A stretch of DNA of 64,000 bases from a virus: positions 40,444-104,443 of IMG/VR virus record IMGVR_UViG_3300035150_000015. One strand, 5' to 3'. This document shows positions 1-64,000 of this stretch, one piece after another; position 1 is the first letter of the stretch; every line of letters starts with the position of its first letter. Both the position numbers and the translations under genes were made by a program. Under the pieces are notes generated by a model. It saw only the letters and a list, made by a program, of their open reading frames with translations. It was not told where the DNA came from and did not search any database.

Positions 1-133
1 GCAACCCACCGATTTCCCAATCACGCTCCTCGGAACACTTCGCGCATAGCCGCCAGGATCGCTTCTGTGTGGCCGTGGTAGAACCCACCGTACGATCATC
101 CAGTTCTACCTCGCAGATACAGCAGGTCAGCAT
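1..133 (-). CDS. Small Cys-pair protein, C-terminus cut by window edge
   Basis: An ATG at 131-133 opens a frame that stays open to base 1. Its first 44 residues start MLTCCICEVELDD and contain a CxxC pair near the N-terminus (CCIC) and a second one about 25 residues later (CAKC). This looks like a small treble-clef or zinc-ribbon protein. The ATG overlaps the stop codon region of the upstream leucine-rich-repeat gene (stop at 127-129), as is usual for coupled genes in this genome. The rest lies outside the window and no function can be given. The reading frame is short, so reality rests on the overlap, the open frame and the paired cysteines. Confidence 0.55.
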   Translation of the reverse strand, partial: MLTCCICEVELDDRTVGSTTATQKRSWRLCAKCSEERDWEIGGL

Positions 134-858
134 GAGCAACTCCCAGTGATGGTGCAGGTCCAACTATGTGCATTGACAAGCGAGCAGTACGCAGGACATC
201 CTGTCCCAACACTCGGAGCGGCATTCGTCCCATGAATCTGCAGCGTGCCGGCGCGCGGGTTGGCGGTCACCGTCGCAAGCAGGTCTACCAACACATCGTC
301 AACGACGGATTCCGACCAGCCATTGTTGTAGCAATACAAATTCTGTAGCTCCGTCCACGTCGACGGAATCGTCAGCGACGCAAGCGCGTTGTCGTAGCAG
401 TACAGTGTTTTCATCGCCGTCCACTCAGGTGGTAACGTCAGCGACGTGAGCGCGTTGCCTACACACGACAGATTTGTCATCGCCGTCCACTCAGGTGGTA
501 ACGTCAGCGACGTGAGCGCGTTGTAGTAGCAACGCAGAACCTTCATCGCAGTCCATTCCGGCGGGAGCGTCAGTGATGTGAGCAAGCACGAATAGCAAAA
601 CAAGACTGTCAGCGTCTCGCCGCCCTCGATCCAAATCGAGTGCCCCGCGACGCCGTCCGTGTACGTGTGTGCTGAGACTTGGAGCGCCCCGGTCTTGTCC
701 GTAGTCAATCCGTCCCCCCAGTGAATCGTGATCTGCGCGGAACTACTGGTGGTCAGCGTAACGGTGTTGTTCGTGCCGCTGGTACGCATCGTCTCGGGCA
801 CAGTGACAGCTAGGATCCTTCGAGCTTGGACTCCGAGCCGTCTATAAATCCCAGGCAT
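127..858 (-). CDS. PKD-like plus leucine-rich-repeat protein
   Basis: The protein has 243 residues. Residues 30-80 resemble a PKD/Ig-like beta domain, with IHWGDG at about 45-50. Residues 93-180 hold four tandem 22-residue leucine-rich repeats of the form LTSLTLPPEWTAM followed by a Leu/Cys-rich half (LRCYYNA, LSCVGNA, LYCYDNA). The C-terminus is Cys-rich. Repeats like these usually make a curved solenoid used for protein or glycan binding. In a phage structural region this suggests a virion surface or host-recognition accessory (inference). The first three repeats are nearly identical, which suggests recent expansion. The start ATG at 856-858 sits 12 bp after the upstream stop. No signal peptide or membrane segment is seen. 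Confidence 0.7.
   Translation of the reverse strand: MPGIYRRLGVQARRILAVTVPETMRTSGTNNTVTLTTSSSAQITIHWGDGLTTDKTGALQVSAHTYTDGVAGHSIWIEGGETLTVLFCYSCLLTSLTLPPEWTAMKVLRCYYNALTSLTLPPEWTAMTNLSCVGNALTSLTLPPEWTAMKTLYCYDNALASLTIPSTWTELQNLYCYNNGWSESVVDDVLVDLLATVTANPRAGTLQIHGTNAAPSVGTGCPAYCSLVNAHSWTCTITGSCSC
319..582 (-). repeat. Four tandem 66-bp repeats encoding LRRs
   Basis: Four in-frame 66-bp units encode the 22-residue leucine-rich repeats of the overlapping gene. The units at roughly 385-450 and 451-516 share a long identical stretch running through the encoded ALTSLTLPPEWTAM segment. The last unit (319-384) is the most diverged. Low divergence between neighbours suggests copy-number change by recombination or slippage. 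Confidence 0.8.
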
Positions 859-870
859 ATCAGACTTTTT

Positions 871-1143
871 TCAGTAGAGAACCACTACCCCAGTAGCACT
901 CGAACCGGCCCCAATTGACTTAGCTTGAATATCCCAAATGAAGCCATCTGGACAGGCAGGAAGCGTAACTGAAGAATCGTCATACCGAACTACATCCAGT
1001 GTGCCCCCACCCATTACAGCGATGGCCCGACTCAAACGAGACTTGTCTTGAGGGTCTGACGTCTGGATGTTCAGGGCTACACCATCTGCCTTAAGGATAT
1101 AGTCGAGAGCACTGTAGATGTGTGGGGAGCCAGGGATTCCCAT
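871..1143 (-). CDS. Small protein in structural region, unknown function
   Basis: The protein has 90 residues, starts MGIPGSPHIYSALDYIL and ends in a hydrophobic GVVVLY tail. I chose the ATG at 1141-1143 because a GAGGT Shine-Dalgarno lies just upstream (GAGGTCATCATG) and because the upstream gene stops at 1151. The longer open frame to 1314 would overlap that gene by more than 160 bp and encodes low-quality sequence. No family was recognised. Its place between a possible fibre-associated protein and the LRR protein suggests a small virion or assembly component (inference). Confidence 0.65.
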   Translation of the reverse strand: MGIPGSPHIYSALDYILKADGVALNIQTSDPQDKSRLSRAIAVMGGGTLDVVRYDDSSVTLPACPDGFIWDIQAKSIGAGSSATGVVVLY

Positions 1144-1150
1144 GATGACC

Positions 1151-1813
1151 TCAAAGTGGTAGGTAGGAAGTGAAACTTGCTGAGAAAGTAGCAGTGCTGC
1201 TATCCCCTCGAACCAGGAAACTGTCAATAGCACCATCAACAAACTGCATCTGAGACAGAGTGCTGGACCCGGCATCCAAAAGGACCTCCGCCCCACCCTC
1301 ATCCAATGCCACATACAAGTCCGTAATGGGCTCGTGGTTGTGGATGGTCAAATCCTGGGTGCGGAACGGCAGCAAGAGTTGCAAAGAGTTACCCACCGTG
1401 GTCCCAGAAGGGGCAGTTCCCCCAATTAAAACTCGGCTGTCCCCTCGGAGAGCACTCTCCGGGAGAATCAGACAAGGGGAGCTGGCGGTACCAGGTGTAC
1501 CCGAATAGTCTACCGGCACGAACTTTAGCCAGAACTGCTTGCTGTCTTCGATTCCAGTGGGGGTGAAAAACGTCTGAGGGTTGAATACCACTCGAATATG
1601 ATTGGGGTTGTTGAGAGCATTGAGCTTGTTCCGGTCAACAGCGGGGTCCAAGTAGCCAGATGAAATGTCCGCTGTCAAAATTGTAGTGAAAGTGGCATCA
1701 AAATTCGTTGCCGCCTGGAGTCGATACCCCTTCACGCTCACTTGCTTGGGGATCAAAAGGTCTATGATATTCGGCCTGCGCCGAACAACATTGAATGGTC
1801 TAGTAGTACTCAT
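1151..1813 (-). CDS. Putative structural protein, unknown family
   Basis: The protein has 220 residues, begins MSTTRPFNVVRRRPNIIDLL and is rich in beta-prone, Thr/Ser/Gly sequence. The composition fits a virion or tail-associated beta-structured protein, but no motif identifies it. The ATG overlaps the stop of the upstream gene (1810) by 4 bp, an ATGA coupling. No membrane segment or coiled coil is apparent. Function is unknown, and the structural assignment rests on neighbourhood and composition only. Confidence 0.7.
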   Translation of the reverse strand: MSTTRPFNVVRRRPNIIDLLIPKQVSVKGYRLQAATNFDATFTTILTADISSGYLDPAVDRNKLNALNNPNHIRVVFNPQTFFTPTGIEDSKQFWLKFVPVDYSGTPGTASSPCLILPESALRGDSRVLIGGTAPSGTTVGNSLQLLLPFRTQDLTIHNHEPITDLYVALDEGGAEVLLDAGSSTLSQMQFVDGAIDSFLVRGDSSTATFSASFTSYLPL

Positions 1814-2229
1814 GACGCAGCTCCCTGACGCTTCTCCTTAGTCACAAGAGGATCATAGGTACGGGCCGAAGCCTCACCCTTGGTGCTTCGGACGTGCTCC
1901 TGGACTTCTCTCCAATTATCGGCCTCCTGGCCTCCGTAGTTAGGCACCAATTTGTTCTTCTGGACGTGGTCCCTTTCCCGTTGAGCCATTTGTTCAGACC
2001 GCGCCCTACGATACTTGTTTTCCCGCATGGCCTTTGTCGCCCACCCCCCAGAAGGTCCGTCCTTAAGCACGAAACCTATCTGTCCCGCGTCAAAAATCAA
2101 CTCCAATACAGTCCCGTCGTCGGCCTTGACTTCTTGTTCGCCCGACCGGACGGCCTCATACTCAGCAAACTTCAACCGCTTGGTCAAAATGTCTCCTGAT
2201 TTTGAGTTACGAAAAGTGTAGGTAGGCAT
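1810..2229 (-). CDS. MPTYTF-type phage protein, cysteine-free FmdB-like N-terminus
   Basis: The protein has 139 residues. The N-terminus MPTYTFRNSKSGD resembles the opening of FmdB-type zinc-ribbon proteins (MPTYEYRC-like), but it has no cysteines, so no zinc site is possible there. The middle and C-terminus are charged and probably helical (RRARSEQMAQRERDHVQKN). The ATG at 2227-2229 is preceded by GAGGAA at good spacing and overlaps the upstream stop. A start one codon earlier gives MM. The longer frame reaching 2271 lies inside the upstream gene. I recall similar short MPTYTF proteins in large phages, but their role is not known to me. Confidence 0.7.
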   Translation of the reverse strand: MPTYTFRNSKSGDILTKRLKFAEYEAVRSGEQEVKADDGTVLELIFDAGQIGFVLKDGPSGGWATKAMRENKYRRARSEQMAQRERDHVQKNKLVPNYGGQEADNWREVQEHVRSTKGEASARTYDPLVTKEKRQGAAS

Positions 2230-3062
2230 CATTTCCTCTTTGTTTTCATCTTTTTCTTGGGGATGGTCCAAGATCTAGTGGTAGCCAAAACGGCGGCCAC
2301 ATGCTTACAGACCGGATGGATCCTCTCGGGATCTCGAATGTCTGGGGGAGAGGCTGTCCCTCTCGGCTTCCCCAGCTGATAGCTTTTTTCCTTGGCATGG
2401 TATTCGGGCCCCTGCCATCTCCAGGCCGGACAAGAACAACTAAGCTCCAAATCCAATTTGGAGAATTTGGTCACATTGCCAGACCTACGTGCCTTGATAC
2501 TCACTACCTTAGGGCCGTTCCCACAGTCTACACTGAATAGCCACCTGAGATTCTTGATATCCGCTCTCTTGAGAGTAGCCTGGCATTTCTTGGCCCTCTG
2601 CTGGAACTTGTGACTCAGGTTCTTCAGAATCTCCTCTGCCGTGGCCGCTACCCTAACACCGTCCGTGGGTCGAATAAGCCTCACAGGAGCGTCCTTGAGC
2701 TCCCAGATAGCCGCTACAACGAAAGCAATGTTGCTGGGTCGACGGTAAGGAAGATTGTCTGTAGGCTTACCCAAACCGAAGTAACTGGGGTTTGCATCGG
2801 AGTGGTCGATCTGATCCGGAATGGACTGGTCCTTGGGCATGTCTCTAGGGTTCCGAATCCGGTAGATTGACTCATCTCGAGCCGGGGAACGAGAGGTACC
2901 ATTGTCATCCAGAGGCTTGACAAAGGTCTTTTCTCCAGGGATAGATTCGCCAAGAGGGAGACCTTTGCCCGCAGGAGGCCCTTCGGGGAGCTCCGCTACA
3001 GCCACGGGGGCCCTCGCTCTGCCCTCTCCATAGGGCGGACGAGACACAAGAGGCTCCCTCAC
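2229..3062 (-). CDS. SWIM zinc-finger domain protein
   Basis: The protein has 277 residues. The first 90 are Pro/Gly/charged and look disordered. Residues about 110-260 form a folded region ending in a SWIM-type zinc finger: CSCPAW near residue 209, then HPVCKH about 40 residues later, matching CxC-x(n)-CxH. SWIM domains bind DNA or proteins in bacteria, archaea and eukaryotes. The basic tail (KKKMKTKRK) would suit nucleic-acid binding. The GTG start overlaps the upstream stop as GTGA. Its place among virion genes suggests a DNA-binding component of the head or neck, or an injected protein (inference). Confidence 0.7.
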   Translation of the reverse strand: MREPLVSRPPYGEGRARAPVAVAELPEGPPAGKGLPLGESIPGEKTFVKPLDDNGTSRSPARDESIYRIRNPRDMPKDQSIPDQIDHSDANPSYFGLGKPTDNLPYRRPSNIAFVVAAIWELKDAPVRLIRPTDGVRVAATAEEILKNLSHKFQQRAKKCQATLKRADIKNLRWLFSVDCGNGPKVVSIKARRSGNVTKFSKLDLELSCSCPAWRWQGPEYHAKEKSYQLGKPRGTASPPDIRDPERIHPVCKHVAAVLATTRSWTIPKKKMKTKRK

Positions 3063-5116
3063 GCCTTCCAGGAAGCCTCTCGAAGCTGATCTTTCACGGA
3101 ATACGGAAGGCCATATGTCCCGAAGTCAGTTTCTGCTACCAGGTCCTTGTTATCCACGAATGCCTTAATGGCCTTCTTCTTATCCACTACCACAGCACCA
3201 CCACGGTTTTTCACGATTCCTCGCTTAATCAGAGCCGCAATGTGGATGTTGTGGACCCCGTATTCCCCGAGACCGGCTCTCTGGAAGTACTGGCCTCGAG
3301 CCACGGGCTTGAGAGTCATCATGATGGCCAGAGCTCGAAGCTCATCCTTGGAGATCTTGGCCGAAGGGGTGATGTTCTTGACTTTCTCAAGCTTCTCAGC
3401 CGTCTCGGCCTCTTCCTTTTGCTTCCTCTCCACGTACTTCTTGGCCTCAGGGAGCACCTTACTGGTGACCTTGGATGGCACCTCCGACTCTCTAACCGCC
3501 TCGAAGTTGCGGAGGTCATAGGAGTTCAAAGAGGTAAGCTTGGGCTTGCCTCGAGTCCGGCCAGAGGAGCCAACCTCCATGCTCATACACCGATAACCAC
3601 CATTCTTCAAGGTTTCGAACGGGTAGTAATAGATAGTGCTAGGGTCATAACTTAAGCTGGACTGCCACCTGTACCAAGCCCCAACCCCAAAAGCCTTCTT
3701 GATGTTGCTTCCGTCTTCGTCAACATGGTCCTTCCATTTCTTGGCGTCCTCGGGACTCATGTTGCGAGTTGGGTCGGCCGGTTTTCCCTTCTCGAACTTG
3801 GATTCCTTGACTTCCTCTTCCTCAGAGGCGCCCTTGAACTTGTCCTCGTACTTGTCAGTATTGGACTTCCACTTCTTGGCGTCCTCGGGACTCATGTTGC
3901 GAGTTGGATCAGCTGGTTTACCCTCCTCGAAACGAGACTCCTTGGTTTCCTCTTCCTCAGAAGCCATCTTGCCAAGATTTCTCTGGAACATCCGACCAGC
4001 TGACATGAGAAAATTGACTGCTGAAACGAAGTTATCCTTCTGAGGGGCATTCTTTCCAGGATCTCTCTCTAGAAGCTTGAAAGAATGCTCCATCTCCTTT
4101 AGCTGGTCCTTAGTGGTATCCAACATGCGTTCCATAGCCCGCATGGGGTCCACTGCAATCTTGTCCCCAGCCATCACCGGAACCATGTCCTCCGGGCTCA
4201 TACGCTGGGCCATGCGGGCCGCCTGCATGACATCACGAACCAGAGCCCGGGTCTTCTGCAAGGCCCCCTCATCACCCATCTGAGCCAAGAGATTGCCAAT
4301 GCCGTCCACAATCCCAGTTAGCTGTAAAAGAGCCGCCCTCCAACGGCCTACCCCGGCACTCCGAGCTACCATCTTCATAGCAGACAGCATCTCTTCCACC
4401 AAGATGTCCGGAGAAACAACCTCTTCAGCCGCCTCTTTTAGAGACCCCTCAGACAACAACTCCTGAACCATCGAATCCGCAACCAACCTCCTCAAAAGAC
4501 CAGCCAAACGAACCCGACTGAGCTTCTGCTCGGGGGTAGCCGAAGCCAGGGCCGACGCAATCCGATCCAACATATCTGATGGGTCAAAATCGTCAGAAGC
4601 CGTCTTCACACCGGCCTCCAGTTCGGTAATGAGGCCTAGAACCTCCGTTGTTGGGAGAGACCCGGCCTCACGAGTCTTCTTGGCCAGTTCCTGGATGGCT
4701 TCGGTTGCTTTCTTAGGATTCATGGTAATAGGCTCCGTCCCAGAGCAAGCTGGGCCTTGTGGTTCTGAACGGCGGTGGACTGGTCGAATACGGACCTCTT
4801 CGAGGACCTTCTCGAGCTGTTGGACTTTTTCCGGCCTGAGTTCCTGCTTAAGCTCTTCGTAATCCAACTTCCCAGCAGCCAAAGCCACTGCCTGCAGAGA
4901 CTTCTCAAGCTTAAAAGCAGCGGCTGGGATACCCTTGATGAGATGCCCGGCTTCCTCAAAGAAGTGGTCCTTCTTGGGGGACTTGTCGATGAGCTTCACA
5001 GCATCGTTGATATAGCGGACCAGCTGATCACACCGAAGTCGAGCATCTCCGAGCTCCTCGATCAGGTACAGGGTAACACTAGCAGACTTTTGGGCAGAGC
5101 TAGAGGGTTTGGCCAT
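3059..5116 (-). CDS. Large helical protein with internal 45-residue repeat
   Basis: The protein has about 685 residues and is mostly helical and charged. A duplicated 45-residue unit in the middle contains KPADPTRNMSPEDAKKWK. A compact C-terminal region carries possible winged-helix-like sequence (DELRALAIMMTLKP, LIKRGIVKNRGGAVVV). I chose the ATG at 5114-5116 (MAKPSSSAQ), which has AAAAGG upstream, over a TTG 36 bp earlier with no Shine-Dalgarno. Size, composition and location suggest a virion-internal or tail-associated protein. I do not recognise a family. The C-terminal domain could be a nucleic-acid-binding helix-turn-helix (inference). Confidence 0.7.
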   Translation of the reverse strand: MAKPSSSAQKSASVTLYLIEELGDARLRCDQLVRYINDAVKLIDKSPKKDHFFEEAGHLIKGIPAAAFKLEKSLQAVALAAGKLDYEELKQELRPEKVQQLEKVLEEVRIRPVHRRSEPQGPACSGTEPITMNPKKATEAIQELAKKTREAGSLPTTEVLGLITELEAGVKTASDDFDPSDMLDRIASALASATPEQKLSRVRLAGLLRRLVADSMVQELLSEGSLKEAAEEVVSPDILVEEMLSAMKMVARSAGVGRWRAALLQLTGIVDGIGNLLAQMGDEGALQKTRALVRDVMQAARMAQRMSPEDMVPVMAGDKIAVDPMRAMERMLDTTKDQLKEMEHSFKLLERDPGKNAPQKDNFVSAVNFLMSAGRMFQRNLGKMASEEEETKESRFEEGKPADPTRNMSPEDAKKWKSNTDKYEDKFKGASEEEEVKESKFEKGKPADPTRNMSPEDAKKWKDHVDEDGSNIKKAFGVGAWYRWQSSLSYDPSTIYYYPFETLKNGGYRCMSMEVGSSGRTRGKPKLTSLNSYDLRNFEAVRESEVPSKVTSKVLPEAKKYVERKQKEEAETAEKLEKVKNITPSAKISKDELRALAIMMTLKPVARGQYFQRAGLGEYGVHNIHIAALIKRGIVKNRGGAVVVDKKKAIKAFVDNKDLVAETDFGTYGLPYSVKDQLREASWKA
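3731..3963 (-). repeat. Two direct repeats of 98 bp, 135-bp period
   Basis: Segments 3731-3828 and 3866-3963 are close copies inside the 685-residue gene, and both encode the KPADPTRNMSPEDAKKWK unit. The period of 135 bp is a multiple of three, so the duplication keeps the frame. Confidence 0.75.
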
Positions 5117-5167
5117 GTGTGCCTTTTCCGTTTCACCGAAGAAGGCACACAAGAAGAAGCGCCAAAC

Positions 5168-6244
5168 TCATCCAGAAAAGGCTTCCGGGTATTCGGCTAC
5201 CAACTGAGACTTGATAGTGGCATCAGTCTCGGCTGCTGCCACCGCCCGGATTACGTCCGGCCGGTCGTCATAGTCCGCAGCGATCCTAGCCATTTTCTTC
5301 TTAGGGGTGTCCGTGAACACATAATTTTCAGGGAAATCAGGACAGATGGCCTTTGCAATCGTACGACATGCCTCATCGGCTGCCTCAGAATCCTTAGCCT
5401 CGGGCACCAAAAGCCTCTGGCCCTTTTTCGGCCCATTGGTAGTATTGAAGCGGATGCCCTCGCTCTCAATGACTGACTGAGCAGCTTCTCCCTCTCCTTC
5501 GGGGACCGAAACCTCAGTTCCAGCCACAACGGAAGGCTTCAGCATAACCCCTTCGGTCTCCTTGACTGAAGAAGGCTTCACCCGGCCAACAACTACAGGC
5601 GCATCCTCAGAAACATGGGTTGCCCTGACTGCCTCGATTCTAGCTAGATAGGTTTCCCTTTCCTCGGGGCCCAAGGTAGCCAAAAACTCCTCCCGGCTCA
5701 TCCCCGCTCCAGCGTCAATACTAACATTTTCTGCCTTAGAAATGGCTGCTTGGGGGGTGACCTCTCCCAAGTCTGTCTTCTGCTTGGACGGAGTCTTGAG
5801 CTTGCGAACAACGGTGCCCTCCTGATCTTCAGCCTTAATGATTCGGCGCCCTCGAGCATTCTGTTCTGCAGCAAACTTGTTACGGTCAGCAACGGTACTC
5901 ACTTCCCGTTCCTCGTCCGCCACTGTCACAGATCCCACTTCCTCACGAGGCTCCATCGGATCGCCGCCAACAGCTTTCCGAATCTTGATAGGAGCTTGTG
6001 TTGGGACATGGGTGCTATTATCCTCAGGATCGTACAGGTCCGACAAAACCAGCCATCCCATCCGCACGGCTCCTCGAACCGTAGGGACGGAAAAAGGCTC
6101 GTATCCGTCGTAATACACCTTTTGTCCGTCAAACTCGATTTCCGCACCAACTGGAATCTTGATTCCAGTTGACCCCAAGGTGAACTCTTTCGTGGCAGTG
6201 AACTTCTGAGGGTGGCCAGGCTTATACTGAATCTGAGTACTCAT
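5168..6244 (-). CDS. Putative structural protein, unknown family
   Basis: The protein has 358 residues. Residues 1-75 look like a compact beta domain (KFTATKEFTLGSTGIKIPVG, then EIEFDGQKVYYDGYEP). A long charged, probably disordered middle follows, then a helical C-terminus (AADYDDRPDVIRAVAAAE). ATG 6242-6244 is used, with AAGGA about ten bases upstream. A short hairpin lies further upstream in the leader. Genomic position points to a virion or assembly role. No family was recognised. Confidence 0.7.
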   Translation of the reverse strand: MSTQIQYKPGHPQKFTATKEFTLGSTGIKIPVGAEIEFDGQKVYYDGYEPFSVPTVRGAVRMGWLVLSDLYDPEDNSTHVPTQAPIKIRKAVGGDPMEPREEVGSVTVADEEREVSTVADRNKFAAEQNARGRRIIKAEDQEGTVVRKLKTPSKQKTDLGEVTPQAAISKAENVSIDAGAGMSREEFLATLGPEERETYLARIEAVRATHVSEDAPVVVGRVKPSSVKETEGVMLKPSVVAGTEVSVPEGEGEAAQSVIESEGIRFNTTNGPKKGQRLLVPEAKDSEAADEACRTIAKAICPDFPENYVFTDTPKKKMARIAADYDDRPDVIRAVAAAETDATIKSQLVAEYPEAFSG

Positions 6245-6270
6245 TGTGTATACATCCTTGTGGTAATCTC

Positions 6271-6288
6271 AGGGGAAAGTATTCCCCT
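6271..6288 (-). promoter_or_regulatory. 7-bp stem hairpin in 76-bp intergenic leader
   Basis: AGGGGAA and TTCCCCT pair around a 4-base loop in the 76-bp gap between the genes at 6321 and 6244. On the transcribed strand no U-run follows, so it is not a typical intrinsic terminator. It could be a weak terminator, an RNA-stability element or a processing site. Confidence 0.4.
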
Positions 6289-6320
6289 ACAATAGATGAA
6301 AACACAAATAGAGTATGACC

Positions 6321-7040
6321 TCAGAATCTAACAAGCCGGGAAATCGCTCGAAGCAAATCTCGCAAGACTTTGATGGTCTTATTAGCAGTAACACTCAAGC
6401 TAGTCTTCAAAAGGTCTACTTCTTGCCCGATAACAGTTTTAATGTCAACGTAATCAGAGAAGGTCACTCCCTCCTTAAGCTTCTTGTCGAATTTCCCCAG
6501 AGCCTCTGCGAGATCAATATCGAAGTCCAAGCGACCGGCATCCCATGCCCTAATAGCACGTTTAATAGCCCTGGAAACATCATCTACTGTTCGAGGTTTT
6601 CCGATAAACTCTGCGTGTTTCTCGAACTTACTCTCCATCTCTTCGAGGTAGTCGTAGTATTTGGGGTCCTCGGTCAAGTGATCCATGGCAATCTCTAGAG
6701 CCAAATCTGGATCGTCCGTGTGCTCCATCTCGACCTTCTTACCCTTGGCCAGTTGTTCAGGGTCGAAGTCCTTGGGCTGCTTTTTATCGGCTTGGCCTCC
6801 AGGAACCTTATCCTTTCGGGCTTCCTTGGTCTCGAAATATTCTACCTCATGAAGGCGCTTTTCCGCCTTCCCCTTCTCAGAGAAGCACCCGCCGCTCCAA
6901 TCAGGGTTGTCCGGGGAACGCACACAGTACTCCCCCTTCTCTTTGCGGATTACCGAGTTCTTCTCTTCCTCCGCCTTCAGATACCGGGCTACAACCCTAC
7001 GAGAAAGCAAAGCCGCCTGAAAGTTTCCCAAAGTTTCCAT
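6321..7040 (-). CDS. DUF5661-like phage protein
   Basis: The protein has 239 residues. It starts METLGNFQAALLSRRVVARYLKAE, a pattern common at the N-terminus of phage head proteins. A small module follows (GEYCVRSPDNPDWSGGCFS, then KAEKRLHEVEYFE) of the kind I associate with phage proteins that read a 'cleaned' product name. Next comes a region matching my memory of DUF5661 (MEHTDDPDLALEIAMDHLTE, DPKYYDYLEEME). The C-terminus is helical. ATG 7038-7040 is preferred to a TTG two codons upstream. No strong Shine-Dalgarno is visible. Function is unknown; the neighbourhood suggests a virion or head-assembly component. Confidence 0.65.
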   Translation of the reverse strand: METLGNFQAALLSRRVVARYLKAEEEKNSVIRKEKGEYCVRSPDNPDWSGGCFSEKGKAEKRLHEVEYFETKEARKDKVPGGQADKKQPKDFDPEQLAKGKKVEMEHTDDPDLALEIAMDHLTEDPKYYDYLEEMESKFEKHAEFIGKPRTVDDVSRAIKRAIRAWDAGRLDFDIDLAEALGKFDKKLKEGVTFSDYVDIKTVIGQEVDLLKTSLSVTANKTIKVLRDLLRAISRLVRF

Positions 7041-7063
7041 GACCAAGATTGGACATAGAAAAA

Positions 7064-7723
7064 CTAGGAGGGAAGACTCCAGTCCAAGGGTTCCTTGCCC
7101 ATTGCCTTCAAAGCTTCGTTGGTGACCGAAAATGGCCTAGACCCGAAAAAACCACGGTGGGCCGAAAGTGGAGACGGGTGTGCACTCTCCACTACCATGT
7201 GTCGTTGACTGTCCACCAAAGAGGACTTCTTGCGAGCATCTGCCCCCCAAAGAATGAACACCAGTGGGTCTTCTCTAGCACTCAAGACCTCGATTACCCG
7301 ATTCGTGAATATCTCCCACCCCTTATCCTCATGGGACTTGGGTTCATGGGCTCTAACCGTGAGGATGGAGTTCAGAAGGAAGACCCCCTTCTCAGCCCAA
7401 GCCTCCAAACATCCGTGTTTTGGGGGCTTGACTCCCACGTCGTCCTCCAGCTCCCTGTAAATGTTCTTCAGACTCCTGGGGATGGGTACCCCCGGGAGCA
7501 CCGAAAAGCACAAGCCATGGGCCTGTCCAGCGCCAGGATAAGGGTCCTGACCCAACACCACAACCTTTACCTGGTCGTAGGGAACCTCAAAGGCCCGGAA
7601 TACATTCCCAGCGGCCGGGAAAATGGCGTTGGCCTTCCGTTCTTCCCGAACAAACTCGGCCAACTGACGAAAGTAAGGCTTCTGGAACTCTTCAGCTAGA
7701 AGCCTTTTCCAAGACTCATGCAT
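7064..7723 (-). CDS. ung: Uracil-DNA glycosylase, family 1
   Basis: The 219-residue protein removes uracil from DNA by hydrolysing the N-glycosidic bond, the first step of base excision repair. Motif A is GQDPYPGAGQAHG, with the water-activating Asp at about residue 60. Motif B is HPSPLSAHRGFF, with the catalytic His at about 182. The N-terminus MHESWKRLLAEEFQKPYF aligns with the usual family 1 start, which supports ATG 7721-7723. A GTG directly after the upstream stop (7754-7756) would add 11 residues. Motif A has Pro where bacterial Ung usually has His after GQDPY. Phage Ung could remove deaminated cytosine or act on uracil left by dUTP incorporation (inference). Confidence 0.93.
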   Translation of the reverse strand: MHESWKRLLAEEFQKPYFRQLAEFVREERKANAIFPAAGNVFRAFEVPYDQVKVVVLGQDPYPGAGQAHGLCFSVLPGVPIPRSLKNIYRELEDDVGVKPPKHGCLEAWAEKGVFLLNSILTVRAHEPKSHEDKGWEIFTNRVIEVLSAREDPLVFILWGADARKKSSLVDSQRHMVVESAHPSPLSAHRGFFGSRPFSVTNEALKAMGKEPLDWSLPS

Positions 7724-7756
7724 ACTATAAGGTACACCAAACCCAATGGCATACAC

Positions 7757-8380
7757 TCACACACCCAGACGATACTTATTAGCAAATTTGTGGAACTCTT
7801 CGTTGAGACGCCAATTGTTGCCATTCAAGGCCCCAAAGGCAATGTGCCCCATCTCATGAGCAAAAGCGGTGCTTTCAACAGGAGTGTCGGCTTTCTCAAA
7901 AGCCACCCGACTACTACGCCCACTGGTAAGGCCAGCAAACTTAACCTTAGCGCCACTCATCCTCTCATGATCCAAGTAAGGACCCTCTTCGAATCGAACA
8001 AAGTTGTAGTCCTCGCTCAGAGCGCGATAGGCCTTGACGTACTTGTGGTCTACACCACCCTCAAGAACATTGGGCCACTTGGCCAACATATCCTCGATCA
8101 CCTGCTCACATTCCTTCTTAGTGACATTGTAACCGTTCCGGAACACACAAATCCTGTGAGCGGTCACGAAATCAATGCCCTTGTTGAAATCCCACCTCAT
8201 CCAGATACGAACCGGCCACAACATAGCTAGAAGGGCAGCTACAATCCACGTTATGACGAAAGCTTCGGCCCTGGTCCCAGGGTCAGCCTTCAGCTGGATG
8301 TAAGTGGCAATCCCAATACCGACTAGGCCAAAAAGCCCAAGAATTGAGTCTCTGAGACGAAAAATTGGGGGCTTGTTCAT
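7757..8380 (-). CDS. Membrane-anchored HExxH zinc metallopeptidase-like protein
   Basis: The protein has 207 residues. Two hydrophobic segments lie at about 11-30 and 38-57, followed by a soluble domain holding HEMGH at about 175-179 (TAFAHEMGHIAFG). HExxH is the zinc-binding and catalytic signature of zincin peptidases. A possible third ligand is in NEEFHKF near 193-199. The catalytic part probably lies on one side of the host membrane, with the N-terminus as anchor. ATG 8378-8380 is preceded by AAGGAG. A second, unrelated-looking membrane HExxH protein is encoded at 61823. Substrate is unknown; candidate roles are host protein processing, superinfection exclusion or lysis support. Confidence 0.7.
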   Translation of the reverse strand: MNKPPIFRLRDSILGLFGLVGIGIATYIQLKADPGTRAEAFVITWIVAALLAMLWPVRIWMRWDFNKGIDFVTAHRICVFRNGYNVTKKECEQVIEDMLAKWPNVLEGGVDHKYVKAYRALSEDYNFVRFEEGPYLDHERMSGAKVKFAGLTSGRSSRVAFEKADTPVESTAFAHEMGHIAFGALNGNNWRLNEEFHKFANKYRLGV

Positions 8381-8421
8381 CTGTAACCGCTCCTTACTAC
8401 AGGGGTGGGATTACAAGAGGA

Positions 8422-9060
8422 CTAGATGAGCATCAAGTCCACATAGCCCTGACAATCAACCTCTACCAATGCCTCAGCTGTGTAAAAGGCCACCTGAAGA
8501 GTGGCAGTGGTTCCCCCCACGGAAAGGCGAAAGGCTGGGTTCCCTGCAGAGAAATCCCCCGAAAAGCAACTAGAGACGTTCGTGTATTGAGGCGTGGTCA
8601 AGACGCCCCCATTATTGGCTACTGTGAGTAAGCTCTCCTGAACGAAAACCCCTTGAACTGAAGTGGGATCCCTGAAAACACCGTAGGAAGACACGAACAA
8701 AGCTGTATTCGAAGGTAACTCTATGGCGACACCGGTAGAAACGGCCGTCGGACCGGTAGTGCTGCAAGTCCAGGGAACCCTCTGAAGAACCTTGGACTGA
8801 GTATTAACTGACCCTACCCAAGCCCCCAAAGGCTGAGGAAGAGCAACAGGCTTCCACGAAGACGAGGCACCTTCCCACGTCAAAACATCTCCATCAGCTG
8901 GGGCATCTGATGCCACAGTCCGACTCTGAAGAGTGGAAACTGCTTTCGGGGTCCACTTCAAACTGGCCTGGTCCCAAACCAGAACATACCCCTCTGAAGG
9001 AACACTTGTAGCAACTTCTCTGCCGCGTATCCCTGTAACAGTGCTGTCTGTGTCGCTCAT
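8422..9060 (-). CDS. Fibre- or appendage-like virion protein
   Basis: The protein has 212 residues. Two tandem copies of a phage appendage motif lie near the N-terminus: PSEGYVLVWDQASLKWTP and PADGDVLTWEGASSSWKP. These Gly-x-x-Leu-x-Trp repeats are common in the stalks of tail fibres and capsid decorations of large phages. The remainder is beta-rich (TNVSSCFSGDF, then GNPAFRLSVGG) and may be a C-terminal head domain. There is no clear Shine-Dalgarno ahead of the ATG at 9058-9060. The role as fibre or decoration protein is inferred from the repeats and neighbours. Confidence 0.65.
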   Translation of the reverse strand: MSDTDSTVTGIRGREVATSVPSEGYVLVWDQASLKWTPKAVSTLQSRTVASDAPADGDVLTWEGASSSWKPVALPQPLGAWVGSVNTQSKVLQRVPWTCSTTGPTAVSTGVAIELPSNTALFVSSYGVFRDPTSVQGVFVQESLLTVANNGGVLTTPQYTNVSSCFSGDFSAGNPAFRLSVGGTTATLQVAFYTAEALVEVDCQGYVDLMLI

Positions 9061-9083
9061 GCCAACGCAAATCTACAAGAGGA

Positions 9084-11570
9084 CTAGGTCTGCGATCTTT
9101 TCCGGAAATAGCTTTCGTCCTTAGCCAATCCAGACCTGAGTAGTTTTTCCCTCCTTCTGTGCTCCGGGCAACAGTACGTCATAGAATTCTTAGGAGAAGT
9201 GTCCGTAAAATCAACTCCACAGTAACGATACCCACACTTTTTGACCCTGCCCTCAAGATCCTTAGCCTCCCTACAGGACGGACAATACTTGAAGTTGCCT
9301 AATTTCTCAGTTTCCCATTGAGACCCACACAGAAAACAGGTAAACTTTCTGACCCCAGAGACAGGGTGCTTTTCCCTTAAAACCCGTCGCCTATATCGAG
9401 CATAACAGGCAGCACTGTGAAAGTTAGCCGACTCAGTGGCCGACTTGAACTCAATCCCGCACCCCTTGCATACACGAAAACTTCCTTTCGGAGTCAAACA
9501 ACCTTTACATAGCCCGGAAGTCAGTGACTTGAACGGGGCCACCTTTCCACAAGAAGAGCACGATGAGATCCTCTGGCTGCCCCCATAAGAGGTGTTTGGC
9601 AAAGAATAGCAGACACCTTTCACCCAGCACAGAACCGATTCAGAACGGGATTCTGTACCAGGGCTAGGCAAGTAATAGAGTAACTTCTCCGCCCTCCCCA
9701 AACCCAACTCAGCCACCAGTCGAAGAGTATCCTCGACCAACGGGTAGTCACGATCCCAAAGTCTGAAATCGTCTACATTGACTACAAGCCATCCCCCGGA
9801 CTTGAGAGCCAACACACTTTTCTCTAAGACCTTTCTCCAAAAGAGGTTCAACCAATCTTCGTAAGTACAGTACTCTTCCCGACACCAATAAGGAGGTGAG
9901 GTCAGGACCATGTCCACATTCTCAGGAAATGTGGCTTCCTCGGACATCTCACACCGAATGTCAACAGTACCTTTCAAGTCTGGAAGGTACTGCCGGACCC
10001 AATCATTCAAACGAAGCAACCCAGCATGAGTCTCCGTAGAAGGGTCATACCCTACGTAGTTCGCTTGAGAGTTAGATAGCAATGTACCCAAAAGACGGCC
10101 ACCATACCCAGCACAAGGGTCTAAGACTGTGCCCCCCGTACAACAGAACCTGTCCACCAGAGCCTTTGCTGCCGAAGGCCTGAAATTGTATACCCCGGAT
10201 CTTTTCCAAAGCCTTAGAGCAGCCCGCATTCTAGCAGGGTTAGGAACATCCCCAGATTTCAGTATGAACCGAATCAGCTCTCTGAGTTGAAGGGGGTCCG
10301 AGAATAACTCTCGGGGGCTAGGGGCTCTGAAACTACTAGCCGACCAAATATGCTTCATGATTCCCTGACAAATACCTTGGCCGGCCTGTCTGGCTTTGAT
10401 TGCGCCATCTTGGATGACATGAGAAGGGTCAAGATTAAGTAGAACAGTGAGCTCTTCCGGACGGGGGACATGATAGGGAAATCCCGTTTCCGACCAAAAC
10501 TTGAAGAATGCTTCCACGAGTACCTCTTTACCAGAGTCGTCTAATGTAGGCCATTGTTTCACTTCAGCTACCAAGCCACTAGGTACCAAGGACTCATTTG
10601 TACGCACTGGCTGACGAGCAATAGCCCCTCTCCAATACTTAGCCGGGAACTTGTAGAGCATGTCGGGAGGGGCGTGCTCCCGAATCATCTTGAAAAAGGC
10701 GTCGGCTGAACGGGCACGGATCCCTAGTCTCTGACAAGTAAGGCATACAGGACATTTGGAATAGACATCCAAATTGAATCGGTTTCCTACTATACTCAGT
10801 ACAGACCTGAGTTCTTTTTCATCTACATTCCCCAAAGCTATTGTAGGCAAACCATCTCCCAAATGACCGTCGTCGAAGTACCAGTAAGCAAGGGACCTTG
10901 GAGTGAGCTCCTTCAGGATGGACTCCGGAAAGATCCGAACCCCCTCAGGATAAAAAATGGATCGCATCTTACGCAACCACTCATGCTGAATTGTCTGAAA
11001 GCCAAACCCAAACGTCAGACGACCGTTCTTCATCTCCTTCTCCGCATACCGAATGGGGAGAGCGTGAGGAGAAAGAAGCTTATGTAGATGCCTGAGGTAG
11101 TCTATCTGCTCCTGGTAATGAGACACCTTGAAGACCCCCCTCTCCAATAAATGACCATCCCCAAGAAGGACCCCTATGAAAGCCTCTTTCTGCTCCTCAG
11201 TCACCTCCTCATGAGAAGTTGACCGGTCACTCTTAGTCAAGGCAGGAATCCCGAATTCTTTCAGCTTAACTGAAATCGTTGGTTTGCTCACCCCGTAAAG
11301 AGCCCCTATCTCCCTCTGACCGAGAGAAGAGTACAAATCAGCCAACTTAGCAGGGGTTAGATCATCCAGGACTGGTTGACCCGGACGTTTGGCATCCCTT
11401 CTCTGTCTCAAAGAAATCGAAGGAATCCCGTACTTCCTTCGAAAGTAAGAAACGGCCACATCGGACATACCCAAAAGGACTCCTATCTCAGCATCCGTAT
11501 GCTCACGATACAGCTCTTCCAGGCGCTCTTTGGTCAGCCCTACTTCTTTAGCTCTGTTCCTACGTGCCAT
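9084..11570 (-). CDS. HTH - LAGLIDADG endonuclease - DNA methyltransferase - zinc-finger fusion
   Basis: The single 828-residue frame combines four parts. Residues 11-50 and 71-110 are two similar helix-turn-helix units (AEIGVLLGMSDVAVSYFRRK; REIGALYGVSKPTISVKLK). Residues 125-320 form a LAGLIDADG endonuclease-like domain with motif 1 at 130-140 (AFIGVLLGDGH) and motif 2 at 227-237 (LAYWYFDDGHL). Residues about 440-650 form a class I methyltransferase with SAM motif VLDPCAGYGGR at 482-492 and catalytic TSPPY at 557-561, typical of amino-group DNA methylases. The C-terminus has four Cys-rich zinc-finger-like units between about 671 and 801. No Hint splicing blocks are present, so it is not an intein. 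It lies between the capsid gene and a fibre-like gene. It may be a methylase captured by, or fused to, a homing endonuclease; target and activity are unknown. Confidence 0.8.
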   Translation of the reverse strand: MARRNRAKEVGLTKERLEELYREHTDAEIGVLLGMSDVAVSYFRRKYGIPSISLRQRRDAKRPGQPVLDDLTPAKLADLYSSLGQREIGALYGVSKPTISVKLKEFGIPALTKSDRSTSHEEVTEEQKEAFIGVLLGDGHLLERGVFKVSHYQEQIDYLRHLHKLLSPHALPIRYAEKEMKNGRLTFGFGFQTIQHEWLRKMRSIFYPEGVRIFPESILKELTPRSLAYWYFDDGHLGDGLPTIALGNVDEKELRSVLSIVGNRFNLDVYSKCPVCLTCQRLGIRARSADAFFKMIREHAPPDMLYKFPAKYWRGAIARQPVRTNESLVPSGLVAEVKQWPTLDDSGKEVLVEAFFKFWSETGFPYHVPRPEELTVLLNLDPSHVIQDGAIKARQAGQGICQGIMKHIWSASSFRAPSPRELFSDPLQLRELIRFILKSGDVPNPARMRAALRLWKRSGVYNFRPSAAKALVDRFCCTGGTVLDPCAGYGGRLLGTLLSNSQANYVGYDPSTETHAGLLRLNDWVRQYLPDLKGTVDIRCEMSEEATFPENVDMVLTSPPYWCREEYCTYEDWLNLFWRKVLEKSVLALKSGGWLVVNVDDFRLWDRDYPLVEDTLRLVAELGLGRAEKLLYYLPSPGTESRSESVLCWVKGVCYSLPNTSYGGSQRISSCSSCGKVAPFKSLTSGLCKGCLTPKGSFRVCKGCGIEFKSATESANFHSAACYARYRRRVLREKHPVSGVRKFTCFLCGSQWETEKLGNFKYCPSCREAKDLEGRVKKCGYRYCGVDFTDTSPKNSMTYCCPEHRRREKLLRSGLAKDESYFRKRSQT

Positions 11571-11657
11571 AGTAAGGGAACCCTACTACAGCCCTAACAT
11601 AAGATCAAGTGGTCTCTAGAACCACACCGGAGATAGGCCCCATAACCTAAATATACA

Positions 11658-11687
11658 GAAGCCCCAGACAATTCTGTCTGAGGCTTC
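11658..11687 (-). terminator. Strong intrinsic terminator after the capsid gene
   Basis: A 13-bp stem with one G-T pair (GAAGCCTCAGACA / TGTCTGGGGCTTC on the minus strand) closes a 4-base GAAT loop. It is followed by TGTATATTT. It lies 32 bp beyond the capsid-gene stop, within the 148-bp gap 11571-11718. The + strand side is followed by TATTTTA, so it could work both ways. It would isolate the head operon from the methyltransferase fusion gene. Confidence 0.8.
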
Positions 11688-11718
11688 TATTTTACTCGAG
11701 AATTCCTGCTAGAATCTA

Positions 11719-12597
11719 TCAGGTGCGGGTGACCACGAGGCGCGTAAGACCACGGGGGTTGAAGGCCCCTATACCCAGATTCTCAAAGCAGCTGAAGCCA
11801 ATCGTCCGAGCCTTGGGGTCATCGGCCGACAGGACGGTCAATTCCGTCCTTACGGGGATGCGCCCAAAATTCTCGGGCTCACAGCAAACATACACGTAAC
11901 CGGCTGGAACCAGACGGCTGGTGATGATCTGAGCGCCCCAGAGAGTGCTCTGGAGACCGGTCTTGAGCAGGGTTGCCTGGGTCTCGATGTCCAGGATGTC
12001 CCGACCGAACTTACGGATGTCAGCGTAATCGGTCGCATTCATGTAAATGCGAGCAACACGCAGATCATGACGCTCGACCTCGGCGAAGGCGTCAGCAAGG
12101 ACGCTCGGCGAAATCGGAGCCACAACGGCGATATCCGGATTGGTCTGGGCAGCCAGGGTGTCGAAACCAGAGACCGCGATCGAGTCGAGAACCGCGAAGA
12201 CCCTCTCGTCCTCGGCCGCCTGAATCTGCGCACGGGCAAGATCCTGGGACCGCTCGATGAGGTCAAAGCGCCGCTCCTTGATCTGCGTCAGAGGAATCTC
12301 GGGGTTCGAGGCAATCTCGAACAACGGGAAAATAACCCTGCGAGGCTTCTGGATAGCGACGATGTTCTCGCCCTCTTCGCCAACCACGTATGCAGTGACG
12401 TCGGGGTCCTTGTCGTAGATCGGAAGAGCGCCGTCGGGGAGCTCCTCAACGAGGAAGGTTTTACGTCCCACCGCAGTGTAGTCACGGCGAGAGCGGAGGG
12501 GCTGAACCATCGAAGCTGCGAGCTTGGCGCGACCGGCGGCGGTCTTGATATACTCACTGATAATCCGTTGCTTTTGGGCGTTACTGACCTGATTCAT
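11719..12597 (-). CDS. Major capsid protein, HK97-type fold
   Basis: The 292-residue protein starts MNQVSNAQKQRIISEYIKTA. Its features match short phage capsid proteins: an N-terminal helical segment, an E-loop-like region around residues 45-100 (FLVEELPDGALPIYDKDP), a long spine-helix-like stretch (ERRFDLIERSQDLARAQIQAAEDE), and a C-terminal A-domain-like part ending in strands (TIGFSCFENLGIGAFNPRG). It follows a scaffold-like gene and a decoration-like gene and precedes a strong terminator, the classical position. AAGGAAG lies six bases ahead of the ATG, one of the best ribosome sites in the window, as expected for an abundant protein. The family assignment is from pattern memory, not a search. 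Confidence 0.85.
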   Translation of the reverse strand: MNQVSNAQKQRIISEYIKTAAGRAKLAASMVQPLRSRRDYTAVGRKTFLVEELPDGALPIYDKDPDVTAYVVGEEGENIVAIQKPRRVIFPLFEIASNPEIPLTQIKERRFDLIERSQDLARAQIQAAEDERVFAVLDSIAVSGFDTLAAQTNPDIAVVAPISPSVLADAFAEVERHDLRVARIYMNATDYADIRKFGRDILDIETQATLLKTGLQSTLWGAQIITSRLVPAGYVYVCCEPENFGRIPVRTELTVLSADDPKARTIGFSCFENLGIGAFNPRGLTRLVVTRT

Positions 12598-12652
12598 GGC
12601 TTCTTCCTTAGGGAACTTTCTTTTCCAGGTTAGGGGTTTACGGCTCCCGGGC

Positions 12653-13252
12653 TCAGATCCTCATGTCCAGTACCATTAGCGAGTTGTTCGCATCCGGTAC
12701 GACCTTGAGAACGCCGACGATGGTGTAAGTGGTTTGCTCGAAGCAGTTGTTATCGTTACCTGCATTGGTCAGAAGACCATTCGCCGAAGCGTACAGCGCG
12801 TCGCCAACTGCGTAGGTAAGAGCCGCAGCACTGTTGAGATCCTGAGTCTCATACAGAGTCACGCCCACAACGGACATGCCATTGAAGTACGGACCACGGT
12901 TCGAAGCCACACCAGGGGTGTTTTCGTAGGCATTGCCCACGGCGTCATTGATGAAAAGTCCGAGAGGCTTGCACGTAGCTGTACCAACGCCACCGGAGGT
13001 GTCAGGACCACCGATATAGCCGTTGCCAGCATCTCCACGGGTGAAAGCTACGCTGGCACCCAAGACACCAGTCTTGGTGATACCAGATAGCGTAGTACTT
13101 ACAGTAGTAGCCCCAGTGACCGTGGGAGGATTAGCCTGAGTGAAAGCGTCCGCCGCCATGATACCGAGTGCATTTCGGTGTCCGACGTGGAAAATCTGGA
13201 CTCGTCCACTAGTTTCCCGGTAGTCACCCGAGCTTTGACCATATGCTAGCAT
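12653..13252 (-). CDS. Putative capsid decoration or head-stabilising protein
   Basis: The 199-residue protein is Gly/Ala/Thr/Asn-rich with strong beta tendency (TVTGATTVSTTLSGITKTG, then VAFTRGDAGNGYIGG). It lies between the scaffold-like gene and the major capsid gene, the usual place for a head decoration protein. The C-terminal part (TYTIVGVLKVVPDANNSLMV) resembles the end strands of small beta-barrel decoration proteins such as the lambda gpD class, though sequence identity cannot be claimed. AGGAG lies about nine bases before the ATG. Role is inferred from position and composition. Confidence 0.65.
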   Translation of the reverse strand: MLAYGQSSGDYRETSGRVQIFHVGHRNALGIMAADAFTQANPPTVTGATTVSTTLSGITKTGVLGASVAFTRGDAGNGYIGGPDTSGGVGTATCKPLGLFINDAVGNAYENTPGVASNRGPYFNGMSVVGVTLYETQDLNSAAALTYAVGDALYASANGLLTNAGNDNNCFEQTTYTIVGVLKVVPDANNSLMVLDMRI

Positions 13253-13314
13253 GTTTTCTTGCTCCTATTGGTTAGTTGCTTGCTGGGGTTGACCGATACT
13301 CATTCATATTTGGG

Positions 13315-14532
13315 TCAGCGACCAAAGGTCTGGGAGACGTCAGGGGACGTTGACCAAAGATTTGAAAGCTTATCAACATCGCTGTTGACATCGCTGGGGG
13401 AACTTCCACCTAACTTGGAAACGCCACCAGAGGGGCGAGTTCCAACGGTTCGGGTCGAAGCGGTTCGGACAGGAGTTTCCTTGGCAGGAGCCTCAAGATC
13501 CGTGGCGAACAGGGAACGAAGAACCTCATCCTCCTGGCCAGCAGTGACATCCAGACTCATCTCAGGGCTTTCGAGCTCAATCTCGAATTCACCTTCATTA
13601 GCCATCAGCATCTGCTCCTGGGACTGATCCATCTGGGGCTCTTGGGCCAACTGTGGATCGAGCATCTGGCTTAGAAGCTGTTCGTCATCCACGGGCACCT
13701 GCTGCTGGACCTGAACCTCTTCCTGAACAGGCTGTTGCTGGGACATGAGCTGCTGCTGAAGCTGGGCCAGGAGCTGTTGCTGCTGCTCTTGGCTCATCTG
13801 GCACATAGCCTGGACAACCTTCTTCTGGACGTCTTCGTCCTCTTCGTCCTTCTTTTCCTGCTGATCAGCGGCCTGCTTCTCTTCCTGCTGCTCAGTTTCC
13901 TTCTTCTCTTCCTGCTGATCAGCGGCCTGCTTCTCTTGCTCAGCCTTATCTCCCTGCTCAGCTTCCTTCTTCTCTTCTTGCTGCTCGGTGGCTTGCTTAT
14001 CTTGCTGGGCCTGAGCCTTCTCTTGCTGGGCCTGAGCCTTCTCTTCGTCAGCCTCAGCCTGCTCTTCGTCAGCTTCAGCCTCTTCCTCGTCGTCCTCGTC
14101 CTCGTCAGCGGCGGAAACTAGACGACTGGCAGTCTTAAGGAGCTCAGAATCAGAAAGGGTCATAAACGAAAGGGCCTGATCGACAAGAACATCGTCAGAA
14201 GCTGTCTTACCAAGCAAGGCGCGAGCGACATCAACACACAAATCGGCTTTTTTGATCAAAAACCCATGATCTTCGGCCGCTTTGAAGGTGTCGGACCTGA
14301 ACTCGGGCATACCGATCTCGTTTCTACGAGTCTCATCACCCTCATACTCAGCCTTCCACGTATCGCCAGACTCGTGTACATCCTCAGCAAACTCCGAAGG
14401 TCCACCAGTTTCGTACTCGGTGGCGGACGGCTGCTGCTGCAGGTGGTCCTGGTTCATTGCCCGGGGATCTTCTGCCAATTTGGCAGCCAGGCTAGCAATC
14501 CGGTCTCGGTCCCATGTGGTGCGCTCGCGCAT
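13315..14532 (-). CDS. Scaffold-like protein with Gln/Glu/Lys-rich repeats
   Basis: The 405-residue protein has a conserved N-terminal part (TEYETGGPSEFAEDVHES, then RNEIGMPEFRSDTFKAA) that I recall from predicted prohead core proteins of large phages. Residues about 150-260 are a low-complexity tract of near repeats such as AQAQQEK and AADQQEEKKE, probably a long charged helix or coiled coil. A Gln-rich section and an acidic tail follow. Location between protease and capsid genes, high charge and helical content fit a scaffolding or prohead core protein that the protease would degrade. The repetitive tract is a likely place for length variation between relatives. Confidence 0.65.
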   Translation of the reverse strand: MRERTTWDRDRIASLAAKLAEDPRAMNQDHLQQQPSATEYETGGPSEFAEDVHESGDTWKAEYEGDETRRNEIGMPEFRSDTFKAAEDHGFLIKKADLCVDVARALLGKTASDDVLVDQALSFMTLSDSELLKTASRLVSAADEDEDDEEEAEADEEQAEADEEKAQAQQEKAQAQQDKQATEQQEEKKEAEQGDKAEQEKQAADQQEEKKETEQQEEKQAADQQEKKDEEDEDVQKKVVQAMCQMSQEQQQQLLAQLQQQLMSQQQPVQEEVQVQQQVPVDDEQLLSQMLDPQLAQEPQMDQSQEQMLMANEGEFEIELESPEMSLDVTAGQEDEVLRSLFATDLEAPAKETPVRTASTRTVGTRPSGGVSKLGGSSPSDVNSDVDKLSNLWSTSPDVSQTFGR

Positions 14533-14577
14533 GGTTAATCACCTTTCCTGCCCAGAGAGGGCATATAAAGAGATTCT

Positions 14578-17547
14578 CTACGATCCTAGGTCGTAAAGTC
14601 TCCCTTTTGTAATTAGGGCGTCCCTCTCGGAGCCCTGCAGGTCTCTACCAATCACCCGCCGACAAGCGGCGAGATAGCTATTCAGATCCTCGTAAACAGA
14701 AAAACCGCCGACACTTACTACGGTTTTATATATTCTGGATTCACCTGCGATCCTCGGCGTATCCGTGAACTCATCAAGGAAACGAGATACAGCCAGAATC
14801 TCTGTTCCGTTTAACCGGCCAGAGGCTTGTACGGCCCTCCAGCCGCCATTCTTGTGGAGTAGAAGACCATACAATACCTTACGCGCCAATACACAATTAG
14901 GTATTCTAGACCCCACCTTCTCAGCAATCATTCTCCAAGAAGCATTCTTGGTGAAGGCCTCCTTGATGAGAGTCTCGTTAAGGTTCTCATCCAAAGTTGG
15001 GTTTTCCCCCTTCCCAATCTGCTCCCGAACCTTCTCCACAGCTTTTTCCCTGAGGAACTCAGCTAGGTCCCCGACAGCCTGGTCCAAAGGATCGTCCTCG
15101 GTCTTCTTCTCTTCTTTGGGCTCACCACCAAATTCCCCACCCTCACCAAAGTCGAAGCCTTCCTCACCAGCCGCAGACAAAAGGCTGGCGGCCCTCTGGA
15201 AGGCTCCCAAGTCGGTCACTCGGGCAGCTTGTGAGAAGGCCACCTGAACCTTGTTCCGGATCTGTTTTATTTCAGAGGGGGTCAAAATATTGCGCAACAC
15301 AGCCCCAGTGAAGGCTGGGTGAGCTACCCAACTAGCTTCGATGAACTTGACGCTATTTGGGTCAGATCGGTGACCACAAAGCTCAGCAATTTTACGTTTG
15401 TTGCCCAGGCCATCCAAGTAGGTCTGGCCCTTCATATAGCGAATATGTGGGCAATTATGGACCGCCACCCCCTCTACAACATATGAATGGTCCTCTTCAA
15501 CCCCAACATTATGCACTGGACCAGAATACAGCTCCGAGAATACCCCCCTGACTCTGTAGACAAACCAGTTTCCAACTCGCTTAAATCCACCATTAGTTAG
15601 CGAGGCCATTGTCACCCGAGCTGTTTCTCGATCTTCAAACCGAGCTTCTCCTGAGAATCCAACAGGCTCTGGACAAGTTACAGAAAAACTTGGGAGCCAT
15701 CCTCTTTGATCACGGATCGTTACTGACCCGTCCCCGTTCACAACCTCCTGAACAGTGGCGAGCTTACCTCCAAAGACGATAGCTCGACGAGCATACATCT
15801 CGCAACGAGCCGCAAGCACGTGCATTTGGCTACACAAGTTGAAAGAAGCCGTGTTTCCCCGAATACCATTAGCATTCTGGGTTCCATCTCCGCCAAGCCA
15901 ACATTTGAGTACGTGTGCTTGAACACTAGAAGGCCACAACATCACCTCTCGAGAAAGTCGCTTAGCACTTGCATATTCCCCACAATGCCTGAAGAAAAAC
16001 GCAGCTGCTTCCTGATCCATAAGTCGGACAGAACATGAGGACCCATTATCATAGATTCGAGGGAGGACATCGTGACAAGCCTCTTGAACCCAACAACGAC
16101 CACACACCTTGCATTTATAGCAGTCGTCCCGACCAGGTTTGAATCTAGCGTTTAGGGCATATTCTGAAGGAGCCTCACATGAAGGACATGATACCTCTTC
16201 AGGTATTGAACGACTCGTTGACCGACGCTTAACTTGCTTGGTCCCTCGCTCCTGAACGAGCTGTTTCCACTGCACCGACACTGGACGGCGTTTTCGTCCA
16301 AAGACTTCAGACAAGAGCCGAGAAGTTTCCTCTACCAAAGTAGTACGTTCATGAGAACCAAAATCAAAACTCACCCCCACAAGCTCACCCTTACGCTTGA
16401 TAAACGAGCCTTCAGCCGCGAAATAACCAATCAATCGGGCCTTTTCAATTGTAGCATCAGTTGTCAACACCTCACCCTGAGGGATTGGGAACGCAAGGTA
16501 ATCTCCAACTCGGATATCCTGAGCTTCCGTGAAATCAAACTTCACCTCGAACAAATTCCGCCACTCATCGAGGCTCACCACATCCCGAGAAGGGTTCGGA
16601 TTTCGAAGTCTAGTGTTATGACCCGGTAGAAACCGACGCCTGAATGCCTTCTGACTCCCACGCTCATGTTCAACAGTTCTTTGTAGGGACTGACCACACC
16701 CGCAAGCACATTCGATCTCTGGACGAAGCACCCAGTAAGGGTGATCAGGAGTAGACATCAACTTAGATGGAACCCCTTCGACATCCAAAACACTGAGTGA
16801 GCCTTCATGATGACTACTCATCACTTCCGTCACGGCACGAGCATTGCCCTTGTGGGTGATCAGCATATCGCCCACAACCACATCTTCAATCGGAACATAT
16901 GTCCCATCTTGACGAAGCACTCTGGTGCCAGGAGGGAAGCAAAGTTGGGTTTCGTCCTCGGCCACATTCCCACACTTAGTGCAGGTCGTATGGCCGACCT
17001 GGCAGCCCATAGACATGGTCTGAACTTGTCTGGACTGAATCGCAGCCACCAAAGGCTTGTGTTTCAGAGCCGTGGCCACCAGGATATCAACATAGACAGA
17101 ATCCCCAATATCCCTGGCCGCCGCATCAATGATTTTGCCCTTGGAGAGCTCGGGAATTTGTAGATGCTCTACGTAGTTTTCACCCCCAATGAAAGTCTTG
17201 TAAGTAGCTAAAAGTAAACGCCTCTCCCACGCATCAAAATTGTTATTTATAAAACTCTGAGTTCCAGGGGTAATCAGAAAGTCCCCAAACTTCCGGTCAA
17301 TCTCGAACCCGTCAATCATCTGCCGTCCCAGAGGGAGACCTGACTCCTCGGTATCTACAGAAGCGATAATTGTAGCGTGGCTCAAAAGATATTCCTTGGG
17401 GTCATACTTCTGGATGACCTGAGAAGCCTTTTTACTGAAAAAGCCTTTTCCCGAAAGGGCTTTAGCCCTCACTTCATCCCACACCGGAAGTTTGACATCC
17501 GGTTGGATTACAGTGGCATTGGCATAACGCAAAAAGGCCATTCTCAC
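14578..17547 (-). CDS. Prohead-protease-like protein interrupted by an intein
   Basis: The 989-residue precursor contains a 496-residue intein (residues 203-698), leaving about 493 residues after splicing. The N-extein has blocks seen in phage prohead core or protease proteins: FIGGENYVEHLQIPELSKGK (about 119-138) and QVQTMSMGC (174-182). The His in the first and the Ser in the second are candidate catalytic residues. A four-Cys zinc site follows: CTKC before the intein, then the Cys of CPHIRY after it and C in ELCGH. The C-terminal half is charged and may act as an internal scaffold. It sits between scaffold and portal-side genes, as expected. The GTG at 17545-17547 overlaps the upstream stop; an ATG two codons later is an equal candidate. 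Protease activity is inferred. Confidence 0.7.
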   Translation of the reverse strand: MRMAFLRYANATVIQPDVKLPVWDEVRAKALSGKGFFSKKASQVIQKYDPKEYLLSHATIIASVDTEESGLPLGRQMIDGFEIDRKFGDFLITPGTQSFINNNFDAWERRLLLATYKTFIGGENYVEHLQIPELSKGKIIDAAARDIGDSVYVDILVATALKHKPLVAAIQSRQVQTMSMGCQVGHTTCTKCGNVAEDETQLCFPPGTRVLRQDGTYVPIEDVVVGDMLITHKGNARAVTEVMSSHHEGSLSVLDVEGVPSKLMSTPDHPYWVLRPEIECACGCGQSLQRTVEHERGSQKAFRRRFLPGHNTRLRNPNPSRDVVSLDEWRNLFEVKFDFTEAQDIRVGDYLAFPIPQGEVLTTDATIEKARLIGYFAAEGSFIKRKGELVGVSFDFGSHERTTLVEETSRLLSEVFGRKRRPVSVQWKQLVQERGTKQVKRRSTSRSIPEEVSCPSCEAPSEYALNARFKPGRDDCYKCKVCGRCWVQEACHDVLPRIYDNGSSCSVRLMDQEAAAFFFRHCGEYASAKRLSREVMLWPSSVQAHVLKCWLGGDGTQNANGIRGNTASFNLCSQMHVLAARCEMYARRAIVFGGKLATVQEVVNGDGSVTIRDQRGWLPSFSVTCPEPVGFSGEARFEDRETARVTMASLTNGGFKRVGNWFVYRVRGVFSELYSGPVHNVGVEEDHSYVVEGVAVHNCPHIRYMKGQTYLDGLGNKRKIAELCGHRSDPNSVKFIEASWVAHPAFTGAVLRNILTPSEIKQIRNKVQVAFSQAARVTDLGAFQRAASLLSAAGEEGFDFGEGGEFGGEPKEEKKTEDDPLDQAVGDLAEFLREKAVEKVREQIGKGENPTLDENLNETLIKEAFTKNASWRMIAEKVGSRIPNCVLARKVLYGLLLHKNGGWRAVQASGRLNGTEILAVSRFLDEFTDTPRIAGESRIYKTVVSVGGFSVYEDLNSYLAACRRVIGRDLQGSERDALITKGRLYDLGS
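15454..16941 (-). other. Intein with LAGLIDADG endonuclease and zinc motifs
   Basis: The intein spans residues 203-698 of the prohead-protease-like protein, 496 residues. It begins CFPPGTRVLRQDGTYVPIED (block A) and ends HNVGVEEDHSYVVEGVAVHN, followed by Cys as the +1 residue. The penultimate His and final Asn are standard for class 1 splicing. Block B includes TPDHPYW. Endonuclease motifs are IGYFAAEGSF (373-382) and CWLGGDGTQ (549-557). Extra cysteine pairs (CACGCG near 280; CPSC and CYKCKVCGRC near 454-485) suggest one or two zinc fingers inside the endonuclease part, perhaps for DNA recognition. The insertion lies directly before a Cys that belongs to the host protein's own zinc site. Confidence 0.92.
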
Positions 17548-17987
17548 CCCATCTTCAGGAGTACTTGGTTGACCAGGTCCCTCTTGGCGGATGCCACCTT
17601 GAAAGCTTCAAGATGGGAGACCATGGACCTGTACTTCTTCAATTGTTTTCGAAGGCTCTGTAGTCCCCTTTTTTCGGAATCCTTGGCAGAAAATTCCGCT
17701 TGCTGCAGAGCCCTCTGAGCCTTTCCCAGAAGACCTAGACTGACTGACTTCCCCTCTTCGACCCTCTTCTTCAAGAGATCAACAGGGTTTCCAGCTGGTC
17801 TGTTCTTCCAGACTTCCCCGATGCTATCACTGACACCCTTGTCTACCCTAACCTTGACATTGGTGCCTCCGGACGGTCCCTCAGTCTTGTCCCTTTTCAC
17901 ATGATGCTTACGAGGGTCAGCTTTGGGGTGCTCTCTCAAATAAGTTCTGAGGGCTTCAGGAGATTCGAATTCTTTGGAAGTTTTCAT
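17544..17987 (-). CDS. Conserved phage head-region protein, unknown function
   Basis: The protein has about 147 residues. It opens MKTSKEFESPEALRTYLREHP, followed by a basic, probably disordered linker. A C-terminal helical segment (LLKKRVEEGKSVSLGLLGKA to KVASAKRDLVNQVLLKMG) follows. The start is uncertain: ATG 17985-17987 is used, but GTG codons at 17993 and 17996 overlap the upstream stop. Short proteins like this, with an 'xALxxYLxEHPxADPxxH' opening, occur next to prohead protease genes in phages I recall. Function is unknown. Confidence 0.6.
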   Translation of the reverse strand: MKTSKEFESPEALRTYLREHPKADPRKHHVKRDKTEGPSGGTNVKVRVDKGVSDSIGEVWKNRPAGNPVDLLKKRVEEGKSVSLGLLGKAQRALQQAEFSAKDSEKRGLQSLRKQLKKYRSMVSHLEAFKVASAKRDLVNQVLLKMG

Positions 17988-17989
17988 CC

Positions 17990-18706
17990 TCACCACTCCA
18001 CTGGAGAGCCATCAGGACCAAGAATATCGGCTTGACGGATCAAGTACATATCCTGCGGGCAAGCAAACAATCGGATTTTCCGGCCCTCCGCCATCTTGTA
18101 AGTGGTCCTCCGCATCTGAGTCCCACACTTAGGGCAGTTCGGAAGACGAGCTGTGACTTCAGCCCTTGTAGCCCGGTGCTGGCGATTCTGAGCGGCCCAA
18201 TAGGTGGCAGTCTTCCTGGCGTGCTGTTCCAGCAACAGATCAAGAGATCTGGAAGCAAAGCGGTAGAACTTCTTTACCTCATCCAGAAGAACGTCGTCTT
18301 CTGTCGCGGCCCCGTACTTACGCCACAAGCTATCGTAAGCTAGAACCTCTCCCACATTCGAGTGGAACAAACGGGCCATGTCCCGATGAAATCCAGGAGG
18401 GACCTGAGTGGTTCTCCATAGATTCTGAAGCCTCTCCCTGGCCTTCTTGGTCACCTCCATCCCAGGAAAGTAGGAAAATTCTACTGTGGGTGGGAGATAA
18501 GCTGCGAATTCCGGAGATGACTTTACAAGCCACTCCGGAGATACGCGCTCACTGCCAAACGGCCACTGGACATCGACAAAACCAATCCCCGGCAACACGG
18601 CCAAAACCCTCCCGGCATAAGGGGTAACCCCCTGCCCGGGAAGGATTTGCTGTACGGTATCACCAACAGAAAAGTCTTTGGTCAGAGTCCAGTAGTCAAT
18701 CGCCAC
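17990..18706 (-). CDS. SH3-like plus zinc-ribbon protein, unknown function
   Basis: The protein has 238 residues. Residues 10-60 look like a small SH3/KOW-like beta barrel (FSVGDTVQQILPGQGVTPYA, then GRVLAVLPGIGFVDVQWPFG). A helical centre follows. Near the C-terminus (about residues 190-220) is a zinc-ribbon with CPKCG and a single later Cys in FACPQD, so the zinc site has only three visible cysteines. It overlaps no neighbour by more than a few bases and lies between portal-side and protease genes. A virion-assembly role is likely by position. No family was recognised. Confidence 0.6.
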   Translation of the reverse strand: MAIDYWTLTKDFSVGDTVQQILPGQGVTPYAGRVLAVLPGIGFVDVQWPFGSERVSPEWLVKSSPEFAAYLPPTVEFSYFPGMEVTKKARERLQNLWRTTQVPPGFHRDMARLFHSNVGEVLAYDSLWRKYGAATEDDVLLDEVKKFYRFASRSLDLLLEQHARKTATYWAAQNRQHRATRAEVTARLPNCPKCGTQMRRTTYKMAEGRKIRLFACPQDMYLIRQADILGPDGSPVEW

Positions 18707-18747
18707 GGCAGAACCCTCAAGAAAAAACGGGATGGTAGAAAAGAAGC

Positions 18748-19143
18748 TTACGGAGCGAGAGGGCGCCCGGTCTCAGACTTACCAGTCTCAACAGCCGAGG
18801 ACTGATCGTCGGAATAAGCCTGCATGTAAGGCTCGTCAGCGTCGGTCTGAACAGGCTTCTGAGGGTTCTCAAAGGTAGCCATGTAAGGCTCGTCAGCGTC
18901 ACGCTGGAGAACCTTGGCTTCCTTGAGCAGTTTCACCTGACGACGCTCCAAGGAATCCTGCCCATAGGCACGAACCTCGAGCTCATCAGCAGTTTTGTCC
19001 AAGTTGTTGACAATCTCTTTGGCGGTATCAAAAGAGATCCCCAAAGCTTCGTGGTTGGCCTGGATCTCTCCGGCAGCCACGTCCAAGTGAGCAAGAATGG
19101 TATTGACCGTCTTGATTTGTTCGGCGGATAGCTTGGTAGGCAT
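18748..19143 (-). CDS. Small helical protein with duplicated DADEPYM motif
   Basis: The protein has 131 residues and starts MPTKLSAEQIKTVNTILAHL. The first 80 residues are helical. The C-terminal part contains the heptapeptide DADEPYM twice, 18 residues apart, encoded by a 19-bp DNA repeat. I chose ATG 19141-19143 because AGGAG lies eight bases upstream; the longer open frame overlaps the previous gene and is not credible. A short motif repeated near a flexible tail could be a binding site for a capsid or portal partner (inference). Confidence 0.7.
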   Translation of the reverse strand: MPTKLSAEQIKTVNTILAHLDVAAGEIQANHEALGISFDTAKEIVNNLDKTADELEVRAYGQDSLERRQVKLLKEAKVLQRDADEPYMATFENPQKPVQTDADEPYMQAYSDDQSSAVETGKSETGRPLAP

Positions 19144-19174
19144 TTCCGTTACTCCTGAGGGTTGCTTGTTACTT

Positions 19175-22100
19175 CTAGGCCCCCTTGAGGACCTGGAGAA
19201 TTGGTAGAAGGACTTTCTTGGCCTCAGCGTCAGCTGCTGCCGTTCGGATAATGAGAGAACGCAATTTGGTGTACTTGTCGGAAGAAGCCTTCTTCGGTTC
19301 CTCCTCCTTAGGTTCCTCGGGCTCCTGTTGCTCTGCCAGCCTGGTTGACAAGTCAAAGAGCTCAAAAGCCATCTTGGGATTTTCGTTAGCCAGATGAACT
19401 GCCATCTTTCGGATCTGAGTCGATGCTTTCACGAGAGTAACCTTTTCTTTGGCTAGTTTCCCTGGGATAGTCCCAAATGCTTCTCCAGGACCTGGAGCCG
19501 GAACATTCCCCAAGCGAGCCAAGAGCATGTTATATGTGTTCGGGTCCACAGTTCTATTGTATTTGCTGGTGTGTATTGCGAGATCCAAGGCGGCTCTCAA
19601 CTGAGTGTCACGAAGGACTCCCTTGACATCGTCAGCCAAAACAGGGTTTTTTAACCACTCTTGGGCAGAATCCAAAATAAACCTGTAGTCTGCCTCTCCC
19701 AGTTTCCCTTGCTGGGCTTGATTCCACTGAGGGTAGGACGTGGGACGTTCTTCTTCGGGGTCCACGCCGTGGTAGACTGCAGTCCGGCGATGTTGATCCA
19801 TCGATAATCTAGAAAGATAAGTAGAATTTCGGTATCGCTCCAAAACCGCAGCCACTTTAGACCGGTTGGCCAAATCTTCAAAAAGATCTGGCACCTCTTC
19901 TTTCTTACCTCTGACCACATCATACCGGACAGGTTTTACGGGCTTAGGGGGCTCGGGCTCAGAGAAAGGTTCGGGACGTTTCTTGCCCGGAGCCTGATAG
20001 CTCGTATCCCATTTCCACATGGCCTTTTCAGCCTTGGCCTTCCTCTTCTCCCACTCCCTGTAAAGAGCTAGCTGCTGGTCATACTCGTCAGCATCCAACC
20101 TGTCCATAGCGGCCCTAACAACAGGAACCTTCTGGGGGGCCAAAGCCCGTAAACGAGACAGGATCCTAACCTTGAAAGCCACTCCTCCTGGGTGACGAGA
20201 CGTCCCATAAAGCTTTGACTTCTTCCGGAAGAAATCCGATGCCTTCCTCATTCCCTGAGCAATATTATTGGCGTCGTCCAGTTCCGAGAAAGACTCCTCA
20301 GATTCAAAGGGGGTCCTATTCAAAAACTTCGCCTTAGCCTCCTGGTAATCATTGGCCTCCAGGAACCCTCGAGCAATCCTCCGAGTGGCCGGGTCAAGCT
20401 GAGAAAGGAGTTTCTTGGCCACACCCTCACGAATTGGGATGTGTTGCCCCGAATCCAAATGTTCCTCGAAAGCCTTCTCGGCCTGTTTCTTGGCCTGCTT
20501 CTCTGAGCCCCCCCGAAGCATGAAGTCCGCAAGTGTTGAAGCCAACTCTGGGGGTACCCTTGGTCGGTTCGTCATCGACGGGAGGCTCAACTCGTAGGAC
20601 AGCCTGTCCTTAGCGGCCAAACTAGCTGCCAAGACCTGCATCTGGTGTTTACGCATAGCTTCAGCCTGCTCATCCAACGGCAGGGAGGCGAACACCCTCT
20701 TCTTCCCACCCTGCATCACCGTTCTAGGGGGCTTCACATCAGCAGGGTCAGTAGCAAAGAATTGCTGGGTTTTGGCCACAAGGTCTCTGACATTCTTAGG
20801 CTTCTGTCTACGAGCCACAGAATAATTCCGGACCAATTCCCTAGCATCCGTAGGATGTAGGTTCTTGGAAATAATGTCGACAACAAGTTCCGGGGGGAAA
20901 GTGTCGACGATTTCAGCCAACACCTCCCGACGTTCTGCCTCAGAAGGCTCTGGGCGTTCTGGCTCTGGGATACCGGCCCTCTCGAACTCGGACAATGAAT
21001 CGTAGGAACGCTTCGCGTCCAAAGCTTTCTTCAGAGCCCGGAGATTATCACTCAGACCGTCAGGCAAGGCCCCCTTCAACTCAGGGAAGGCCTTCTCGGG
21101 CCTCACAAACTCCAAGTCGTGTTCCTCCGCCAACTTGTTCAATCTCTCGGAGGGTTCGCTGGTGGGGTCAGAAAGTTGTTGAACCAGATCCCAGGCCGGC
21201 CCATTCTTCACGTCCAAAAGCAACTTGGACGCCTCGGCCCCATCCTTGATCAGCTTTTTCCGAGCCCTCTTGTCTTTTTCGATCTTCTTCTTTTCTCCCT
21301 CCTCTTGCTCGAAGCTTTCTATCAGAACGGACTGCTTCTCCGGGGGGAGCTCCTCAAAAGGGACTCTCTTCTTGGAGTCCAGAACCATCACCTGTCCGTT
21401 CTCCAACTCACTGGTAGGGATGGCTTCTAGAAACCGTTGGAACTGGGGTTCTTTGTGCCTTCCAGAAGCTACCCACTCCTGAACCTTGGGATGCTCAGGC
21501 TCCTCTGAGGCGTCCTCCTCAGGCTCCCCTTTTGCTGGCGGCTCCTTGCCCTCCTCAGGAGCTTTCTCAACCTCCTTGGGCTTGGGTGTCTTCCTACCCT
21601 TGGGCTTAGCCTTGGACTTCGAGGGCTTCGTAGCGAAGGCCTTTTGAAGGTCACCGAGAGTAGTCAAGCCCTCGGGAAGCTCTATCCCACGGAAAACCTG
21701 CGAAACTGAGAACTCGGGATTGTTCTGAGCAAACCCGTGGAGCTCTTGCCCGGGGGTAATCAAACTCTGCAACTTAGACTTGAGGGCCGGATTGTCCTTC
21801 ACGAGCTCTCGAAGTTGGTCACCGAATTGCTGCAGCTGAGCTCGATCGAGCTCCCCTTTCTTCTCCTCCCGCTTAATCTCCTCGTACTTGTGAGGCTCCT
21901 CCCTAAGAGTTCTAGGGGAGACCAGGACTGTTTTCCCTGTCTCCTTGCTTTTAGCCGGGACCCTATCCTCTTCAGCCAGAACCCGGCGTACAACCTGAGC
22001 CGATAGACTGCCGCCTATGTCCTTGTAATTCAAAGACTTATCTCGGTCTCTCGCTACATCCTGATCCCCCCCAACATCAGGATCTTCATCGACACGCATA

Positions 22101-22213
22101 TGCTCTCGGCGGCGGTCATGACGAGGGGGCTTAAGCTTGGGAGCCGGGCGCACTAAGCGCTCGGCCTCAGCATCTTCGACCTCAGAACGGGTTTTGGTGG
22201 ACCAAATATCCAT
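19175..22213 (-). CDS. Very large portal-adjacent protein, probably virion internal
   Basis: The 1012-residue protein is highly charged and mostly helical. It has Lys/Pro/Glu-rich low-complexity stretches around residues 190-250 and again near 760-790. The extreme C-terminus (KASSDKYTKLRSLIIRTAAA, then EAKKVLLPILQVLKG) is helical. No enzyme motif was found. It lies directly after the portal gene, where large phages often encode internal head or neck proteins. The start codon has a hairpin immediately upstream (22214-22228). Function unknown; internal virion protein or scaffold are the best guesses. Confidence 0.65.
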   Translation of the reverse strand: MDIWSTKTRSEVEDAEAERLVRPAPKLKPPRHDRRREHMRVDEDPDVGGDQDVARDRDKSLNYKDIGGSLSAQVVRRVLAEEDRVPAKSKETGKTVLVSPRTLREEPHKYEEIKREEKKGELDRAQLQQFGDQLRELVKDNPALKSKLQSLITPGQELHGFAQNNPEFSVSQVFRGIELPEGLTTLGDLQKAFATKPSKSKAKPKGRKTPKPKEVEKAPEEGKEPPAKGEPEEDASEEPEHPKVQEWVASGRHKEPQFQRFLEAIPTSELENGQVMVLDSKKRVPFEELPPEKQSVLIESFEQEEGEKKKIEKDKRARKKLIKDGAEASKLLLDVKNGPAWDLVQQLSDPTSEPSERLNKLAEEHDLEFVRPEKAFPELKGALPDGLSDNLRALKKALDAKRSYDSLSEFERAGIPEPERPEPSEAERREVLAEIVDTFPPELVVDIISKNLHPTDARELVRNYSVARRQKPKNVRDLVAKTQQFFATDPADVKPPRTVMQGGKKRVFASLPLDEQAEAMRKHQMQVLAASLAAKDRLSYELSLPSMTNRPRVPPELASTLADFMLRGGSEKQAKKQAEKAFEEHLDSGQHIPIREGVAKKLLSQLDPATRRIARGFLEANDYQEAKAKFLNRTPFESEESFSELDDANNIAQGMRKASDFFRKKSKLYGTSRHPGGVAFKVRILSRLRALAPQKVPVVRAAMDRLDADEYDQQLALYREWEKRKAKAEKAMWKWDTSYQAPGKKRPEPFSEPEPPKPVKPVRYDVVRGKKEEVPDLFEDLANRSKVAAVLERYRNSTYLSRLSMDQHRRTAVYHGVDPEEERPTSYPQWNQAQQGKLGEADYRFILDSAQEWLKNPVLADDVKGVLRDTQLRAALDLAIHTSKYNRTVDPNTYNMLLARLGNVPAPGPGEAFGTIPGKLAKEKVTLVKASTQIRKMAVHLANENPKMAFELFDLSTRLAEQQEPEEPKEEEPKKASSDKYTKLRSLIIRTAAADAEAKKVLLPILQVLKGA

Positions 22214-22228
22214 CGCCTTACCAAGGCG
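22214..22228 (-). promoter_or_regulatory. Hairpin abutting a start codon
   Basis: On the minus strand CGCCTT and AAGGCG pair around GGT directly before the ATG of the 1012-residue gene. The only Shine-Dalgarno-like bases (AAGG) are in the 3' arm and only two bases from the ATG, so the helix could hide the ribosome site. It might make translation depend on ribosomes arriving from the portal gene, whose stop is 25 bp upstream. Confidence 0.35.
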
Positions 22229-22237
22229 ATAGCTAAA

Positions 22238-24031
22238 TTAGTAACGACCCTCGTCCTCTCCTCCGCTGGGTTTCATCTTCAGCTTCAGGTACTCAGCTAT
22301 CTTAGTAACTATGTCCGTCTGTTCGGCCAGTAGACGCCCGACCTCACTGTAGACACCCCTCATAGCCTCGTTGAAGACTGCATCATTGACCGTGAACATG
22401 TCCTTCTCGATCTTTAGCTTCGTTTCCTCAGGATCGATGCCAAGAAGCTCAAGGATGAGGTCGATGCTGATACTCCCCTTCTGGTAGAGGTTCATCATCG
22501 CATCAAAAGTATCCTGTGAGTCTCGAAGAGGCAGTCGAGTGAAGCTCAAACGCGGGTACAGAACCACTTCCTGGCCCCACTCATCCTCCTCCACGAATCC
22601 CATGCGACGAGCCACAGGTTCGAACAGGTAGGTATGGACGTAGTCCTGAACGATCTCACGAAGATGAAGATACCTTGTATTGATGACCTCCAGCTTTAGC
22701 CGATCCCCAGAATAGAGAGTCTCACCACTCATGAGACTCTCGGTGACACCCAACCCGGAAAGTAGCCGACGTTCAGTCTGCTCATACTCCACAGACAGAT
22801 CGAGGAGCCGGTCCCGAGCTCCCATCTCTTCCCACCGAATCTCGTAGTTTGCAACAATACTGTAATCGGGGTCTACGAGAGCCAGATCCACTTCTGCCCG
22901 TAGTATGTCCACATCGTCATTGCTCAAGCCCTCAGCCCAGACAATTCTTTTGGGCGTCATGGCTCTAGAAGCGATGGACGTCTGGGCCTGGCGAAGCTTC
23001 TCTCGGTAGTAGAGCGTACGCAAGCATCTGTCCAAAATACTCTGTCCTAGAGGGCTGTTGTCCGATTTCCGGCCGGAAAGAAGGTGCACAAAGGAGCCTT
23101 CATCCGGGTCAGTCCCCAACGGAATCAGGTGCCCTTGCGAAATGTGCTCCCGAACCTCATGGGGGATATCCTGGGCCAGCTCTTCGTCAGCCGGATTGCC
23201 ATTTTTAGCGCCTTCAACAAGGGCCCGATCTTTGTCGGAAGGGATTAGCTCCACCCGAACCCGGTCTGTGAACGAACCAGTGGTGACCTTGACCCTATCC
23301 AGAGGAAGAATGATAAGCCGGGCCCATCCGGCATAGTGCTTCTGGTAGTAAAGAAGTTCCTGGTCTTCCCTATCAGTATCTTCTACCCAATACTCCTCCT
23401 CTTCCTCTACAGCATCACCGTTATCCTTCAGCACAGCCTTCGGCCGCTTCTCCAGCTTATGCCCAACCTCTTGTGGGAGATCAACATCAGAATCCTCAGC
23501 GAAAATGACACTGGTGCCATTAAGCCAATAGTGTCGAACAATCGTCAGTAGATTCTGGAAAAGCTTGATCCTATCGCACATCCTTTCGTACCGGCTCAGG
23601 ATATACCGGCCGTAATCGTGAGGATCCTTGAAGCCCTTGGGGCAGGTCCTGGGCTTAGGGGGCGCCAAGCGGACTTTAGAGAGGGGGATCTCCGTGTGTA
23701 GATCGATAGCTTGCCCAACAAGCTCATCAGAATTGTAGAAATGCTGGTAGATCTCCAGCTTTTCTCGACGAGACTGAGGCAGCTCTAGGAAATCTGTGGA
23801 GAGCTGCGGGGAAAAGAAATTACCCTGGGAGCTCAGAATAGAATCCCCAGCAAAGCCACCCGTTCCACCAATCCCACAGGAGGCCTGAACCTGCTGCCGG
23901 GCCAATCTTTCCTTGAAAGTAAGCTGGGACCCGGAACTAGCCACATAAGGTCTAGGACGGGGAGGGACCGCAAACGTTGCTACCGTCGTCCTAGGGGCTG
24001 GTCGAGCGTTCGTGATGTAATCACTCGGCAT
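22238..24031 (-). CDS. Portal protein
   Basis: The 597-residue protein would form the dodecameric portal ring at the capsid vertex through which DNA is packaged. Evidence is the position between TerL and the protease/scaffold/capsid group and typical portal features. These include an N-terminal wing region (REKLEIYQHFYNSDELVGQA), a central acidic loop (EEEEEYWVEDTDREDQ), the segment SPLGQSILDRCLRTLYYREK, and the C-terminal crown-side region MMNLYQKGSISIDLILELLG. Phage portals of this type commonly carry the 'KGxISxxxxLELLGIDPE' pattern. The ATG overlaps the stop of the upstream gene by about 11 bp. Confidence 0.85.
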   Translation of the reverse strand: MPSDYITNARPAPRTTVATFAVPPRPRPYVASSGSQLTFKERLARQQVQASCGIGGTGGFAGDSILSSQGNFFSPQLSTDFLELPQSRREKLEIYQHFYNSDELVGQAIDLHTEIPLSKVRLAPPKPRTCPKGFKDPHDYGRYILSRYERMCDRIKLFQNLLTIVRHYWLNGTSVIFAEDSDVDLPQEVGHKLEKRPKAVLKDNGDAVEEEEEYWVEDTDREDQELLYYQKHYAGWARLIILPLDRVKVTTGSFTDRVRVELIPSDKDRALVEGAKNGNPADEELAQDIPHEVREHISQGHLIPLGTDPDEGSFVHLLSGRKSDNSPLGQSILDRCLRTLYYREKLRQAQTSIASRAMTPKRIVWAEGLSNDDVDILRAEVDLALVDPDYSIVANYEIRWEEMGARDRLLDLSVEYEQTERRLLSGLGVTESLMSGETLYSGDRLKLEVINTRYLHLREIVQDYVHTYLFEPVARRMGFVEEDEWGQEVVLYPRLSFTRLPLRDSQDTFDAMMNLYQKGSISIDLILELLGIDPEETKLKIEKDMFTVNDAVFNEAMRGVYSEVGRLLAEQTDIVTKIAEYLKLKMKPSGGEDEGRY

Positions 24032-24446
24032 CTAACACCTCACCATATAGCTCCTCAAAGTCAGGATCAGCAGGTGGAAGCCATGACCTGGCCTGCTCCT
24101 CACGCAATTGCTTTCGTTCCTCAGCCTTCCGCTGAGCCTCTTCTCTACGACTCTTCTCCTCAGACACTTCCTGAAGGGCCCGGTCCAAAATCCGGTCCAT
24201 GGAAGAAGTCCTCTGGATCCCATTAGAAAGAGCAGCCGCTAGACGAGAATGGGCATTCACAAATACCATGTAACTAGAAAAGGACTCCCCACGATCCTTT
24301 CGTACCGCCTTTCTGAGGGATTCCACCAAAATTTGGAAGTCCTTCAGCTTTTCATCTAAACCCGCTCGGGCGTCGACAATCTGGCCCACAAGAGCCTGGA
24401 TCTCAGACTCAGAAGAATCTCTCAAGAATTTACGCGGAGAGGGCAT
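24021..24446 (-). CDS. Small coiled-coil protein upstream of portal
   Basis: The 141-residue protein is helical throughout. A Glu/Arg/Lys-rich probable coiled coil spans residues about 90-125 (EVSEEKSRREEAQRKAEERK). A conserved-looking C-terminus, SWLPPADPDFEELYGEVLD, follows. It overlaps the portal start by 11 bp, implying coupled translation. No family was recognised. A role as portal chaperone or head-assembly factor is possible but unsupported. Confidence 0.65.
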   Translation of the reverse strand: MPSPRKFLRDSSESEIQALVGQIVDARAGLDEKLKDFQILVESLRKAVRKDRGESFSSYMVFVNAHSRLAAALSNGIQRTSSMDRILDRALQEVSEEKSRREEAQRKAEERKQLREEQARSWLPPADPDFEELYGEVLDAE

Positions 24447-24449
24447 GAT

Positions 24450-24965
24450 TTACATTGTTGTCTGAATTCCAAGGAATTCTCTGTTCAAAAGTTGGGGGGC
24501 TTGGGTCACAATCCCAGCAGGCACCGACGGGGCGTCAGGGTCACCGGAAAAAGTCAGTTCGTCCTCTTTGGTCCAGAGACCTCGAAGGGAAAAATACAAG
24601 ATGTCATTCTCTGAATAGGTAAGGGGCACAAGAGGAGGAGCGAGCCTGGACGCCAAAGTGTAGCGCTCGTAAGAGGAAGTAGAGAGCACAGAAGCCCCAA
24701 AAAGCATGGTGGCAAACTGGTAATACGGTTGATTCCTAGTAGTGGCCGCATAGTCATCCCCGGCCTCATCCGACCCCCAAACTAGGAATCCCCCAAATTT
24801 CCCCCTGGAATACGTGACCAACATTTCATCATCCACAGAGCCGGACCATTGCACCCCTTGGCCACCAGGCCAACCCCCCTGCACCATAGAAGAGTCCACC
24901 ACCACTGTAGTACTATCGTCGAGGACGAACACGACACAATCTCTAGATCTGGGAAGCTCAGGCAT
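24450..24965 (-). CDS. 171-residue tandem paralogue, copy B
   Basis: The protein has 171 residues and is the same length as the product of the next gene upstream (24967-25482), with which it shares many positions: RSRD near the N-terminus, GGQGVQW, FLVWGSDE, RNQPYY and STSSYERYTLASR. The sequence is beta-rich with no membrane segment or signal peptide. The pair sits between the terminase and portal genes, suggesting a virion role such as neck, tail completion or decoration. No known family was recognised. It is one base pair away from its neighbour, which supports tandem duplication. Confidence 0.75.
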   Translation of the reverse strand: MPELPRSRDCVVFVLDDSTTVVVDSSMVQGGWPGGQGVQWSGSVDDEMLVTYSRGKFGGFLVWGSDEAGDDYAATTRNQPYYQFATMLFGASVLSTSSYERYTLASRLAPPLVPLTYSENDILYFSLRGLWTKEDELTFSGDPDAPSVPAGIVTQAPQLLNREFLGIQTTM

Positions 24966-24966
24966 T

Positions 24967-25482
24967 TCAGGTCTTCATGTGAACAGTGATGTAGTTACTT
25001 GTGACAAAAGAGGGGGCTTGAATCGCTACTCCCACCACATTATCGTTGGGGGCTCTAGGATCACCAGACAAACTCCACTCATCCTCATTCGTCAGCTTAC
25101 CGGAAAGGGAGTAGAATAGGTCCTCCGACGGGGTATAGACGATGGGAGTCGGATTTGGGAGACCACGGGTGGCGTAGGTATACCGCTCAAAGGAACTGGT
25201 AGAGATGATCCAACCCCCCATACCCACCACTGCAAACTTGTAGGTTGGTTGATTTCTGGACATCGAGGTGAACTTGTCAGCGGTTTCGTCTGAGCCCCAG
25301 AGAAAAAAAGCCTCAGCCAGGCCGTCGGACAGACTGACCGTAATCTCGTCCCGTCCAGAATCGTACCACTGGGCCCCTTGGCCGGCAGACCATCCAGACA
25401 CAGCAAGGTCCGGGGAAACGGCTACGGCAAATGCGTCCCCTTTCTTGTAGATGATTAGGTCCCTGCTCCTGGCCACTTCCAT
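24967..25482 (-). CDS. 171-residue tandem paralogue, copy A
   Basis: I place the start at ATG 25480-25482 (MEVARSRDLIIYKKGDAF). It shares one base with the stop of the upstream gene and gives exactly 171 residues, the length of copy B. The longer open frame reaching 25587 overlaps the upstream gene and has no matching part in copy B. Shared blocks with copy B are SRD, AGQGAQW, FFLWGSDE, RNQPTYKF and STSSFERYTYATR. The protein is beta-rich. Function is unknown; a structural role is inferred from the neighbourhood. Confidence 0.75.
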   Translation of the reverse strand: MEVARSRDLIIYKKGDAFAVAVSPDLAVSGWSAGQGAQWYDSGRDEITVSLSDGLAEAFFLWGSDETADKFTSMSRNQPTYKFAVVGMGGWIISTSSFERYTYATRGLPNPTPIVYTPSEDLFYSLSGKLTNEDEWSLSGDPRAPNDNVVGVAIQAPSFVTSNYITVHMKT

Positions 25483-25724
25483 CAGAACCCAACCTCTCGC
25501 TTCCGCTGAGGCATAGCACCCCAAGCCTTCAGGATATTCGTCAGCATCTGTAGATGGGACAAATTCCCTTGTTCTATCTCTTCCCACTTACCCCGACAGC
25601 TTCGAAAAGCCGTTCGGATGGCCTGATAGTCCTCCGGGAGGACAATCATGTCCGACCCCAGCAAGTTGTCGACAAACTTCCGGATGACTTGGTCAGAAAA
25701 AGCGAGTGGGGTCTTTCGGTCCAT
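25482..25724 (-). CDS. Small protein between terminase and paralogue pair
   Basis: The 80-residue protein starts MDRKTPLAFSDQVIRKFVD and is helical (YQAIRTAFRSCRGKWEEIEQ). It is separated from the TerL stop by 89 bp, which hold a promoter-like motif, so it may be the first gene of a portal-region transcript. The stop overlaps the next start by one base. No family was recognised. Confidence 0.6.
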   Translation of the reverse strand: MDRKTPLAFSDQVIRKFVDNLLGSDMIVLPEDYQAIRTAFRSCRGKWEEIEQGNLSHLQMLTNILKAWGAMPQRKREVGF

Positions 25725-25800
25725 ATCAACTCACCAAAAAGGCTCTATCTCCTATATAGAATTGGTCGACCGGTGGAATTTCACAAAAGAGCTCCAGAAT

Positions 25801-25813
25801 AAGTATACACCGG
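25801..25813 (-). promoter_or_regulatory. Junction motif CCGGTGTATACTT, promoter candidate
   Basis: On the minus strand this motif follows the TAG stop of TerL immediately. The same bases (first position T instead of C) follow a TAG stop at 40469-40481. TATACT resembles a -10 element preceded by TG at two bases (TGTATACT), an extended -10 pattern. No good -35 is visible. The next gene starts 77 bp downstream. A phage sigma-like protein is encoded at 35816 and could be the reader (inference). Confidence 0.45.
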
Positions 25814-28800
25814 CTATCTCAAAAAAGGACGACGTCTGGGGACTCTTCTATCTCCAATGTACCCTCTTTGCCTGTCTCGAATGCGCTGATATCGTTCGGA
25901 AGTCATAGAAGCGGAAGCCCGAGGCAGATGTAAGCCTCCTCCGGCCACATGTTTTTGGTTGACCAAGATATTCATTGAGAGCCATGTAGCACGGACAAGG
26001 GAGTCACTCAAGTCGTCATGATTACCTCTGACCTGGGGAGCCTGCACCAAAACAATGTTCTTAGAAAGCTTACGGGCTTCTAGACTCAACAACTCCGTAA
26101 TGAGTGAGGAGTGGCGGTCTTGGCCCTCTTTGGCCCTTTCTGGAATTGGGTAATCATAGAGCCGTAGGCTACCATTCAGAATGAAACTCTTGGCCGCTTG
26201 GTAAATCTTGCTGTTCTGGTCCCGAGTGAAAAACTCCGACCGGAACTGCTTAAGCCCCTTCTTGTGCAAGGCTTGTTCCAGAGGAATGCCGTTCCACTGG
26301 TCAAAGAGACCTGCAGTGATATGGAATCTCTTAGCTAGAGCCTCAATCCAATTGGCAATCTCACCAAAGTCCAAACGCTCTACTGTTTCCAGGGTCTTAG
26401 CATATCCCGTGGTATATTCTCCGTGGAGATGGGGGTTGGTTTCCTTCCAATCAACCCCAGCATACCATACCTCATGGTAATCCAAAGAGATGTAATCTGA
26501 TTCAGCATGGGTGATGGATACTGCTGTGCCGTCCTCCACGAGCCCAACGTCAATCCCCATCTGGTAAGGCTTACGAGGAGTCGGTCTAATGGTCGGACGA
26601 CGGCCTACATCAATGCAAGCCTCGAGATCTTTCTTTCTCTCCAACCAACCCTTGGCCTGGTCACTGAACCGAGCACCGTGCTCAGTCGCGAACACAACCG
26701 GGTCGTCGTGGTACTTCTCCTTGTAGTAGGAACTGGGGATCGTAGGATTGATTTCCCACGTAGGAGCCTGAATCGCCAAGATGTTAGCGGCTGCCGGGCC
26801 CCCGTGCATAGCTGTGCTGAACTTCTTGAAAAAGAGGCCTGACCGCCCTAAGGGGGACGAAATAAGAATGATCCTAGACTCTACTGGGGCAATATCTCCT
26901 GTCTCCTTGTCCACAGCAGGACGCCCGGTGTCAGAATCCTTCCGAGAAAAGGCGGCAGAAGACGGGGTAACAGCAGCATAAATCTCGTCAGCCGAACTGT
27001 TGCCCTTGTCTTGGAAGTGGGCCACCTCGTCGAGAATAATTACAATGTTACCGGAACCGCGAAGGCCCTTGGCGATACAGCTCTTGAATGTGACTCTCAG
27101 AGAGGCCTTGCCGTTCAGAGAGACAAACTTGCCATTCTCATGGTGGACGTTGGGCCCAAACTTCTCGATATCATAAGGGGTTCGGAAGTTGACGTGGCTT
27201 AAGGTATTGTTGGCAATGTACTGCTTGAAATAGTCGCACTTAGCCAAATGTGTGGTAACCTCACCAAATAGGAGGCCGGCCTGTTCTTTGTCCGTAGCGA
27301 CGCTAATAACTTGGATTCGGTTGCCATTCGGAAGCCCATAATACTCCTGAGGATTGTATAGGTTCAGAAGCCGATATACCTCGTAGGAGGCAAAGATGCC
27401 AGATAGGGTCGTATTATGGTTGACTACTCCATTGGCTACAAAAGATTCCCCTTCTGGAACAGTGAGATCGTAAACCTGATGCTCTCCACGCTCTATGGAT
27501 TGGACAGGATCATAGAAATAGTCCAATTCCACTAATTCTCGAAAGTGGGATGCAGCCTCCGAAGCCCCCAGGTCGATTGCAACAGATAGGGCCTTATCTA
27601 ATCGCGAGTAGGACAGGTCTTCTCCAGAGGAAGGCTTGCATGTGTTGCCGAAAGCCTTCCTCAAATGACTGCGGCCCCAACCCTTTTCACCTCTAGCAGG
27701 GTTACGTTTAGGCACAGCCTCGAGTAATTCTCGAATGTGGGAATACTGATGAGGAATACTCTCCGTATCAGACTTCCCCTCCTGAGCATTCTTCAACGCA
27801 GCCTGCAAAGGCCGCTGCTTCTTATTAGAGTCGAACCCCACCAGTTCAGCAAAAATCCTCCTTGAACGAACACCCTTTAGACTAAGAATGGCATAATATC
27901 GTTCAGTTTCGGGATTCCACTTTCTAGCCACATTGGAAACTATCCCCAAATTAAGGAGCAAAACCTGAACATCAGAGGCAAGCTCAAAACTAGCCGTAGA
28001 AAGCGTAATGTGCCTTCCGCCTCCTTCTGCCGAACCATCGGTCTCAAATAAGCCTCTCAGAAAAGCACACACCACACTCTTAGGTGACCTTAGGATAGAC
28101 CAAGGTACTCTTTTATCGTACCTGCCACACCCCCAGGACCATCCCAAGTCATGAAGAAATTGTCGCATCCCCACACTGGGGAATTCTAGTCTACCTGTAT
28201 TTTTAGTGCGCTTGTCCTTCTGAACCCTACAAGAGCCAAACAATCTATCAAACAAGTCCCTCAAGTAGAGCCAAGTCTCATCATGCTCCACAGTAACAGC
28301 CACACCCTGAGTGTGGCCCCAAGACCCATCCCCCACCAAATAACCCAGAAGGTTTCCCCATGCTTCATCTAACTGATCCGGAAAAACGAGGTCTTTACGC
28401 CCACGGTCGTTGTGAAAAGGCTTAGTATCCAGTTGTTCAGAAGCCCAAAGGTCAGTGCCTCTATGAATTGCCAAGAAATCACCGGGACGGATTTCGTCCA
28501 AGTATCGCCAGTCAACGACCCCCTCAGCAGTCATGACTCTAACTCGATGATTGGCCGTTCCCCCAATCTCGTATCCAGACTTCGTCTTCAGTGTATATGT
28601 AGGCTTTACACCCCCATTGTAGAAATGGGATGAACGGGACTTTGCCGAACCCTCTTGAGCCACCCCAATCTCTAATTCACTGAATTCCTCTTCAGAGGCA
28701 ATACCCAGCTCTTCAATAGGGAAAATTCCTCGGTCTGTGAGAACTAGAGTACCCTCCCGGTTACACTTACCGGCCCGCCGGCCTATGGCCAGAACGAGTT

Positions 28801-29158
28801 CCCGTCGGTCATGGTCCTGTTCCCCAATATTGCACCGGCCCTCATTATGAAGGTAGCTAAGATATTCCTTCTCAGTGAGCTCGTAGAGGATCTTAGTGTT
28901 GAACATGTCCGGAATCTGGATCCTCAGATTGGGGTCCTCCGGAAGAAAGTCGTCCAGCTCCAAGTTGTAGTACAGCTTGACTAGAAATTTCTGCGCTGGA
29001 AAGAGGGTCATGTTCAGACCCCAGGGCTGCTCTATGTATTCTAGAACATTGAAAATCTTGGGTTTGGCCGTTGCCACGGCCTCTTTCCCATAAGCAGATT
29101 TGACTCGTTGAGCGGTCTTCCGGACCAGCTCAGCAGCGGTCATTGGTTTGCTGGCCAA
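25814..29158 (-). CDS. terL: Terminase large subunit interrupted by an intein
   Basis: The 1114-residue precursor includes a 451-residue intein, leaving a 663-residue terminase, a normal size. TerL packages DNA into the prohead with an N-terminal ATPase and a C-terminal nuclease. The Walker A motif GRRAGKTT is split by the intein after Lys131. The Walker B motif is VIILDE (706-711), with a LISSPLG coupling segment near 766. The RNase H-like nuclease begins with MGIDVG (Asp870). A TTG start (29156-29158) is chosen because GAGGTGA lies at good spacing upstream. The first ATG, five codons in, has no Shine-Dalgarno. The candidate small subunit is the next gene upstream. Confidence 0.93.
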   Translation of the reverse strand: MASKPMTAAELVRKTAQRVKSAYGKEAVATAKPKIFNVLEYIEQPWGLNMTLFPAQKFLVKLYYNLELDDFLPEDPNLRIQIPDMFNTKILYELTEKEYLSYLHNEGRCNIGEQDHDRRELVLAIGRRAGKCNREGTLVLTDRGIFPIEELGIASEEEFSELEIGVAQEGSAKSRSSHFYNGGVKPTYTLKTKSGYEIGGTANHRVRVMTAEGVVDWRYLDEIRPGDFLAIHRGTDLWASEQLDTKPFHNDRGRKDLVFPDQLDEAWGNLLGYLVGDGSWGHTQGVAVTVEHDETWLYLRDLFDRLFGSCRVQKDKRTKNTGRLEFPSVGMRQFLHDLGWSWGCGRYDKRVPWSILRSPKSVVCAFLRGLFETDGSAEGGGRHITLSTASFELASDVQVLLLNLGIVSNVARKWNPETERYYAILSLKGVRSRRIFAELVGFDSNKKQRPLQAALKNAQEGKSDTESIPHQYSHIRELLEAVPKRNPARGEKGWGRSHLRKAFGNTCKPSSGEDLSYSRLDKALSVAIDLGASEAASHFRELVELDYFYDPVQSIERGEHQVYDLTVPEGESFVANGVVNHNTTLSGIFASYEVYRLLNLYNPQEYYGLPNGNRIQVISVATDKEQAGLLFGEVTTHLAKCDYFKQYIANNTLSHVNFRTPYDIEKFGPNVHHENGKFVSLNGKASLRVTFKSCIAKGLRGSGNIVIILDEVAHFQDKGNSSADEIYAAVTPSSAAFSRKDSDTGRPAVDKETGDIAPVESRIILISSPLGRSGLFFKKFSTAMHGGPAAANILAIQAPTWEINPTIPSSYYKEKYHDDPVVFATEHGARFSDQAKGWLERKKDLEACIDVGRRPTIRPTPRKPYQMGIDVGLVEDGTAVSITHAESDYISLDYHEVWYAGVDWKETNPHLHGEYTTGYAKTLETVERLDFGEIANWIEALAKRFHITAGLFDQWNGIPLEQALHKKGLKQFRSEFFTRDQNSKIYQAAKSFILNGSLRLYDYPIPERAKEGQDRHSSLITELLSLEARKLSKNIVLVQAPQVRGNHDDLSDSLVRATWLSMNILVNQKHVAGGGLHLPRASASMTSERYQRIRDRQRGYIGDRRVPRRRPFLR
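27413..28765 (-). other. TerL intein with LAGLIDADG endonuclease
   Basis: The intein spans residues 132-582 of the TerL precursor, 451 residues. It starts CNREGTLVLTDRGIFPIEEL and ends VYDLTVPEGESFVANGVVNHN, with Thr as the +1 residue. Block B contains TANHRVRV. Endonuclease motifs are LLGYLVGDGSW (270-280) and FLRGLFETDGS (366-376). It interrupts the Walker A P-loop between Lys and Thr, so no ATPase can form before splicing. Codon positions were checked: Cys is TGT at 28763-28765 and Asn is AAT at 27413-27415. Confidence 0.95.
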
Positions 29159-29166
29159 AAGTCACC

Positions 29167-29766
29167 TCACACGATTTTGTGCTCGGCCCGCTCTTCCCAA
29201 CCCTCCAGTGCTGCGCCTAGAGTATTGACAAACAGGTCAAAGGTCTTAGGGTCAAGAACCTTCGTGGCAGCCTCTTGGACAACCTCGATGAGATACCCAA
29301 CCAGTTTCTGGACTCGCTCACTACGAAGGTCCAGCATTTGAACACCAAGCTTCCGGATTTCGAGTTCGATGTTAGCAACCTCCTTGAGAGCGTTAATACG
29401 TCGTGAAGAGGTCTGAGCTGTGTCTGCACGATGTTTTTCAGCCTCAAGCCGGGCAAAGTTCAAAGCCGCTGCTTCCCGGGCAATCTGAACCTTGATGTGG
29501 TGAAGAAGCTCCAGAGATTCCTTTCGGTTAACGGTGGTCTGGACTACAGGATCCTCACCAATGAAGTCCTCTCGACGTCCAGCCATCTCAGCATAGTAGG
29601 CGAGGTCGTTTACCGTAGGTTTGAGCTGCACCTTCTTGGGGCGGCCCCGTCCTCTCTTCACGGGACCAGTGGCCAAATGAAGTGGAACTACAGCGGCTAC
29701 GGCAGAAGTTCGAGAGTCTTCGCCAGTAGGGGTTTCCCCAGGCTTGTTTCCGGTTTTTTCAGTCAT
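29167..29766 (-). CDS. Candidate terminase small subunit
   Basis: The 199-residue protein lies just upstream of TerL with 8 bp between them, the usual place for TerS. Residues 36-47 contain an AT-hook-like basic patch (KRGRGRPKKVQL), which suits DNA binding. The rest is helical, including a long segment (INALKEVANIELEIRKLGVQ) that could form the oligomerising coiled coil of a TerS ring. No clear helix-turn-helix is visible. The assignment depends mainly on position. It could instead be another head-assembly factor. Confidence 0.5.
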   Translation of the reverse strand: MTEKTGNKPGETPTGEDSRTSAVAAVVPLHLATGPVKRGRGRPKKVQLKPTVNDLAYYAEMAGRREDFIGEDPVVQTTVNRKESLELLHHIKVQIAREAAALNFARLEAEKHRADTAQTSSRRINALKEVANIELEIRKLGVQMLDLRSERVQKLVGYLIEVVQEAATKVLDPKTFDLFVNTLGAALEGWEERAEHKIV

Positions 29767-29783
29767 GGTGTTTCTCTCCTCAG

Positions 29784-30146
29784 CTACTCCCCGGGAAGCA
29801 AAAGGTACTGAGAGAGGTTCGAGACCTCATCGTACCCCTTGTCCTTGGGGACCTGCCGGTCCAGTGCCCGAGACAAGTCTTTTCCAGTCTCGGCCAAGTT
29901 CAGGACCCCCAAATTGTTGGGGGTAGGGGAGAACACATCCTTTGGTTGAATATCTCGGTGATGGGGTTTCGTGACGTCCTCTCCCTCCGCACGGCTCTCC
30001 CCGTTATCCTTCACCAATTGGGGGGAAATCCCCCTAGGCTTGTTGACAGGCCGTGTCCGTTGGCGAGCATCCTGACGAGCCCCGGGGGGCTGATCAGCCT
30101 GCTTACAAAACAGAGCAGCTACTCTCAGAGCAAGCGCTGAAGTCAC
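29784..30146 (-). CDS. Conserved phage protein upstream of terminase
   Basis: The 120-residue protein has an Ala-rich helical start, a charged linker, and a conserved-looking C-terminal segment (DVFSPTPNNLGVLNLAETGK, then DRQVPKDKGYDEVSNLSQYL). I recall this 'NLAETGKDLxxAxxxQVPKDKGYDxVxNLSQYL' pattern from small proteins near terminase genes of large phages, without known function. The ATG overlaps the stop of the upstream Cys-module gene (ATGA). No membrane segment is present. Confidence 0.65.
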   Translation of the reverse strand: MTSALALRVAALFCKQADQPPGARQDARQRTRPVNKPRGISPQLVKDNGESRAEGEDVTKPHHRDIQPKDVFSPTPNNLGVLNLAETGKDLSRALDRQVPKDKGYDEVSNLSQYLLLPGE

Positions 30147-32113
30147 AATCCTACTTTCTGGTTCTCCCCGAATTCCACCTGTACGTCCAAAGAAGGTACC
30201 TCGGGGTTGAGCTCGAAGCTACCAGTATGATTCTGGAGTTCGTACTCGTCCCTAGTAGAAAGGCTGTGCGCCATGAGGCTCTCAAAGGAAACCTCCGTAG
30301 ACCGGCCCGACTCAAGGATCGCCTTTTGCTCAGCCTTCTTATCGATGTATGAGGGCTCAACCACTAGCTGCTTATTCAGAACAGAGCAGAACCCGGGCCT
30401 CTTGTGATGCACACAAGAGGCACACTTGGAGCCGATCTTGGCGTACTTCACGGCCGAACGGGAACGGTGCAGACGAGCTGCTTCAGTACACCCTTTGCCA
30501 TAGTCATCATAGACCGAAGGATCGATATACTTGATCCCAACAAGTCCCTGTTCAGCCAAAATAGGCCTCAATTCAGCGGCGGCGGCAGCAATGTCACGAG
30601 GGTCGAACCGGCTCTGGAGAGCTGCCCTCAGGTCATCACCGTAGAGACCCTCATTGAGATGCTTAGCGGCGGCCTTGACTACCTCCCTCTTTGCCAGCTC
30701 ACCACTAAGATGGGTCACAGTTGAGCCATAGTGCCCAACTTCCACAGCCATCCGGAGATCTCCGCTAGTCGAGGGCTTGGGCTCCATAGCAGCTTGGTGG
30801 ATAGCCTGCAGGGCCTCTCTTGGGGTGTTCCCCCACTCAAACTGAGAGGCCTCAGGAGGAAGGTTACCTGCCAGACGATGCTCGTCTAGGACCGCCGAAA
30901 CAGTGTCAGGTGTGTAGAGATCCTCAGCCGACTCGACAACCGACTTACCGTACAATAGGCATCGGCCTACCTTGTGGAAAATGCACGACCCACACTTCTC
31001 TCCAGCCACAATCGCCCGAACCTTGCTCGAGTGGCGAGCCAGGAAGTCGGCGCCCTCGTGGCAATCCGAGAACGACGACTGCGTGGAATAAAGAGTGCCG
31101 TAGAGGCCAGCCTCCTTGAGGAGAGGCATCCAATGGTCTTTGGTGGCTTTGAGCTCTTCCACACTGAAAGCCAGTCGAAGGCCTTTGATGAGTTCTGAGG
31201 CAGGCCATCCCTTGAGCATCTCCCTCCGAAGTAAAGCCACAATAGGCCTGGCTTCCTCGGCTGACACCTTGGACTGAGCTTCTTGAGAAGCTTCCCTACT
31301 AGCTGTCAAGACCTCATCGATCTCTTCACTAGAAAGAGCCGGAAGCTTTCGGGGGGCTGCCTGAGGCTGCCCCGTGTATCCTCTGGGACCCTCAGCTTCA
31401 GAAGCCATCATAGCGGCTCTGATCCTATCTCTGGGGGAACCAGCTGAAGCCTGAACTTGCAGTCCTCTAGACTTCTGGGATTGCTCCACCTTATCGGCCA
31501 ACGGCTCCGTATAAGGGACATCCATGACGATCTGCTTCTGGAAGACCCCACAGATCGGATTGGGGCCCCGCATCTGACGGAACTGGCATCCCTCACAGGC
31601 CGACTTTCCACGCACAAAAGGAGCGGAACCAGCGTACCTACGCGCAAACTCCGCAGCCGACCTGGGCTCCTGAGCGCATCTCGGGAAGTCCGCTGCGTCA
31701 ATGTAGTACCGGCCCAAAAGTCCGCGTTCTGCTAGCACACCCGCCAGAGCCGTCCTAGAGCCCCTCAGAGCCTCAAGGTCATACCGAGAGGTCAAAGAGC
31801 TCTGGATCCTAGCCGGGTCCGTAGTCTGCATGATAGCCAAACGAGCAGTCCTGACAATGTCCTCCGGAAGAGCGCGAAGCTTACCGTGAAGGTCCGACAG
31901 ATCCCCCACAGTCTTCGGTTCCCCAGTATTCGGAACAAACTTAGACGGGGCCTCATCCTCATGGGACCACAGAGCTTCCAAGTCTGGGGCTGCATCTAGG
32001 TTCTGCTTGGGCAGTACCTCGGTTTCGTGGTACTGTTGCTCGTCCACATCAAGCCAGTCTAGATCGGAAACGCTGCTTTCCTTCAAGAAATCGGTGAGGT
32101 TTAGGTCAGCCAT
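30143..32113 (-). CDS. Protein with three repeated four-cysteine modules
   Basis: The protein has 656 residues, counting from ATG 32111-32113 (MADLNLTDFLKESS); the longer frame overlaps the previous gene. Three modules share a helical lead-in, a 'GLLGxxYID' segment and four cysteines arranged C-x(21-26)-C-x2-C-x(7-11)-C. In this numbering the cysteines are 146/173/176/188, 351/374/377/385 and 542/564/567/576. Four Cys per module could hold zinc or an Fe-S cluster. Each ends with a similar 'CxxxxKxxV' strand. The gene lies in the head region just upstream of the terminase genes. I recall this layout from unannotated phage proteins but no function. Confidence 0.75.
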   Translation of the reverse strand: MADLNLTDFLKESSVSDLDWLDVDEQQYHETEVLPKQNLDAAPDLEALWSHEDEAPSKFVPNTGEPKTVGDLSDLHGKLRALPEDIVRTARLAIMQTTDPARIQSSLTSRYDLEALRGSRTALAGVLAERGLLGRYYIDAADFPRCAQEPRSAAEFARRYAGSAPFVRGKSACEGCQFRQMRGPNPICGVFQKQIVMDVPYTEPLADKVEQSQKSRGLQVQASAGSPRDRIRAAMMASEAEGPRGYTGQPQAAPRKLPALSSEEIDEVLTASREASQEAQSKVSAEEARPIVALLRREMLKGWPASELIKGLRLAFSVEELKATKDHWMPLLKEAGLYGTLYSTQSSFSDCHEGADFLARHSSKVRAIVAGEKCGSCIFHKVGRCLLYGKSVVESAEDLYTPDTVSAVLDEHRLAGNLPPEASQFEWGNTPREALQAIHQAAMEPKPSTSGDLRMAVEVGHYGSTVTHLSGELAKREVVKAAAKHLNEGLYGDDLRAALQSRFDPRDIAAAAAELRPILAEQGLVGIKYIDPSVYDDYGKGCTEAARLHRSRSAVKYAKIGSKCASCVHHKRPGFCSVLNKQLVVEPSYIDKKAEQKAILESGRSTEVSFESLMAHSLSTRDEYELQNHTGSFELNPEVPSLDVQVEFGENQKVGL

Positions 32114-33434
32114 TATCGTCCTGTAAATCCGTGAAAGGGCCTTCACGAAGGGTATGGGTGGTGTAATCGTATCGGACGTACGGAGTTGTAGCATCCTCCC
32201 ATTTTTCACCAGTATCGACTAGCCCCAGATCCTGGTTTAAGCCGTTCTGGGGCAATGAAGGGAGCCCTGATTCCGATTGAATCATGTTATCTTTCGGCCC
32301 CTGGTATTCGTCTCTCCTGGTAACCGGTTTCACTACATCTTGGGGGAGCGTGTCCAAAAGGGCCTGACGCTCGTTCAATTCTACGTCAATTGCTGGAGTA
32401 GTGTCTCCAACAGGCAATGGAGAGAGCTCGGGTAGTGTGCTACTAGGCCCTTCAACACCCTTGTATCCGGACCCTTCGCCAGAGGGGTTCAAATAGTCGC
32501 CAGCCCCCTGGCCGTGAGCTCCGTAACCCAACCCGAAATCCCAGGCTTCCGTCTGAGTCTTGGTGTCGTCTGGGAGTACGGACGTAGCAAACTCCTGACG
32601 AACCTCTTCGTCAGGCATTTGCCGGTAATCGTAGTTCATTCCAGGAGCAGACTCATCCACGACCCACTTGTCCAACGGGAAGTCTGACTGGTCGTTGTAG
32701 GTGCCAAAAGGACCCTGGCCGTCCGAGGGCCCCATATGATCTACTCGAGGCCCAGGAAGCGTGTCCACCGGGTAAGAAGAATTGGCCTGCTTCTGGACCC
32801 CTTGGTTCTCCAGCCCTGCGTTATCATCCTTCTCCTTACGAGGAATGGTCTCTTCGTCAGCTCCCACACCCCCAGAGTCAGGAAGCTTCGAACCAGGTTC
32901 GTTGTCATTCTCCTCTTCGATATCCTTGATCTCCTTCTCGGCTTCGTCTTCCGGATCACCCATGATATCCTGGGACTCTTCAACAAACCGTTGGACATCT
33001 TCCGCGTCATTCTCGGACAACTGGGCCAGCTTGGGCTTCCAGTGTGGAGCACGGATCTCATCGTAGAGAGTATCAGAAATGGAGCTCAAAGACTCGCAAG
33101 CGTCGTACAGCTTCTTGCGGATATCCGTGATTCCCATGACGTAACCACGGCCCCCCAGCTGACCGTCCGGACTAACTGTGGCACTCTTGAGGCGGGAAAA
33201 GTGGCGGTACGCTGCCAGGGCATGGCCCAGGCCTACGCTGGCAGCCCAGAGCGCCTTAGCCATAGGTTTCAGAGCACGAGGGTCGTAGGGGTGCTCCTTG
33301 GGGATATTACGCTTCTGGGGGCCTCCTGGGGGCTCCGGGGGGCCCGATTTGGAGAAAGGGGGGAAAGAGGCCGTACGTATCCCAGGCTCTTGGTATCGAG
33401 CCAAAACTTGCAGAGCCTGTTCACGCTTGCCCAT
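32106..33434 (-). CDS. Conserved phage head-region protein, unknown function
   Basis: The 442-residue protein has a folded helical N-terminal part at about residues 50-150 (DPRALKPMAKALWAASVGLG, then GRGYVMGITDIRKKLYDACE) followed by a long acidic, Gly/Pro/Asp-rich region that is probably disordered. A helical, well-behaved N-terminus with a long flexible tail suits a virion or packaging protein. It overlaps the next gene by 8 bp. No family was recognised. An open frame of 338 residues lies antisense to it but is a shadow. Confidence 0.65.
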   Translation of the reverse strand: MGKREQALQVLARYQEPGIRTASFPPFSKSGPPEPPGGPQKRNIPKEHPYDPRALKPMAKALWAASVGLGHALAAYRHFSRLKSATVSPDGQLGGRGYVMGITDIRKKLYDACESLSSISDTLYDEIRAPHWKPKLAQLSENDAEDVQRFVEESQDIMGDPEDEAEKEIKDIEEENDNEPGSKLPDSGGVGADEETIPRKEKDDNAGLENQGVQKQANSSYPVDTLPGPRVDHMGPSDGQGPFGTYNDQSDFPLDKWVVDESAPGMNYDYRQMPDEEVRQEFATSVLPDDTKTQTEAWDFGLGYGAHGQGAGDYLNPSGEGSGYKGVEGPSSTLPELSPLPVGDTTPAIDVELNERQALLDTLPQDVVKPVTRRDEYQGPKDNMIQSESGLPSLPQNGLNQDLGLVDTGEKWEDATTPYVRYDYTTHTLREGPFTDLQDDNG

Positions 33435-33437
33435 AGC

Positions 33438-33707
33438 TCAATCCTTCAGAGGGGTCTCTTCGTTGAAAAGTCTCTGGATGTAGAGACCGTCAGCCTCTCG
33501 AGTAACAGTCCAAAGATCCCGAGTAGACTTGTGTACAAGGGTCTCAGCAGAGAGCCTGTGGAATGGGTCCAGCTGCTCCAGCGAAGCTACCCTGACCTTC
33601 ATCGAAGCGGTTTTTCTCACAGGGATAGCAGACTCGGAGTTGGCCTTGAGAAAGGAATCAATTCCAGTCTCACCAGACGATTCTATACTGTTCAGGTCGA
33701 AATCCAT
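33438..33707 (-). CDS. Small conserved protein in head region
   Basis: The 89-residue protein starts MDFDLNSIESSGETGIDSFL. I chose ATG 33705-33707, preceded by GAGGAA at five bases. The C-terminal half (KVRVASLEQLDPFHRLSAET, then LVHKSTRDLWTVTREADGLY) resembles short conserved proteins I recall next to terminase genes of large phages. It is short and probably a single beta domain. Function is unknown. Confidence 0.65.
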   Translation of the reverse strand: MDFDLNSIESSGETGIDSFLKANSESAIPVRKTASMKVRVASLEQLDPFHRLSAETLVHKSTRDLWTVTREADGLYIQRLFNEETPLKD

Positions 33708-33715
33708 TGGTTTCC

Positions 33716-34654
33716 TCACAAAATGACCAACTTGACGGTGACATCCATGTAGCTGTTGGTAGAGTACCCGCTAATGCGCAGGACCTCCTGATAAGTCCCT
33801 GTAGCCATAGAAGCGATTGGGGCGACCGAGACATTGGTGATCTGGGTAGCCCCTGAAGTCAAAGTCCCAGTGACCGGGGCAAAACCAGAGAGCCAGTTTA
33901 CGGCTGTTCCAGTGAGAGCCTGTATCTGGAAGTCCAGCACGGAACCAGACGGCCCAGTATTTTCCACGGTGAGCGGCTGAGAGGGGATCGGCGGGAAATC
34001 GCTGCCATCCAAAGGCTTAATTACGGAGAAGTTCAAGAGTACCGGAGTAGCATCGATAGTAGCTTTCGGCCTCACATTAATGGTGATGGGCAAAGTCTGG
34101 GGGGTATTCGTCGCAGCAGGGTCTTGGATATCTACAGTCTCACTGTAGGGGCTGCTGGAGGAAAGAAGACTTGTCGAGTCCACGGCCACATCGAAAGAGC
34201 CTGATTCGCTGGCTGCCAGATTCCCAACATTAGCCGGAGAAACAGACACGTAAGCGGCCGAGGAGGTAATCGAAGTTCCCAAAAGGGAGCCGAAAACACC
34301 GTTGTTGGTGAGAATGACGTTCTGAGCTACGGAAAACCCTCGTCCCTCGTCTACCTCGAACACGAGAGGAGATGAGGGAGGTGTGAGGAGAATAGACGGC
34401 GGGAAGTTCGATGTGATCTCGGTAATCGAGTCCCCCATAGCCTGAACCACATCCCCTGGAATAGGAATACTGTCCCGTAAAATCCCGTAAGGGGTTGTAA
34501 TTCCTAGTATTTGAAACGTTGGGGAGGTTCCCGTGACATCCATCCGTGTAGTCCAACGCCACACACCTGTAGCTACGCTGACTTGGAACTGGTAGTCTTG
34601 GTATCTGAGGTTCGCGGCGGAAATAGTCAAGACGCCTCCGCCGAAGCAAGGCAA
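33716..34654 (-). CDS. Ig-like (BACON-type) beta protein with TTG start
   Basis: The 312-residue protein is almost all beta. Two Ig-like domains occupy about residues 95-195 and 200-312. Each ends in strands like GTYQEVLRISGYSTNSYMDV, with a Trp-Leu motif (NWLSGF) in the second, resembling BACON or choice-of-anchor Ig domains that bind glycans. The first 90 residues may be a third, more diverged domain. No ATG occurs near the 5' end. The frame begins at a TTG (34652-34654) only 18 bp after the stop of an HNH-type gene, so its original start may have been altered by insertion of that gene (inference). Confidence 0.65.
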   Translation of the reverse strand: MPCFGGGVLTISAANLRYQDYQFQVSVATGVWRWTTRMDVTGTSPTFQILGITTPYGILRDSIPIPGDVVQAMGDSITEITSNFPPSILLTPPSSPLVFEVDEGRGFSVAQNVILTNNGVFGSLLGTSITSSAAYVSVSPANVGNLAASESGSFDVAVDSTSLLSSSSPYSETVDIQDPAATNTPQTLPITINVRPKATIDATPVLLNFSVIKPLDGSDFPPIPSQPLTVENTGPSGSVLDFQIQALTGTAVNWLSGFAPVTGTLTSGATQITNVSVAPIASMATGTYQEVLRISGYSTNSYMDVTVKLVIL

Positions 34655-34672
34655 TAAGAGAAAGTTGAGAAT

Positions 34673-35758
34673 CTACGACCAGTTCTGCCCCCTCCCCACC
34701 TTACCAATCAAGGATACGCACACCCCAAACTCCTCTGATAGCTCCTTGTGAGAGGCCCCCTCAGCCAATCTCTGCCTAACCAGAACCACCTTTTTCCTGC
34801 TGAGCTTGGCCGTCCGTTTGGCCTGATTAATCTCTGAGGGGCTCCCCCACTCCCCGTTTCGTATCCATCCTCTAACCGCACACTCCTCACATTCTCCACA
34901 CGAGTAACTCCCCTCCAAATCGGAACGAGAAAACTTGTAGCCGGCTGGTTTTCCCCCCACATCCTCCAAGAAGGCTTCAAAATTGTCCCTCCATCGCGAA
35001 CACATTGTAATTCCAATGGCACCGTATCGAGCGTACCCATCGTGTTTCGTATTGAAGCATCGAGTCTTGATGCTCCCCCAGGTCTTGTATTCTGGAGATC
35101 CCACACCCCCGTGCTTATAGTTTTTATGCTCCGGGCCCGTCTTACAGGACCTCCTGTTGTGGGTCTGTTGAAGCTTGGAGGCCCATCTCACATTCCCCGG
35201 CTCATACCCTTTCTCGTTGTCTATTCGATCCAGGCTGTGCTGAGGAGTAGGACGAGGACCCACATCATGAAAAAAGACAGTGAAGCCATCCACCCACTCC
35301 TGACAAACCGTGATTCCCCTCCCTCCCCAATTAGGATAGTTTGAGCTATTTGGGTTGAGACATCGATCTTTCATTAAGGCCCAAGCATTGTATTCAGGGG
35401 TATGAATTAAACCGTGCTTGAAATTGGTCTTCCTACCCGGATTCCTAACCGGTCTCAATCTATTGGCCGTTCCGTGAGGCCTACGGTTATTGGCCTGCTC
35501 TTTCCAAGTGGCCCATTTCACATTCCCCGGCCTGTAACCATCATCTACGTCTATCCTGTCTAAACTATGACGAGGAGTAGGCCTTGGACCCACATAGGAC
35601 AAAAAAGCCTCAAAGTCATCAATCCAAGCCCCATACACCCCAATACCCCTCCCCCCATAGTTCAGGTAAGCCCTATGGTCAGGATTTATACAGCGAGCCT
35701 TCAGTTGTTGCCAACACTTGTACTCAGGAGTCTTACTAAGCCCGTGTTTTAGGTACAT
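34673..35758 (-). CDS. Three-module HNH-type endonuclease, mobile
   Basis: The 361-residue protein has three copies of one module. Residues 5-93 and 115-203 are intact, with TPEYKCW or TPEYNAW, YGGRGI or WGGRGI, PTPRHSLDRID and PGNVKWAT. The third (216-295) keeps the start (SPEYKTWGSIKTRC) but loses the SLDRID and PGNVRWA parts. A C-terminal helix-turn-helix (KELSEEFGVCVSLIGKVGRG) follows. The SLDRID...NxxWxxxxxQxxNRR pattern is typical of HNH-like or AP2-adjacent endonucleases of phages and bacteria. It sits alone between the sigma-like gene and the Ig-like gene, as expected for a freestanding homing endonuclease. Cleavage activity is not proven. Confidence 0.8.
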   Translation of the reverse strand: MYLKHGLSKTPEYKCWQQLKARCINPDHRAYLNYGGRGIGVYGAWIDDFEAFLSYVGPRPTPRHSLDRIDVDDGYRPGNVKWATWKEQANNRRPHGTANRLRPVRNPGRKTNFKHGLIHTPEYNAWALMKDRCLNPNSSNYPNWGGRGITVCQEWVDGFTVFFHDVGPRPTPQHSLDRIDNEKGYEPGNVRWASKLQQTHNRRSCKTGPEHKNYKHGGVGSPEYKTWGSIKTRCFNTKHDGYARYGAIGITMCSRWRDNFEAFLEDVGGKPAGYKFSRSDLEGSYSCGECEECAVRGWIRNGEWGSPSEINQAKRTAKLSRKKVVLVRQRLAEGASHKELSEEFGVCVSLIGKVGRGQNWS

Positions 35759-35764
35759 GGCCTC

Positions 35765-35777
35765 AGTATATACCGAA
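35765..35777 (-). promoter_or_regulatory. Junction motif TTCGGTATATACT, promoter candidate
   Basis: This motif lies in the 57-bp gap before the HNH-type gene and ends about 6 bp from its start codon. It resembles the elements at 25801 and 40469, with an A replacing G in the middle. It is too close to the ATG to be a normal -10 for this gene, so it may be a diverged copy or part of an RNA leader. Confidence 0.3.
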
Positions 35778-35815
35778 TTGTGGCAAGTTCACTTCAAAAT
35801 GTTATCTGAAAGTGC

Positions 35816-36466
35816 TTAAAAACACTCGTCTCCTCCCCGGTCACTCCACTGAGGAAGCTTCACTTCTCGAAGAATGTTGAAGTTTTTGCCAGCAATAGCG
35901 CTGAAAACCTTGTGATATGGCTCAAACTCAGGGTCCTTGGCTGCAGCAGCCTCCAGAATCCTGACGGCCTTGAAAAACCTATGGCGGACCTGACCTTGTG
36001 TCCGGTCAAGACTTTTTGCGACCTCGCTCTGGCAAGTGGTATCCCACATACCCACCAGAATGTCTACGTCTACAGGTTTGGGGAAAACTTTTGGTAAATC
36101 CCTCCTGAGATCCTCCTCAGTCACCTGGGGAATCGACAACAAGAACTTGATTCGCTGTATCCCCCTGTCTAGTCTGTAGGAAATAGCTGCTTGAGTAACG
36201 CCGAATATGACCGCAATGTCCGCCTGCCGTTTCTTACGGAGGAAATACAATGTGATCAAATCAGCCTCGCGTTCAGGAATCCTATCCAAGAGCGGCCTGA
36301 TTCTTGTCTCGTAGTCGCTGCCTGTGAACAGAGCTACATCTTCGGTAGAAAGCTCCTCGGTCTCCTCATACTCAGAGTCTTCCTCTTCACCGGGTTCTCC
36401 CGGAGTATAGGAAAAACGATTGGATAGTTCAGTCGGGTCGACGGGAATAACGTACCCTTGACTCAT
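35816..36466 (-). CDS. Sigma-70 region 4-like transcription factor with second HTH
   Basis: The 216-residue protein has an acidic N-terminal part and a region matching sigma-70 region 4 or ECF-like helix-turn-helix at about residues 53-115: IPEREADLITLYF and GVTQAAISYRLDRGIQRIK. A second helix-turn-helix follows at about 128-170 (SEVAKSLDRTQGQVRHRFFK). It lacks a clear region 2, so it is not a complete sigma factor. It may steer host RNA polymerase to late phage promoters, like other phage-encoded sigma-like proteins (inference). The start overlaps the stop of the NusG-FEN gene (ATGA), so both are made together. Confidence 0.75.
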   Translation of the reverse strand: MSQGYVIPVDPTELSNRFSYTPGEPGEEEDSEYEETEELSTEDVALFTGSDYETRIRPLLDRIPEREADLITLYFLRKKRQADIAVIFGVTQAAISYRLDRGIQRIKFLLSIPQVTEEDLRRDLPKVFPKPVDVDILVGMWDTTCQSEVAKSLDRTQGQVRHRFFKAVRILEAAAAKDPEFEPYHKVFSAIAGKNFNILREVKLPQWSDRGGDECF

Positions 36467-38292
36467 TGAGCCTCGCTGTGTCTGAAAAAGGTGGTCAAAA
36501 CTGACTTAGGGCTGACTTCTATCTGTTTCAAGAGAGATACGACTCCCTCAGGACTAACGTCTGGTCCCTTGATTGAGACAGTAACATCCTCAAGGGTCAT
36601 CAGCCTCAAATTCAATCTTACCTGAGGTTCGGCCAAACGCAACCTTTCGTACTGATTTCTCGTAAGGCCGGCCAGCCCAGAATTGTACACACCGTCCACA
36701 GACCCGTGGGCCTTCACCAGGTCCCTCAAGATCTTCTTCGGCACCCTAGGAACCCCCGGAAGATTGTCAGAAGTGTCCCCAAAGAAGGCTCTGAGTTGGC
36801 ATATGTCCTCAGGGAACACGCCCCAATCCTTCCGGACTCCATCAGGGTCGTACAGAATTTCTTTGCGGGACCCGGCCTTGGGGACCAACAGGCTAGTGTT
36901 TTTCGACACTAATTGGAGGAAGTCACGATCATTGGAGAAAATCAAATTCTGTTGACCCTGTAGCTCATTATGCACCAAGGAAGCCAGAACATCATCCGCC
37001 TCATTACCGGGGCTCTCGGCCTGACGGACACCCAACAGCGGTAAAACTCGGTAGAGCAAGTCCAGTTGTTCGTCTGTTCCTTCCCGGTGAGTACGATTAG
37101 CCTTGTACTCTCCGTAAATAGATCTTCGTTTGGAGCCCCCGCGATCTCGATCCCACGCCACGTAGAATACGGCTTCTGGGTACCTCTTCTTCAGGGCACC
37201 CAGTGAGTTCAGAAAGCCCACCACCATTCCAGTGAAACGCCCGTGAGAATCCCTAAGCTCATTCAAGCCAGGGGCCAGCCAGCACCGGTAGGCAAGGTTA
37301 TAACCATCGATAAGGATATTCTGTATCATATTTTTCTTCCCACTATAACGCACTACTTGATACTCCAAACGGTCCAAGCTCTCCCCCAAACTACGAATCT
37401 TGGCCAATACGGCCTCAAACCAAGTAAGTTCAGACAGCTTGTCCTCGATCTCTTCGGGGCTCACAGCATCAGACAAGAAACGGCTCAAGGACATAGTCTC
37501 TTCCCACAAGGGGCCCGCCCTGCCCATCAACCTAGTTGTCTCTGATACTCTGACCCACGTCTTCTGCAAGGTCAGAGACTTATGGTCCAATGACCCATTG
37601 AACAAGGCCACTATCGGCCACCAGGTCAAACCCTGGTCGCACCAAGTATACAGCTCATGGTACTTGTCATATGCCTTGAGAAGGGGCTCCACAGGTGAGT
37701 CCCAGGACAGGATAGGAGCAGCTTTCTGTGTCCACACCTTCAGAGCATTCAACTTAGAGAGAGCAGGTGAAAGTGGAGCTCTATCAACCACTCTCAAGAA
37801 CGACCGAGGAAGAGTGATCAAGCTCTCTTTGCTCCGAAGACACACATATACCTGAACCCTCCCCTGTTCTGGAATTTCCTCAATTACAGTAGCCTCAATA
37901 TTCCTGTAAGGGCCGCTGGTAACCAAGACTGTGTCACCCACCCCAATGCCCTGATCGACCTCCGCCTCAACCTGACGCCGCATCTTCTCCACTTCAGAAG
38001 TCGTGATGGTCGCCAGTTGTCGTTGCTTACCGGCCCCCGGTTCTGTGAGGACTGATTGAATGTAACGAGTGTTTTCTAGACGCAAGTAAGCCGAATCGGT
38101 ATGCTCGTAGCGAACAAAAGCATACCCCTCCACCAGATAATGCACCACCCGGTCATCCCCTATCTGGGTCACGACGGCTGGAACAAACACCTCCGCATCC
38201 TTAACGGTGGCCCGAACCACCTGCCGAATCAGGTCTGGGTCCTCGCCCTCACTGCGTGAGGCCAACTCTAAAACTATCCACTTGTCGGTCAT
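36463..38292 (-). CDS. NusG-like transcription factor fused to flap endonuclease
   Basis: The 609-residue frame joins two unrelated activities. Residues 1-85 resemble the NusG NGN domain (KWIVLEL, VEGYAFVRYEH, ENTRYIQSVL) and 117-170 the KOW domain (GVGDTVLVTSGPYRNIEATV). A helical linker covers 175-318. Residues 322-609 match the 5'-3' exonuclease/flap endonuclease family: LIDGYNLAYR, YGEYKANR, ESPGNEADDVLASL, FSNDRDFLQL and FGDTSDNLPGVP carry its metal-binding acidic residues. That part removes RNA primers and flaps. An internal ATG at 37327-37329 with GGGAAG at good spacing could also make a separate 288-residue nuclease. NusG-like proteins modulate elongation or antitermination. The start overlaps the DnaX stop. 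Confidence 0.85.
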   Translation of the reverse strand: MTDKWIVLELASRSEGEDPDLIRQVVRATVKDAEVFVPAVVTQIGDDRVVHYLVEGYAFVRYEHTDSAYLRLENTRYIQSVLTEPGAGKQRQLATITTSEVEKMRRQVEAEVDQGIGVGDTVLVTSGPYRNIEATVIEEIPEQGRVQVYVCLRSKESLITLPRSFLRVVDRAPLSPALSKLNALKVWTQKAAPILSWDSPVEPLLKAYDKYHELYTWCDQGLTWWPIVALFNGSLDHKSLTLQKTWVRVSETTRLMGRAGPLWEETMSLSRFLSDAVSPEEIEDKLSELTWFEAVLAKIRSLGESLDRLEYQVVRYSGKKNMIQNILIDGYNLAYRCWLAPGLNELRDSHGRFTGMVVGFLNSLGALKKRYPEAVFYVAWDRDRGGSKRRSIYGEYKANRTHREGTDEQLDLLYRVLPLLGVRQAESPGNEADDVLASLVHNELQGQQNLIFSNDRDFLQLVSKNTSLLVPKAGSRKEILYDPDGVRKDWGVFPEDICQLRAFFGDTSDNLPGVPRVPKKILRDLVKAHGSVDGVYNSGLAGLTRNQYERLRLAEPQVRLNLRLMTLEDVTVSIKGPDVSPEGVVSLLKQIEVSPKSVLTTFFRHSEAQ

Positions 38293-39689
38293 ATGGATGG
38301 AATCTGCCGAAGAAGGTTCTTAAACTCAAAACGCCACTGATCCGGGGTCAGGAAGTCCGGATCAGTCTTAGCAAAAATCTGGGATTCCCTCTTATTCTGG
38401 GGGCACCTGGGCTTATCTCCGTTAGCCGAGGACATATCATCCAAACTTGTCAGACGACGAAGGATCTTCTTAGGGGGGACGGATTCTTCACTAGGGGACT
38501 GTACCTCAGGTGGGCCCGTCTGCTCCCTGGAGGAAGATACCTCAACTTTGGAGGTAGCTGGCTCTGAGACCGAAGGTGAGACCGGAGGCTCAGTAGGAAC
38601 GGCCGCCAAGGGCGCCCTGGCCTCTACTACAATTCTAGATTCAACCTGACGGGAAGGCACCCCAGAAGAGCAGCCCAAGACATCACAGATCAGGCTGGTT
38701 TTGGAGGGGCGACGAGCCCCCAAAAAATACCTGGCTAACCCAAGAGTGCCCGGATCCCCGTAAGCAGCATGAACCTCCTTGGCTAACTCCTTGTCTATAA
38801 ACGCGAAATCTATGTGCATCCCATTGGACACACGATAGGAATTCATAGCCGCTTCAGCGAGCCCGGAATAGACCTCCTCAGAGGATCCGACCTGATCGTA
38901 CGCTTGTTCCACCAATTGAATCGCCTTAGCAGGTTCCCCGAGAGAGAGTAATATCTGATAGTATGTCGAAACCACAGAGATTTTCAAGTGCCCCCTGACA
39001 GCCTTCACAGTCACAGGACCCAGCTGGGCAACCATCTCCAAACGGTTCAAGGAGTCTCGGACATGGGTGCCAGAATAATCTATTACCGTTGCAACGGCGT
39101 CTTCCTCGTACTTTACCCCCTCTTGGTCGAGAACCCAGGTCATTCTCTTGAGTATATCTTCCCTGGTAATTTTCCTAAGGGCGTAATCCTCACACCTAGA
39201 GCGGATGGCGTTCCGGATCTTCTCGGGCTCTGTGGTGCACAAGATGCAAACCAGCCTCTTGTCCTCGATAGGCTTCAAGAGAACATCTTGGGCGTCACGT
39301 GACATACGGTGCGCCTCGTCGAATAGGTAAATCCTCTTCTCCACCCCAGGCAAAGCAAAGGGGAGGTCCTCTAGGATAGCCCGGACGTTGTCGATAGTTC
39401 CCTGACTAGCGGCGTCTTTCTCGCTGAAGGCCAGGGAGTCTTCCTCCAGGATCCCTTTACAATTTTCGCACTTGTTGCAAGGCTCCCCGTCCTCCTGAAG
39501 GTCCTGACAAAGGAGAGCCCGTGCCAGAATCCTGGCCAGAGTGGTTTTTCCTTGACCATGGCCACCTGAGAAGATGTAGGAGGTGTCGAGTCCCGTCCCC
39601 TTTTGGAGACGAGACTTGAGCACCTGCACAGCCCCAGACTGCCCCAGGACATCAGAGAAATTCTTTGGACGATACTTGAGATCCCACAT
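38289..39689 (-). CDS. dnaX: DNA polymerase III gamma/tau subunit
   Basis: The 466-residue protein is the ATPase motor of a bacterial-type clamp loader. It starts MWDLKYRPKNFSDVLGQ, as DnaX does. Walker A is GGHGQGKTT (42-50). The Cys cluster of the zinc module is at 61-77 (including CNKCENC). Walker B is YLFDEAH (121-127) and the SRC arginine-finger motif is at 164-166. A Pro/Ser-rich linker follows, then a short C-terminal tail rather than the long tau domains IV-V. I saw no obvious slippery A-run for a programmed frameshift. It is coupled to the NusG-FEN gene. Delta and delta-prime partners are encoded at 59672 and 60655. Confidence 0.92.
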   Translation of the reverse strand: MWDLKYRPKNFSDVLGQSGAVQVLKSRLQKGTGLDTSYIFSGGHGQGKTTLARILARALLCQDLQEDGEPCNKCENCKGILEEDSLAFSEKDAASQGTIDNVRAILEDLPFALPGVEKRIYLFDEAHRMSRDAQDVLLKPIEDKRLVCILCTTEPEKIRNAIRSRCEDYALRKITREDILKRMTWVLDQEGVKYEEDAVATVIDYSGTHVRDSLNRLEMVAQLGPVTVKAVRGHLKISVVSTYYQILLSLGEPAKAIQLVEQAYDQVGSSEEVYSGLAEAAMNSYRVSNGMHIDFAFIDKELAKEVHAAYGDPGTLGLARYFLGARRPSKTSLICDVLGCSSGVPSRQVESRIVVEARAPLAAVPTEPPVSPSVSEPATSKVEVSSSREQTGPPEVQSPSEESVPPKKILRRLTSLDDMSSANGDKPRCPQNKRESQIFAKTDPDFLTPDQWRFEFKNLLRQIPSI

Positions 39690-39690
39690 T

Positions 39691-40182
39691 TCAATCGGTC
39701 TCAGTAGAGGTCAAACTCTCGAACTCCTCTTCCTCCTCATCATCGATCACGTCCACCTGGATTCTTTGGGCCACGCTCACAAGACCATTAAGGCCAGAGT
39801 GCCAGGCACCGTGGCGCTCCAGAATGGTCGTGAACTCTTGGACGTCCGGTTCTCGAATTGACCACTTCATCTCACCAGACTTCTCGTCCTCTTCGCCGAC
39901 ACATCTCTCAAGCAAATGGTCAACCAGAGCAGTTCTCTGGCTATCATCCATGTCGTTCCAGTCGTCGGCGGAAACCTCAACAACGAAATCCTTCTCGGTG
40001 GCCCACTCCCAGAGACCCGAAACCTTGCGGACCTTCCCAGCAATGTCCCTGCCTCCCTTGCTCCAACCCTTGTCAGCAAAAGCAAACATGAACCGAGCGG
40101 TAGCCAGCTCGGGGTGGTAATTGGGAATCAACCCACTAGCGATAGAGGCAACTGCCTCTGCTTCAGCGTAAATTTTGGCCAT
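39691..40182 (-). CDS. Phage metallopeptidase-family protein with degenerate active site
   Basis: The 163-residue protein (start ATG 40180-40182, MAKIYAEAEAVASI) follows the layout of the 'putative phage metallopeptidase' family, as I recall it: 'lI..hh..L..arf.y.F.dk...gGr..aGkvrkvs...e..t.kDFv......W..m...Qr.ALvDHe...c'. Here GGRDIAGKVRKVSGLWEW and KDFVVEVSADDW match. However the expected DHELCH is VDHLLERC, so the catalytic Glu and second His are missing. It is probably not an active zinc peptidase unless other residues substitute. RBS AGGAG precedes the ATG. A long structured leader lies upstream. Confidence 0.65.
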   Translation of the reverse strand: MAKIYAEAEAVASIASGLIPNYHPELATARFMFAFADKGWSKGGRDIAGKVRKVSGLWEWATEKDFVVEVSADDWNDMDDSQRTALVDHLLERCVGEEDEKSGEMKWSIREPDVQEFTTILERHGAWHSGLNGLVSVAQRIQVDVIDDEEEEEFESLTSTETD

Positions 40183-40481
40183 ACTTCTCCTGAAAATGAG
40201 GGGGTAGGCCAAGTTTCTGACCCACCCCCTCGGTAAGTCTCCCCGAGGGGAGTGTGTACAACCCTTCGACACTGACCAACCAAGGGAAGAGAGACTAGGG
40301 TGGTATCCCTCATGTTGCTTAACCTGCCACGGTCAGTTGGTTCAGTTAGGAAGCCTAGCTTCCCTTGTCTAATCAACCATTTTGTCCTCTCAGTCAAAGT
40401 TGGCTTCTCTTTCTTCAAGGCCCCATTCTTAGAATAGGGTAGTTGATATCCTATTTTCTCCTACCAAAAAGTATACACCGA
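40183..40481 (-). promoter_or_regulatory. 299-bp leader with mutually exclusive hairpins
   Basis: This is the longest non-coding stretch in the window. In transcript order: the junction motif TCGGTGTATACTT (40469-40481); a 6-bp GGAAGC/GCTTCC hairpin (40349-40363); then three overlapping structures. Stem C is the palindrome CTCCCCTCGGGGAG (40239-40252). Stem B pairs 40243-40250 with 40226-40233 (8 bp). Stem A pairs 40224-40231 with 40198-40205 (8 bp) and is followed by ATTTTC and then AGGAG at 40187-40191. B and A share bases 40226-40231 and cannot coexist. This arrangement fits attenuation or translational control of the downstream DnaX and NusG-FEN genes (inference). Confidence 0.55.
40469..40481 (-). 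promoter_or_regulatory. Junction motif TCGGTGTATACTT, promoter candidate
   Basis: On the minus strand it starts immediately after the TAG stop of the TOPRIM gene (40482-40484), exactly as the copy at 25801 follows the TerL stop. TGTATACT could act as an extended -10 element. A transcript starting just downstream would carry the structured leader of this gap. Confidence 0.5.
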
Positions 40482-41180
40482 CTAAATGGTGTTCTGTTTC
40501 CAGAATACACCGAATCGTTCGTCCCCCCACGCCTCCCAGAGCTCGGCAGGGTCTTTTATCCACCCCTTCCCCACGATTTTAGGTACTCTCGGAATCTTAA
40601 TGATCTTGGTGGTGAAGTAATCCCGATACTCTTCCAAGAACTTCCTGCCACCTTTGGCCCCCGCGGCATCCCGATCATATAGAATCCACAACTTCCCCAG
40701 GAACCGTCTAAACAACCTTGCCAGCTCCCTAGGCACATGAGAAGTCAGAGTGGCCACTGTTCCAGGGCACTGTCTCTGAACAGGGAAAAGATCGAAGGCA
40801 CCCTCTACCACACAAGCTTCTTCTGTTTCCCACATAGCCTCAACCGCTTGAGCCAAACCAAAGAATACAGGCTCCTCAGAATAAGGAGTATAGTCCCGAT
40901 ACCCCTTTATGGCAGGAACAGAGCTCCTGAACTGCAACCCCCGAATTCCCCCCGAAGATGTAGTCAAAGGGAATACAAACATACTCTGGATAGTGGCCCC
41001 CATCGAGCACCACTTCAAGAAGTCTTTGGGATAATTCATAAGAGGGAGGGTGCCCTCAAAGTACCCCACGCGATAGGAGTCAATCTGAGAATTTGTGGCG
41101 CCCCTAGTCCACAAAGCTTCCCGGATCTCATCATCCATAAGACCTTGAGAATGCTCAACAAAAGAGTCCAGCCAAGTCAC
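40482..41180 (-). CDS. DnaG-like TOPRIM primase, short form
   Basis: The 232-residue protein matches the second half of the DnaG catalytic core. The fold lead-in is ATNSQIDSYRVGYFEG, and FPLTTSSGGIRGLQFR occupies the usual 'P..d..G.i.gf..R' position. The TOPRIM motifs are VVEGAFDLFPVQ and LWILYDRDAAGAKGG, followed by KDPAELW. It lacks the N-terminal CHC2-type zinc domain and any helicase domain. It would make RNA primers if complete, possibly with a separate zinc-binding protein. The Cys-rich 181-residue product two genes upstream is one candidate (inference). The stop abuts a repeated junction motif. Confidence 0.8.
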   Translation of the reverse strand: MTWLDSFVEHSQGLMDDEIREALWTRGATNSQIDSYRVGYFEGTLPLMNYPKDFLKWCSMGATIQSMFVFPLTTSSGGIRGLQFRSSVPAIKGYRDYTPYSEEPVFFGLAQAVEAMWETEEACVVEGAFDLFPVQRQCPGTVATLTSHVPRELARLFRRFLGKLWILYDRDAAGAKGGRKFLEEYRDYFTTKIIKIPRVPKIVGKGWIKDPAELWEAWGDERFGVFWKQNTI

Positions 41181-41782
41181 TCTTCCACCAAAGCTACGGT
41201 TTGATCGGCTCTTCGTACAAGCAGACCTAGATGGTCCCCAACCCTGGTACAGTTGCCGGCCAGAGAGGGCTCAGTAATAAGCACGGATTGATGTTGGGGC
41301 AGGTCGGTCACCAAGACTCTCAGTCCTTCAACCTCACTCACATACCCCTTAATTGCCATGATCTTATCGATTTCATCGAGGTCCAAGGTAGCCCCACAAA
41401 TCTTCTTCAGAGCCATAGGAGAGATGACCAGAGAGACAGCAGGCAGACCCCCTCTCTTGAAGCCTCGGAGAGCCTCAGATATCGACGAATATCGGTTGGA
41501 CCAGGCATTATCCGAGGAAAGGCCCCACAGATCTGAGAAGAACTTGGAAAACAAAGCCCCTTCCCGCTCTAAAGGACACTCGGAAAAAGCGTATCTAACC
41601 AGCCCTTCCTGAGACCGTTTGGTCTGCACGAAAGAAGACCTCATGTTGCTGACTACCAAAGGACAGTCCAGCAAGCCGGCCTCTTGCTCACACAATGTGG
41701 GGAGACAGAGGCCAACAGAATGAATCTGCTGACGATAGCGCTCAACTGACAAGATTCGACTGAAAATAGGGGCCCTCATCAT
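41177..41782 (-). CDS. Unknown protein in primase cluster
   Basis: The 201-residue protein starts MMRAPIFSRILSVERYRQQ. It has alternating helices and strands, for example ALRGFKRGGLPAVSLVISPM, and ends GDHLGLLVRRADQTVALVEE. I recognise no family. It is coupled by 4-bp overlaps to the TOPRIM gene downstream and the Cys-containing gene upstream, so a replication or recombination role is likely. No membrane segment or known catalytic motif is seen. Confidence 0.65.
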   Translation of the reverse strand: MMRAPIFSRILSVERYRQQIHSVGLCLPTLCEQEAGLLDCPLVVSNMRSSFVQTKRSQEGLVRYAFSECPLEREGALFSKFFSDLWGLSSDNAWSNRYSSISEALRGFKRGGLPAVSLVISPMALKKICGATLDLDEIDKIMAIKGYVSEVEGLRVLVTDLPQHQSVLITEPSLAGNCTRVGDHLGLLVRRADQTVALVEE

Positions 41783-42324
41783 TCCCCCTCATATGAGTTC
41801 GTCTCCCCCTCGAACAGATCCGATAGTCTCGAGCTCTGAATCACAACGATGGGCTCCACCTTAATGCGCAGGAACCAACACCACACCCTTTTCCACCAAG
41901 GAAGCCTCGGGAGTTCGGCCATCTCCAGAACCCAGAGAAGCCCAGCCACCTCAGGGAGATTCTCTTGCACCCAAGAAGCATCCCGAAGGTCTTTCCGAAA
42001 CTCACTCAGTATAGAATCCTTGTCTACCAACGGAGTGAAGTAAGGACACCGTTTGGCATCCAGTGGTTCATCGCAAATATTGCCTGGCCAAGTCTGATGG
42101 TCCTCTGCCCCATAGAAACACAGCCCCAACTTCTTAGCCCCGGGGACAATACGGTTGTACTGTGGGTTGGGTTCCCCGTCCACAGTTTTTCTGGAATCCA
42201 ATGGGTGGGCCACATTATGAGCGCACCTGGAAGGCAGCCTCAAAGTGGCTTCTTGGGCCCTACGATTCAACTCAAGGACCAGGAGTCCTCTGATTCGTTG
42301 CTTGATCTCACCTTCTGGTCTCAC
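41779..42324 (-). CDS. Cys-containing protein, possible metal-binding partner
   Basis: The 181-residue protein has a conserved-looking pattern: LPSRCAHNVAHPLDSR near residues 30-45, then LCFYG, WPGNICDEPLDAKRCPYFTP near 80-98. The five Cys and two His could bind zinc or an Fe-S cluster. A hydrophobic Trp-rich stretch (LPWWKRVWCWFLRIKVEPIV) near 142-161 could be membrane-associated or a packing helix. It is coupled to both neighbours and lies between the Rad50 C-half and the TOPRIM gene. I recall similar sequences in other large phages but no role. Confidence 0.6.
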   Translation of the reverse strand: MRPEGEIKQRIRGLLVLELNRRAQEATLRLPSRCAHNVAHPLDSRKTVDGEPNPQYNRIVPGAKKLGLCFYGAEDHQTWPGNICDEPLDAKRCPYFTPLVDKDSILSEFRKDLRDASWVQENLPEVAGLLWVLEMAELPRLPWWKRVWCWFLRIKVEPIVVIQSSRLSDLFEGETNSYEGE

Positions 42325-43004
42325 TTCAAACTCCTAAGGGACAAGTGGTGGGTAACTCCGTCATCCTCTGCTACATCTGTACACCGGTAAGACCGGTCGG
42401 CATGTTCCAAGAGGACGGGTTTGTGGGTGACCAGCAAAAGGTCAACTCCTAGCTCCTTAGCCACTTTCTGTGTGAATCGGCTGGCCTGCTCAAGATACTC
42501 ATCAGAAACAGCCCCCAAAGACTCGTCCATTGCCACGAACGGCCATCGTTTAAGCTTAAGCACGGTTAAAACCCGGAGGGCTAACGAAGTCACACTCGAG
42601 GGGCCCCCGCCAAAGTTCTCCAAGGGTTTACCTCGGTGGGACTGCAAATGACCCCTCTCTCCTTGACGGAAAAAGAAGTCCACTGCCACTTTACCGTATT
42701 TCAAACTGAGCTCAGACTCCAAACTCAAATTCTGATCGTAGAATACCTCTCTCAGAGCCTCGGTCACCACATCTTCTACCGATTTGACCTGCTGGAGGAC
42801 CAGAGAGTCCAACAGGTGTCGGTACAACTCTAGCACCTTGGCCAGCTTCTCAATTCTCTGGCTCAACTCAGAGACCTCGTGTTGTTTCGACTCGATGTCC
42901 GAAACAACACGATTCCTGAGAGCAGTTAGCCGAATGACCCGAGTTTCTAGGGCACGGACCCTACCCCCTAATCCTTCGACGACATGAATCGGGTCACCAC
43001 ACAT
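42321..43004 (-). CDS. Rad50/SbcC-like C-terminal ATPase half, separate gene
   Basis: The 227-residue protein starts with a coiled-coil segment (SDIESKQHEVSELSQRIEKL). The C-terminal ABC ATPase lobe follows: signature-like FGGGPSSVTSLALRVL (about 129-145), Walker B WPFVAMDESLGAVS (about 154-167) and a D-loop/switch LLLVTHKP. No Walker A is present. The Walker A half with a CxxC hook is encoded at 46440-47915, so together they make a split Rad50/SbcC/T4 gp46-like protein. The ATG at 43002-43004 has AGAGGA upstream and overlaps the clamp gene by 37 bp. Confidence 0.8.
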   Translation of the reverse strand: MCGDPIHVVEGLGGRVRALETRVIRLTALRNRVVSDIESKQHEVSELSQRIEKLAKVLELYRHLLDSLVLQQVKSVEDVVTEALREVFYDQNLSLESELSLKYGKVAVDFFFRQGERGHLQSHRGKPLENFGGGPSSVTSLALRVLTVLKLKRWPFVAMDESLGAVSDEYLEQASRFTQKVAKELGVDLLLVTHKPVLLEHADRSYRCTDVAEDDGVTHHLSLRSLK

Positions 43005-44209
43005 GCGAAGGATTCCTCTTCTGGCTTAGGAATAATGGTCTTGCCTTGAGGGGTGAGGGAAAAAGACTCAATCGTCCTAAAGAGCCCCTTCTTGCGGCCG
43101 CCTATGGTGCGAATAGCAATACGAAGCTCGACCTCATGACCTTTTACGGGTTCCACCAGCTCTAGGAAATGAGAGATCCCGATGTTGCTGGAAAAATCCT
43201 CGGCTTCAGCCACAGACCATTCTTCCTTGACCGGGCTCACCCCAACAGGAGAACTGACTGCCTGGCCAGTCTTGCTGCTGACTTTGAAGGTGAGTGTTTT
43301 ATCCTCATGGGAATAGGTCAGACGGGCCTTGTCCTTAGCGGTATCCCCTTCCTCTCTCATGTGATAGAGAGCATCAAGGAGTAAGCTCTTCGGGGCAACC
43401 AGTGAAAAAGTTTCCCACTTACGAGGGTAATAGGAATACTTCACGTGTTGCTTAGTCGGCTGTGTCCAACCCAGAACATGCCCCTTGTCTGAGATAGCGA
43501 AGGCAGTCTCTTCATTGGTACGAACAGTGACTTCACCATACCCACACCGTGACAAAAACGAAATGACACTAGGCAGATGGTTGCCGTGAATGGCCAAGCT
43601 CTTCCCCTTTAAGGCATCGCAATGGAAGTAGAAAGAGGTGTTCACTGCAGCTGAAAAGAAGCAACCATCTCCCTTAGCACTCTCACCTTGATTGTCGAAG
43701 ATCCGGATACTCTTCAATTGCTCGTTGCCCTCTGTGACCCCCGCATCATTGGGTTTCACCAAGTGGGGGCGGCACAAGGACAAAGCCTCCTTAAGAACGG
43801 CCACTGGGTAGGTATGCTCCGTAGTAGCCTCCTCCAGAGACTCGTCGCTGGTGCTCAAAAGACCCGGGTCAAAAGACACAAGTTCGGCCGAGGAACCTCC
43901 CTCTGTCCTGTACTTAACCCAGTAAGAGTTGTCTTTAACGCCAGCTTCGATCTCAACCCACCCCCGAAAAGTCTTAAAGGATCCTACTTTCTTGGCCGGG
44001 TAGACAAATGACCCTTCTCCCTCAGACTCCAAAAGTGGTAGGTCCACCCTAATGTGGCGTGAACTGTCTCGAGAATAGACGCGACACACGCCGTCCTTCA
44101 AAACGAACAAGAACCCCTCTCCGCCCTTAGCCGTCACCGGTTTAGGGGACACGATGGAAGCTGTATCTACAGCCTCTTTCAGATCTGCGGCTTGTATTCT
44201 GATTTTCAT
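42968..44209 (-). CDS. Sliding-clamp-like protein, putative beta subunit
   Basis: The protein has 413 residues from ATG 44207-44209 (MKIRIQAADLKEAVDTASIV). GAGG lies six bases upstream, which is better than the ATG two codons earlier. The N-terminus fits DnaN domain 1, and the protein has DnaN-like alternating strand-helix sections and a C-terminal strand (FACVVTRF) where beta clamps carry their 'vvMP' end. It would ring the DNA and bind polymerase and ligase. Sequence similarity is weak, but the clamp-loader genes elsewhere in the window make a clamp expected. A Rad50-like ATPase half overlaps its end. Confidence 0.65.
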   Translation of the reverse strand: MKIRIQAADLKEAVDTASIVSPKPVTAKGGEGFLFVLKDGVCRVYSRDSSRHIRVDLPLLESEGEGSFVYPAKKVGSFKTFRGWVEIEAGVKDNSYWVKYRTEGGSSAELVSFDPGLLSTSDESLEEATTEHTYPVAVLKEALSLCRPHLVKPNDAGVTEGNEQLKSIRIFDNQGESAKGDGCFFSAAVNTSFYFHCDALKGKSLAIHGNHLPSVISFLSRCGYGEVTVRTNEETAFAISDKGHVLGWTQPTKQHVKYSYYPRKWETFSLVAPKSLLLDALYHMREEGDTAKDKARLTYSHEDKTLTFKVSSKTGQAVSSPVGVSPVKEEWSVAEAEDFSSNIGISHFLELVEPVKGHEVELRIAIRTIGGRKKGLFRTIESFSLTPQGKTIIPKPEEESFACVVTRFMSSKD

Positions 44210-44243
44210 ATACATCCTCTTTTTATCCCCCGGGCCAAATGGC

Positions 44244-44519
44244 TCAGGATTCATCGATTGCAGCTAGAGCCCTTTCCACCTGGGCAAGGTCCTGGCCGAA
44301 AGTCTCAATCAAACCCTCTAGCTCTGAAGCGGCCTTATCCCTCTCAGCCTTCAGATCCTTCGGGCTATAGCCGGCTTCCCGGATCTCTTTCCCGAGTCTG
44401 GCCAGCTCCTGCCTCTTAACCTCTAACTGACCAGCCAGTTTTGACTTCTTAGCGTCAGCAGCACGATGCCTCCTCAAGAGGTCTTCCACCCGAGCCTGCA
44501 TATTCTCTAGTGAATCCAT
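44244..44519 (-). CDS. Small coiled-coil protein
   Basis: The 91-residue protein starts MDSLENMQARVEDLLRRHRA and is almost wholly a coiled coil (KKSKLAGQLEVKRQELARLG). The ATG at 44517-44519 is preceded by GGAGG at six bases. The longer frame has a worse start. It lies between the clamp-like gene and the Cas4-like nuclease. It could be an accessory that bridges the split Rad50 or the nuclease, but that is a guess. Confidence 0.65.
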   Translation of the reverse strand: MDSLENMQARVEDLLRRHRAADAKKSKLAGQLEVKRQELARLGKEIREAGYSPKDLKAERDKAASELEGLIETFGQDLAQVERALAAIDES

Positions 44520-44545
44520 AATATCCTCCAAATACACCAGGTCGG

Positions 44546-45460
44546 TTACCTTTTACGACCTCGATTGATCTCTTGAACCACTTTTGCCCCTAAGGGACAA
44601 TGTTGCTCCGTAGCATAAGGACAGAACCGACAAGCACTACGACTCGGCTTGGCCGGAAATAGCTTCTTGGCCATCTCCAAAGCCATAACCGGGTTGTCCT
44701 TGGGCATTCTCCTCTTAGCCAGGTCTATCTGACGCACCGTCTTCATGACCTCACCCGAAAACTCCAGAAGGCTTTCTTCAGAGAACTCCATCCAGTCTAT
44801 AGTCTCAGGAGGGTCGTATCTCCAGTACAAGAACCCCAGCCGGTCAGGAATCTCACCATACTTCAATAGATAGAGAGCCCCGTACCACATGAGCTGCCGA
44901 GGGTCCGAATACCTGCTCCGATGCTTTGAACCCTTCCCGTCCAAAATAACCCAGTCTAGGTGAGGCTTGGTGCGGTATAGAATGAAGTCAGCCCGCCCGC
45001 CAATCTTGTGTCCCCTGATGATCTGGTCCAACCTAACCTCCGCCCGAGCATAAGCACCTAGGAGGCGGTAGAAACGTATGATCTTGAGTCCCCGTACTAC
45101 AGCATCTCGAACATCAGCCAATAGCTCTTCACGGCTCTCGTACATAGCCGTAGGATCTTGATCCGGCCCGTCCCCCTTCCACTTGAGGACTCCAGCCGGC
45201 CGATACTTGGAAGGCGTCAATTGATCCTTAATGACCTGATCTACCGTTTTCTCGGCACGGCTCAAGAGCTCTTCCTGTGCCCCCTTGCTCTTCCAGATCC
45301 TCTCCTCATAAAACTGTTCGAACAGCACACCTACAGAGGTTCCGTATAGGGACCCTACACGATTGTCCTCCTTTTCAGTAGGGGTGTGGTCATCATACTG
45401 ACGCCAGTAACCAAATGGACAGGATTCGTGACAAGCATACCCGGAGTAGGACAGATACAT
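44546..45460 (-). CDS. Cas4/RecB-like Fe-S PD-(D/E)XK nuclease
   Basis: The 304-residue protein has nuclease motifs GGRADFILYR (about 156-165), VILDGKGSKH (about 173-182, the D...(D/E)xK core) and QLMWYGALY (about 191-199). One Cys near the N-terminus (CHESC region) plus a C-terminal CRFCPYATEQHC would give the four ligands of a 4Fe-4S cluster, as in Cas4 and AddB nucleases. It probably processes DNA ends together with SbcCD and RecA encoded next to it. The stop lies 26 bp before the coiled-coil gene, and a junction motif lies between them. It starts where the SbcD gene stops (1-base overlap). Confidence 0.85.
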   Translation of the reverse strand: MYLSYSGYACHESCPFGYWRQYDDHTPTEKEDNRVGSLYGTSVGVLFEQFYEERIWKSKGAQEELLSRAEKTVDQVIKDQLTPSKYRPAGVLKWKGDGPDQDPTAMYESREELLADVRDAVVRGLKIIRFYRLLGAYARAEVRLDQIIRGHKIGGRADFILYRTKPHLDWVILDGKGSKHRSRYSDPRQLMWYGALYLLKYGEIPDRLGFLYWRYDPPETIDWMEFSEESLLEFSGEVMKTVRQIDLAKRRMPKDNPVMALEMAKKLFPAKPSRSACRFCPYATEQHCPLGAKVVQEINRGRKR

Positions 45461-46443
45461 CAGCGCTTCCCTTTCCCCTTGGAAGTCCGAGCCTTCTCCA
45501 GGTATTCCCGGGCCATGTCTCTGACATCCCTAGCAAAGTCCCCCATACCCTCCAAAGTGGAATCGATATCCCCCGAGGAGTCCTGCACACTCATCTTCAT
45601 CTGTTCAATGAACTGACTGATAGTCTGCTCTTCCCGATCCAACCTCTGCTTACGCTCGAGGTCAAAGGCATCTTTGGATGGCAGAACTTTGAGGGGGATC
45701 TGTTGGGTCCGGATTCCAGACTCAGAGACTTCCAGAAGGGACACCTTAGGTGTACGGCCCAGATTCTCCCGGGAGAGGGAGCCCCGGCTCACAGCCCCTT
45801 GGTTGACGAAGTGGGTATTCTTGACCTTGGTGATGCCTTGATCCTTGTGCCAGTGGCCAAAACAGTACAGATCCGGCCCTTCTCTAGAGACCAAATCTGC
45901 ATACCGAAATACAGGTTCCTTGTAGAGCTCCTCTTCTCTTCCTGTTGGCTTCTCCGTAGCCAAAGCATGGACCACTGCTATGAGGTGAGTATCCCCCGGC
46001 TTCTTCTTGATAGCCCGAAGCTCCTCCAGAGTGAGAAAAGGGTTGTACGAGACTCCTACAACCCTAACTCTGAGGTTGCCTTCCTCAAAGACCTGCTCCC
46101 TCAAATATCGGAACACCCCAGTCTTGATAAGGACCCCAAGAGGCTGTTTCTCGAGGGTCTCTAGATTGTTGTGGGTGATGTCATGATTCCCTACAACACT
46201 GTAGACGGGACACGGATAAGCCTTGTGAATCTCAGCGGACTTCTCAACAATCCAATGGGGGTTGCGAGTAGGTGCCTTTAGGTGGAAGTAGTCGCCACCA
46301 TCCAAGACTGCCTCAGCCTCTGTTTTCGTAGCCAGCCGGCCTATCTGTCTCAAGCAGTCTAGAATCTCTTCCGTGTAGTCACCCTTCCAGGAAGCCGGGC
46401 CCCGATCGGAAAGATGCACATCGGTGCGAAAAATGAACCTCAT
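45460..46443 (-). CDS. sbcD: SbcD/Mre11-like nuclease
   Basis: The 327-residue protein starts at ATG 46441-46443 (MRFIFRTDVHLSDR). It has the calcineurin-like metallophosphoesterase motifs: TDVHLSD, DGGDYFHLK, VGNHD and FGHWHKDQ. These form the two-metal active site of Mre11/SbcD/T4 gp47 nucleases. The C-terminal part (FDLERKQRLDREEQTISQFI) is helical, likely the Rad50-binding region. Its ATPase partner seems split into the genes at 46440 and 42321. The gene directly follows the Walker A half, with overlap, as in T4 46/47 operons. Confidence 0.9.
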   Translation of the reverse strand: MRFIFRTDVHLSDRGPASWKGDYTEEILDCLRQIGRLATKTEAEAVLDGGDYFHLKAPTRNPHWIVEKSAEIHKAYPCPVYSVVGNHDITHNNLETLEKQPLGVLIKTGVFRYLREQVFEEGNLRVRVVGVSYNPFLTLEELRAIKKKPGDTHLIAVVHALATEKPTGREEELYKEPVFRYADLVSREGPDLYCFGHWHKDQGITKVKNTHFVNQGAVSRGSLSRENLGRTPKVSLLEVSESGIRTQQIPLKVLPSKDAFDLERKQRLDREEQTISQFIEQMKMSVQDSSGDIDSTLEGMGDFARDVRDMAREYLEKARTSKGKGKR

Positions 46444-47915
46444 CCGTGACCTCCCGTACACCGTCCGGCCTCAACCGGTTGACTACAAGTCGGACAGATG
46501 CCCAGTTGACCGAAAGCCACCAGAACTTCCTCAACCTCATCCGAAGCATCAGCGTAAGAACTCTCCAAATCCCCCAGAGAGCTCTCTAAGCCCACTGCTT
46601 GCTCCAACAGGGCAAGATGCCTAAGCTTCTCTCCTAACCCCTCTATGGCCGGCAGAGGGGCTTCTACGGCCTTCCCACACTGAAGGTCCTGCTTGATTCG
46701 ACGTACCTCCGAAACCCAAGACTCTAGCTGACGAAGTTTCTGGACGGAAGAGCCCAAACTTTCCGGATGGCCGGGGAGTTCCAGAGCGTCAACCTCCCCC
46801 AAAACTTGAACTGCACTCTCCTTGATAGGGTAGCGCTGCTCCCAAGTTTGCAAACGAAGCAGTCCAGTGAGTGCTTTATTCAGGTTATCCGGGTGGTCAG
46901 GGAGTTCAAGGGACTCCAATTTCAAAAGAGGGCCTATCCCTTCTTCCAAACTCTTCACCCGACTGTGGAAACCAACCAAGGACCTAAGTTCTCTAGACCT
47001 CTCTCTCATTCCCTCGGAGTCAGGAAGGTCTACCTGTTCTACTTGCGAAACCTTCTTGAGGGCCCCCATGAGATCAAAAGCTCTAGAGCAGAGAGAGTCT
47101 AAGAGAGCGTAGGTGCGAGAAAGGTTCTCGAAAGGCTCCCTATCAGGCAGATCGGGGCCGACGGCTCCTTCCAAAACCTTGATGCCGAGAACACGCTCCT
47201 GGACCCTTGTTATGAAACGATCCATCTCTGCAACACTGGACTTCTTGCTCTCCAAGGCCTCGTAAGACTCCCGAATCCTGGCCACTCGAGAAGCCATCGA
47301 GTCCAGGTCCTTGTAGGTCTCCAATGCACGAAGAAGGGACTGGGTGTCCTTCTCCCGGACTTTCCGGGTGGACACGGCCTCTTTCCGATCCTTGTTGACC
47401 AACGTCATAGCAAAGTTGATGTTGTCTAGGTTGGCCACATCACTCAGTACGTCAGCCACCGCCGGCCCGGACTGATTCAGCAAGAAAATGGGGTTGAACT
47501 GACCCACAACCTGAACTAGCTCTGGAGAGTCTCCCACCTTAATTGACTCGAAGTCCGGGAGCAGGAAGTCTGGGGTCCCTCGAGAGACGCTATCATAAAC
47601 CTCCTCCGGCCCCTCCCCCTTGCGAAACTTGTAGCGATTTACCGAGTCACCTTTCTCCCAAGTCAACCCCCACTGAGGACTCTCGAGGCGGACCGTGGTA
47701 TGGCACTTGCACTTTTTGTGTCCCTTGACCTTCCGCTCGCACGTCGTACCGTGACGAACAAAGTCAGTACCGGCAGCGCCGGTCAGGGCACATCGAATTG
47801 CCCTGACTATGGCGCTCTTGCCGATGTTGCTTCGACCCTCGATTCCAGTGAACCCGTCAACCTTCAGCTTGATTTTACGGATAGACTGGAAATTCTGGAT
47901 CTCAATCTCAATCAC
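46440..47915 (-). CDS. Rad50/SbcC-like N-terminal ATPase half with zinc-hook motif
   Basis: The 491-residue protein starts with the N-lobe of SbcC/Rad50: EIEIQNFQSIRKIKLKVDGF, then Walker A GRSNIGKSAIVRAIR at about 28-42. A Q-loop-like region (FNPIFLLNQSGPAVADVLS) and long coiled coils follow. It ends LGICPTCSQPVEAGRCTGGHG, where CPTC is a zinc-hook-like CxxC. There is no Walker B or signature motif. Those lie in the 227-residue protein at 42321. In normal Rad50, the hook is in the middle of the chain, so this gene stops just past the hook. The GTG start overlaps the RecA stop. Confidence 0.85.
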   Translation of the reverse strand: MIEIEIQNFQSIRKIKLKVDGFTGIEGRSNIGKSAIVRAIRCALTGAAGTDFVRHGTTCERKVKGHKKCKCHTTVRLESPQWGLTWEKGDSVNRYKFRKGEGPEEVYDSVSRGTPDFLLPDFESIKVGDSPELVQVVGQFNPIFLLNQSGPAVADVLSDVANLDNINFAMTLVNKDRKEAVSTRKVREKDTQSLLRALETYKDLDSMASRVARIRESYEALESKKSSVAEMDRFITRVQERVLGIKVLEGAVGPDLPDREPFENLSRTYALLDSLCSRAFDLMGALKKVSQVEQVDLPDSEGMRERSRELRSLVGFHSRVKSLEEGIGPLLKLESLELPDHPDNLNKALTGLLRLQTWEQRYPIKESAVQVLGEVDALELPGHPESLGSSVQKLRQLESWVSEVRRIKQDLQCGKAVEAPLPAIEGLGEKLRHLALLEQAVGLESSLGDLESSYADASDEVEEVLVAFGQLGICPTCSQPVEAGRCTGGHG

Positions 47916-49213
47916 CCTTTATCTTCCTCATCGTCGCTGCTGTCGTCATCTATGTCTTCGAGCTCGACCTCTTCCACAGAGTCTTCCTCGAGATCCGACA
48001 TGTCAACATCCTGGACGATTTCAACACCCTCATCAGAAAGTTCCTCATCCTGGATATCTTCATCCCCAGCTCTCACAGCCGTCAGAACCTTGTCCCTCAA
48101 TCCAGAGAAAACCTTGTTATTGTTCATGAGATACTCACGGAACTTCTCCCGACCCCGGAAAGCCTGGTCCAAGTACTTGTATTGAGCACCGCTCTTAGAA
48201 GCAATCTTGTGGCTGATAGCCGCCTCGATGAGGGAGTAGTAGTCGTCGATCCCGTAGTTGAACCGGATAAAGATATCCGTCGTGAATCCCTGCTTACCAT
48301 CAACCTTGCTTTTCACCAATTTGACCTGAGTGTGGTTACCGTAGGGGTAGGTACGAGACTTTCCGGTCAAGGGATCCTTCTTCTTCACTGATTCGGCCTT
48401 GATCTTAGTGAACTTCAGCCTGACATAGGTATAAAATTTCAAGGCCTTTCCACCCGGAGTGTTGTCCGAGCCTCCTCTTCCTCCACCCCACCCAGTAGAA
48501 ATGGTGCTCCGAATCTGATTCAACAACAGAATGGCGGTTCCCTGAGGATTGGTCGAGAACAACGTTAACTTTCCAGTCTTCTCGTCACGGTGCCCCTTGC
48601 CCTCAGCCAGCCACGCATTCAACTTGGGAAGGGTCTGGGAAAACTTCTGAGCTACAGCTCCGATCCTAGCATTGTCGTCGAGGTTTCGTTCCTGGAACTC
48701 AGATTTGGGGACCATGGCAGCCACTGAGTCCACCACGATGAGGTCCAGTCCAGTAACCAGACCGATCTTGATCAGCTTAAAGCCGTCCTCCAAGGTCGTA
48801 GGAGCGAAAATGGCCAACTTATCTTCGTCGAAGGAAACCCCCACTTTTCGTGCGTATACCTGGTCAAGAGCATGCTCGTAGTCCAGGAACATGGCACGTC
48901 CGCCGGCTTTTTGGCACTCAGCAATAGCTTGCAGGGCCGCCGTGGTCTTACCAGAAGACTCAGCTCCAAAGATTTCAGTGATTTGGCGCCGAGGGTATCC
49001 CGCACAACGGGGTCCAGAGCCGTCCGGGGTAATGGACCCTCCAATCAAATCGTCGATGCAAGTGCTCCCACTTGGGGCACAAGGGAGCGACGAATTCTTA
49101 ATCCCCATCGCCTCTTCACCAGTCCACTTTTTGGCCAGGGATCGAAGCATCGCCATAGCCTTGGTGGCATCGGAATTCGTAGCAACTTCCTTAGTTTTTC
49201 GTCTAACAGCCAT
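47912..49213 (-). CDS. recA: RecA recombinase
   Basis: The 433-residue protein catalyses strand exchange. Walker A is GAESSGKTT (about 83-91). FLDYEHALDQVYARKVGVS matches the conserved region around the catalytic Glu. Walker B is LIVVDSVAAMVPK. Loop L2 contains LLLNQIRSTISTGWGGGRGG and NTPGGKALKFY. The C-terminal tail is long and strongly acidic (EEDSVEEVELEDIDDDSSDD), longer than in E. coli RecA, and may modulate DNA binding. An unusual N-terminal insertion around residues 45-75 contains two Cys. It lies between the resolvase and Rad50 N-half genes. Confidence 0.95.
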   Translation of the reverse strand: MAVRRKTKEVATNSDATKAMAMLRSLAKKWTGEEAMGIKNSSLPCAPSGSTCIDDLIGGSITPDGSGPRCAGYPRRQITEIFGAESSGKTTAALQAIAECQKAGGRAMFLDYEHALDQVYARKVGVSFDEDKLAIFAPTTLEDGFKLIKIGLVTGLDLIVVDSVAAMVPKSEFQERNLDDNARIGAVAQKFSQTLPKLNAWLAEGKGHRDEKTGKLTLFSTNPQGTAILLLNQIRSTISTGWGGGRGGSDNTPGGKALKFYTYVRLKFTKIKAESVKKKDPLTGKSRTYPYGNHTQVKLVKSKVDGKQGFTTDIFIRFNYGIDDYYSLIEAAISHKIASKSGAQYKYLDQAFRGREKFREYLMNNNKVFSGLRDKVLTAVRAGDEDIQDEELSDEGVEIVQDVDMSDLEEDSVEEVELEDIDDDSSDDEEDKG

Positions 49214-49232
49214 ATTATCCTCAGGTTGTTTT

Positions 49233-49913
49233 CTAGGGCCTTGCGAACTCTACGGCGCAAGACACGTCTGCAGCACCCAATTGAGAGAACTGGTAGAACC
49301 TGTCCCCTTCCTTGAATACCAAGCCTTTCTTGACCGTTTTCCCAGCCTTAGCTCCCTTGGTGAACGTGTGAACGCTAAGGAACACCTGAAGCTCGGCGGG
49401 AAAGAGGTCTTCTTCCTTCAGCTCCCCTCGATGGAACTGCCAGAAACCAGCGGCCGTTCTAGCGATGATGTAGGCATCAGCCTCATTGTGATTCCACCGC
49501 TTGATTCCAGTATCGGCTCTTGCCGCATCCTGCATATCGGATTTGTCCATTCGGCCTTTCCGGACCGAGGGATCCATCTTTGCCATCAACTTGACCCTCT
49601 TAGGATCTAGATACACCACATCCTTCCTACGAATGAAGATGGCCTCATTCACATACAGAAAAAGGCCATATAGGCCCTCTGACCAGAGCTCCCCGAATGG
49701 CGGGGACTCTACCCCTATAGCTTCAATTTCAGGGTAAGAGTCCAACACAGCTCCCAAGGATTCTCGGAGATACATGTTCCGCCAAACGAAGATAGCCTTA
49801 GATTCCGTAGAAAAGACCCCCCTGGCAATGACCCGCTCCTTTCCTACAACGGAGGAGTTGATGATACACCACCCAAAGCCCGTCAGAGACGGGTCAATGC
49901 CTAGGGTAATCAC
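49233..49913 (-). CDS. RuvC-like Holliday junction resolvase
   Basis: The 226-residue protein has the RNase H-fold resolvase motifs: GIDPSLTGFGW (Asp7), IGVESPPFG (Glu69) and HNEADAYIIA (Asp146). These acidic residues bind metal in RuvC and related phage endonucleases. It would cleave four-way junctions after RecA action. The C-terminal 60 residues, beyond the usual fold, contain a strand-rich segment (GLVFKEGDRFYQFSQLG). The start is a GTG (49911-49913) with no strong Shine-Dalgarno. It lies between the candidate SSB and RecA. Confidence 0.8.
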   Translation of the reverse strand: MITLGIDPSLTGFGWCIINSSVVGKERVIARGVFSTESKAIFVWRNMYLRESLGAVLDSYPEIEAIGVESPPFGELWSEGLYGLFLYVNEAIFIRRKDVVYLDPKRVKLMAKMDPSVRKGRMDKSDMQDAARADTGIKRWNHNEADAYIIARTAAGFWQFHRGELKEEDLFPAELQVFLSVHTFTKGAKAGKTVKKGLVFKEGDRFYQFSQLGAADVSCAVEFARP

Positions 49914-49928
49914 GACTATGCTGCCGTG

Positions 49929-50789
49929 TTATACGCCGTCCAGGATTCCGTCGAAGTCGTCCGCTCCAACATCCTCACCGGCATCACCACCCAGACCAAG
50001 CTGGATCTTGAGGTCAGCCGTGGACATCTCACGGAAGGGGACGAGCTTTTCGTACAAAGCATGCGCCTGACTCAAAACGTGGCTCTGGAAATCCTTGTTT
50101 AACCTCCAGATCGCCTTGCCAGCACCGTGGATATCGAAATTCTGGTAATCAGTGTTGGTGCAAGTCAAGGCCAGGTCCTGGTTAGAGATGGACAGATCAT
50201 TCTCACGGAGGGAATTGGCCACCTCGTGAAGAGTCTCGTACAATCTGTTCGAGAATCTCCAGGGGATGACTGTGCTGTTGGTGGTCAACTGTTCCTTGAT
50301 TACCGACCCGCTGTTGTTAGTCGGGTAGACCACCAAGACCGTCGTGAAGTAGACCTTAAGGGGGCCCATCATCTTCCAAACAGCATCCGCATCAGCACCA
50401 TCCTTACCAAGACGAGACAAGACGTAACCAACGCCCTGCTTGTAGTGAGCAAGAATCTTCTTGAACCGAACGTTGTTCAGATCGAGCTTCTCGTGATCCT
50501 GAAGCTCGTCAACCGACTTACCAAGCTCCCCGGCTCTCTTAGAGAAAACCGTTTTCACTGCTTCCAGGACCTTCTCTTTACTGACTTCCGGGTCCTTCTT
50601 CTTCATGGCCTTAGCAATAGAGATGGCCACAGGGTTAAAATAAACCAGACCTACCCGGTACTTCTTCCCCTTTTCTCCCTTGAACCACGGAATACGATTT
50701 GAGGTGACGTGCTTGCGGTCCTCTTCGTCCAGACCTACGTCCTCGTCCTCATACTCATCCAACCCCTCGAACAGATCATCATCAGACAT
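49929..50789 (-). CDS. Acidic-tailed candidate ssDNA-binding protein
   Basis: The 286-residue protein (ATG 50787-50789 with AGGAG upstream) has an acidic N-terminal tail, a folded centre (KHVTSNRIPWFKGEKGKKYR, then GLVYFNPVAISIAKAMKKKD) and an acidic C-terminus (GEDVGADDFDGILDGV). Acidic C-tips are typical of ssDNA-binding proteins such as gp32 and SSB. Its location before the resolvase and RecA, behind its own promoter-like region, fits a replication protein made in quantity. I see no classical OB-fold signature, so the assignment is tentative. Confidence 0.5.
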   Translation of the reverse strand: MSDDDLFEGLDEYEDEDVGLDEEDRKHVTSNRIPWFKGEKGKKYRVGLVYFNPVAISIAKAMKKKDPEVSKEKVLEAVKTVFSKRAGELGKSVDELQDHEKLDLNNVRFKKILAHYKQGVGYVLSRLGKDGADADAVWKMMGPLKVYFTTVLVVYPTNNSGSVIKEQLTTNSTVIPWRFSNRLYETLHEVANSLRENDLSISNQDLALTCTNTDYQNFDIHGAGKAIWRLNKDFQSHVLSQAHALYEKLVPFREMSTADLKIQLGLGGDAGEDVGADDFDGILDGV

Positions 50790-50905
50790 TGATTTTTCTC
50801 CTAGCTGTGGGTCCGTTAAACTCGACAAAGTTTAGTTACAGGGGTCGAGCCCAAACGAAACAATTCAGTCCTACACATATACACCCTGTAAGCCAATGGA
50901 GTCAA
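50790..50905 (-). promoter_or_regulatory. Promoter-like region before the candidate SSB gene
   Basis: The 116-bp gap holds, on the minus strand, TTGACT (50900-50905), an 18-base spacer and TATATG (50876-50881) preceded by TG. This is a plausible host sigma-70 promoter. The motif GGGTGTATATG overlaps the -10 and resembles the junction motif found elsewhere. Further down are CTCGAC/GTCGAG and TAAACT/AGTTTA inverted pairs that may form weak hairpins. Confidence 0.5.
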
Positions 50906-50917
50906 TCAAATTGACTC
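50899..50917. promoter_or_regulatory. 19-bp inverted repeat overlapping a -35-like site
   Basis: GAGTCAAT and ATTGACTC form perfect 8-bp arms with a CAA spacer. The right half overlaps the end of the upstream gene and the left half covers the TTGACT -35 candidate. This geometry fits an operator where a dimeric repressor could block the promoter, but no matching repressor was identified in the window. Confidence 0.45.
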
Positions 50918-51844
50918 AAGAAAGTCAGAAAATTCGTCTTCCTCCAGAAATCCCTCCACATCAGGGTCCTCTTTAGGAACTGACCTGGCAGACTGCTTTT
51001 TCTCAGGAGCCGGGTCAGGAATAGCCTCGGCGGTATCATCGGAGACACCCATGCTAAGGAATGAATCGAAGTCATCGTTATCTTCCCCCAGAGATACATC
51101 ATCTGACTCTGGGACAATAGGCTGCTTCGGAGCAACGGTTTTAGCTTGAGGGGCGGGGGCCTCAGGCTCTGGGGCCGGTTTAGCCTCGGGGTCGGATTCC
51201 TTCTCAGGCTCTGACCCACCTTCCCCGGACCCGTTAAGGCCAGCCATCTGCTGGGCCAAGTCCTTATCCAAGTCATCATCATCCCCATCAGAGACGATGT
51301 CAGGAGAAGGGGTGGGCGGCGAGTGCTTCTTCCTGCCCCACTTGGAGCCCCTAGAGGAATCACTCTCATCCCCATAGATAGACCCGTTCCCAAGCTCCAT
51401 GAGGATCAAGCTACGTTGAACCCGGATGGCACTCATGGTGGCGTCCAATTCTTTGTGACGGAACCGAAGGGCCTTCTCAACCAGAGAGACAGCCTTCAGA
51501 CTCCCCGCCAGACTAGCAATTTCCTTCCTTTCCTCCCTCAAAATGATATTGATCATCGACCTGCGGTCGTCAATAGAAGGTAGGTTGACTACTCTTGTAT
51601 CCTCCACCAAAAGCTCGTCAGACCGGGCCTGGAAAACCATCTCCAGGGCTTCCTTGGTCATCTCAAGCCGATGCCTCTCCCGGTGAGCTTCCTGAATGTA
51701 GACACCAACCTCATTCAGGTAGCCACGAGTAAGGGAAATTAGCTCTTGCATGTACAGAGGACCCCTGGTTACCGGGTCAGGGTCAAGCTTCACGGACATA
51801 TTGTCCAGAGCGTTATAGATCTCTTCAATTCGTTCAGGAGTCAT
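50906..51844 (-). CDS. Helical protein with long acidic tail, unknown function
   Basis: The 312-residue protein has a helical first half (ERIEEIYNALDNMSVKLDPD, then HKELDATMSAIRVQRSLILM) and a disordered, Pro/Glu/Asp-rich second half ending in acidic repeats (FLEEDEFSDFLESI). It lies between the RecD-like helicase and the candidate SSB gene. The first half may bind DNA or a partner, and the tail could serve as a protein docking site. The ATG at 51842-51844 has GAGG and AAGGG just upstream. No family was recognised. Confidence 0.65.
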   Translation of the reverse strand: MTPERIEEIYNALDNMSVKLDPDPVTRGPLYMQELISLTRGYLNEVGVYIQEAHRERHRLEMTKEALEMVFQARSDELLVEDTRVVNLPSIDDRRSMINIILREERKEIASLAGSLKAVSLVEKALRFRHKELDATMSAIRVQRSLILMELGNGSIYGDESDSSRGSKWGRKKHSPPTPSPDIVSDGDDDDLDKDLAQQMAGLNGSGEGGSEPEKESDPEAKPAPEPEAPAPQAKTVAPKQPIVPESDDVSLGEDNDDFDSFLSMGVSDDTAEAIPDPAPEKKQSARSVPKEDPDVEGFLEEDEFSDFLESI

Positions 51845-51853
51845 ACCCTTGCC

Positions 51854-54061
51854 TCATACACCGGAACGAACAAAATTCGATATAGCTTCTGCAAGAGCCG
51901 TCCCTCTCCTGACCACTTTGTTGTTCAAGATAGCTCTCTGAACGGCTGCTTCCTCCCCAATCAACCAGACACACTTCCGAGCTCGGGTGACCGCCGTATA
52001 CAAAAGGTTCCTCTGCAGCATCCTTCCCTGAGACCTCAGAATTGGGAAGATAATAGTATCGAACTCTGACCCCTGACTCTTGTGTACAGTGATGGCATAA
52101 GCCAGGCGGAGCTTCTCTACAGCCACATCAGAGGGGAAAAACACTTCCACGTCCAACTGGTTACCCACTCCATGAATTCTCACTGTGAGACCGCTGTGGT
52201 GAATGCGAATCAGTTTCCCCACATCCCCATTGTAGACCCCTAACTGGTAGTCATTCTTGGTGACCATGAGGCGATCCCCGACCCTAAAGTGCAACCCACC
52301 TTTGTGCCATTCCTGAGGGCCTTCTGGGTTCAAAGCTTCCCTCAAGAGGTCATTGAGGCTGGTAACCCCCACAGTCCCATCGTACTTCGCCGAGAGTACT
52401 TGGAAGTTGGCGTCCCTAGCCTTAAGTCTGGCGGCCATCTGGACCACCAAACTTGCTATCTCCTCTTCATCGCTCATTCTCACGAACTTGAACTCAGGGT
52501 CGTCCTTGTAGGAGCCTAAACTCAACATCTCCCCCTTGTTGATCTCGTGAGAATGCCGAACAATAGAGCTCCTCTCCCCCTGACGAAAAATCTGAGTTAG
52601 ACGGACATTGGGCACGCTTGGGCACGCCACCAGTTCTCTCAACACGTTCCCGGGGCCCACTGAGGGAAGCTGGGCATCATCCCCCACGAAAACGAGAGTG
52701 GAGTCCGGACCCAACGAGCTCAGTAGACGGTAGAAGAGCTCCTGGTCCACCATGGAGAGTTCATCCGCGATAACAGCCTCAACAAACAACGGATTGTTCT
52801 CGTTGTGTCCCCAAGAGATGCCGTCGTACTTCAAGGCCCTGTGAACGGTATACGCCGCATGGCCGGCCACTGACGCTAGCCTCTTCGCAGCGATACCCGT
52901 CGGAGCCAACAACTGGAACGAGACGTTGGCATCCTCAAAGAACCTGACCAGAGCTCGAACCGTCGTAGTCTTTCCTGTCCCGGGCAACCCTGTGAGAACA
53001 ACCACCCGGTGGTTCCCGAGTTCCTTCACCACCTGTCTCTGAGCCTCGGACAGCTGAATCTGATTGACCCGTTCATACTCTTCGAGAAAGTGCTCCGTGT
53101 CTAGAGAGATGTCTGACGGCTTCAGAAGATTAGCCAGCATTCGGGCGGACTTTCGCTCAAAGTCATAATAGTCAGGTAGGTAGACTCCGGCCTCCGGATC
53201 TACTTTCAGTATTCCGGCTTCCTCCAAACTCTGAACAGCTTTCAAAAAAGCCTCCCTATGCCCCTCCTCCGGGAAGGGAAGGAGAGCCTCTCGCTTGGAC
53301 AAGTGCGCCACAACACCCGGAATACTCGACTTAGGAAGACACAAGTGCCCCCCCTGCTTAGCCGCATCCTGAAGAGACCAAAGGACAGCCCCCTCGTACC
53401 TCCGGGGGTCCCCCTCAAGAATATTCAGTTTCCTGGCCAACCGGTCAACCTTTGAGAAGTTGAAGCCTAGAATGGACATCAGTCGGTAAGGGTTCTCTTT
53501 AACCAGGGTACCGGCCTCTGAGCCAAAACGATACAACACTGCTTGGATCTCAGTACCACTCAAACCACCCAAGCGCAGAAGGGAAGATATGTCCCTTTTG
53601 CGGAAAGCCATCTCCCAGCCCAAGACCGCCGTTTGGAGCTCTTCTTGAGAGAAGCCTTCCAGAGGGTCATCCAAACAGTGATCTAGACTATCAGGGCTAT
53701 TCTGGAAGGCTGAGAGGCCATATTTGGAAACCACCCCCCCCACCAAACGACGGTCGGAGAAACCTTCGATACAGGAATAAAGGAAGTCCCCCAAAGCACG
53801 CTGATTTGGAAACCATGGCTCCCAGAGGTGTGCCAGAAACTGCAAGCCATACTTTGGGTGCCTAGTCCACTTCCCGAGAAGGCGCAAAGGCACCCCGAAC
53901 TGTACCTGGAGAAGTCCGTACAGTGACCCCCTGACCGTAGGATTTCTCCGGATGGTGGCCATCTCCACAGGAGCAGAGTTCACCAAATTCATGGTGAACA
54001 CACTGAAGTCGTCTCGGGAGAAAACCACCCGATCCACATACCCTTCAATCCAATCAACCAT
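51854..54061 (-). CDS. RecD2-like superfamily 1 DNA helicase
   Basis: The 735-residue protein has an N-terminal region like the RecD2 family (WIEGYVDRVVFSRDDFSVFT). The helicase core contains Walker A GLPGTGKTTT (about residue 360), motif II IADELSMVD, motif III GDDAQLPSVGPG and the C-terminal YAITVHKSQGSEF and LLYTAVTRARK motifs of RecD/TraA helicases. It moves 5'-3' on ssDNA in known relatives. The ATG at 54059-54061 overlaps the ligase stop by 8 bp. Helicase with RecA, SbcD and Cas4-like nuclease suggests a recombination-repair module. Confidence 0.9.
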   Translation of the reverse strand: MVDWIEGYVDRVVFSRDDFSVFTMNLVNSAPVEMATIRRNPTVRGSLYGLLQVQFGVPLRLLGKWTRHPKYGLQFLAHLWEPWFPNQRALGDFLYSCIEGFSDRRLVGGVVSKYGLSAFQNSPDSLDHCLDDPLEGFSQEELQTAVLGWEMAFRKRDISSLLRLGGLSGTEIQAVLYRFGSEAGTLVKENPYRLMSILGFNFSKVDRLARKLNILEGDPRRYEGAVLWSLQDAAKQGGHLCLPKSSIPGVVAHLSKREALLPFPEEGHREAFLKAVQSLEEAGILKVDPEAGVYLPDYYDFERKSARMLANLLKPSDISLDTEHFLEEYERVNQIQLSEAQRQVVKELGNHRVVVLTGLPGTGKTTTVRALVRFFEDANVSFQLLAPTGIAAKRLASVAGHAAYTVHRALKYDGISWGHNENNPLFVEAVIADELSMVDQELFYRLLSSLGPDSTLVFVGDDAQLPSVGPGNVLRELVACPSVPNVRLTQIFRQGERSSIVRHSHEINKGEMLSLGSYKDDPEFKFVRMSDEEEIASLVVQMAARLKARDANFQVLSAKYDGTVGVTSLNDLLREALNPEGPQEWHKGGLHFRVGDRLMVTKNDYQLGVYNGDVGKLIRIHHSGLTVRIHGVGNQLDVEVFFPSDVAVEKLRLAYAITVHKSQGSEFDTIIFPILRSQGRMLQRNLLYTAVTRARKCVWLIGEEAAVQRAILNNKVVRRGTALAEAISNFVRSGV

Positions 54062-55982
54062 CGGCCCCAACCATAGCAATAAAGTCCCCCTCAGAAAGGA
54101 GCCTGGTGCCGTTCTTGCGAGCAGCCCTGGCCTTAGCGGTAGTCGAATTAGGGTCTGCCATCACCAAATAAGTAAGATCTCTGGTAACCGACTTCTTGAC
54201 GGAAGCCCCGGCCTCCTTAGCTAGCTTCTCCAACTCTGGACGCTTCCTAGTGAACTTTCCTGTGAAACAGATGCTGCTTCCGGACAAAGAGCCTACCGGC
54301 CGAGCTTTGATTTTAAGACCAGTCTCCTGAAGATCCTGCAACAACTCACGATTCCTCTCGATCCAACTGAACAGAGACTGGGCTCTTCGAGGGCCCATGC
54401 CAGCAATACCCTGCAGTCGATCCGACGAAGCTCCCTGAATCTTCTCTAGGGTATCGAATCCGGCGTCCACCACTAGCTGTATAGTAGCCGTAGCGCACAA
54501 GGGGATCCCAAGGGCCCCCAGGAAAGACTCAAGGGGGAGCGGGTTAACACCCCATAAGGTCCTCAAGACATTGTTGGCCGAAGTTTCCCCCATACGGTCT
54601 AAAGAGGCCAGCTGGTCTTTGGTAAGTCGGTAGAGGTCTGGGACTGACCCCACAAGGCCCTCGTCCACCAGTTTCTGGATAAGGGCCTCTCCCCACTCAA
54701 GGATCCCCAACTCTCTGACCCATTGTAGCAAGCGCCCCACAGTCTGTGCTGGGCACTCACTGGTATTGGGGCACGTCAGGTACTCTCCGATGCGTACCGT
54801 CTCAGCGCCACACCTAGGACACTGTGCTGGGGGCTGCGACACGGTTCCAGTCGACCCCGTGACTGACACTACCCTAGGAATGACATCGTTGGCGCGGCTG
54901 ACCAGGATTTTGGCTCCAACATCAAAGCCGATGTTCTCGATATAGGTCTGATTGTAGAGGCTAGCTCGGGACACCTCAGCCCCAAGAAGCCGAACCGGCC
55001 TGAAGACCGCCACTGGAGTAATGCGGCCAGTGCCGCCCACCTGGTCCTCTCGACCGACAGCTACAGTTTCTCGGCTGACAGGAGCAAATTTAAAGGCCAC
55101 TGCCCCACAGGGACGACCATTCCTGTCCCCCAGACTCCACTGGTAGGCCAGGTCATTAAGCCGAACAACCAGTCCATCGATATCATAGGGGAGCTGCTCT
55201 CGAATAGTCTGTTGGTACTCAACCCACAAGTCATGGGGAGTTCGGATCCCAGGAGCCAGAGCAGAGGGGTACCACCGAGGAACATTTAGATGCATCTGCT
55301 CTAAGAATTTGAACTGTTCCACCTCGGTCTTAAACTCAGGTCCCTCAAGAGCCTGGTATACAATTACCGTCAGATGTTCACACCCCTTCCCGTCCAAACG
55401 CTTGGCCGTTCCGCTAGCAGTGTTTCGGGGGTTGGCCTTGTCAGGAAAGTATTTCTTGTGGTCATCTTTGAAGAGCACGATCTCTCCCCGAAAGATGACT
55501 GAGATTGGCTCAGGAAGAGATTTAGCAACCCCCTTCATGCGAACCACATTCTGAGTTATGTCCTCTCCTACAGTCCCGTCACCACGAGTCAAGGCCTGAA
55601 TCAACCGGCCTCCCTCATACTGCAAGCTCACCGAAATGCCGTCAAGCTTCTCCGTGACAATCAGCTCCTCCTTCTTGTAAGGAAGCTCCCTGGCTACTTT
55701 GTTGACCCAACTGGACAATTCATCCATCGTCTGAACCTTGTCCAGAGAACCCATGGGGATGCTGTGCTCCACTTTGGGCCAAAAGGAAGCAGGAGGAGCC
55801 CCTATTGAAGTGACAGCAGAACTATCTTCCTTCAACTCAGCTAATTCGTCCACACGGGCATCATAGACCTCATCAGAGGCTATAGGTGTGCCGCCGTAGT
55901 ACGCTTGCCTAGCTTCAGAGATCCAGCTTTCTAAGTCAGCTATACGGCCTTCCCGGAACTCTTCCAGAACGTCTTCGAGCAT
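54054..55982 (-). CDS. ligA: NAD-dependent DNA ligase
   Basis: The 642-residue enzyme seals nicks using NAD+. The catalytic KxDG motif is in VTEKLDGISVS. Other LigA blocks are IPMGSLDKVQ, RGDGTVGEDITQN, FRGEIVLF and NPRNTASG. A four-Cys zinc finger (CPRCGAE, CPNTSEC) follows, then helix-hairpin-helix repeats, and a C-terminal BRCT domain (SSICFTGKFTRKRPELEKLA). Host-type LigA is less common in phages than ATP-dependent ligase. The ATG at 55980-55982 is chosen over TTG 55991. A junction motif CCGGTGTATTG lies just upstream. Coupled to the RecD-like gene. Confidence 0.95.
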   Translation of the reverse strand: MLEDVLEEFREGRIADLESWISEARQAYYGGTPIASDEVYDARVDELAELKEDSSAVTSIGAPPASFWPKVEHSIPMGSLDKVQTMDELSSWVNKVARELPYKKEELIVTEKLDGISVSLQYEGGRLIQALTRGDGTVGEDITQNVVRMKGVAKSLPEPISVIFRGEIVLFKDDHKKYFPDKANPRNTASGTAKRLDGKGCEHLTVIVYQALEGPEFKTEVEQFKFLEQMHLNVPRWYPSALAPGIRTPHDLWVEYQQTIREQLPYDIDGLVVRLNDLAYQWSLGDRNGRPCGAVAFKFAPVSRETVAVGREDQVGGTGRITPVAVFRPVRLLGAEVSRASLYNQTYIENIGFDVGAKILVSRANDVIPRVVSVTGSTGTVSQPPAQCPRCGAETVRIGEYLTCPNTSECPAQTVGRLLQWVRELGILEWGEALIQKLVDEGLVGSVPDLYRLTKDQLASLDRMGETSANNVLRTLWGVNPLPLESFLGALGIPLCATATIQLVVDAGFDTLEKIQGASSDRLQGIAGMGPRRAQSLFSWIERNRELLQDLQETGLKIKARPVGSLSGSSICFTGKFTRKRPELEKLAKEAGASVKKSVTRDLTYLVMADPNSTTAKARAARKNGTRLLSEGDFIAMVGADG

Positions 55983-56011
55983 TCTCTTCAATACACCGGA
56001 AAGTAACCGAT

Positions 56012-56257
56012 CTATCTACCGGAAATCTCCTGACCACTCTCCTCCAAAAGACTGGCCAGTTCTGCCAAATTCTCGAAGCTATTCAGGGTGAATCTAACCT
56101 CTTTCCCAGCCATCCTGGCCAAGGCACCCCTAACATCAAAATTAACAGGATTACCGTCAGAATCAGAGGTTCGGATTAAGTAGTGGCCGTCCAAAGGATC
56201 TTGCTCAACCACACCTTCAACAAAATACCCAAGTATTGCAGAATTTGGTGATGACAT
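56012..56257 (-). CDS. Small unknown protein before ligase
   Basis: The 81-residue protein starts MSSPNSAILGYFVEGVVEQD and looks like a small mixed alpha/beta domain. TGAGGAATTCCT precedes the ATG, a good ribosome site. It sits between the ribonucleotide reductase and ligase genes and follows a strong inverted repeat, so it may open the ligase transcript. Function unknown. Confidence 0.6.
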   Translation of the reverse strand: MSSPNSAILGYFVEGVVEQDPLDGHYLIRTSDSDGNPVNFDVRGALARMAGKEVRFTLNSFENLAELASLLEESGQEISGR

Positions 56258-56274
56258 AGGAATTCCTCATTGTA

Positions 56275-56305
56275 GTGTAGGTGACACAATAATGGTCACC
56301 TACAC
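56275..56305 (-). promoter_or_regulatory. 11-bp perfect inverted repeat after ribonucleotide reductase gene
   Basis: GTGTAGGTGAC and GTCACCTACAC pair around a 9-base loop in the 74-bp gap between the ribonucleotide reductase stop and the next start. No U-run follows on the transcribed strand, so it is either a factor-dependent terminator, an RNA processing hairpin or an operator. Its spacing to the next ATG is about 18 bp. Confidence 0.55.
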
Positions 56306-56331
56306 CAACTTGCACGAACATCAGGTGGGCA

Positions 56332-59300
56332 CTATCGTATAGGACACGCTCCTGAAGAGCACTCCTCCACCTCCATATCACCACCCCTTACTAAAAGGGA
56401 GTCGTGCTTAATCTGTCCGTACATCTCTTCATACTCAAGTCTGGTACAACTTTCGTAGGGAGGCTGAGCGTAACCATGAGACCTGGGCAGGCATGAGGTG
56501 CTCTTGAGGCGAGGCACAAACTCACGAAGACAAGAAGCTAACTCTTCTCTCTCCGTCTCTGGGTCGAAATTCAAAGTAGCTGAAACAGCGTTGTCAGACC
56601 ACCATTCTTGGATAGCGGCCTGCCGCTCGAACTGACCCCGAAGAGTTTCATTCTTGCTGGTAACCCGGGAATTTTGAGCCTTGGCTGGGAAAGAGAACAC
56701 CCAGGTCCTACGAGTCTTGTCGTAACAATCTTCTTCGAAAGGAACCCCAGCCTCCATCATAGCCTCGGACATTGGGTCGTTTTTAGCGATTCGGGTTCGT
56801 CGAATGTAGTACGGCGCATGAGGAGCGTGGATCCCAGGACTAGATCCATTCAGCAGACTGGTTGTACCACTGGGTTTGGTAGTGGTGACCGCAATCGGAC
56901 GATTCACCCTAAGCCCATCGGCATAATTATCAGCCTCATAACGGACGTACCCGTACCAATCGGCCAACAGATCGGGGGTCCACTCGAAGTCGCAAATTCC
57001 TCCGAGACCTACACCCACCCTCATGTTTTTTCGTTGAATTGCGTCAGACTCCGGGTCCAATAATGTTTGGAGCCTTTGGCGGAGACAATACCGGGTCACC
57101 AGTCGGAATACTGACCTGGGATCTGTGGAGGGCTTAAACTTGGCTGGAAAAACCTCAGCTAGGTTACAGGCCTCCCGGTCGGCCAAAGGCACTTCCCCGC
57201 AGTTGGCTACATACACCCCTATGTAAGATAAGCTCCCACCTTTACTCCTAGTGGAGGTGACCGTGGCTACTGTGTGAAAGTCGTCCACCGTGATATTGTA
57301 CACAGTATGTTCCCCTGAAAGCTCCTCAACCCTAGCTACCTTATGGTTATAGGAGTTCCCAGCTTCAGCCACTTCCTCAAACGAACGGAAACCAAACTTC
57401 AAAGTAGGACCAATTCTAAAAGGAAGTCCCTCTGACTTGCAAAAAAAAGACCATTCCTTACGATTGGGCGGCCGACCCAGACTAAATTTCAAATCGGAGA
57501 AGGCCTTGGCCTGCTTGAGTTTGGTATCTTTCATTCTTGCACTGTGAGTCTTGTCAGTGCCAGCTACCCTTCGAGCCTTCACAGAAGGGTCTGAATTCAA
57601 ATACAAAGTACCACAAGCATTGGAGCAAAAAGAGTACTCCCGGTGTTCATGGCTTACCTCAAACGAAGCGCCGCATCCTTCACACACCTTTGGTACCAAA
57701 ACCCGGCCATCCTTCAGTCGGGCATCGTAACCTTGCTCCAACATAGATTGGTAGGTCCTGACTACTCGAGGGTCCTCACCAACAGCCTCAAAGCCCAATT
57801 CCAGAGCACACGACTTAGCCAGAGTCAGGATAGAACCTAAGGAGTTCGAACGAAATTCGGAAAAGCGTTGAGGAAGACCTAGCTCCTTAGCATGCTCCCG
57901 CCACTCCTTCCTACTGAACCTACGGCCCAATTTCCGAGTCAACCCTAGAGCGTGCTCCCGAATGTCCCCATTAGATAGCCCGGACCACCGACCATTTTTC
58001 TCTCCGGTCTGGTCAATCTCACCATGGAGCCTAGCATGCTCCCTGAAAGTCATAATCTGGAGGTTTTCCGGGGAATTGTTGAGCTGGTCATAGTCCTTGT
58101 GATGAACAACCAAGCCGCCTGTGTTAGCAAAGCCATTTTGCCTACAAGTCGAATAGACTTCCTTCCATCTCTCGGGGTCATGGAATCGGGCGATAAGCCG
58201 ATGTTCAAAAACCCGGCTATCGTGGTAGTCCAGGGTGTTGCAATGAACCAAATAATAGTCCTTGCTGCCCTTCTTCACCCTCTCCAGAGCCTTAGTAAAT
58301 CTAGGGAGACTCATACCGGACTCAAGCTCAGATGCCACCACAACAGACCCGTCTCTCAGAACAAACTTGTGGTCAGGAGTGGTATCCAGGTAACCCCCAT
58401 CATCCAACCACACACGAACCAGCTTCTTAGCATACCCAGTAACCCTGGGATTTCTCCCCATCTTGATCTCAACCTTACCGGTAGCTTTGTTCATAGAGTA
58501 TACAGGGACGTCTAGGCCTTCCTCAGCCAACTGCTGAATTGACACAGCATTTCTACCATCAGCCACAGCAATCAAAGTGTCACCAGAAAAACACGGGTTG
58601 ATTCCAGTCGCCCCCGGGTCCGTCTGCCAGATCAAAGGCAGGTTGATAATCCCAGGCTCCCCGTACTCAATGTTATCTGTAACCAGCCGCTCCCAATTGA
58701 AGTCCTCAAGCTGCCCCCACGATCGGAACATGATGCTATTGTTGGACGTGTGACGGTGGCTTGAAACAGCCTCCCAATCCTTCTTTGCGTCCCTAAAGGA
58801 TTGGTCGGTGGCTTCACCAAGAGCGATGATAGCACTCCGGCGAACATTTCCACTCTTGATACAAAGGCCAATATGGTTAGTGATATCCAAAGCCTCTACC
58901 GAGGTAAGTCTCCTACCCCTGGCTCCTCGAATGATACCCCAAGCTGCTCGTAGTAGGTGGGCTAGTGGGCCCGGGCCGCAAGCAATCCCACCAAAAGTGC
59001 GAATCAGTGAACCACGAGGACGCACATCTGAAACGTCGATAACCAAGTCCTTGCCAGCGTAGGCAGCCTCTAGTACTTTACCCAGAGACGTGACCCATCC
59101 CTCACGAGAGTCTTCGCACAGATATCGAGGGGTGCTCCCATTGAGGAAAGCGGGGCCCTCCGGATGAACTTCATCATAATCCGGGTGGTCTTCTCTGCAC
59201 CAAACGGCAAATCGAGCCTGGTTGTCCACAACATCCGGAAGAGTGTCCAGGCTCCCCAACCCCACACCCACACCACCGCCAAGCATCAGCTGGTTAGCCG

Positions 59301-59664
59301 TCCAAGTCCAATCGTCGATGCCCCTAAGAGTAACAAACCAACAATTGTACCTAGCGTCCGCCGGGATACCTGGAACTCCACCGGTCCACAGGCCACGACC
59401 TGGGGGAAGAGCCTGTCCTGTCCAGAACAAGTGAAATAGCTGCTGGGCCTCTCTCGGGGAAACCCCGGGCGACAGGTTCGTGTTTCCTTCCACTACCCTA
59501 CGGATTGTATCCGTCCACGTCTCTACGTTCCCTCTGCAATACTTCGTAAGATAGGTAGACCGGGCCAAGAGGGAAGAGAATGGGTCGCCCTCCTGACGAT
59601 AAGGGTCCAAGAATTCTTCCTCCAATCTGATCTGGGACGGGCGAGCAACTGTAACAATCTCCAT
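56332..59664 (-). CDS. Class II ribonucleotide reductase (B12-dependent) with intein
   Basis: The 1110-residue precursor has a 464-residue intein, leaving 646 residues. The extein matches monomeric adenosylcobalamin-dependent reductases: ARYNCWFVTL with the N-terminal reducing Cys, NPCGEVPLADREACNL around the radical Cys and Glu, KPSGTTSLLNGSSPGIH and a C-terminal redox pair in ECSSGACPIR. Class II enzymes reduce nucleotides in air or without it and need B12 rather than a second subunit. The reading frame starts ATG 59662-59664 with GAGGAACCC upstream. It supplies deoxynucleotides for phage replication. Confidence 0.9.
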   Translation of the reverse strand: MEIVTVARPSQIRLEEEFLDPYRQEGDPFSSLLARSTYLTKYCRGNVETWTDTIRRVVEGNTNLSPGVSPREAQQLFHLFWTGQALPPGRGLWTGGVPGIPADARYNCWFVTLRGIDDWTWTANQLMLGGGVGVGLGSLDTLPDVVDNQARFAVWCREDHPDYDEVHPEGPAFLNGSTPRYLCEDSREGWVTSLGKVLEAAYAGKDLVIDVSDVRPRGSLIRTFGGIACGPGPLAHLLRAAWGIIRGARGRRLTSVEALDITNHIGLCIKSGNVRRSAIIALGEATDQSFRDAKKDWEAVSSHRHTSNNSIMFRSWGQLEDFNWERLVTDNIEYGEPGIINLPLIWQTDPGATGINPCFSGDTLIAVADGRNAVSIQQLAEEGLDVPVYSMNKATGKVEIKMGRNPRVTGYAKKLVRVWLDDGGYLDTTPDHKFVLRDGSVVVASELESGMSLPRFTKALERVKKGSKDYYLVHCNTLDYHDSRVFEHRLIARFHDPERWKEVYSTCRQNGFANTGGLVVHHKDYDQLNNSPENLQIMTFREHARLHGEIDQTGEKNGRWSGLSNGDIREHALGLTRKLGRRFSRKEWREHAKELGLPQRFSEFRSNSLGSILTLAKSCALELGFEAVGEDPRVVRTYQSMLEQGYDARLKDGRVLVPKVCEGCGASFEVSHEHREYSFCSNACGTLYLNSDPSVKARRVAGTDKTHSARMKDTKLKQAKAFSDLKFSLGRPPNRKEWSFFCKSEGLPFRIGPTLKFGFRSFEEVAEAGNSYNHKVARVEELSGEHTVYNITVDDFHTVATVTSTRSKGGSLSYIGVYVANCGEVPLADREACNLAEVFPAKFKPSTDPRSVFRLVTRYCLRQRLQTLLDPESDAIQRKNMRVGVGLGGICDFEWTPDLLADWYGYVRYEADNYADGLRVNRPIAVTTTKPSGTTSLLNGSSPGIHAPHAPYYIRRTRIAKNDPMSEAMMEAGVPFEEDCYDKTRRTWVFSFPAKAQNSRVTSKNETLRGQFERQAAIQEWWSDNAVSATLNFDPETEREELASCLREFVPRLKSTSCLPRSHGYAQPPYESCTRLEYEEMYGQIKHDSLLVRGGDMEVEECSSGACPIR
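57202..58593 (-). other. Ribonucleotide reductase intein with HNH endonuclease
   Basis: The 464-residue intein spans residues 358-821 of the precursor. It begins CFSGDTLIAVADGRNAVSIQ and ends SYIGVYVAN, followed by the catalytic Cys of NPCGEVPL. The penultimate residue is Ala, not the usual His. Block B is TTPDHKF. In place of LAGLIDADG it has an HNH motif: LVVHHKDYDQLNNSPENLQI, with a possible zinc-finger pair (CEGCGASFE, CSNACG) further on. It inserts at the active-site Cys codon (checked: Cys TGT 58591-58593, Asn AAC 57202-57204). Confidence 0.92.
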
Positions 59665-59671
59665 GGGTTCC

Positions 59672-60643
59672 TCACGTAGAAATAGCTAAGACGGCCAACT
59701 CGATACGAGTCCTCTTCGAATTGGCCGCTCCTTTGACTTGGGATTCCAGTCCACATAGCATTTGCATTTGATTTAGGAGGTGGCTGAACTTATGAGCCCT
59801 AGCCAAAGGCACGAGGTTCTTCTCGCAAGCAAAAGCATGCATGTTGAGCCATCGAGCTATAATCTTCACCTCGTCCCCCTTGTCTAGCATCTGACGAGCA
59901 ACGAGGATCTTCTCAGCTTGATTCATCAGGGCACTGACGATCTGCACTGAAGCGGAGTCCCCAGCGCTCTTGTAGAGAGACGAAGCAATCTTGAGGGCGG
60001 TAACGGGCTTTTTTCTAAAGGCTGCATCCGCTACCTGAAAGGCACTAGACGAGTTGAGAGGAGTCACCACCGAAATGACATGAGACTTTTCTACCTTGAC
60101 CCCCTCACCCACCAGATGAACCAGCTTCTTGAGCTCGTTCACTGTAGGGCCCAAGTTGTCCCCCAGCAAATGATAGAAGGCCTCAGCAACACCTTCCCCG
60201 AGAACCAAATTCAGGCCCTTGGCCTCTTTCCGAATCCTAGCCAAAATCTTGTCAACTTGCCAAGGTTTGTAAGCCTCAAAATGGTACACCTTCCCCTTTA
60301 GTCCCGCTTTTGCCCACACCCCCTTCAATTCTTTAGACCGGACGGCGGCCAACAAAACAACAGAAGTGTCCCCAGGGTCCTTCTCCTCAATATACTCTTC
60401 CAGTGCTTCCTCCCCGGACACCTTGTGAGCGTTGTCCAAAATGACAGCCCGGTTGACGACCCGGTCTATCTCAAAACTAGGGACCGACTCGCAAGCAGAC
60501 ACAACCTCCCCGCCAGTCAACTTAGTCCCATCCAGAACCGTAACAAAACGGTCCCCACCTGCCCGCCCTCTGGCCAAGAGCCGGTCTATAAGGAACCCTT
60601 CTTCTCCATAAGCGATGACAAAAGGATGCTTCCTAGGTGCCAT
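59672..60643 (-). CDS. holA: DNA polymerase III delta subunit
   Basis: The 323-residue protein (ATG 60641-60643, MAPRKHPFVIAYGEEGFLID) matches HolA: the YGEExFLI start of domain 1, NRAVILDNAHKV, SVVLLAAVRSKELKGVWAK, NELKKLVHLVGEGVKVEKSH, AFQVADAAFRKKPVTALKIA and a helical collar domain. Delta opens the beta clamp during loading. The delta-prime gene lies directly upstream, 11 bp away. DnaX and the clamp-like protein are encoded further downstream in the window. Confidence 0.85.
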   Translation of the reverse strand: MAPRKHPFVIAYGEEGFLIDRLLARGRAGGDRFVTVLDGTKLTGGEVVSACESVPSFEIDRVVNRAVILDNAHKVSGEEALEEYIEEKDPGDTSVVLLAAVRSKELKGVWAKAGLKGKVYHFEAYKPWQVDKILARIRKEAKGLNLVLGEGVAEAFYHLLGDNLGPTVNELKKLVHLVGEGVKVEKSHVISVVTPLNSSSAFQVADAAFRKKPVTALKIASSLYKSAGDSASVQIVSALMNQAEKILVARQMLDKGDEVKIIARWLNMHAFACEKNLVPLARAHKFSHLLNQMQMLCGLESQVKGAANSKRTRIELAVLAIST

Positions 60644-60654
60644 AAAGGTTCCGT

Positions 60655-61623
60655 CTACCCGCAAAAAACGGTGGCAAATAAAGACTTTACATGGAATGGG
60701 ATATTGATCTTGCCACGAGACCGATCTTGGAAGATCTTGAGTCCATCCTGGAGCGCCATCAGCCGGTTATCCCCAAGTTGTCCCCTTAGAACCTCAAGCT
60801 CCTCTAAAAGATCGGCATTCACAAGACGAGAGGAGTCGTACTTCACCATTACCAGATCTCGCACCAAGAAGTCGAGGAACCGCAGACCCAGAGACAGCTC
60901 GTCGTCCTCAGGCTTCTTTGAGTAGAGGTTATCCACAGAGGAGAAAATAAGAGACAAGTCACCACTTAGGCCCAATTTCACAATGCTCAAAATTCGGTTT
61001 CTCAGGTCTAGGACACCGGCACCAGAATAGCTGACGGCCCTGCCAATCGAACCTTCTGCTAGGCGTGTGTACACAAGAGCTCTAAGGGGGTCCATTCCAG
61101 ATTCGTCGTCTCCAGTAAGCACCTTCTTCACGAACTCTTCACTCAACCTGTTGTACCTAACTTCACCACACCGGGAACGGATGGTCGGTAGAACTGCTTC
61201 CGCACGTTCGACCAGAAGAAAAAACTGGGTCCTTTTAGGGGGTTGTTCCAATGTCTTCAACAGAGCATTCCCGGCGGCCGAAGTCATTCTGTCTGCACCG
61301 TCCACCAGGACAAATCGAGTCTTCGCCAAAGACGGAAATGTAACGGTCGACCGAATGAGGCCACGGACTGTGTCGACTCCGATTTCTTTCCCCTCCTGGG
61401 GTTTGACCAGAATGAAATCGGGGTGCACACCATGGTCAACTTGGTAGCAATGAGGGCTCGAGGGGTTTCCCTTGGACCAAAGTTCTTTGGCGGCCTCAGC
61501 CACTGAAAAACGGCGACCCACGCCCTCTTCCCCGACCAACAAAAGGGGGTCCGTGATTTTGCCCTCAACTACCTTTCTAAGGTAGCGTACCCCCAATTCT
61601 TGTTCTCGTACATCACTCAGCAA
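60655..61623 (-). CDS. holB: DNA polymerase III delta-prime subunit
   Basis: The 322-residue protein matches HolB: HPDFILVKPQEGKEIGVDTV, VLVDGADRMTSAAGNALLKT, LEQPPKRTQFFLL and TIRSRC. The P-loop region GEEGVGRRFSV lacks the Lys of a functional Walker A motif, as expected for the non-ATPase delta-prime. The start is a TTG at 61621-61623 with GGAG seven bases ahead. No in-frame ATG lies near the 5' end. It overlaps the upstream zinc-ribbon gene. Confidence 0.88.
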   Translation of the reverse strand: MLSDVREQELGVRYLRKVVEGKITDPLLLVGEEGVGRRFSVAEAAKELWSKGNPSSPHCYQVDHGVHPDFILVKPQEGKEIGVDTVRGLIRSTVTFPSLAKTRFVLVDGADRMTSAAGNALLKTLEQPPKRTQFFLLVERAEAVLPTIRSRCGEVRYNRLSEEFVKKVLTGDDESGMDPLRALVYTRLAEGSIGRAVSYSGAGVLDLRNRILSIVKLGLSGDLSLIFSSVDNLYSKKPEDDELSLGLRFLDFLVRDLVMVKYDSSRLVNADLLEELEVLRGQLGDNRLMALQDGLKIFQDRSRGKINIPFHVKSLFATVFCG

Positions 61624-61816
61624 TGGTGTTCTCCGGCAGTAGATTTCGAGAGCGTCCTTCCACAGGAACCATCTGTATTACTACGAGATAGTTCTGACCA
61701 CATTCGGAACACTCGAGTCTATCAGGGGCTACCCCTGTTGATTCCAATCTACCTTTACACCGAAGACACTTAATGTAGCCACCCAACAAAGTGGGATTCT
61801 TCTTTGGATCAGGCAT
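61613..61816 (-). CDS. Small zinc-ribbon protein
   Basis: The 67-residue protein has two CxxC pairs (IKCLRCKG and LECSECGQN) forming a zinc ribbon like those in RNA polymerase subunits and phage Com-type proteins. The C-terminal tail is short. It overlaps the delta-prime start by 11 bp. It may bind DNA or a replisome or transcription partner. No specific family was recognised. Confidence 0.7.
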   Translation of the reverse strand: MPDPKKNPTLLGGYIKCLRCKGRLESTGVAPDRLECSECGQNYLVVIQMVPVEGRSRNLLPENTIAE

Positions 61817-61822
61817 GAAAAC

Positions 61823-62629
61823 CTACTTCACCAAACGACGGAAACGAAGGAAGTCATAGACCATACCCCAAGGAAAATTGTCCTGAATCCTACCCAGTCG
61901 AGCAGCATTCAGAGTCTGGTCAATGTAAGTCCTAATCTTATTCCGACTCCAACACATGAAGTAGTATTGGGAAGTCACGAAGTGATCTTCCATATTGGTC
62001 TTGAGGCGTTCGTCTGTCGAGTAACCAAGCCATTGACACAGAGCCAGAGACATAGAATAACCACGCTTCTCCCAATGCGTGCGGCTAGGAGACGGCCAGG
62101 GGCCGAGACAAAGAAGGCCACCCAAGAACCACAAAGATGACCACCCGGCCAAGAACCCTGAGAGACAGAGAGCCCCCGCCAAACCAAGAACCAAGAGGAT
62201 AATGGACAAGACCCTCCACCGGGCAACAACACAAGCCAGCAAGTAAACTGTCAGGGGGAGAAGAAGCAAAACAGCTTTCCAGCCAGCAAGGAATACAAAT
62301 ACGGCCAGGGGTATGACACACAAGATCTGGGGAAAGAGGTAGGACAATGTAAACCACAGAGGATTTCTCTTGTGGTCACAAGCATGAACAAACTCATGGG
62401 CCAAAACATTGAATGACCTCTGAGGCTTTGACGTGTAGTACTTTTCCGACGGGAAGGCCACACCGGTACCCAAAGTAGTCACAAATTCAGTCATGTAGCC
62501 AGGATTCACAGGTTTCAACAGAAAACCAAGAACTTTGTGTGTTACAGACTGGTCCTTGTAGGAAATACCCAATTCTGGAATTTTCTCCCGGAGGAAAGCC
62601 TCGAATTCCCGCAGAGTACCCAAATTCAT
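61823..62629 (-). CDS. Multi-pass membrane HExxH metallopeptidase-like protein
   Basis: The 268-residue protein has HEFVH at about residues 78-82 (NVLAHEFVHACDHKRNP). A possible third zinc ligand lies in the conserved-looking HWEKRGYSMSLAL block near 185-197. Between them lie about four hydrophobic segments (roughly 93-115, 118-136, 139-161, 164-178). GAGGTAGTC precedes the ATG at 62627-62629. The topology, a zinc site before the membrane segments with a third ligand after them, resembles other membrane-embedded phage proteases I recall from large phages. It may process host or phage membrane proteins (inference). Confidence 0.75.
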   Translation of the reverse strand: MNLGTLREFEAFLREKIPELGISYKDQSVTHKVLGFLLKPVNPGYMTEFVTTLGTGVAFPSEKYYTSKPQRSFNVLAHEFVHACDHKRNPLWFTLSYLFPQILCVIPLAVFVFLAGWKAVLLLLPLTVYLLACVVARWRVLSIILLVLGLAGALCLSGFLAGWSSLWFLGGLLCLGPWPSPSRTHWEKRGYSMSLALCQWLGYSTDERLKTNMEDHFVTSQYYFMCWSRNKIRTYIDQTLNAARLGRIQDNFPWGMVYDFLRFRRLVK

Positions 62630-62636
62630 GACTACC

Positions 62637-62891
62637 TCAAATTTGAAATGACCCTCCTACCCTCAGCGCCCAAGTGTGGTTACACTTAACACAACGATAG
62701 GCTCTCTGGCCAATCTGAGGGGGAGACTCTAATTTTATTTCCACAGCCTCCATCGAGTCACACTTCTCGTTTCGGCACTTGAGAAAGATCACGGATTCCT
62801 TAGGAGTAGCCTTCTCGGCCAAACCAGGAGTGACTCCAGCAGGGTCGATTTGGGCTGTCTCAGGGGCTTCAGCGGAGTTCTTGTCTGACAT
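62637..62891 (-). CDS. Small zinc-ribbon protein of phage type
   Basis: The 84-residue protein has a disordered N-terminal half and a zinc ribbon: LKCRNEKCDSMEAVEIK (pair C-x4-C) and RAYRCVKCNHTWALRVGG (pair CxxC). The C-x4-C first knuckle and 'YRCxxCxxTW' second knuckle resemble short conserved proteins I have seen near replication genes in other phages. It could bind nucleic acid. It lies between the membrane protease and an unknown gene. Confidence 0.7.
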   Translation of the reverse strand: MSDKNSAEAPETAQIDPAGVTPGLAEKATPKESVIFLKCRNEKCDSMEAVEIKLESPPQIGQRAYRCVKCNHTWALRVGGSFQI

Positions 62892-62909
62892 GTGAGTTTT
62901 CCTTTACAT

Positions 62910-63320
62910 CTAGAGATTCGAAGTAGGATAAGATTCGGGGAAGAGGGTCTCAAGAATGCCCAATACGTGCTGGTAGCGCTGACTCTGATGCGTTTCCACC
63001 AAAGCAGAGTCATCCGCCACCTCGGGGTTCAAAGACACCCCAGGGGGCCCCATAAACGTCAAGTATGAAGTGAAAACCCCCTCCTTCACCAGAGGGGCGA
63101 TCTTTTCCCAATCCTCATTGAGAATGGCCACATCAAAGTTTCGGCCAGAGAGCCGTACGAACTTCGTATTCTTTACGACACGAACTCCAACACGGCTCCC
63201 CGGATTCGACCAGGCAATTAAAGCTACAGCCACTTCGGGCAGATCTTGCTTGCGTAGGCGAGAAAGCCTACGGCCATTTACGAGAGCGAGTCTAGAATCC
63301 ACTCTAGGAGGGATCCACAA
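62910..63320 (-). CDS. Unknown protein next to GroEL
   Basis: The 136-residue protein is probably alpha/beta, with VAVALIAWSNPGSRVGVRVV, then KNTKFVRLSGRNFDVAILNE. The start is a TTG at 63318-63320; a GTG six codons later is also possible. No Shine-Dalgarno is clear for either. It lies 10 bp after the GroEL stop. No family was recognised. Confidence 0.55.
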   Translation of the reverse strand: MWIPPRVDSRLALVNGRRLSRLRKQDLPEVAVALIAWSNPGSRVGVRVVKNTKFVRLSGRNFDVAILNEDWEKIAPLVKEGVFTSYLTFMGPPGVSLNPEVADDSALVETHQSQRYQHVLGILETLFPESYPTSNL

Positions 63321-63330
63321 GAAGACTAGT

Positions 63331-64000
63331 CTACCGATCAGCCGGTTTGGGCGGAGTAGACTTTCGAACCAAAGTTTCTGTAGTAAGCATAAGGCTGGCC
63401 ACAGAAACAGCGTTGATCAGCGCACTAACCACGACTTTGGTGGGGTCAAGGATGCCAGCCTCCATCATGTTCTTAGGCTGCAAGTCAGTGGCATCGACTC
63501 CAACAAAAAGGTCCTGGTCCTCAAGACGCTCCAGCCAGACCTCCCCATTGGCTCCAGCATTTTTCAGGATCTGCCGCATAGGCTCACGACAGGCCTCCCG
63601 AACCAACTCCGCTCCAGCCAACGCATCCCCAGACAATGCCTCCCATTCTCGGCAAGTGACGGCCTCCTGGGCAGCCCTCCATAGAGCCACCCCTCCACCA
63701 GCGACCACACCAGAATCTACCGACGCACGGGTAGCGTAAAGGGCATCTTCCATCCGGGCCTTGAGCTCCTTCAGTTCAACCTCAGTGGAGGCCCCCACCT
63801 TGATGATGCATACACCACCCTGAAGTTTCCCGAGGCGATCCCGAAGATGGTCAGCGTCGTACTCCGAGCCAGACCTTTCAATCTCAGCCCGAATCTGAGT
63901 CTCACGAAGATCGATGGCTTCACTGTCACCACTACCATCAATAATAGTGGTGGTCTTGTCAGTTACCTTAACACGGCCAGCCTGCCCCAAGAAGAACAAA
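63331..64000 (-). CDS. groEL: GroEL chaperonin, C-terminal part (N-terminus outside window)
   Basis: The frame is open to base 64000, so at least the last 222 residues of a Cpn60 chaperonin are visible. Matches include LGQAGRVKVTDKTTTI, RLGKLQGGVCIIKVGASTEV, KARMEDALYATRASVDSGVV, AGGGVALWRAAQEA and ILDPTKVVVSALINAVSVAS, LMLTTETLV. Canonical residues for the ATP site lie further upstream or in DATDLQPKNMMEAGI. The C-terminus lacks the GGM repeats of bacterial GroEL and ends KSTPPKPADR. It would fold phage proteins, probably the capsid, in an infected cell. Confidence 0.92.
   Translation of the reverse strand, partial: LFFLGQAGRVKVTDKTTTIIDGSGDSEAIDLRETQIRAEIERSGSEYDADHLRDRLGKLQGGVCIIKVGASTEVELKELKARMEDALYATRASVDSGVVAGGGVALWRAAQEAVTCREWEALSGDALAGAELVREACREPMRQILKNAGANGEVWLERLEDQDLFVGVDATDLQPKNMMEAGILDPTKVVVSALINAVSVASLMLTTETLVRKSTPPKPADR

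Follow-up and report, generated by a model that had tools for sequence, protein, structure and literature searches.

Does a single phage gene encode a NusG-like transcription elongation factor joined to a complete flap endonuclease (FEN), and if it does, is one product made from it or two, and what could the joining serve? The question is raised by a gene in a stretch of 64,000 nucleotides, hereafter the window, taken from a virus record of 104,443 bases. The preliminary description of the locus had reported one uninterrupted frame at 36463–38292. This is borne out on the minus strand, where the frame opens with an ATG at 38292 and closes with a stop at 36463, while the plus strand is full of stops across the same interval. 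The encoded 609-residue protein consists of an NGN–KOW region, a helical spacer and a complete 5′-nuclease/FEN domain (Table 1). HMMs, PDB sequence search, fold searches and AlphaFold agree on this domain order, and the AlphaFold model of the whole protein has a mean pLDDT of 83. As far as sequence can establish it, the fusion is confirmed as observed.

Table 1. Features of the fusion gene and its neighbourhood, in window coordinates.
Feature	Position	Strand	Evidence
NusG–spacer–FEN fusion gene	36463..38292	minus	609-aa open frame; domain matches, AlphaFold, full-length fused homologues
NGN (residues 1–112) and KOW (118–170) of NusG-family protein	37783..38292	minus	Pfam, PHROG 6386, PDB, AlphaFold, Foldseek
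Helical spacer, residues 171–321	37330..37782	minus	AlphaFold helices
5′-3′ exonuclease/flap endonuclease domain, residues 322–609	36466..37329	minus	Pfam, PDB, Foldseek, catalytic residues
Internal ATG (Met322), predicted start of 288-aa stand-alone FEN	37327..37329	minus	Start codon conservation, weak mRNA structure
Shine-Dalgarno-like GGGAAG, 6 nt before internal ATG	37336..37341	minus	Anti-Shine-Dalgarno pairing
DnaX-like clamp-loader ATPase, directly upstream, 4-nt overlap	38289..39689	minus	Pfam PF13177 E 4e-25; PHROG 5846 E 6e-54
Sigma-70 region 4-like protein, directly downstream, 4-nt overlap	35816..36466	minus	Pfam Sigma70_r4 E 9e-12; synteny
Toprim primase-like gene, same gene string	40482..41180	minus	PHROG 47 E 1e-12
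Possible sliding clamp / processivity factor	42968..44254	minus	PHROG 947 E 3.5e-4 only

The identity of residues 1–170 as a NusG-like NGN–KOW region, proposed from the start, is upheld by profiles and predicted structure alike. A single-protein Pfam search places NusG at residues 4–105 (E 5.5e-4, 20.8 bits), just below the cut-off of 22.2 bits that the DNA search passes (24.6), and KOW at residues 118–148 (E 6.7e-4), directly C-terminal to the NGN domain as in NusG/Spt5. PHROG 6386, “transcription antiterminator”, matches residues 34–152 (E 1.6e-9), and a profile built from 21 phage NGN–KOW sequences retrieves T. maritima NusG from the PDB (E 2.8e-9) together with many other NusG/Spt5 chains. 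The region is modeled by AlphaFold with a pLDDT of 91.6, and its best PDB fold matches in Foldseek are NusG structures (E 2e-9); lack of any structural match to NusG, which would have refuted the reading, is contradicted by both the PDB profile search and Foldseek. Full-length TM-scores against PDB chains are low (0.3–0.46), probably because the NGN and KOW domains sit in different relative positions. Foldseek aligns the KOW domain with the KOW-only chain 2mi6 at a TMt of 0.82 and a 101-residue RfaH chain aligns at 0.68, and identity to NusG and RfaH in structural alignments is about 14–22%. W5, P38, Y57 and F59 are found in 35 of 35 fusions, and the GYxF region aligns with GYxFV / PGYV of NusG chains, so that the core NGN motif adjoining the RNA polymerase-binding pocket is present. 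What is absent is the KOW aromatic contact for S10/Rho (F165 in E. coli NusG): an invariant R153–S154 aligns with the Phe–Gly of T. maritima NusG. The invariant Arg–Ser argues against ordinary S10/Rho binding, and since an Arg holds the position of the aromatic contact in these alignments, the partners of this KOW domain probably differ.

The C-terminal module matches both Pfam 5_3_exonuc_N (residues 326–491, E 1.1e-31) and 5_3_exonuc (residues 493–573, E 5e-11), and the N-terminal nuclease domain, the C-terminal helical domain and the overall FEN fold are all present. The 5′ nuclease of Pol I is matched in the PDB with E 1e-44, and fold matches include M. smegmatis FEN (Foldseek, E 5e-17) and ExoIX. 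Nine catalytic carboxylates (D329, D381, E431, D433, D434, D455, D457, D506 and D509) are invariant in all 35 fusions, as are the arch residues Lys397/Arg400. The domain had been described as a complete FEN, which stands, and its stand-alone form as close to T5 exonuclease in size; its affinity is nearer to Pol I-type 5′ nuclease domains and the mycobacterial FEN than to T5 exonuclease. That it acts as a nuclease is inferred from the intact catalytic residues, without biochemical data. Eight fused records were tested, and none has a PF02739 match apart from the fusion; many virus records are perhaps fragments, and a missing gene is therefore not proof of absence. A conserved C-terminal LxxFF was considered as a clamp-binding box and not adopted, because it seems to coincide with the helix that presumably ends Pol I-type 5′ nuclease domains. 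A recurrent FEN tail of the GFxK(T/S) type, possibly a short binding motif, occurs in relatives with a separate FEN gene and in many fused ones (e.g. L095, L097, L045 and L071); the window's protein is without it.

The helical linker that had been postulated between the two parts is supported by AlphaFold helices of low to moderate confidence over about 150 residues. A spacer is found in every fusion, at lengths of about 100–205 residues in fused relatives, and is not seen in relatives with split genes. Several relatives carry tandem repeats of roughly 30–40 residues in it, the self-repeat score reaching z 8.7 in relatives and only 1.5 in the window protein.

Overlaps of 4 nt with both dnaX and the sigma region 4 gene place the fusion gene in a tight gene string, in keeping with the link to these genes that had been suggested. 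The string also contains a metallopeptidase gene, and further upstream lies the possible clamp, for which no Pfam clamp match was found. NAD ligase, UvsX, SbcCD, a RecD-like helicase and terminase are encoded in the same record. Adjoining the sigma-like gene is a 361-residue protein (34673–35758) with three tandem similar units (TPEY..W..RC.NP...) and no Pfam match. Elsewhere in the window, an HNH endonuclease region, probably an intein, lies within a 1110-residue ribonucleotide reductase (56332–59664), and an 828-residue protein (9084–11570) contains an internal LAGLIDADG homing endonuclease region. The terminase large subunit (25814–29158) and a UvsX-like protein (47912–49213) match different parts of PHROG 9666, a possible sign of a shared inserted element. 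A long open frame at 32736–33752, opposite a 442-residue gene (32106–33434), is probably driven by composition.

Relatives were collected as 29 viral loci via the DnaX neighbour and then by alignment searches, which brought the number of non-identical full-length fusions to 35 including that of the window. The 34 others come from many contigs of IMG/VR, in records of up to 529 kb, and fused proteins are 34–54% identical to the window's. Absence of the fusion from related phages, combined with a sequencing error, would have overturned the observation; such an error is excluded because the frame is kept at full length in these 34 further sequences. The 29 loci separate into fusions and stand-alone nusG genes, and three states of the locus can be distinguished. 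The first, dnaX–nusG–sigma, has no 5′-nuclease family match in records of up to 536 kb; the second, dnaX–nusG–FEN–sigma, has separate adjacent genes (L095, L097/L098, L099 and L127); the third, dnaX–nusG::spacer::FEN–sigma, is fused. By synteny the sigma-like gene is kept downstream in all three. On an unrooted DnaX tree of 50 sequences each state forms one side of a supported branch (100/99, 100/99 and 100/98; 100/99 for the fused state), L096 being a divergent, long-branched fusion. The FEN tree is weakly resolved and does not reject a clade of fused and split FENs (p-AU 0.35), and with the DnaX tree unrooted no direction, fusion or fission, is given. Relatives with separate genes keep nusG next to dnaX, which makes this adjacency independent of the fusion; judged by these gene orders, NusG beside DnaX does not require fusion. 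Two further observations concern these relatives: the dnaX genes of L008, L028 and L043, from fused and FEN-less phages, have an intein-like insertion of about 430 residues after about residue 50, and one stand-alone phage NusG (L016:9421-10350) has an extra C-terminal region of about 110 residues without a Pfam match.

Outside these records the fusion was not found in GTDB genomes, and in annotated phages and plasmids no place covered 80% of the fusion query, the matches listed being to the FEN half. A search of annotated phages with the NGN domain alone returned one unannotated 485-kb phage, LR745208.1, with dnaX beside the match. A single-protein pattern search with the window protein gave no relatives, its patterns probably lying in variable parts, and no fusion was among the best matches in a viral structure library. 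The library of literature searched held no report of a NusG–flap endonuclease fusion in one polypeptide. Both NusG and FEN are known families; their combination with a dual start is new within the searches made.

The ATG at Met322 and the GGGAAG ahead of it are both present as first described, and the proposal that the gene may yield a second product has gained support from several directions. Of the 25 fusions in the window's clade, 23 have a start codon exactly three codons before the FEN core (the N of NxxxDG): ATG in 17, GTG in four and TTG in two. The residue at this −3 position varies between Met, Val and Leu, and in the 23 start-bearing members every Val is encoded by GTG and every Leu by TTG; the overall share of GTG among Val codons in the fusion genes is 33%, and that of TTG among Leu codons 25%. 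The exceptions are L042, with a GTG one codon earlier behind GAGGAG, and L076, with none; among all fused relatives the canonical internal start is missing in L076 and L096. In a second group of fusions the ATG lies further ahead of the FEN core, by six to nine codons, and Thr is the usual next residue. Both L095 and L097, whose genes are split, open the FEN with M-K-T-N-V-I-V-D-G; its ATG overlaps the nusG stop and occupies the −3 position found in the window's clade, and in L127 and L099 the FEN also appears to start within a few nucleotides of the nusG stop.

Shine-Dalgarno pairing at the internal start averages −5.7 kcal/mol in the window's clade, against −3.0 kcal/mol at 938 other in-frame starts (p ~5e-7). 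The window's own internal pairing is weak (−4.2 kcal/mol), that of the second group (−4.5) is also weaker than the clade mean, and long-form starts sampled in relatives average −7.2; in the window, the start of the long form falls within the overlap with dnaX. In 24 of the 25 sequences tested, the mRNA around the internal start folds more weakly than the gene does on average; the mean z is 1.29 in the first group (p 2e-7) and 1.22 in the second (p 0.002), and the window itself has a z of 2.07. These p-values overstate independence because the sequences are related. Several different signals nonetheless agree, and on the comparative evidence the internal start is well supported and the in-frame FEN start bears marks of selection. 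As the start codon is conserved, its Shine-Dalgarno pairing is stronger and its mRNA structure weak, the gene probably makes both NusG–FEN and FEN, a prediction for which there are no product data.

How might the two products be used? We consider it fairly probable that the gene supplies a bifunctional protein and, from the internal start, the nuclease alone; the sole FEN detected would then serve replication in its short form and transcription complexes in its long form. The NGN domain would bind the β′ clamp helices of the host RNA polymerase; without binding data, this partner is inferred from the family trait of NGN domains and from the finding of no phage RNA polymerase β subunit in related records. 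The NGN of NusG/Spt5 is located at the upstream edge of the transcription bubble. A FEN parked there by the long form would therefore lie near RNA re-annealing behind the polymerase. The free short form would work with a Pol A-type polymerase and NAD ligase to remove RNA primers and 5′ flaps, a role inferred from the Pol A-type polymerase in relatives, the lone PF02739 match and the ligase in the window. Pol A was detected in 14 of 17 related records, though not in the window's own record of 104 kb, possibly a fragment; searches of related records for DnaE and for RNase H found nothing.

The purpose of the tether is a more tentative inference. FEN held on the elongating polymerase could trim re-annealed RNA, in R-loops or in transcripts used as origin primers, or it could be available where a fork runs into transcription. 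That FEN tethered to the host polymerase processes re-annealed RNA or origin-primer transcripts, with the internal start releasing free enzyme for lagging-strand maturation, seems to us possible but somewhat less than an even bet, and a function at polymerase–replisome conflicts or R-loops remains a hypothesis. Relatives without the fusion, or without a detected FEN, manage without the tether, which counts against this model.

The joining may instead be one of convenience, in which adjacent co-regulated genes became one without any functional coupling, each domain works on its own and the internal start brings FEN back to its normal dosage. The split relatives with adjacent, overlapping nusG and FEN genes fit such an origin, and the kept internal start suggests a need for free FEN; we nevertheless regard it as unlikely, though still to be reckoned with, as the fused state is kept across a deep clade (34–54% identity) despite the existence of split and FEN-less relatives, and every fusion has a dedicated spacer that the split relatives do not show. 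More doubtful still is a NusG module that serves as a docking arm, bringing RNA polymerase to the replisome for replication-coupled transcription, for which the outline exists in phage T4 (PMC7892883). In its favour, the genes for the clamp loader, NusG and the sigma-like protein lie side by side in every state of the locus, the FEN-less one among them. No clamp-binding motif has been demonstrated, however, the LxxFF being seemingly part of the nuclease fold, and NusG works in elongation rather than promoter selection. An assembly artefact or a mispredicted frame joining two genes, to which the separate genes of a few sampled relatives might have pointed, is refuted by the 34 related fusions and can practically be ruled out.

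Returning to the shared nuclease as our preferred reading, a clade of large uncultured phages would join a NusG relative to its own replication nuclease in one protein. Transcription and DNA processing would be physically linked in a new way, and a replication nuclease directed to transcription complexes would become open to direct test. The string of clamp-loader, NusG and sigma-like genes, even without FEN, suggests from gene order a replication–transcription link independent of the fusion. Split-gene relatives and those without a detected FEN offer natural comparisons, and the conserved internal start would allow the two products to be separated by one codon change.

Among known systems, phage T4 couples replication to late transcription through the clamp gp45, the sigma-like gp55 and the co-activator gp33 (PMC7892883). 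The fusion locus likewise links clamp-loading and sigma-like genes to a likely RNA polymerase-associated factor; it differs in having a NusG-type elongation factor and a DnaX-type loader, with no evidence of clamp-dependent promoters. With bacterial NusG, archaeal and eukaryotic Spt5 and the phage antiterminator family PHROG 6386 the fusion shares the NGN and KOW folds and their order, W5, P38, the GYxF motif and significant NusG profile matches. Unlike NusG/Spt5, it has an invariant Arg153–Ser154 in place of the Phe–Gly of the KOW tip, carries a helical spacer and nuclease and is encoded beside a clamp loader. The FEN shares its full fold, nine metal-binding carboxylates, arch Lys/Arg and C-terminal helical domain with the Pol I 5′ nuclease, M. 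smegmatis FEN, E. coli ExoIX, T5 exonuclease and T4 RNase H, and departs from them in its N-terminal NusG–spacer extension; although its nearest sequence relatives are Pol I 5′ nuclease domains, it is not joined to a polymerase. For the dual start, T7 gene 4A/4B offers a phage parallel: an in-frame internal start gives it a second product, and the likeness extends to one frame, long and short products and an internal start codon with a Shine-Dalgarno sequence. In the fusion the two products are predicted only, and the extra part of the longer one is a transcription factor module.
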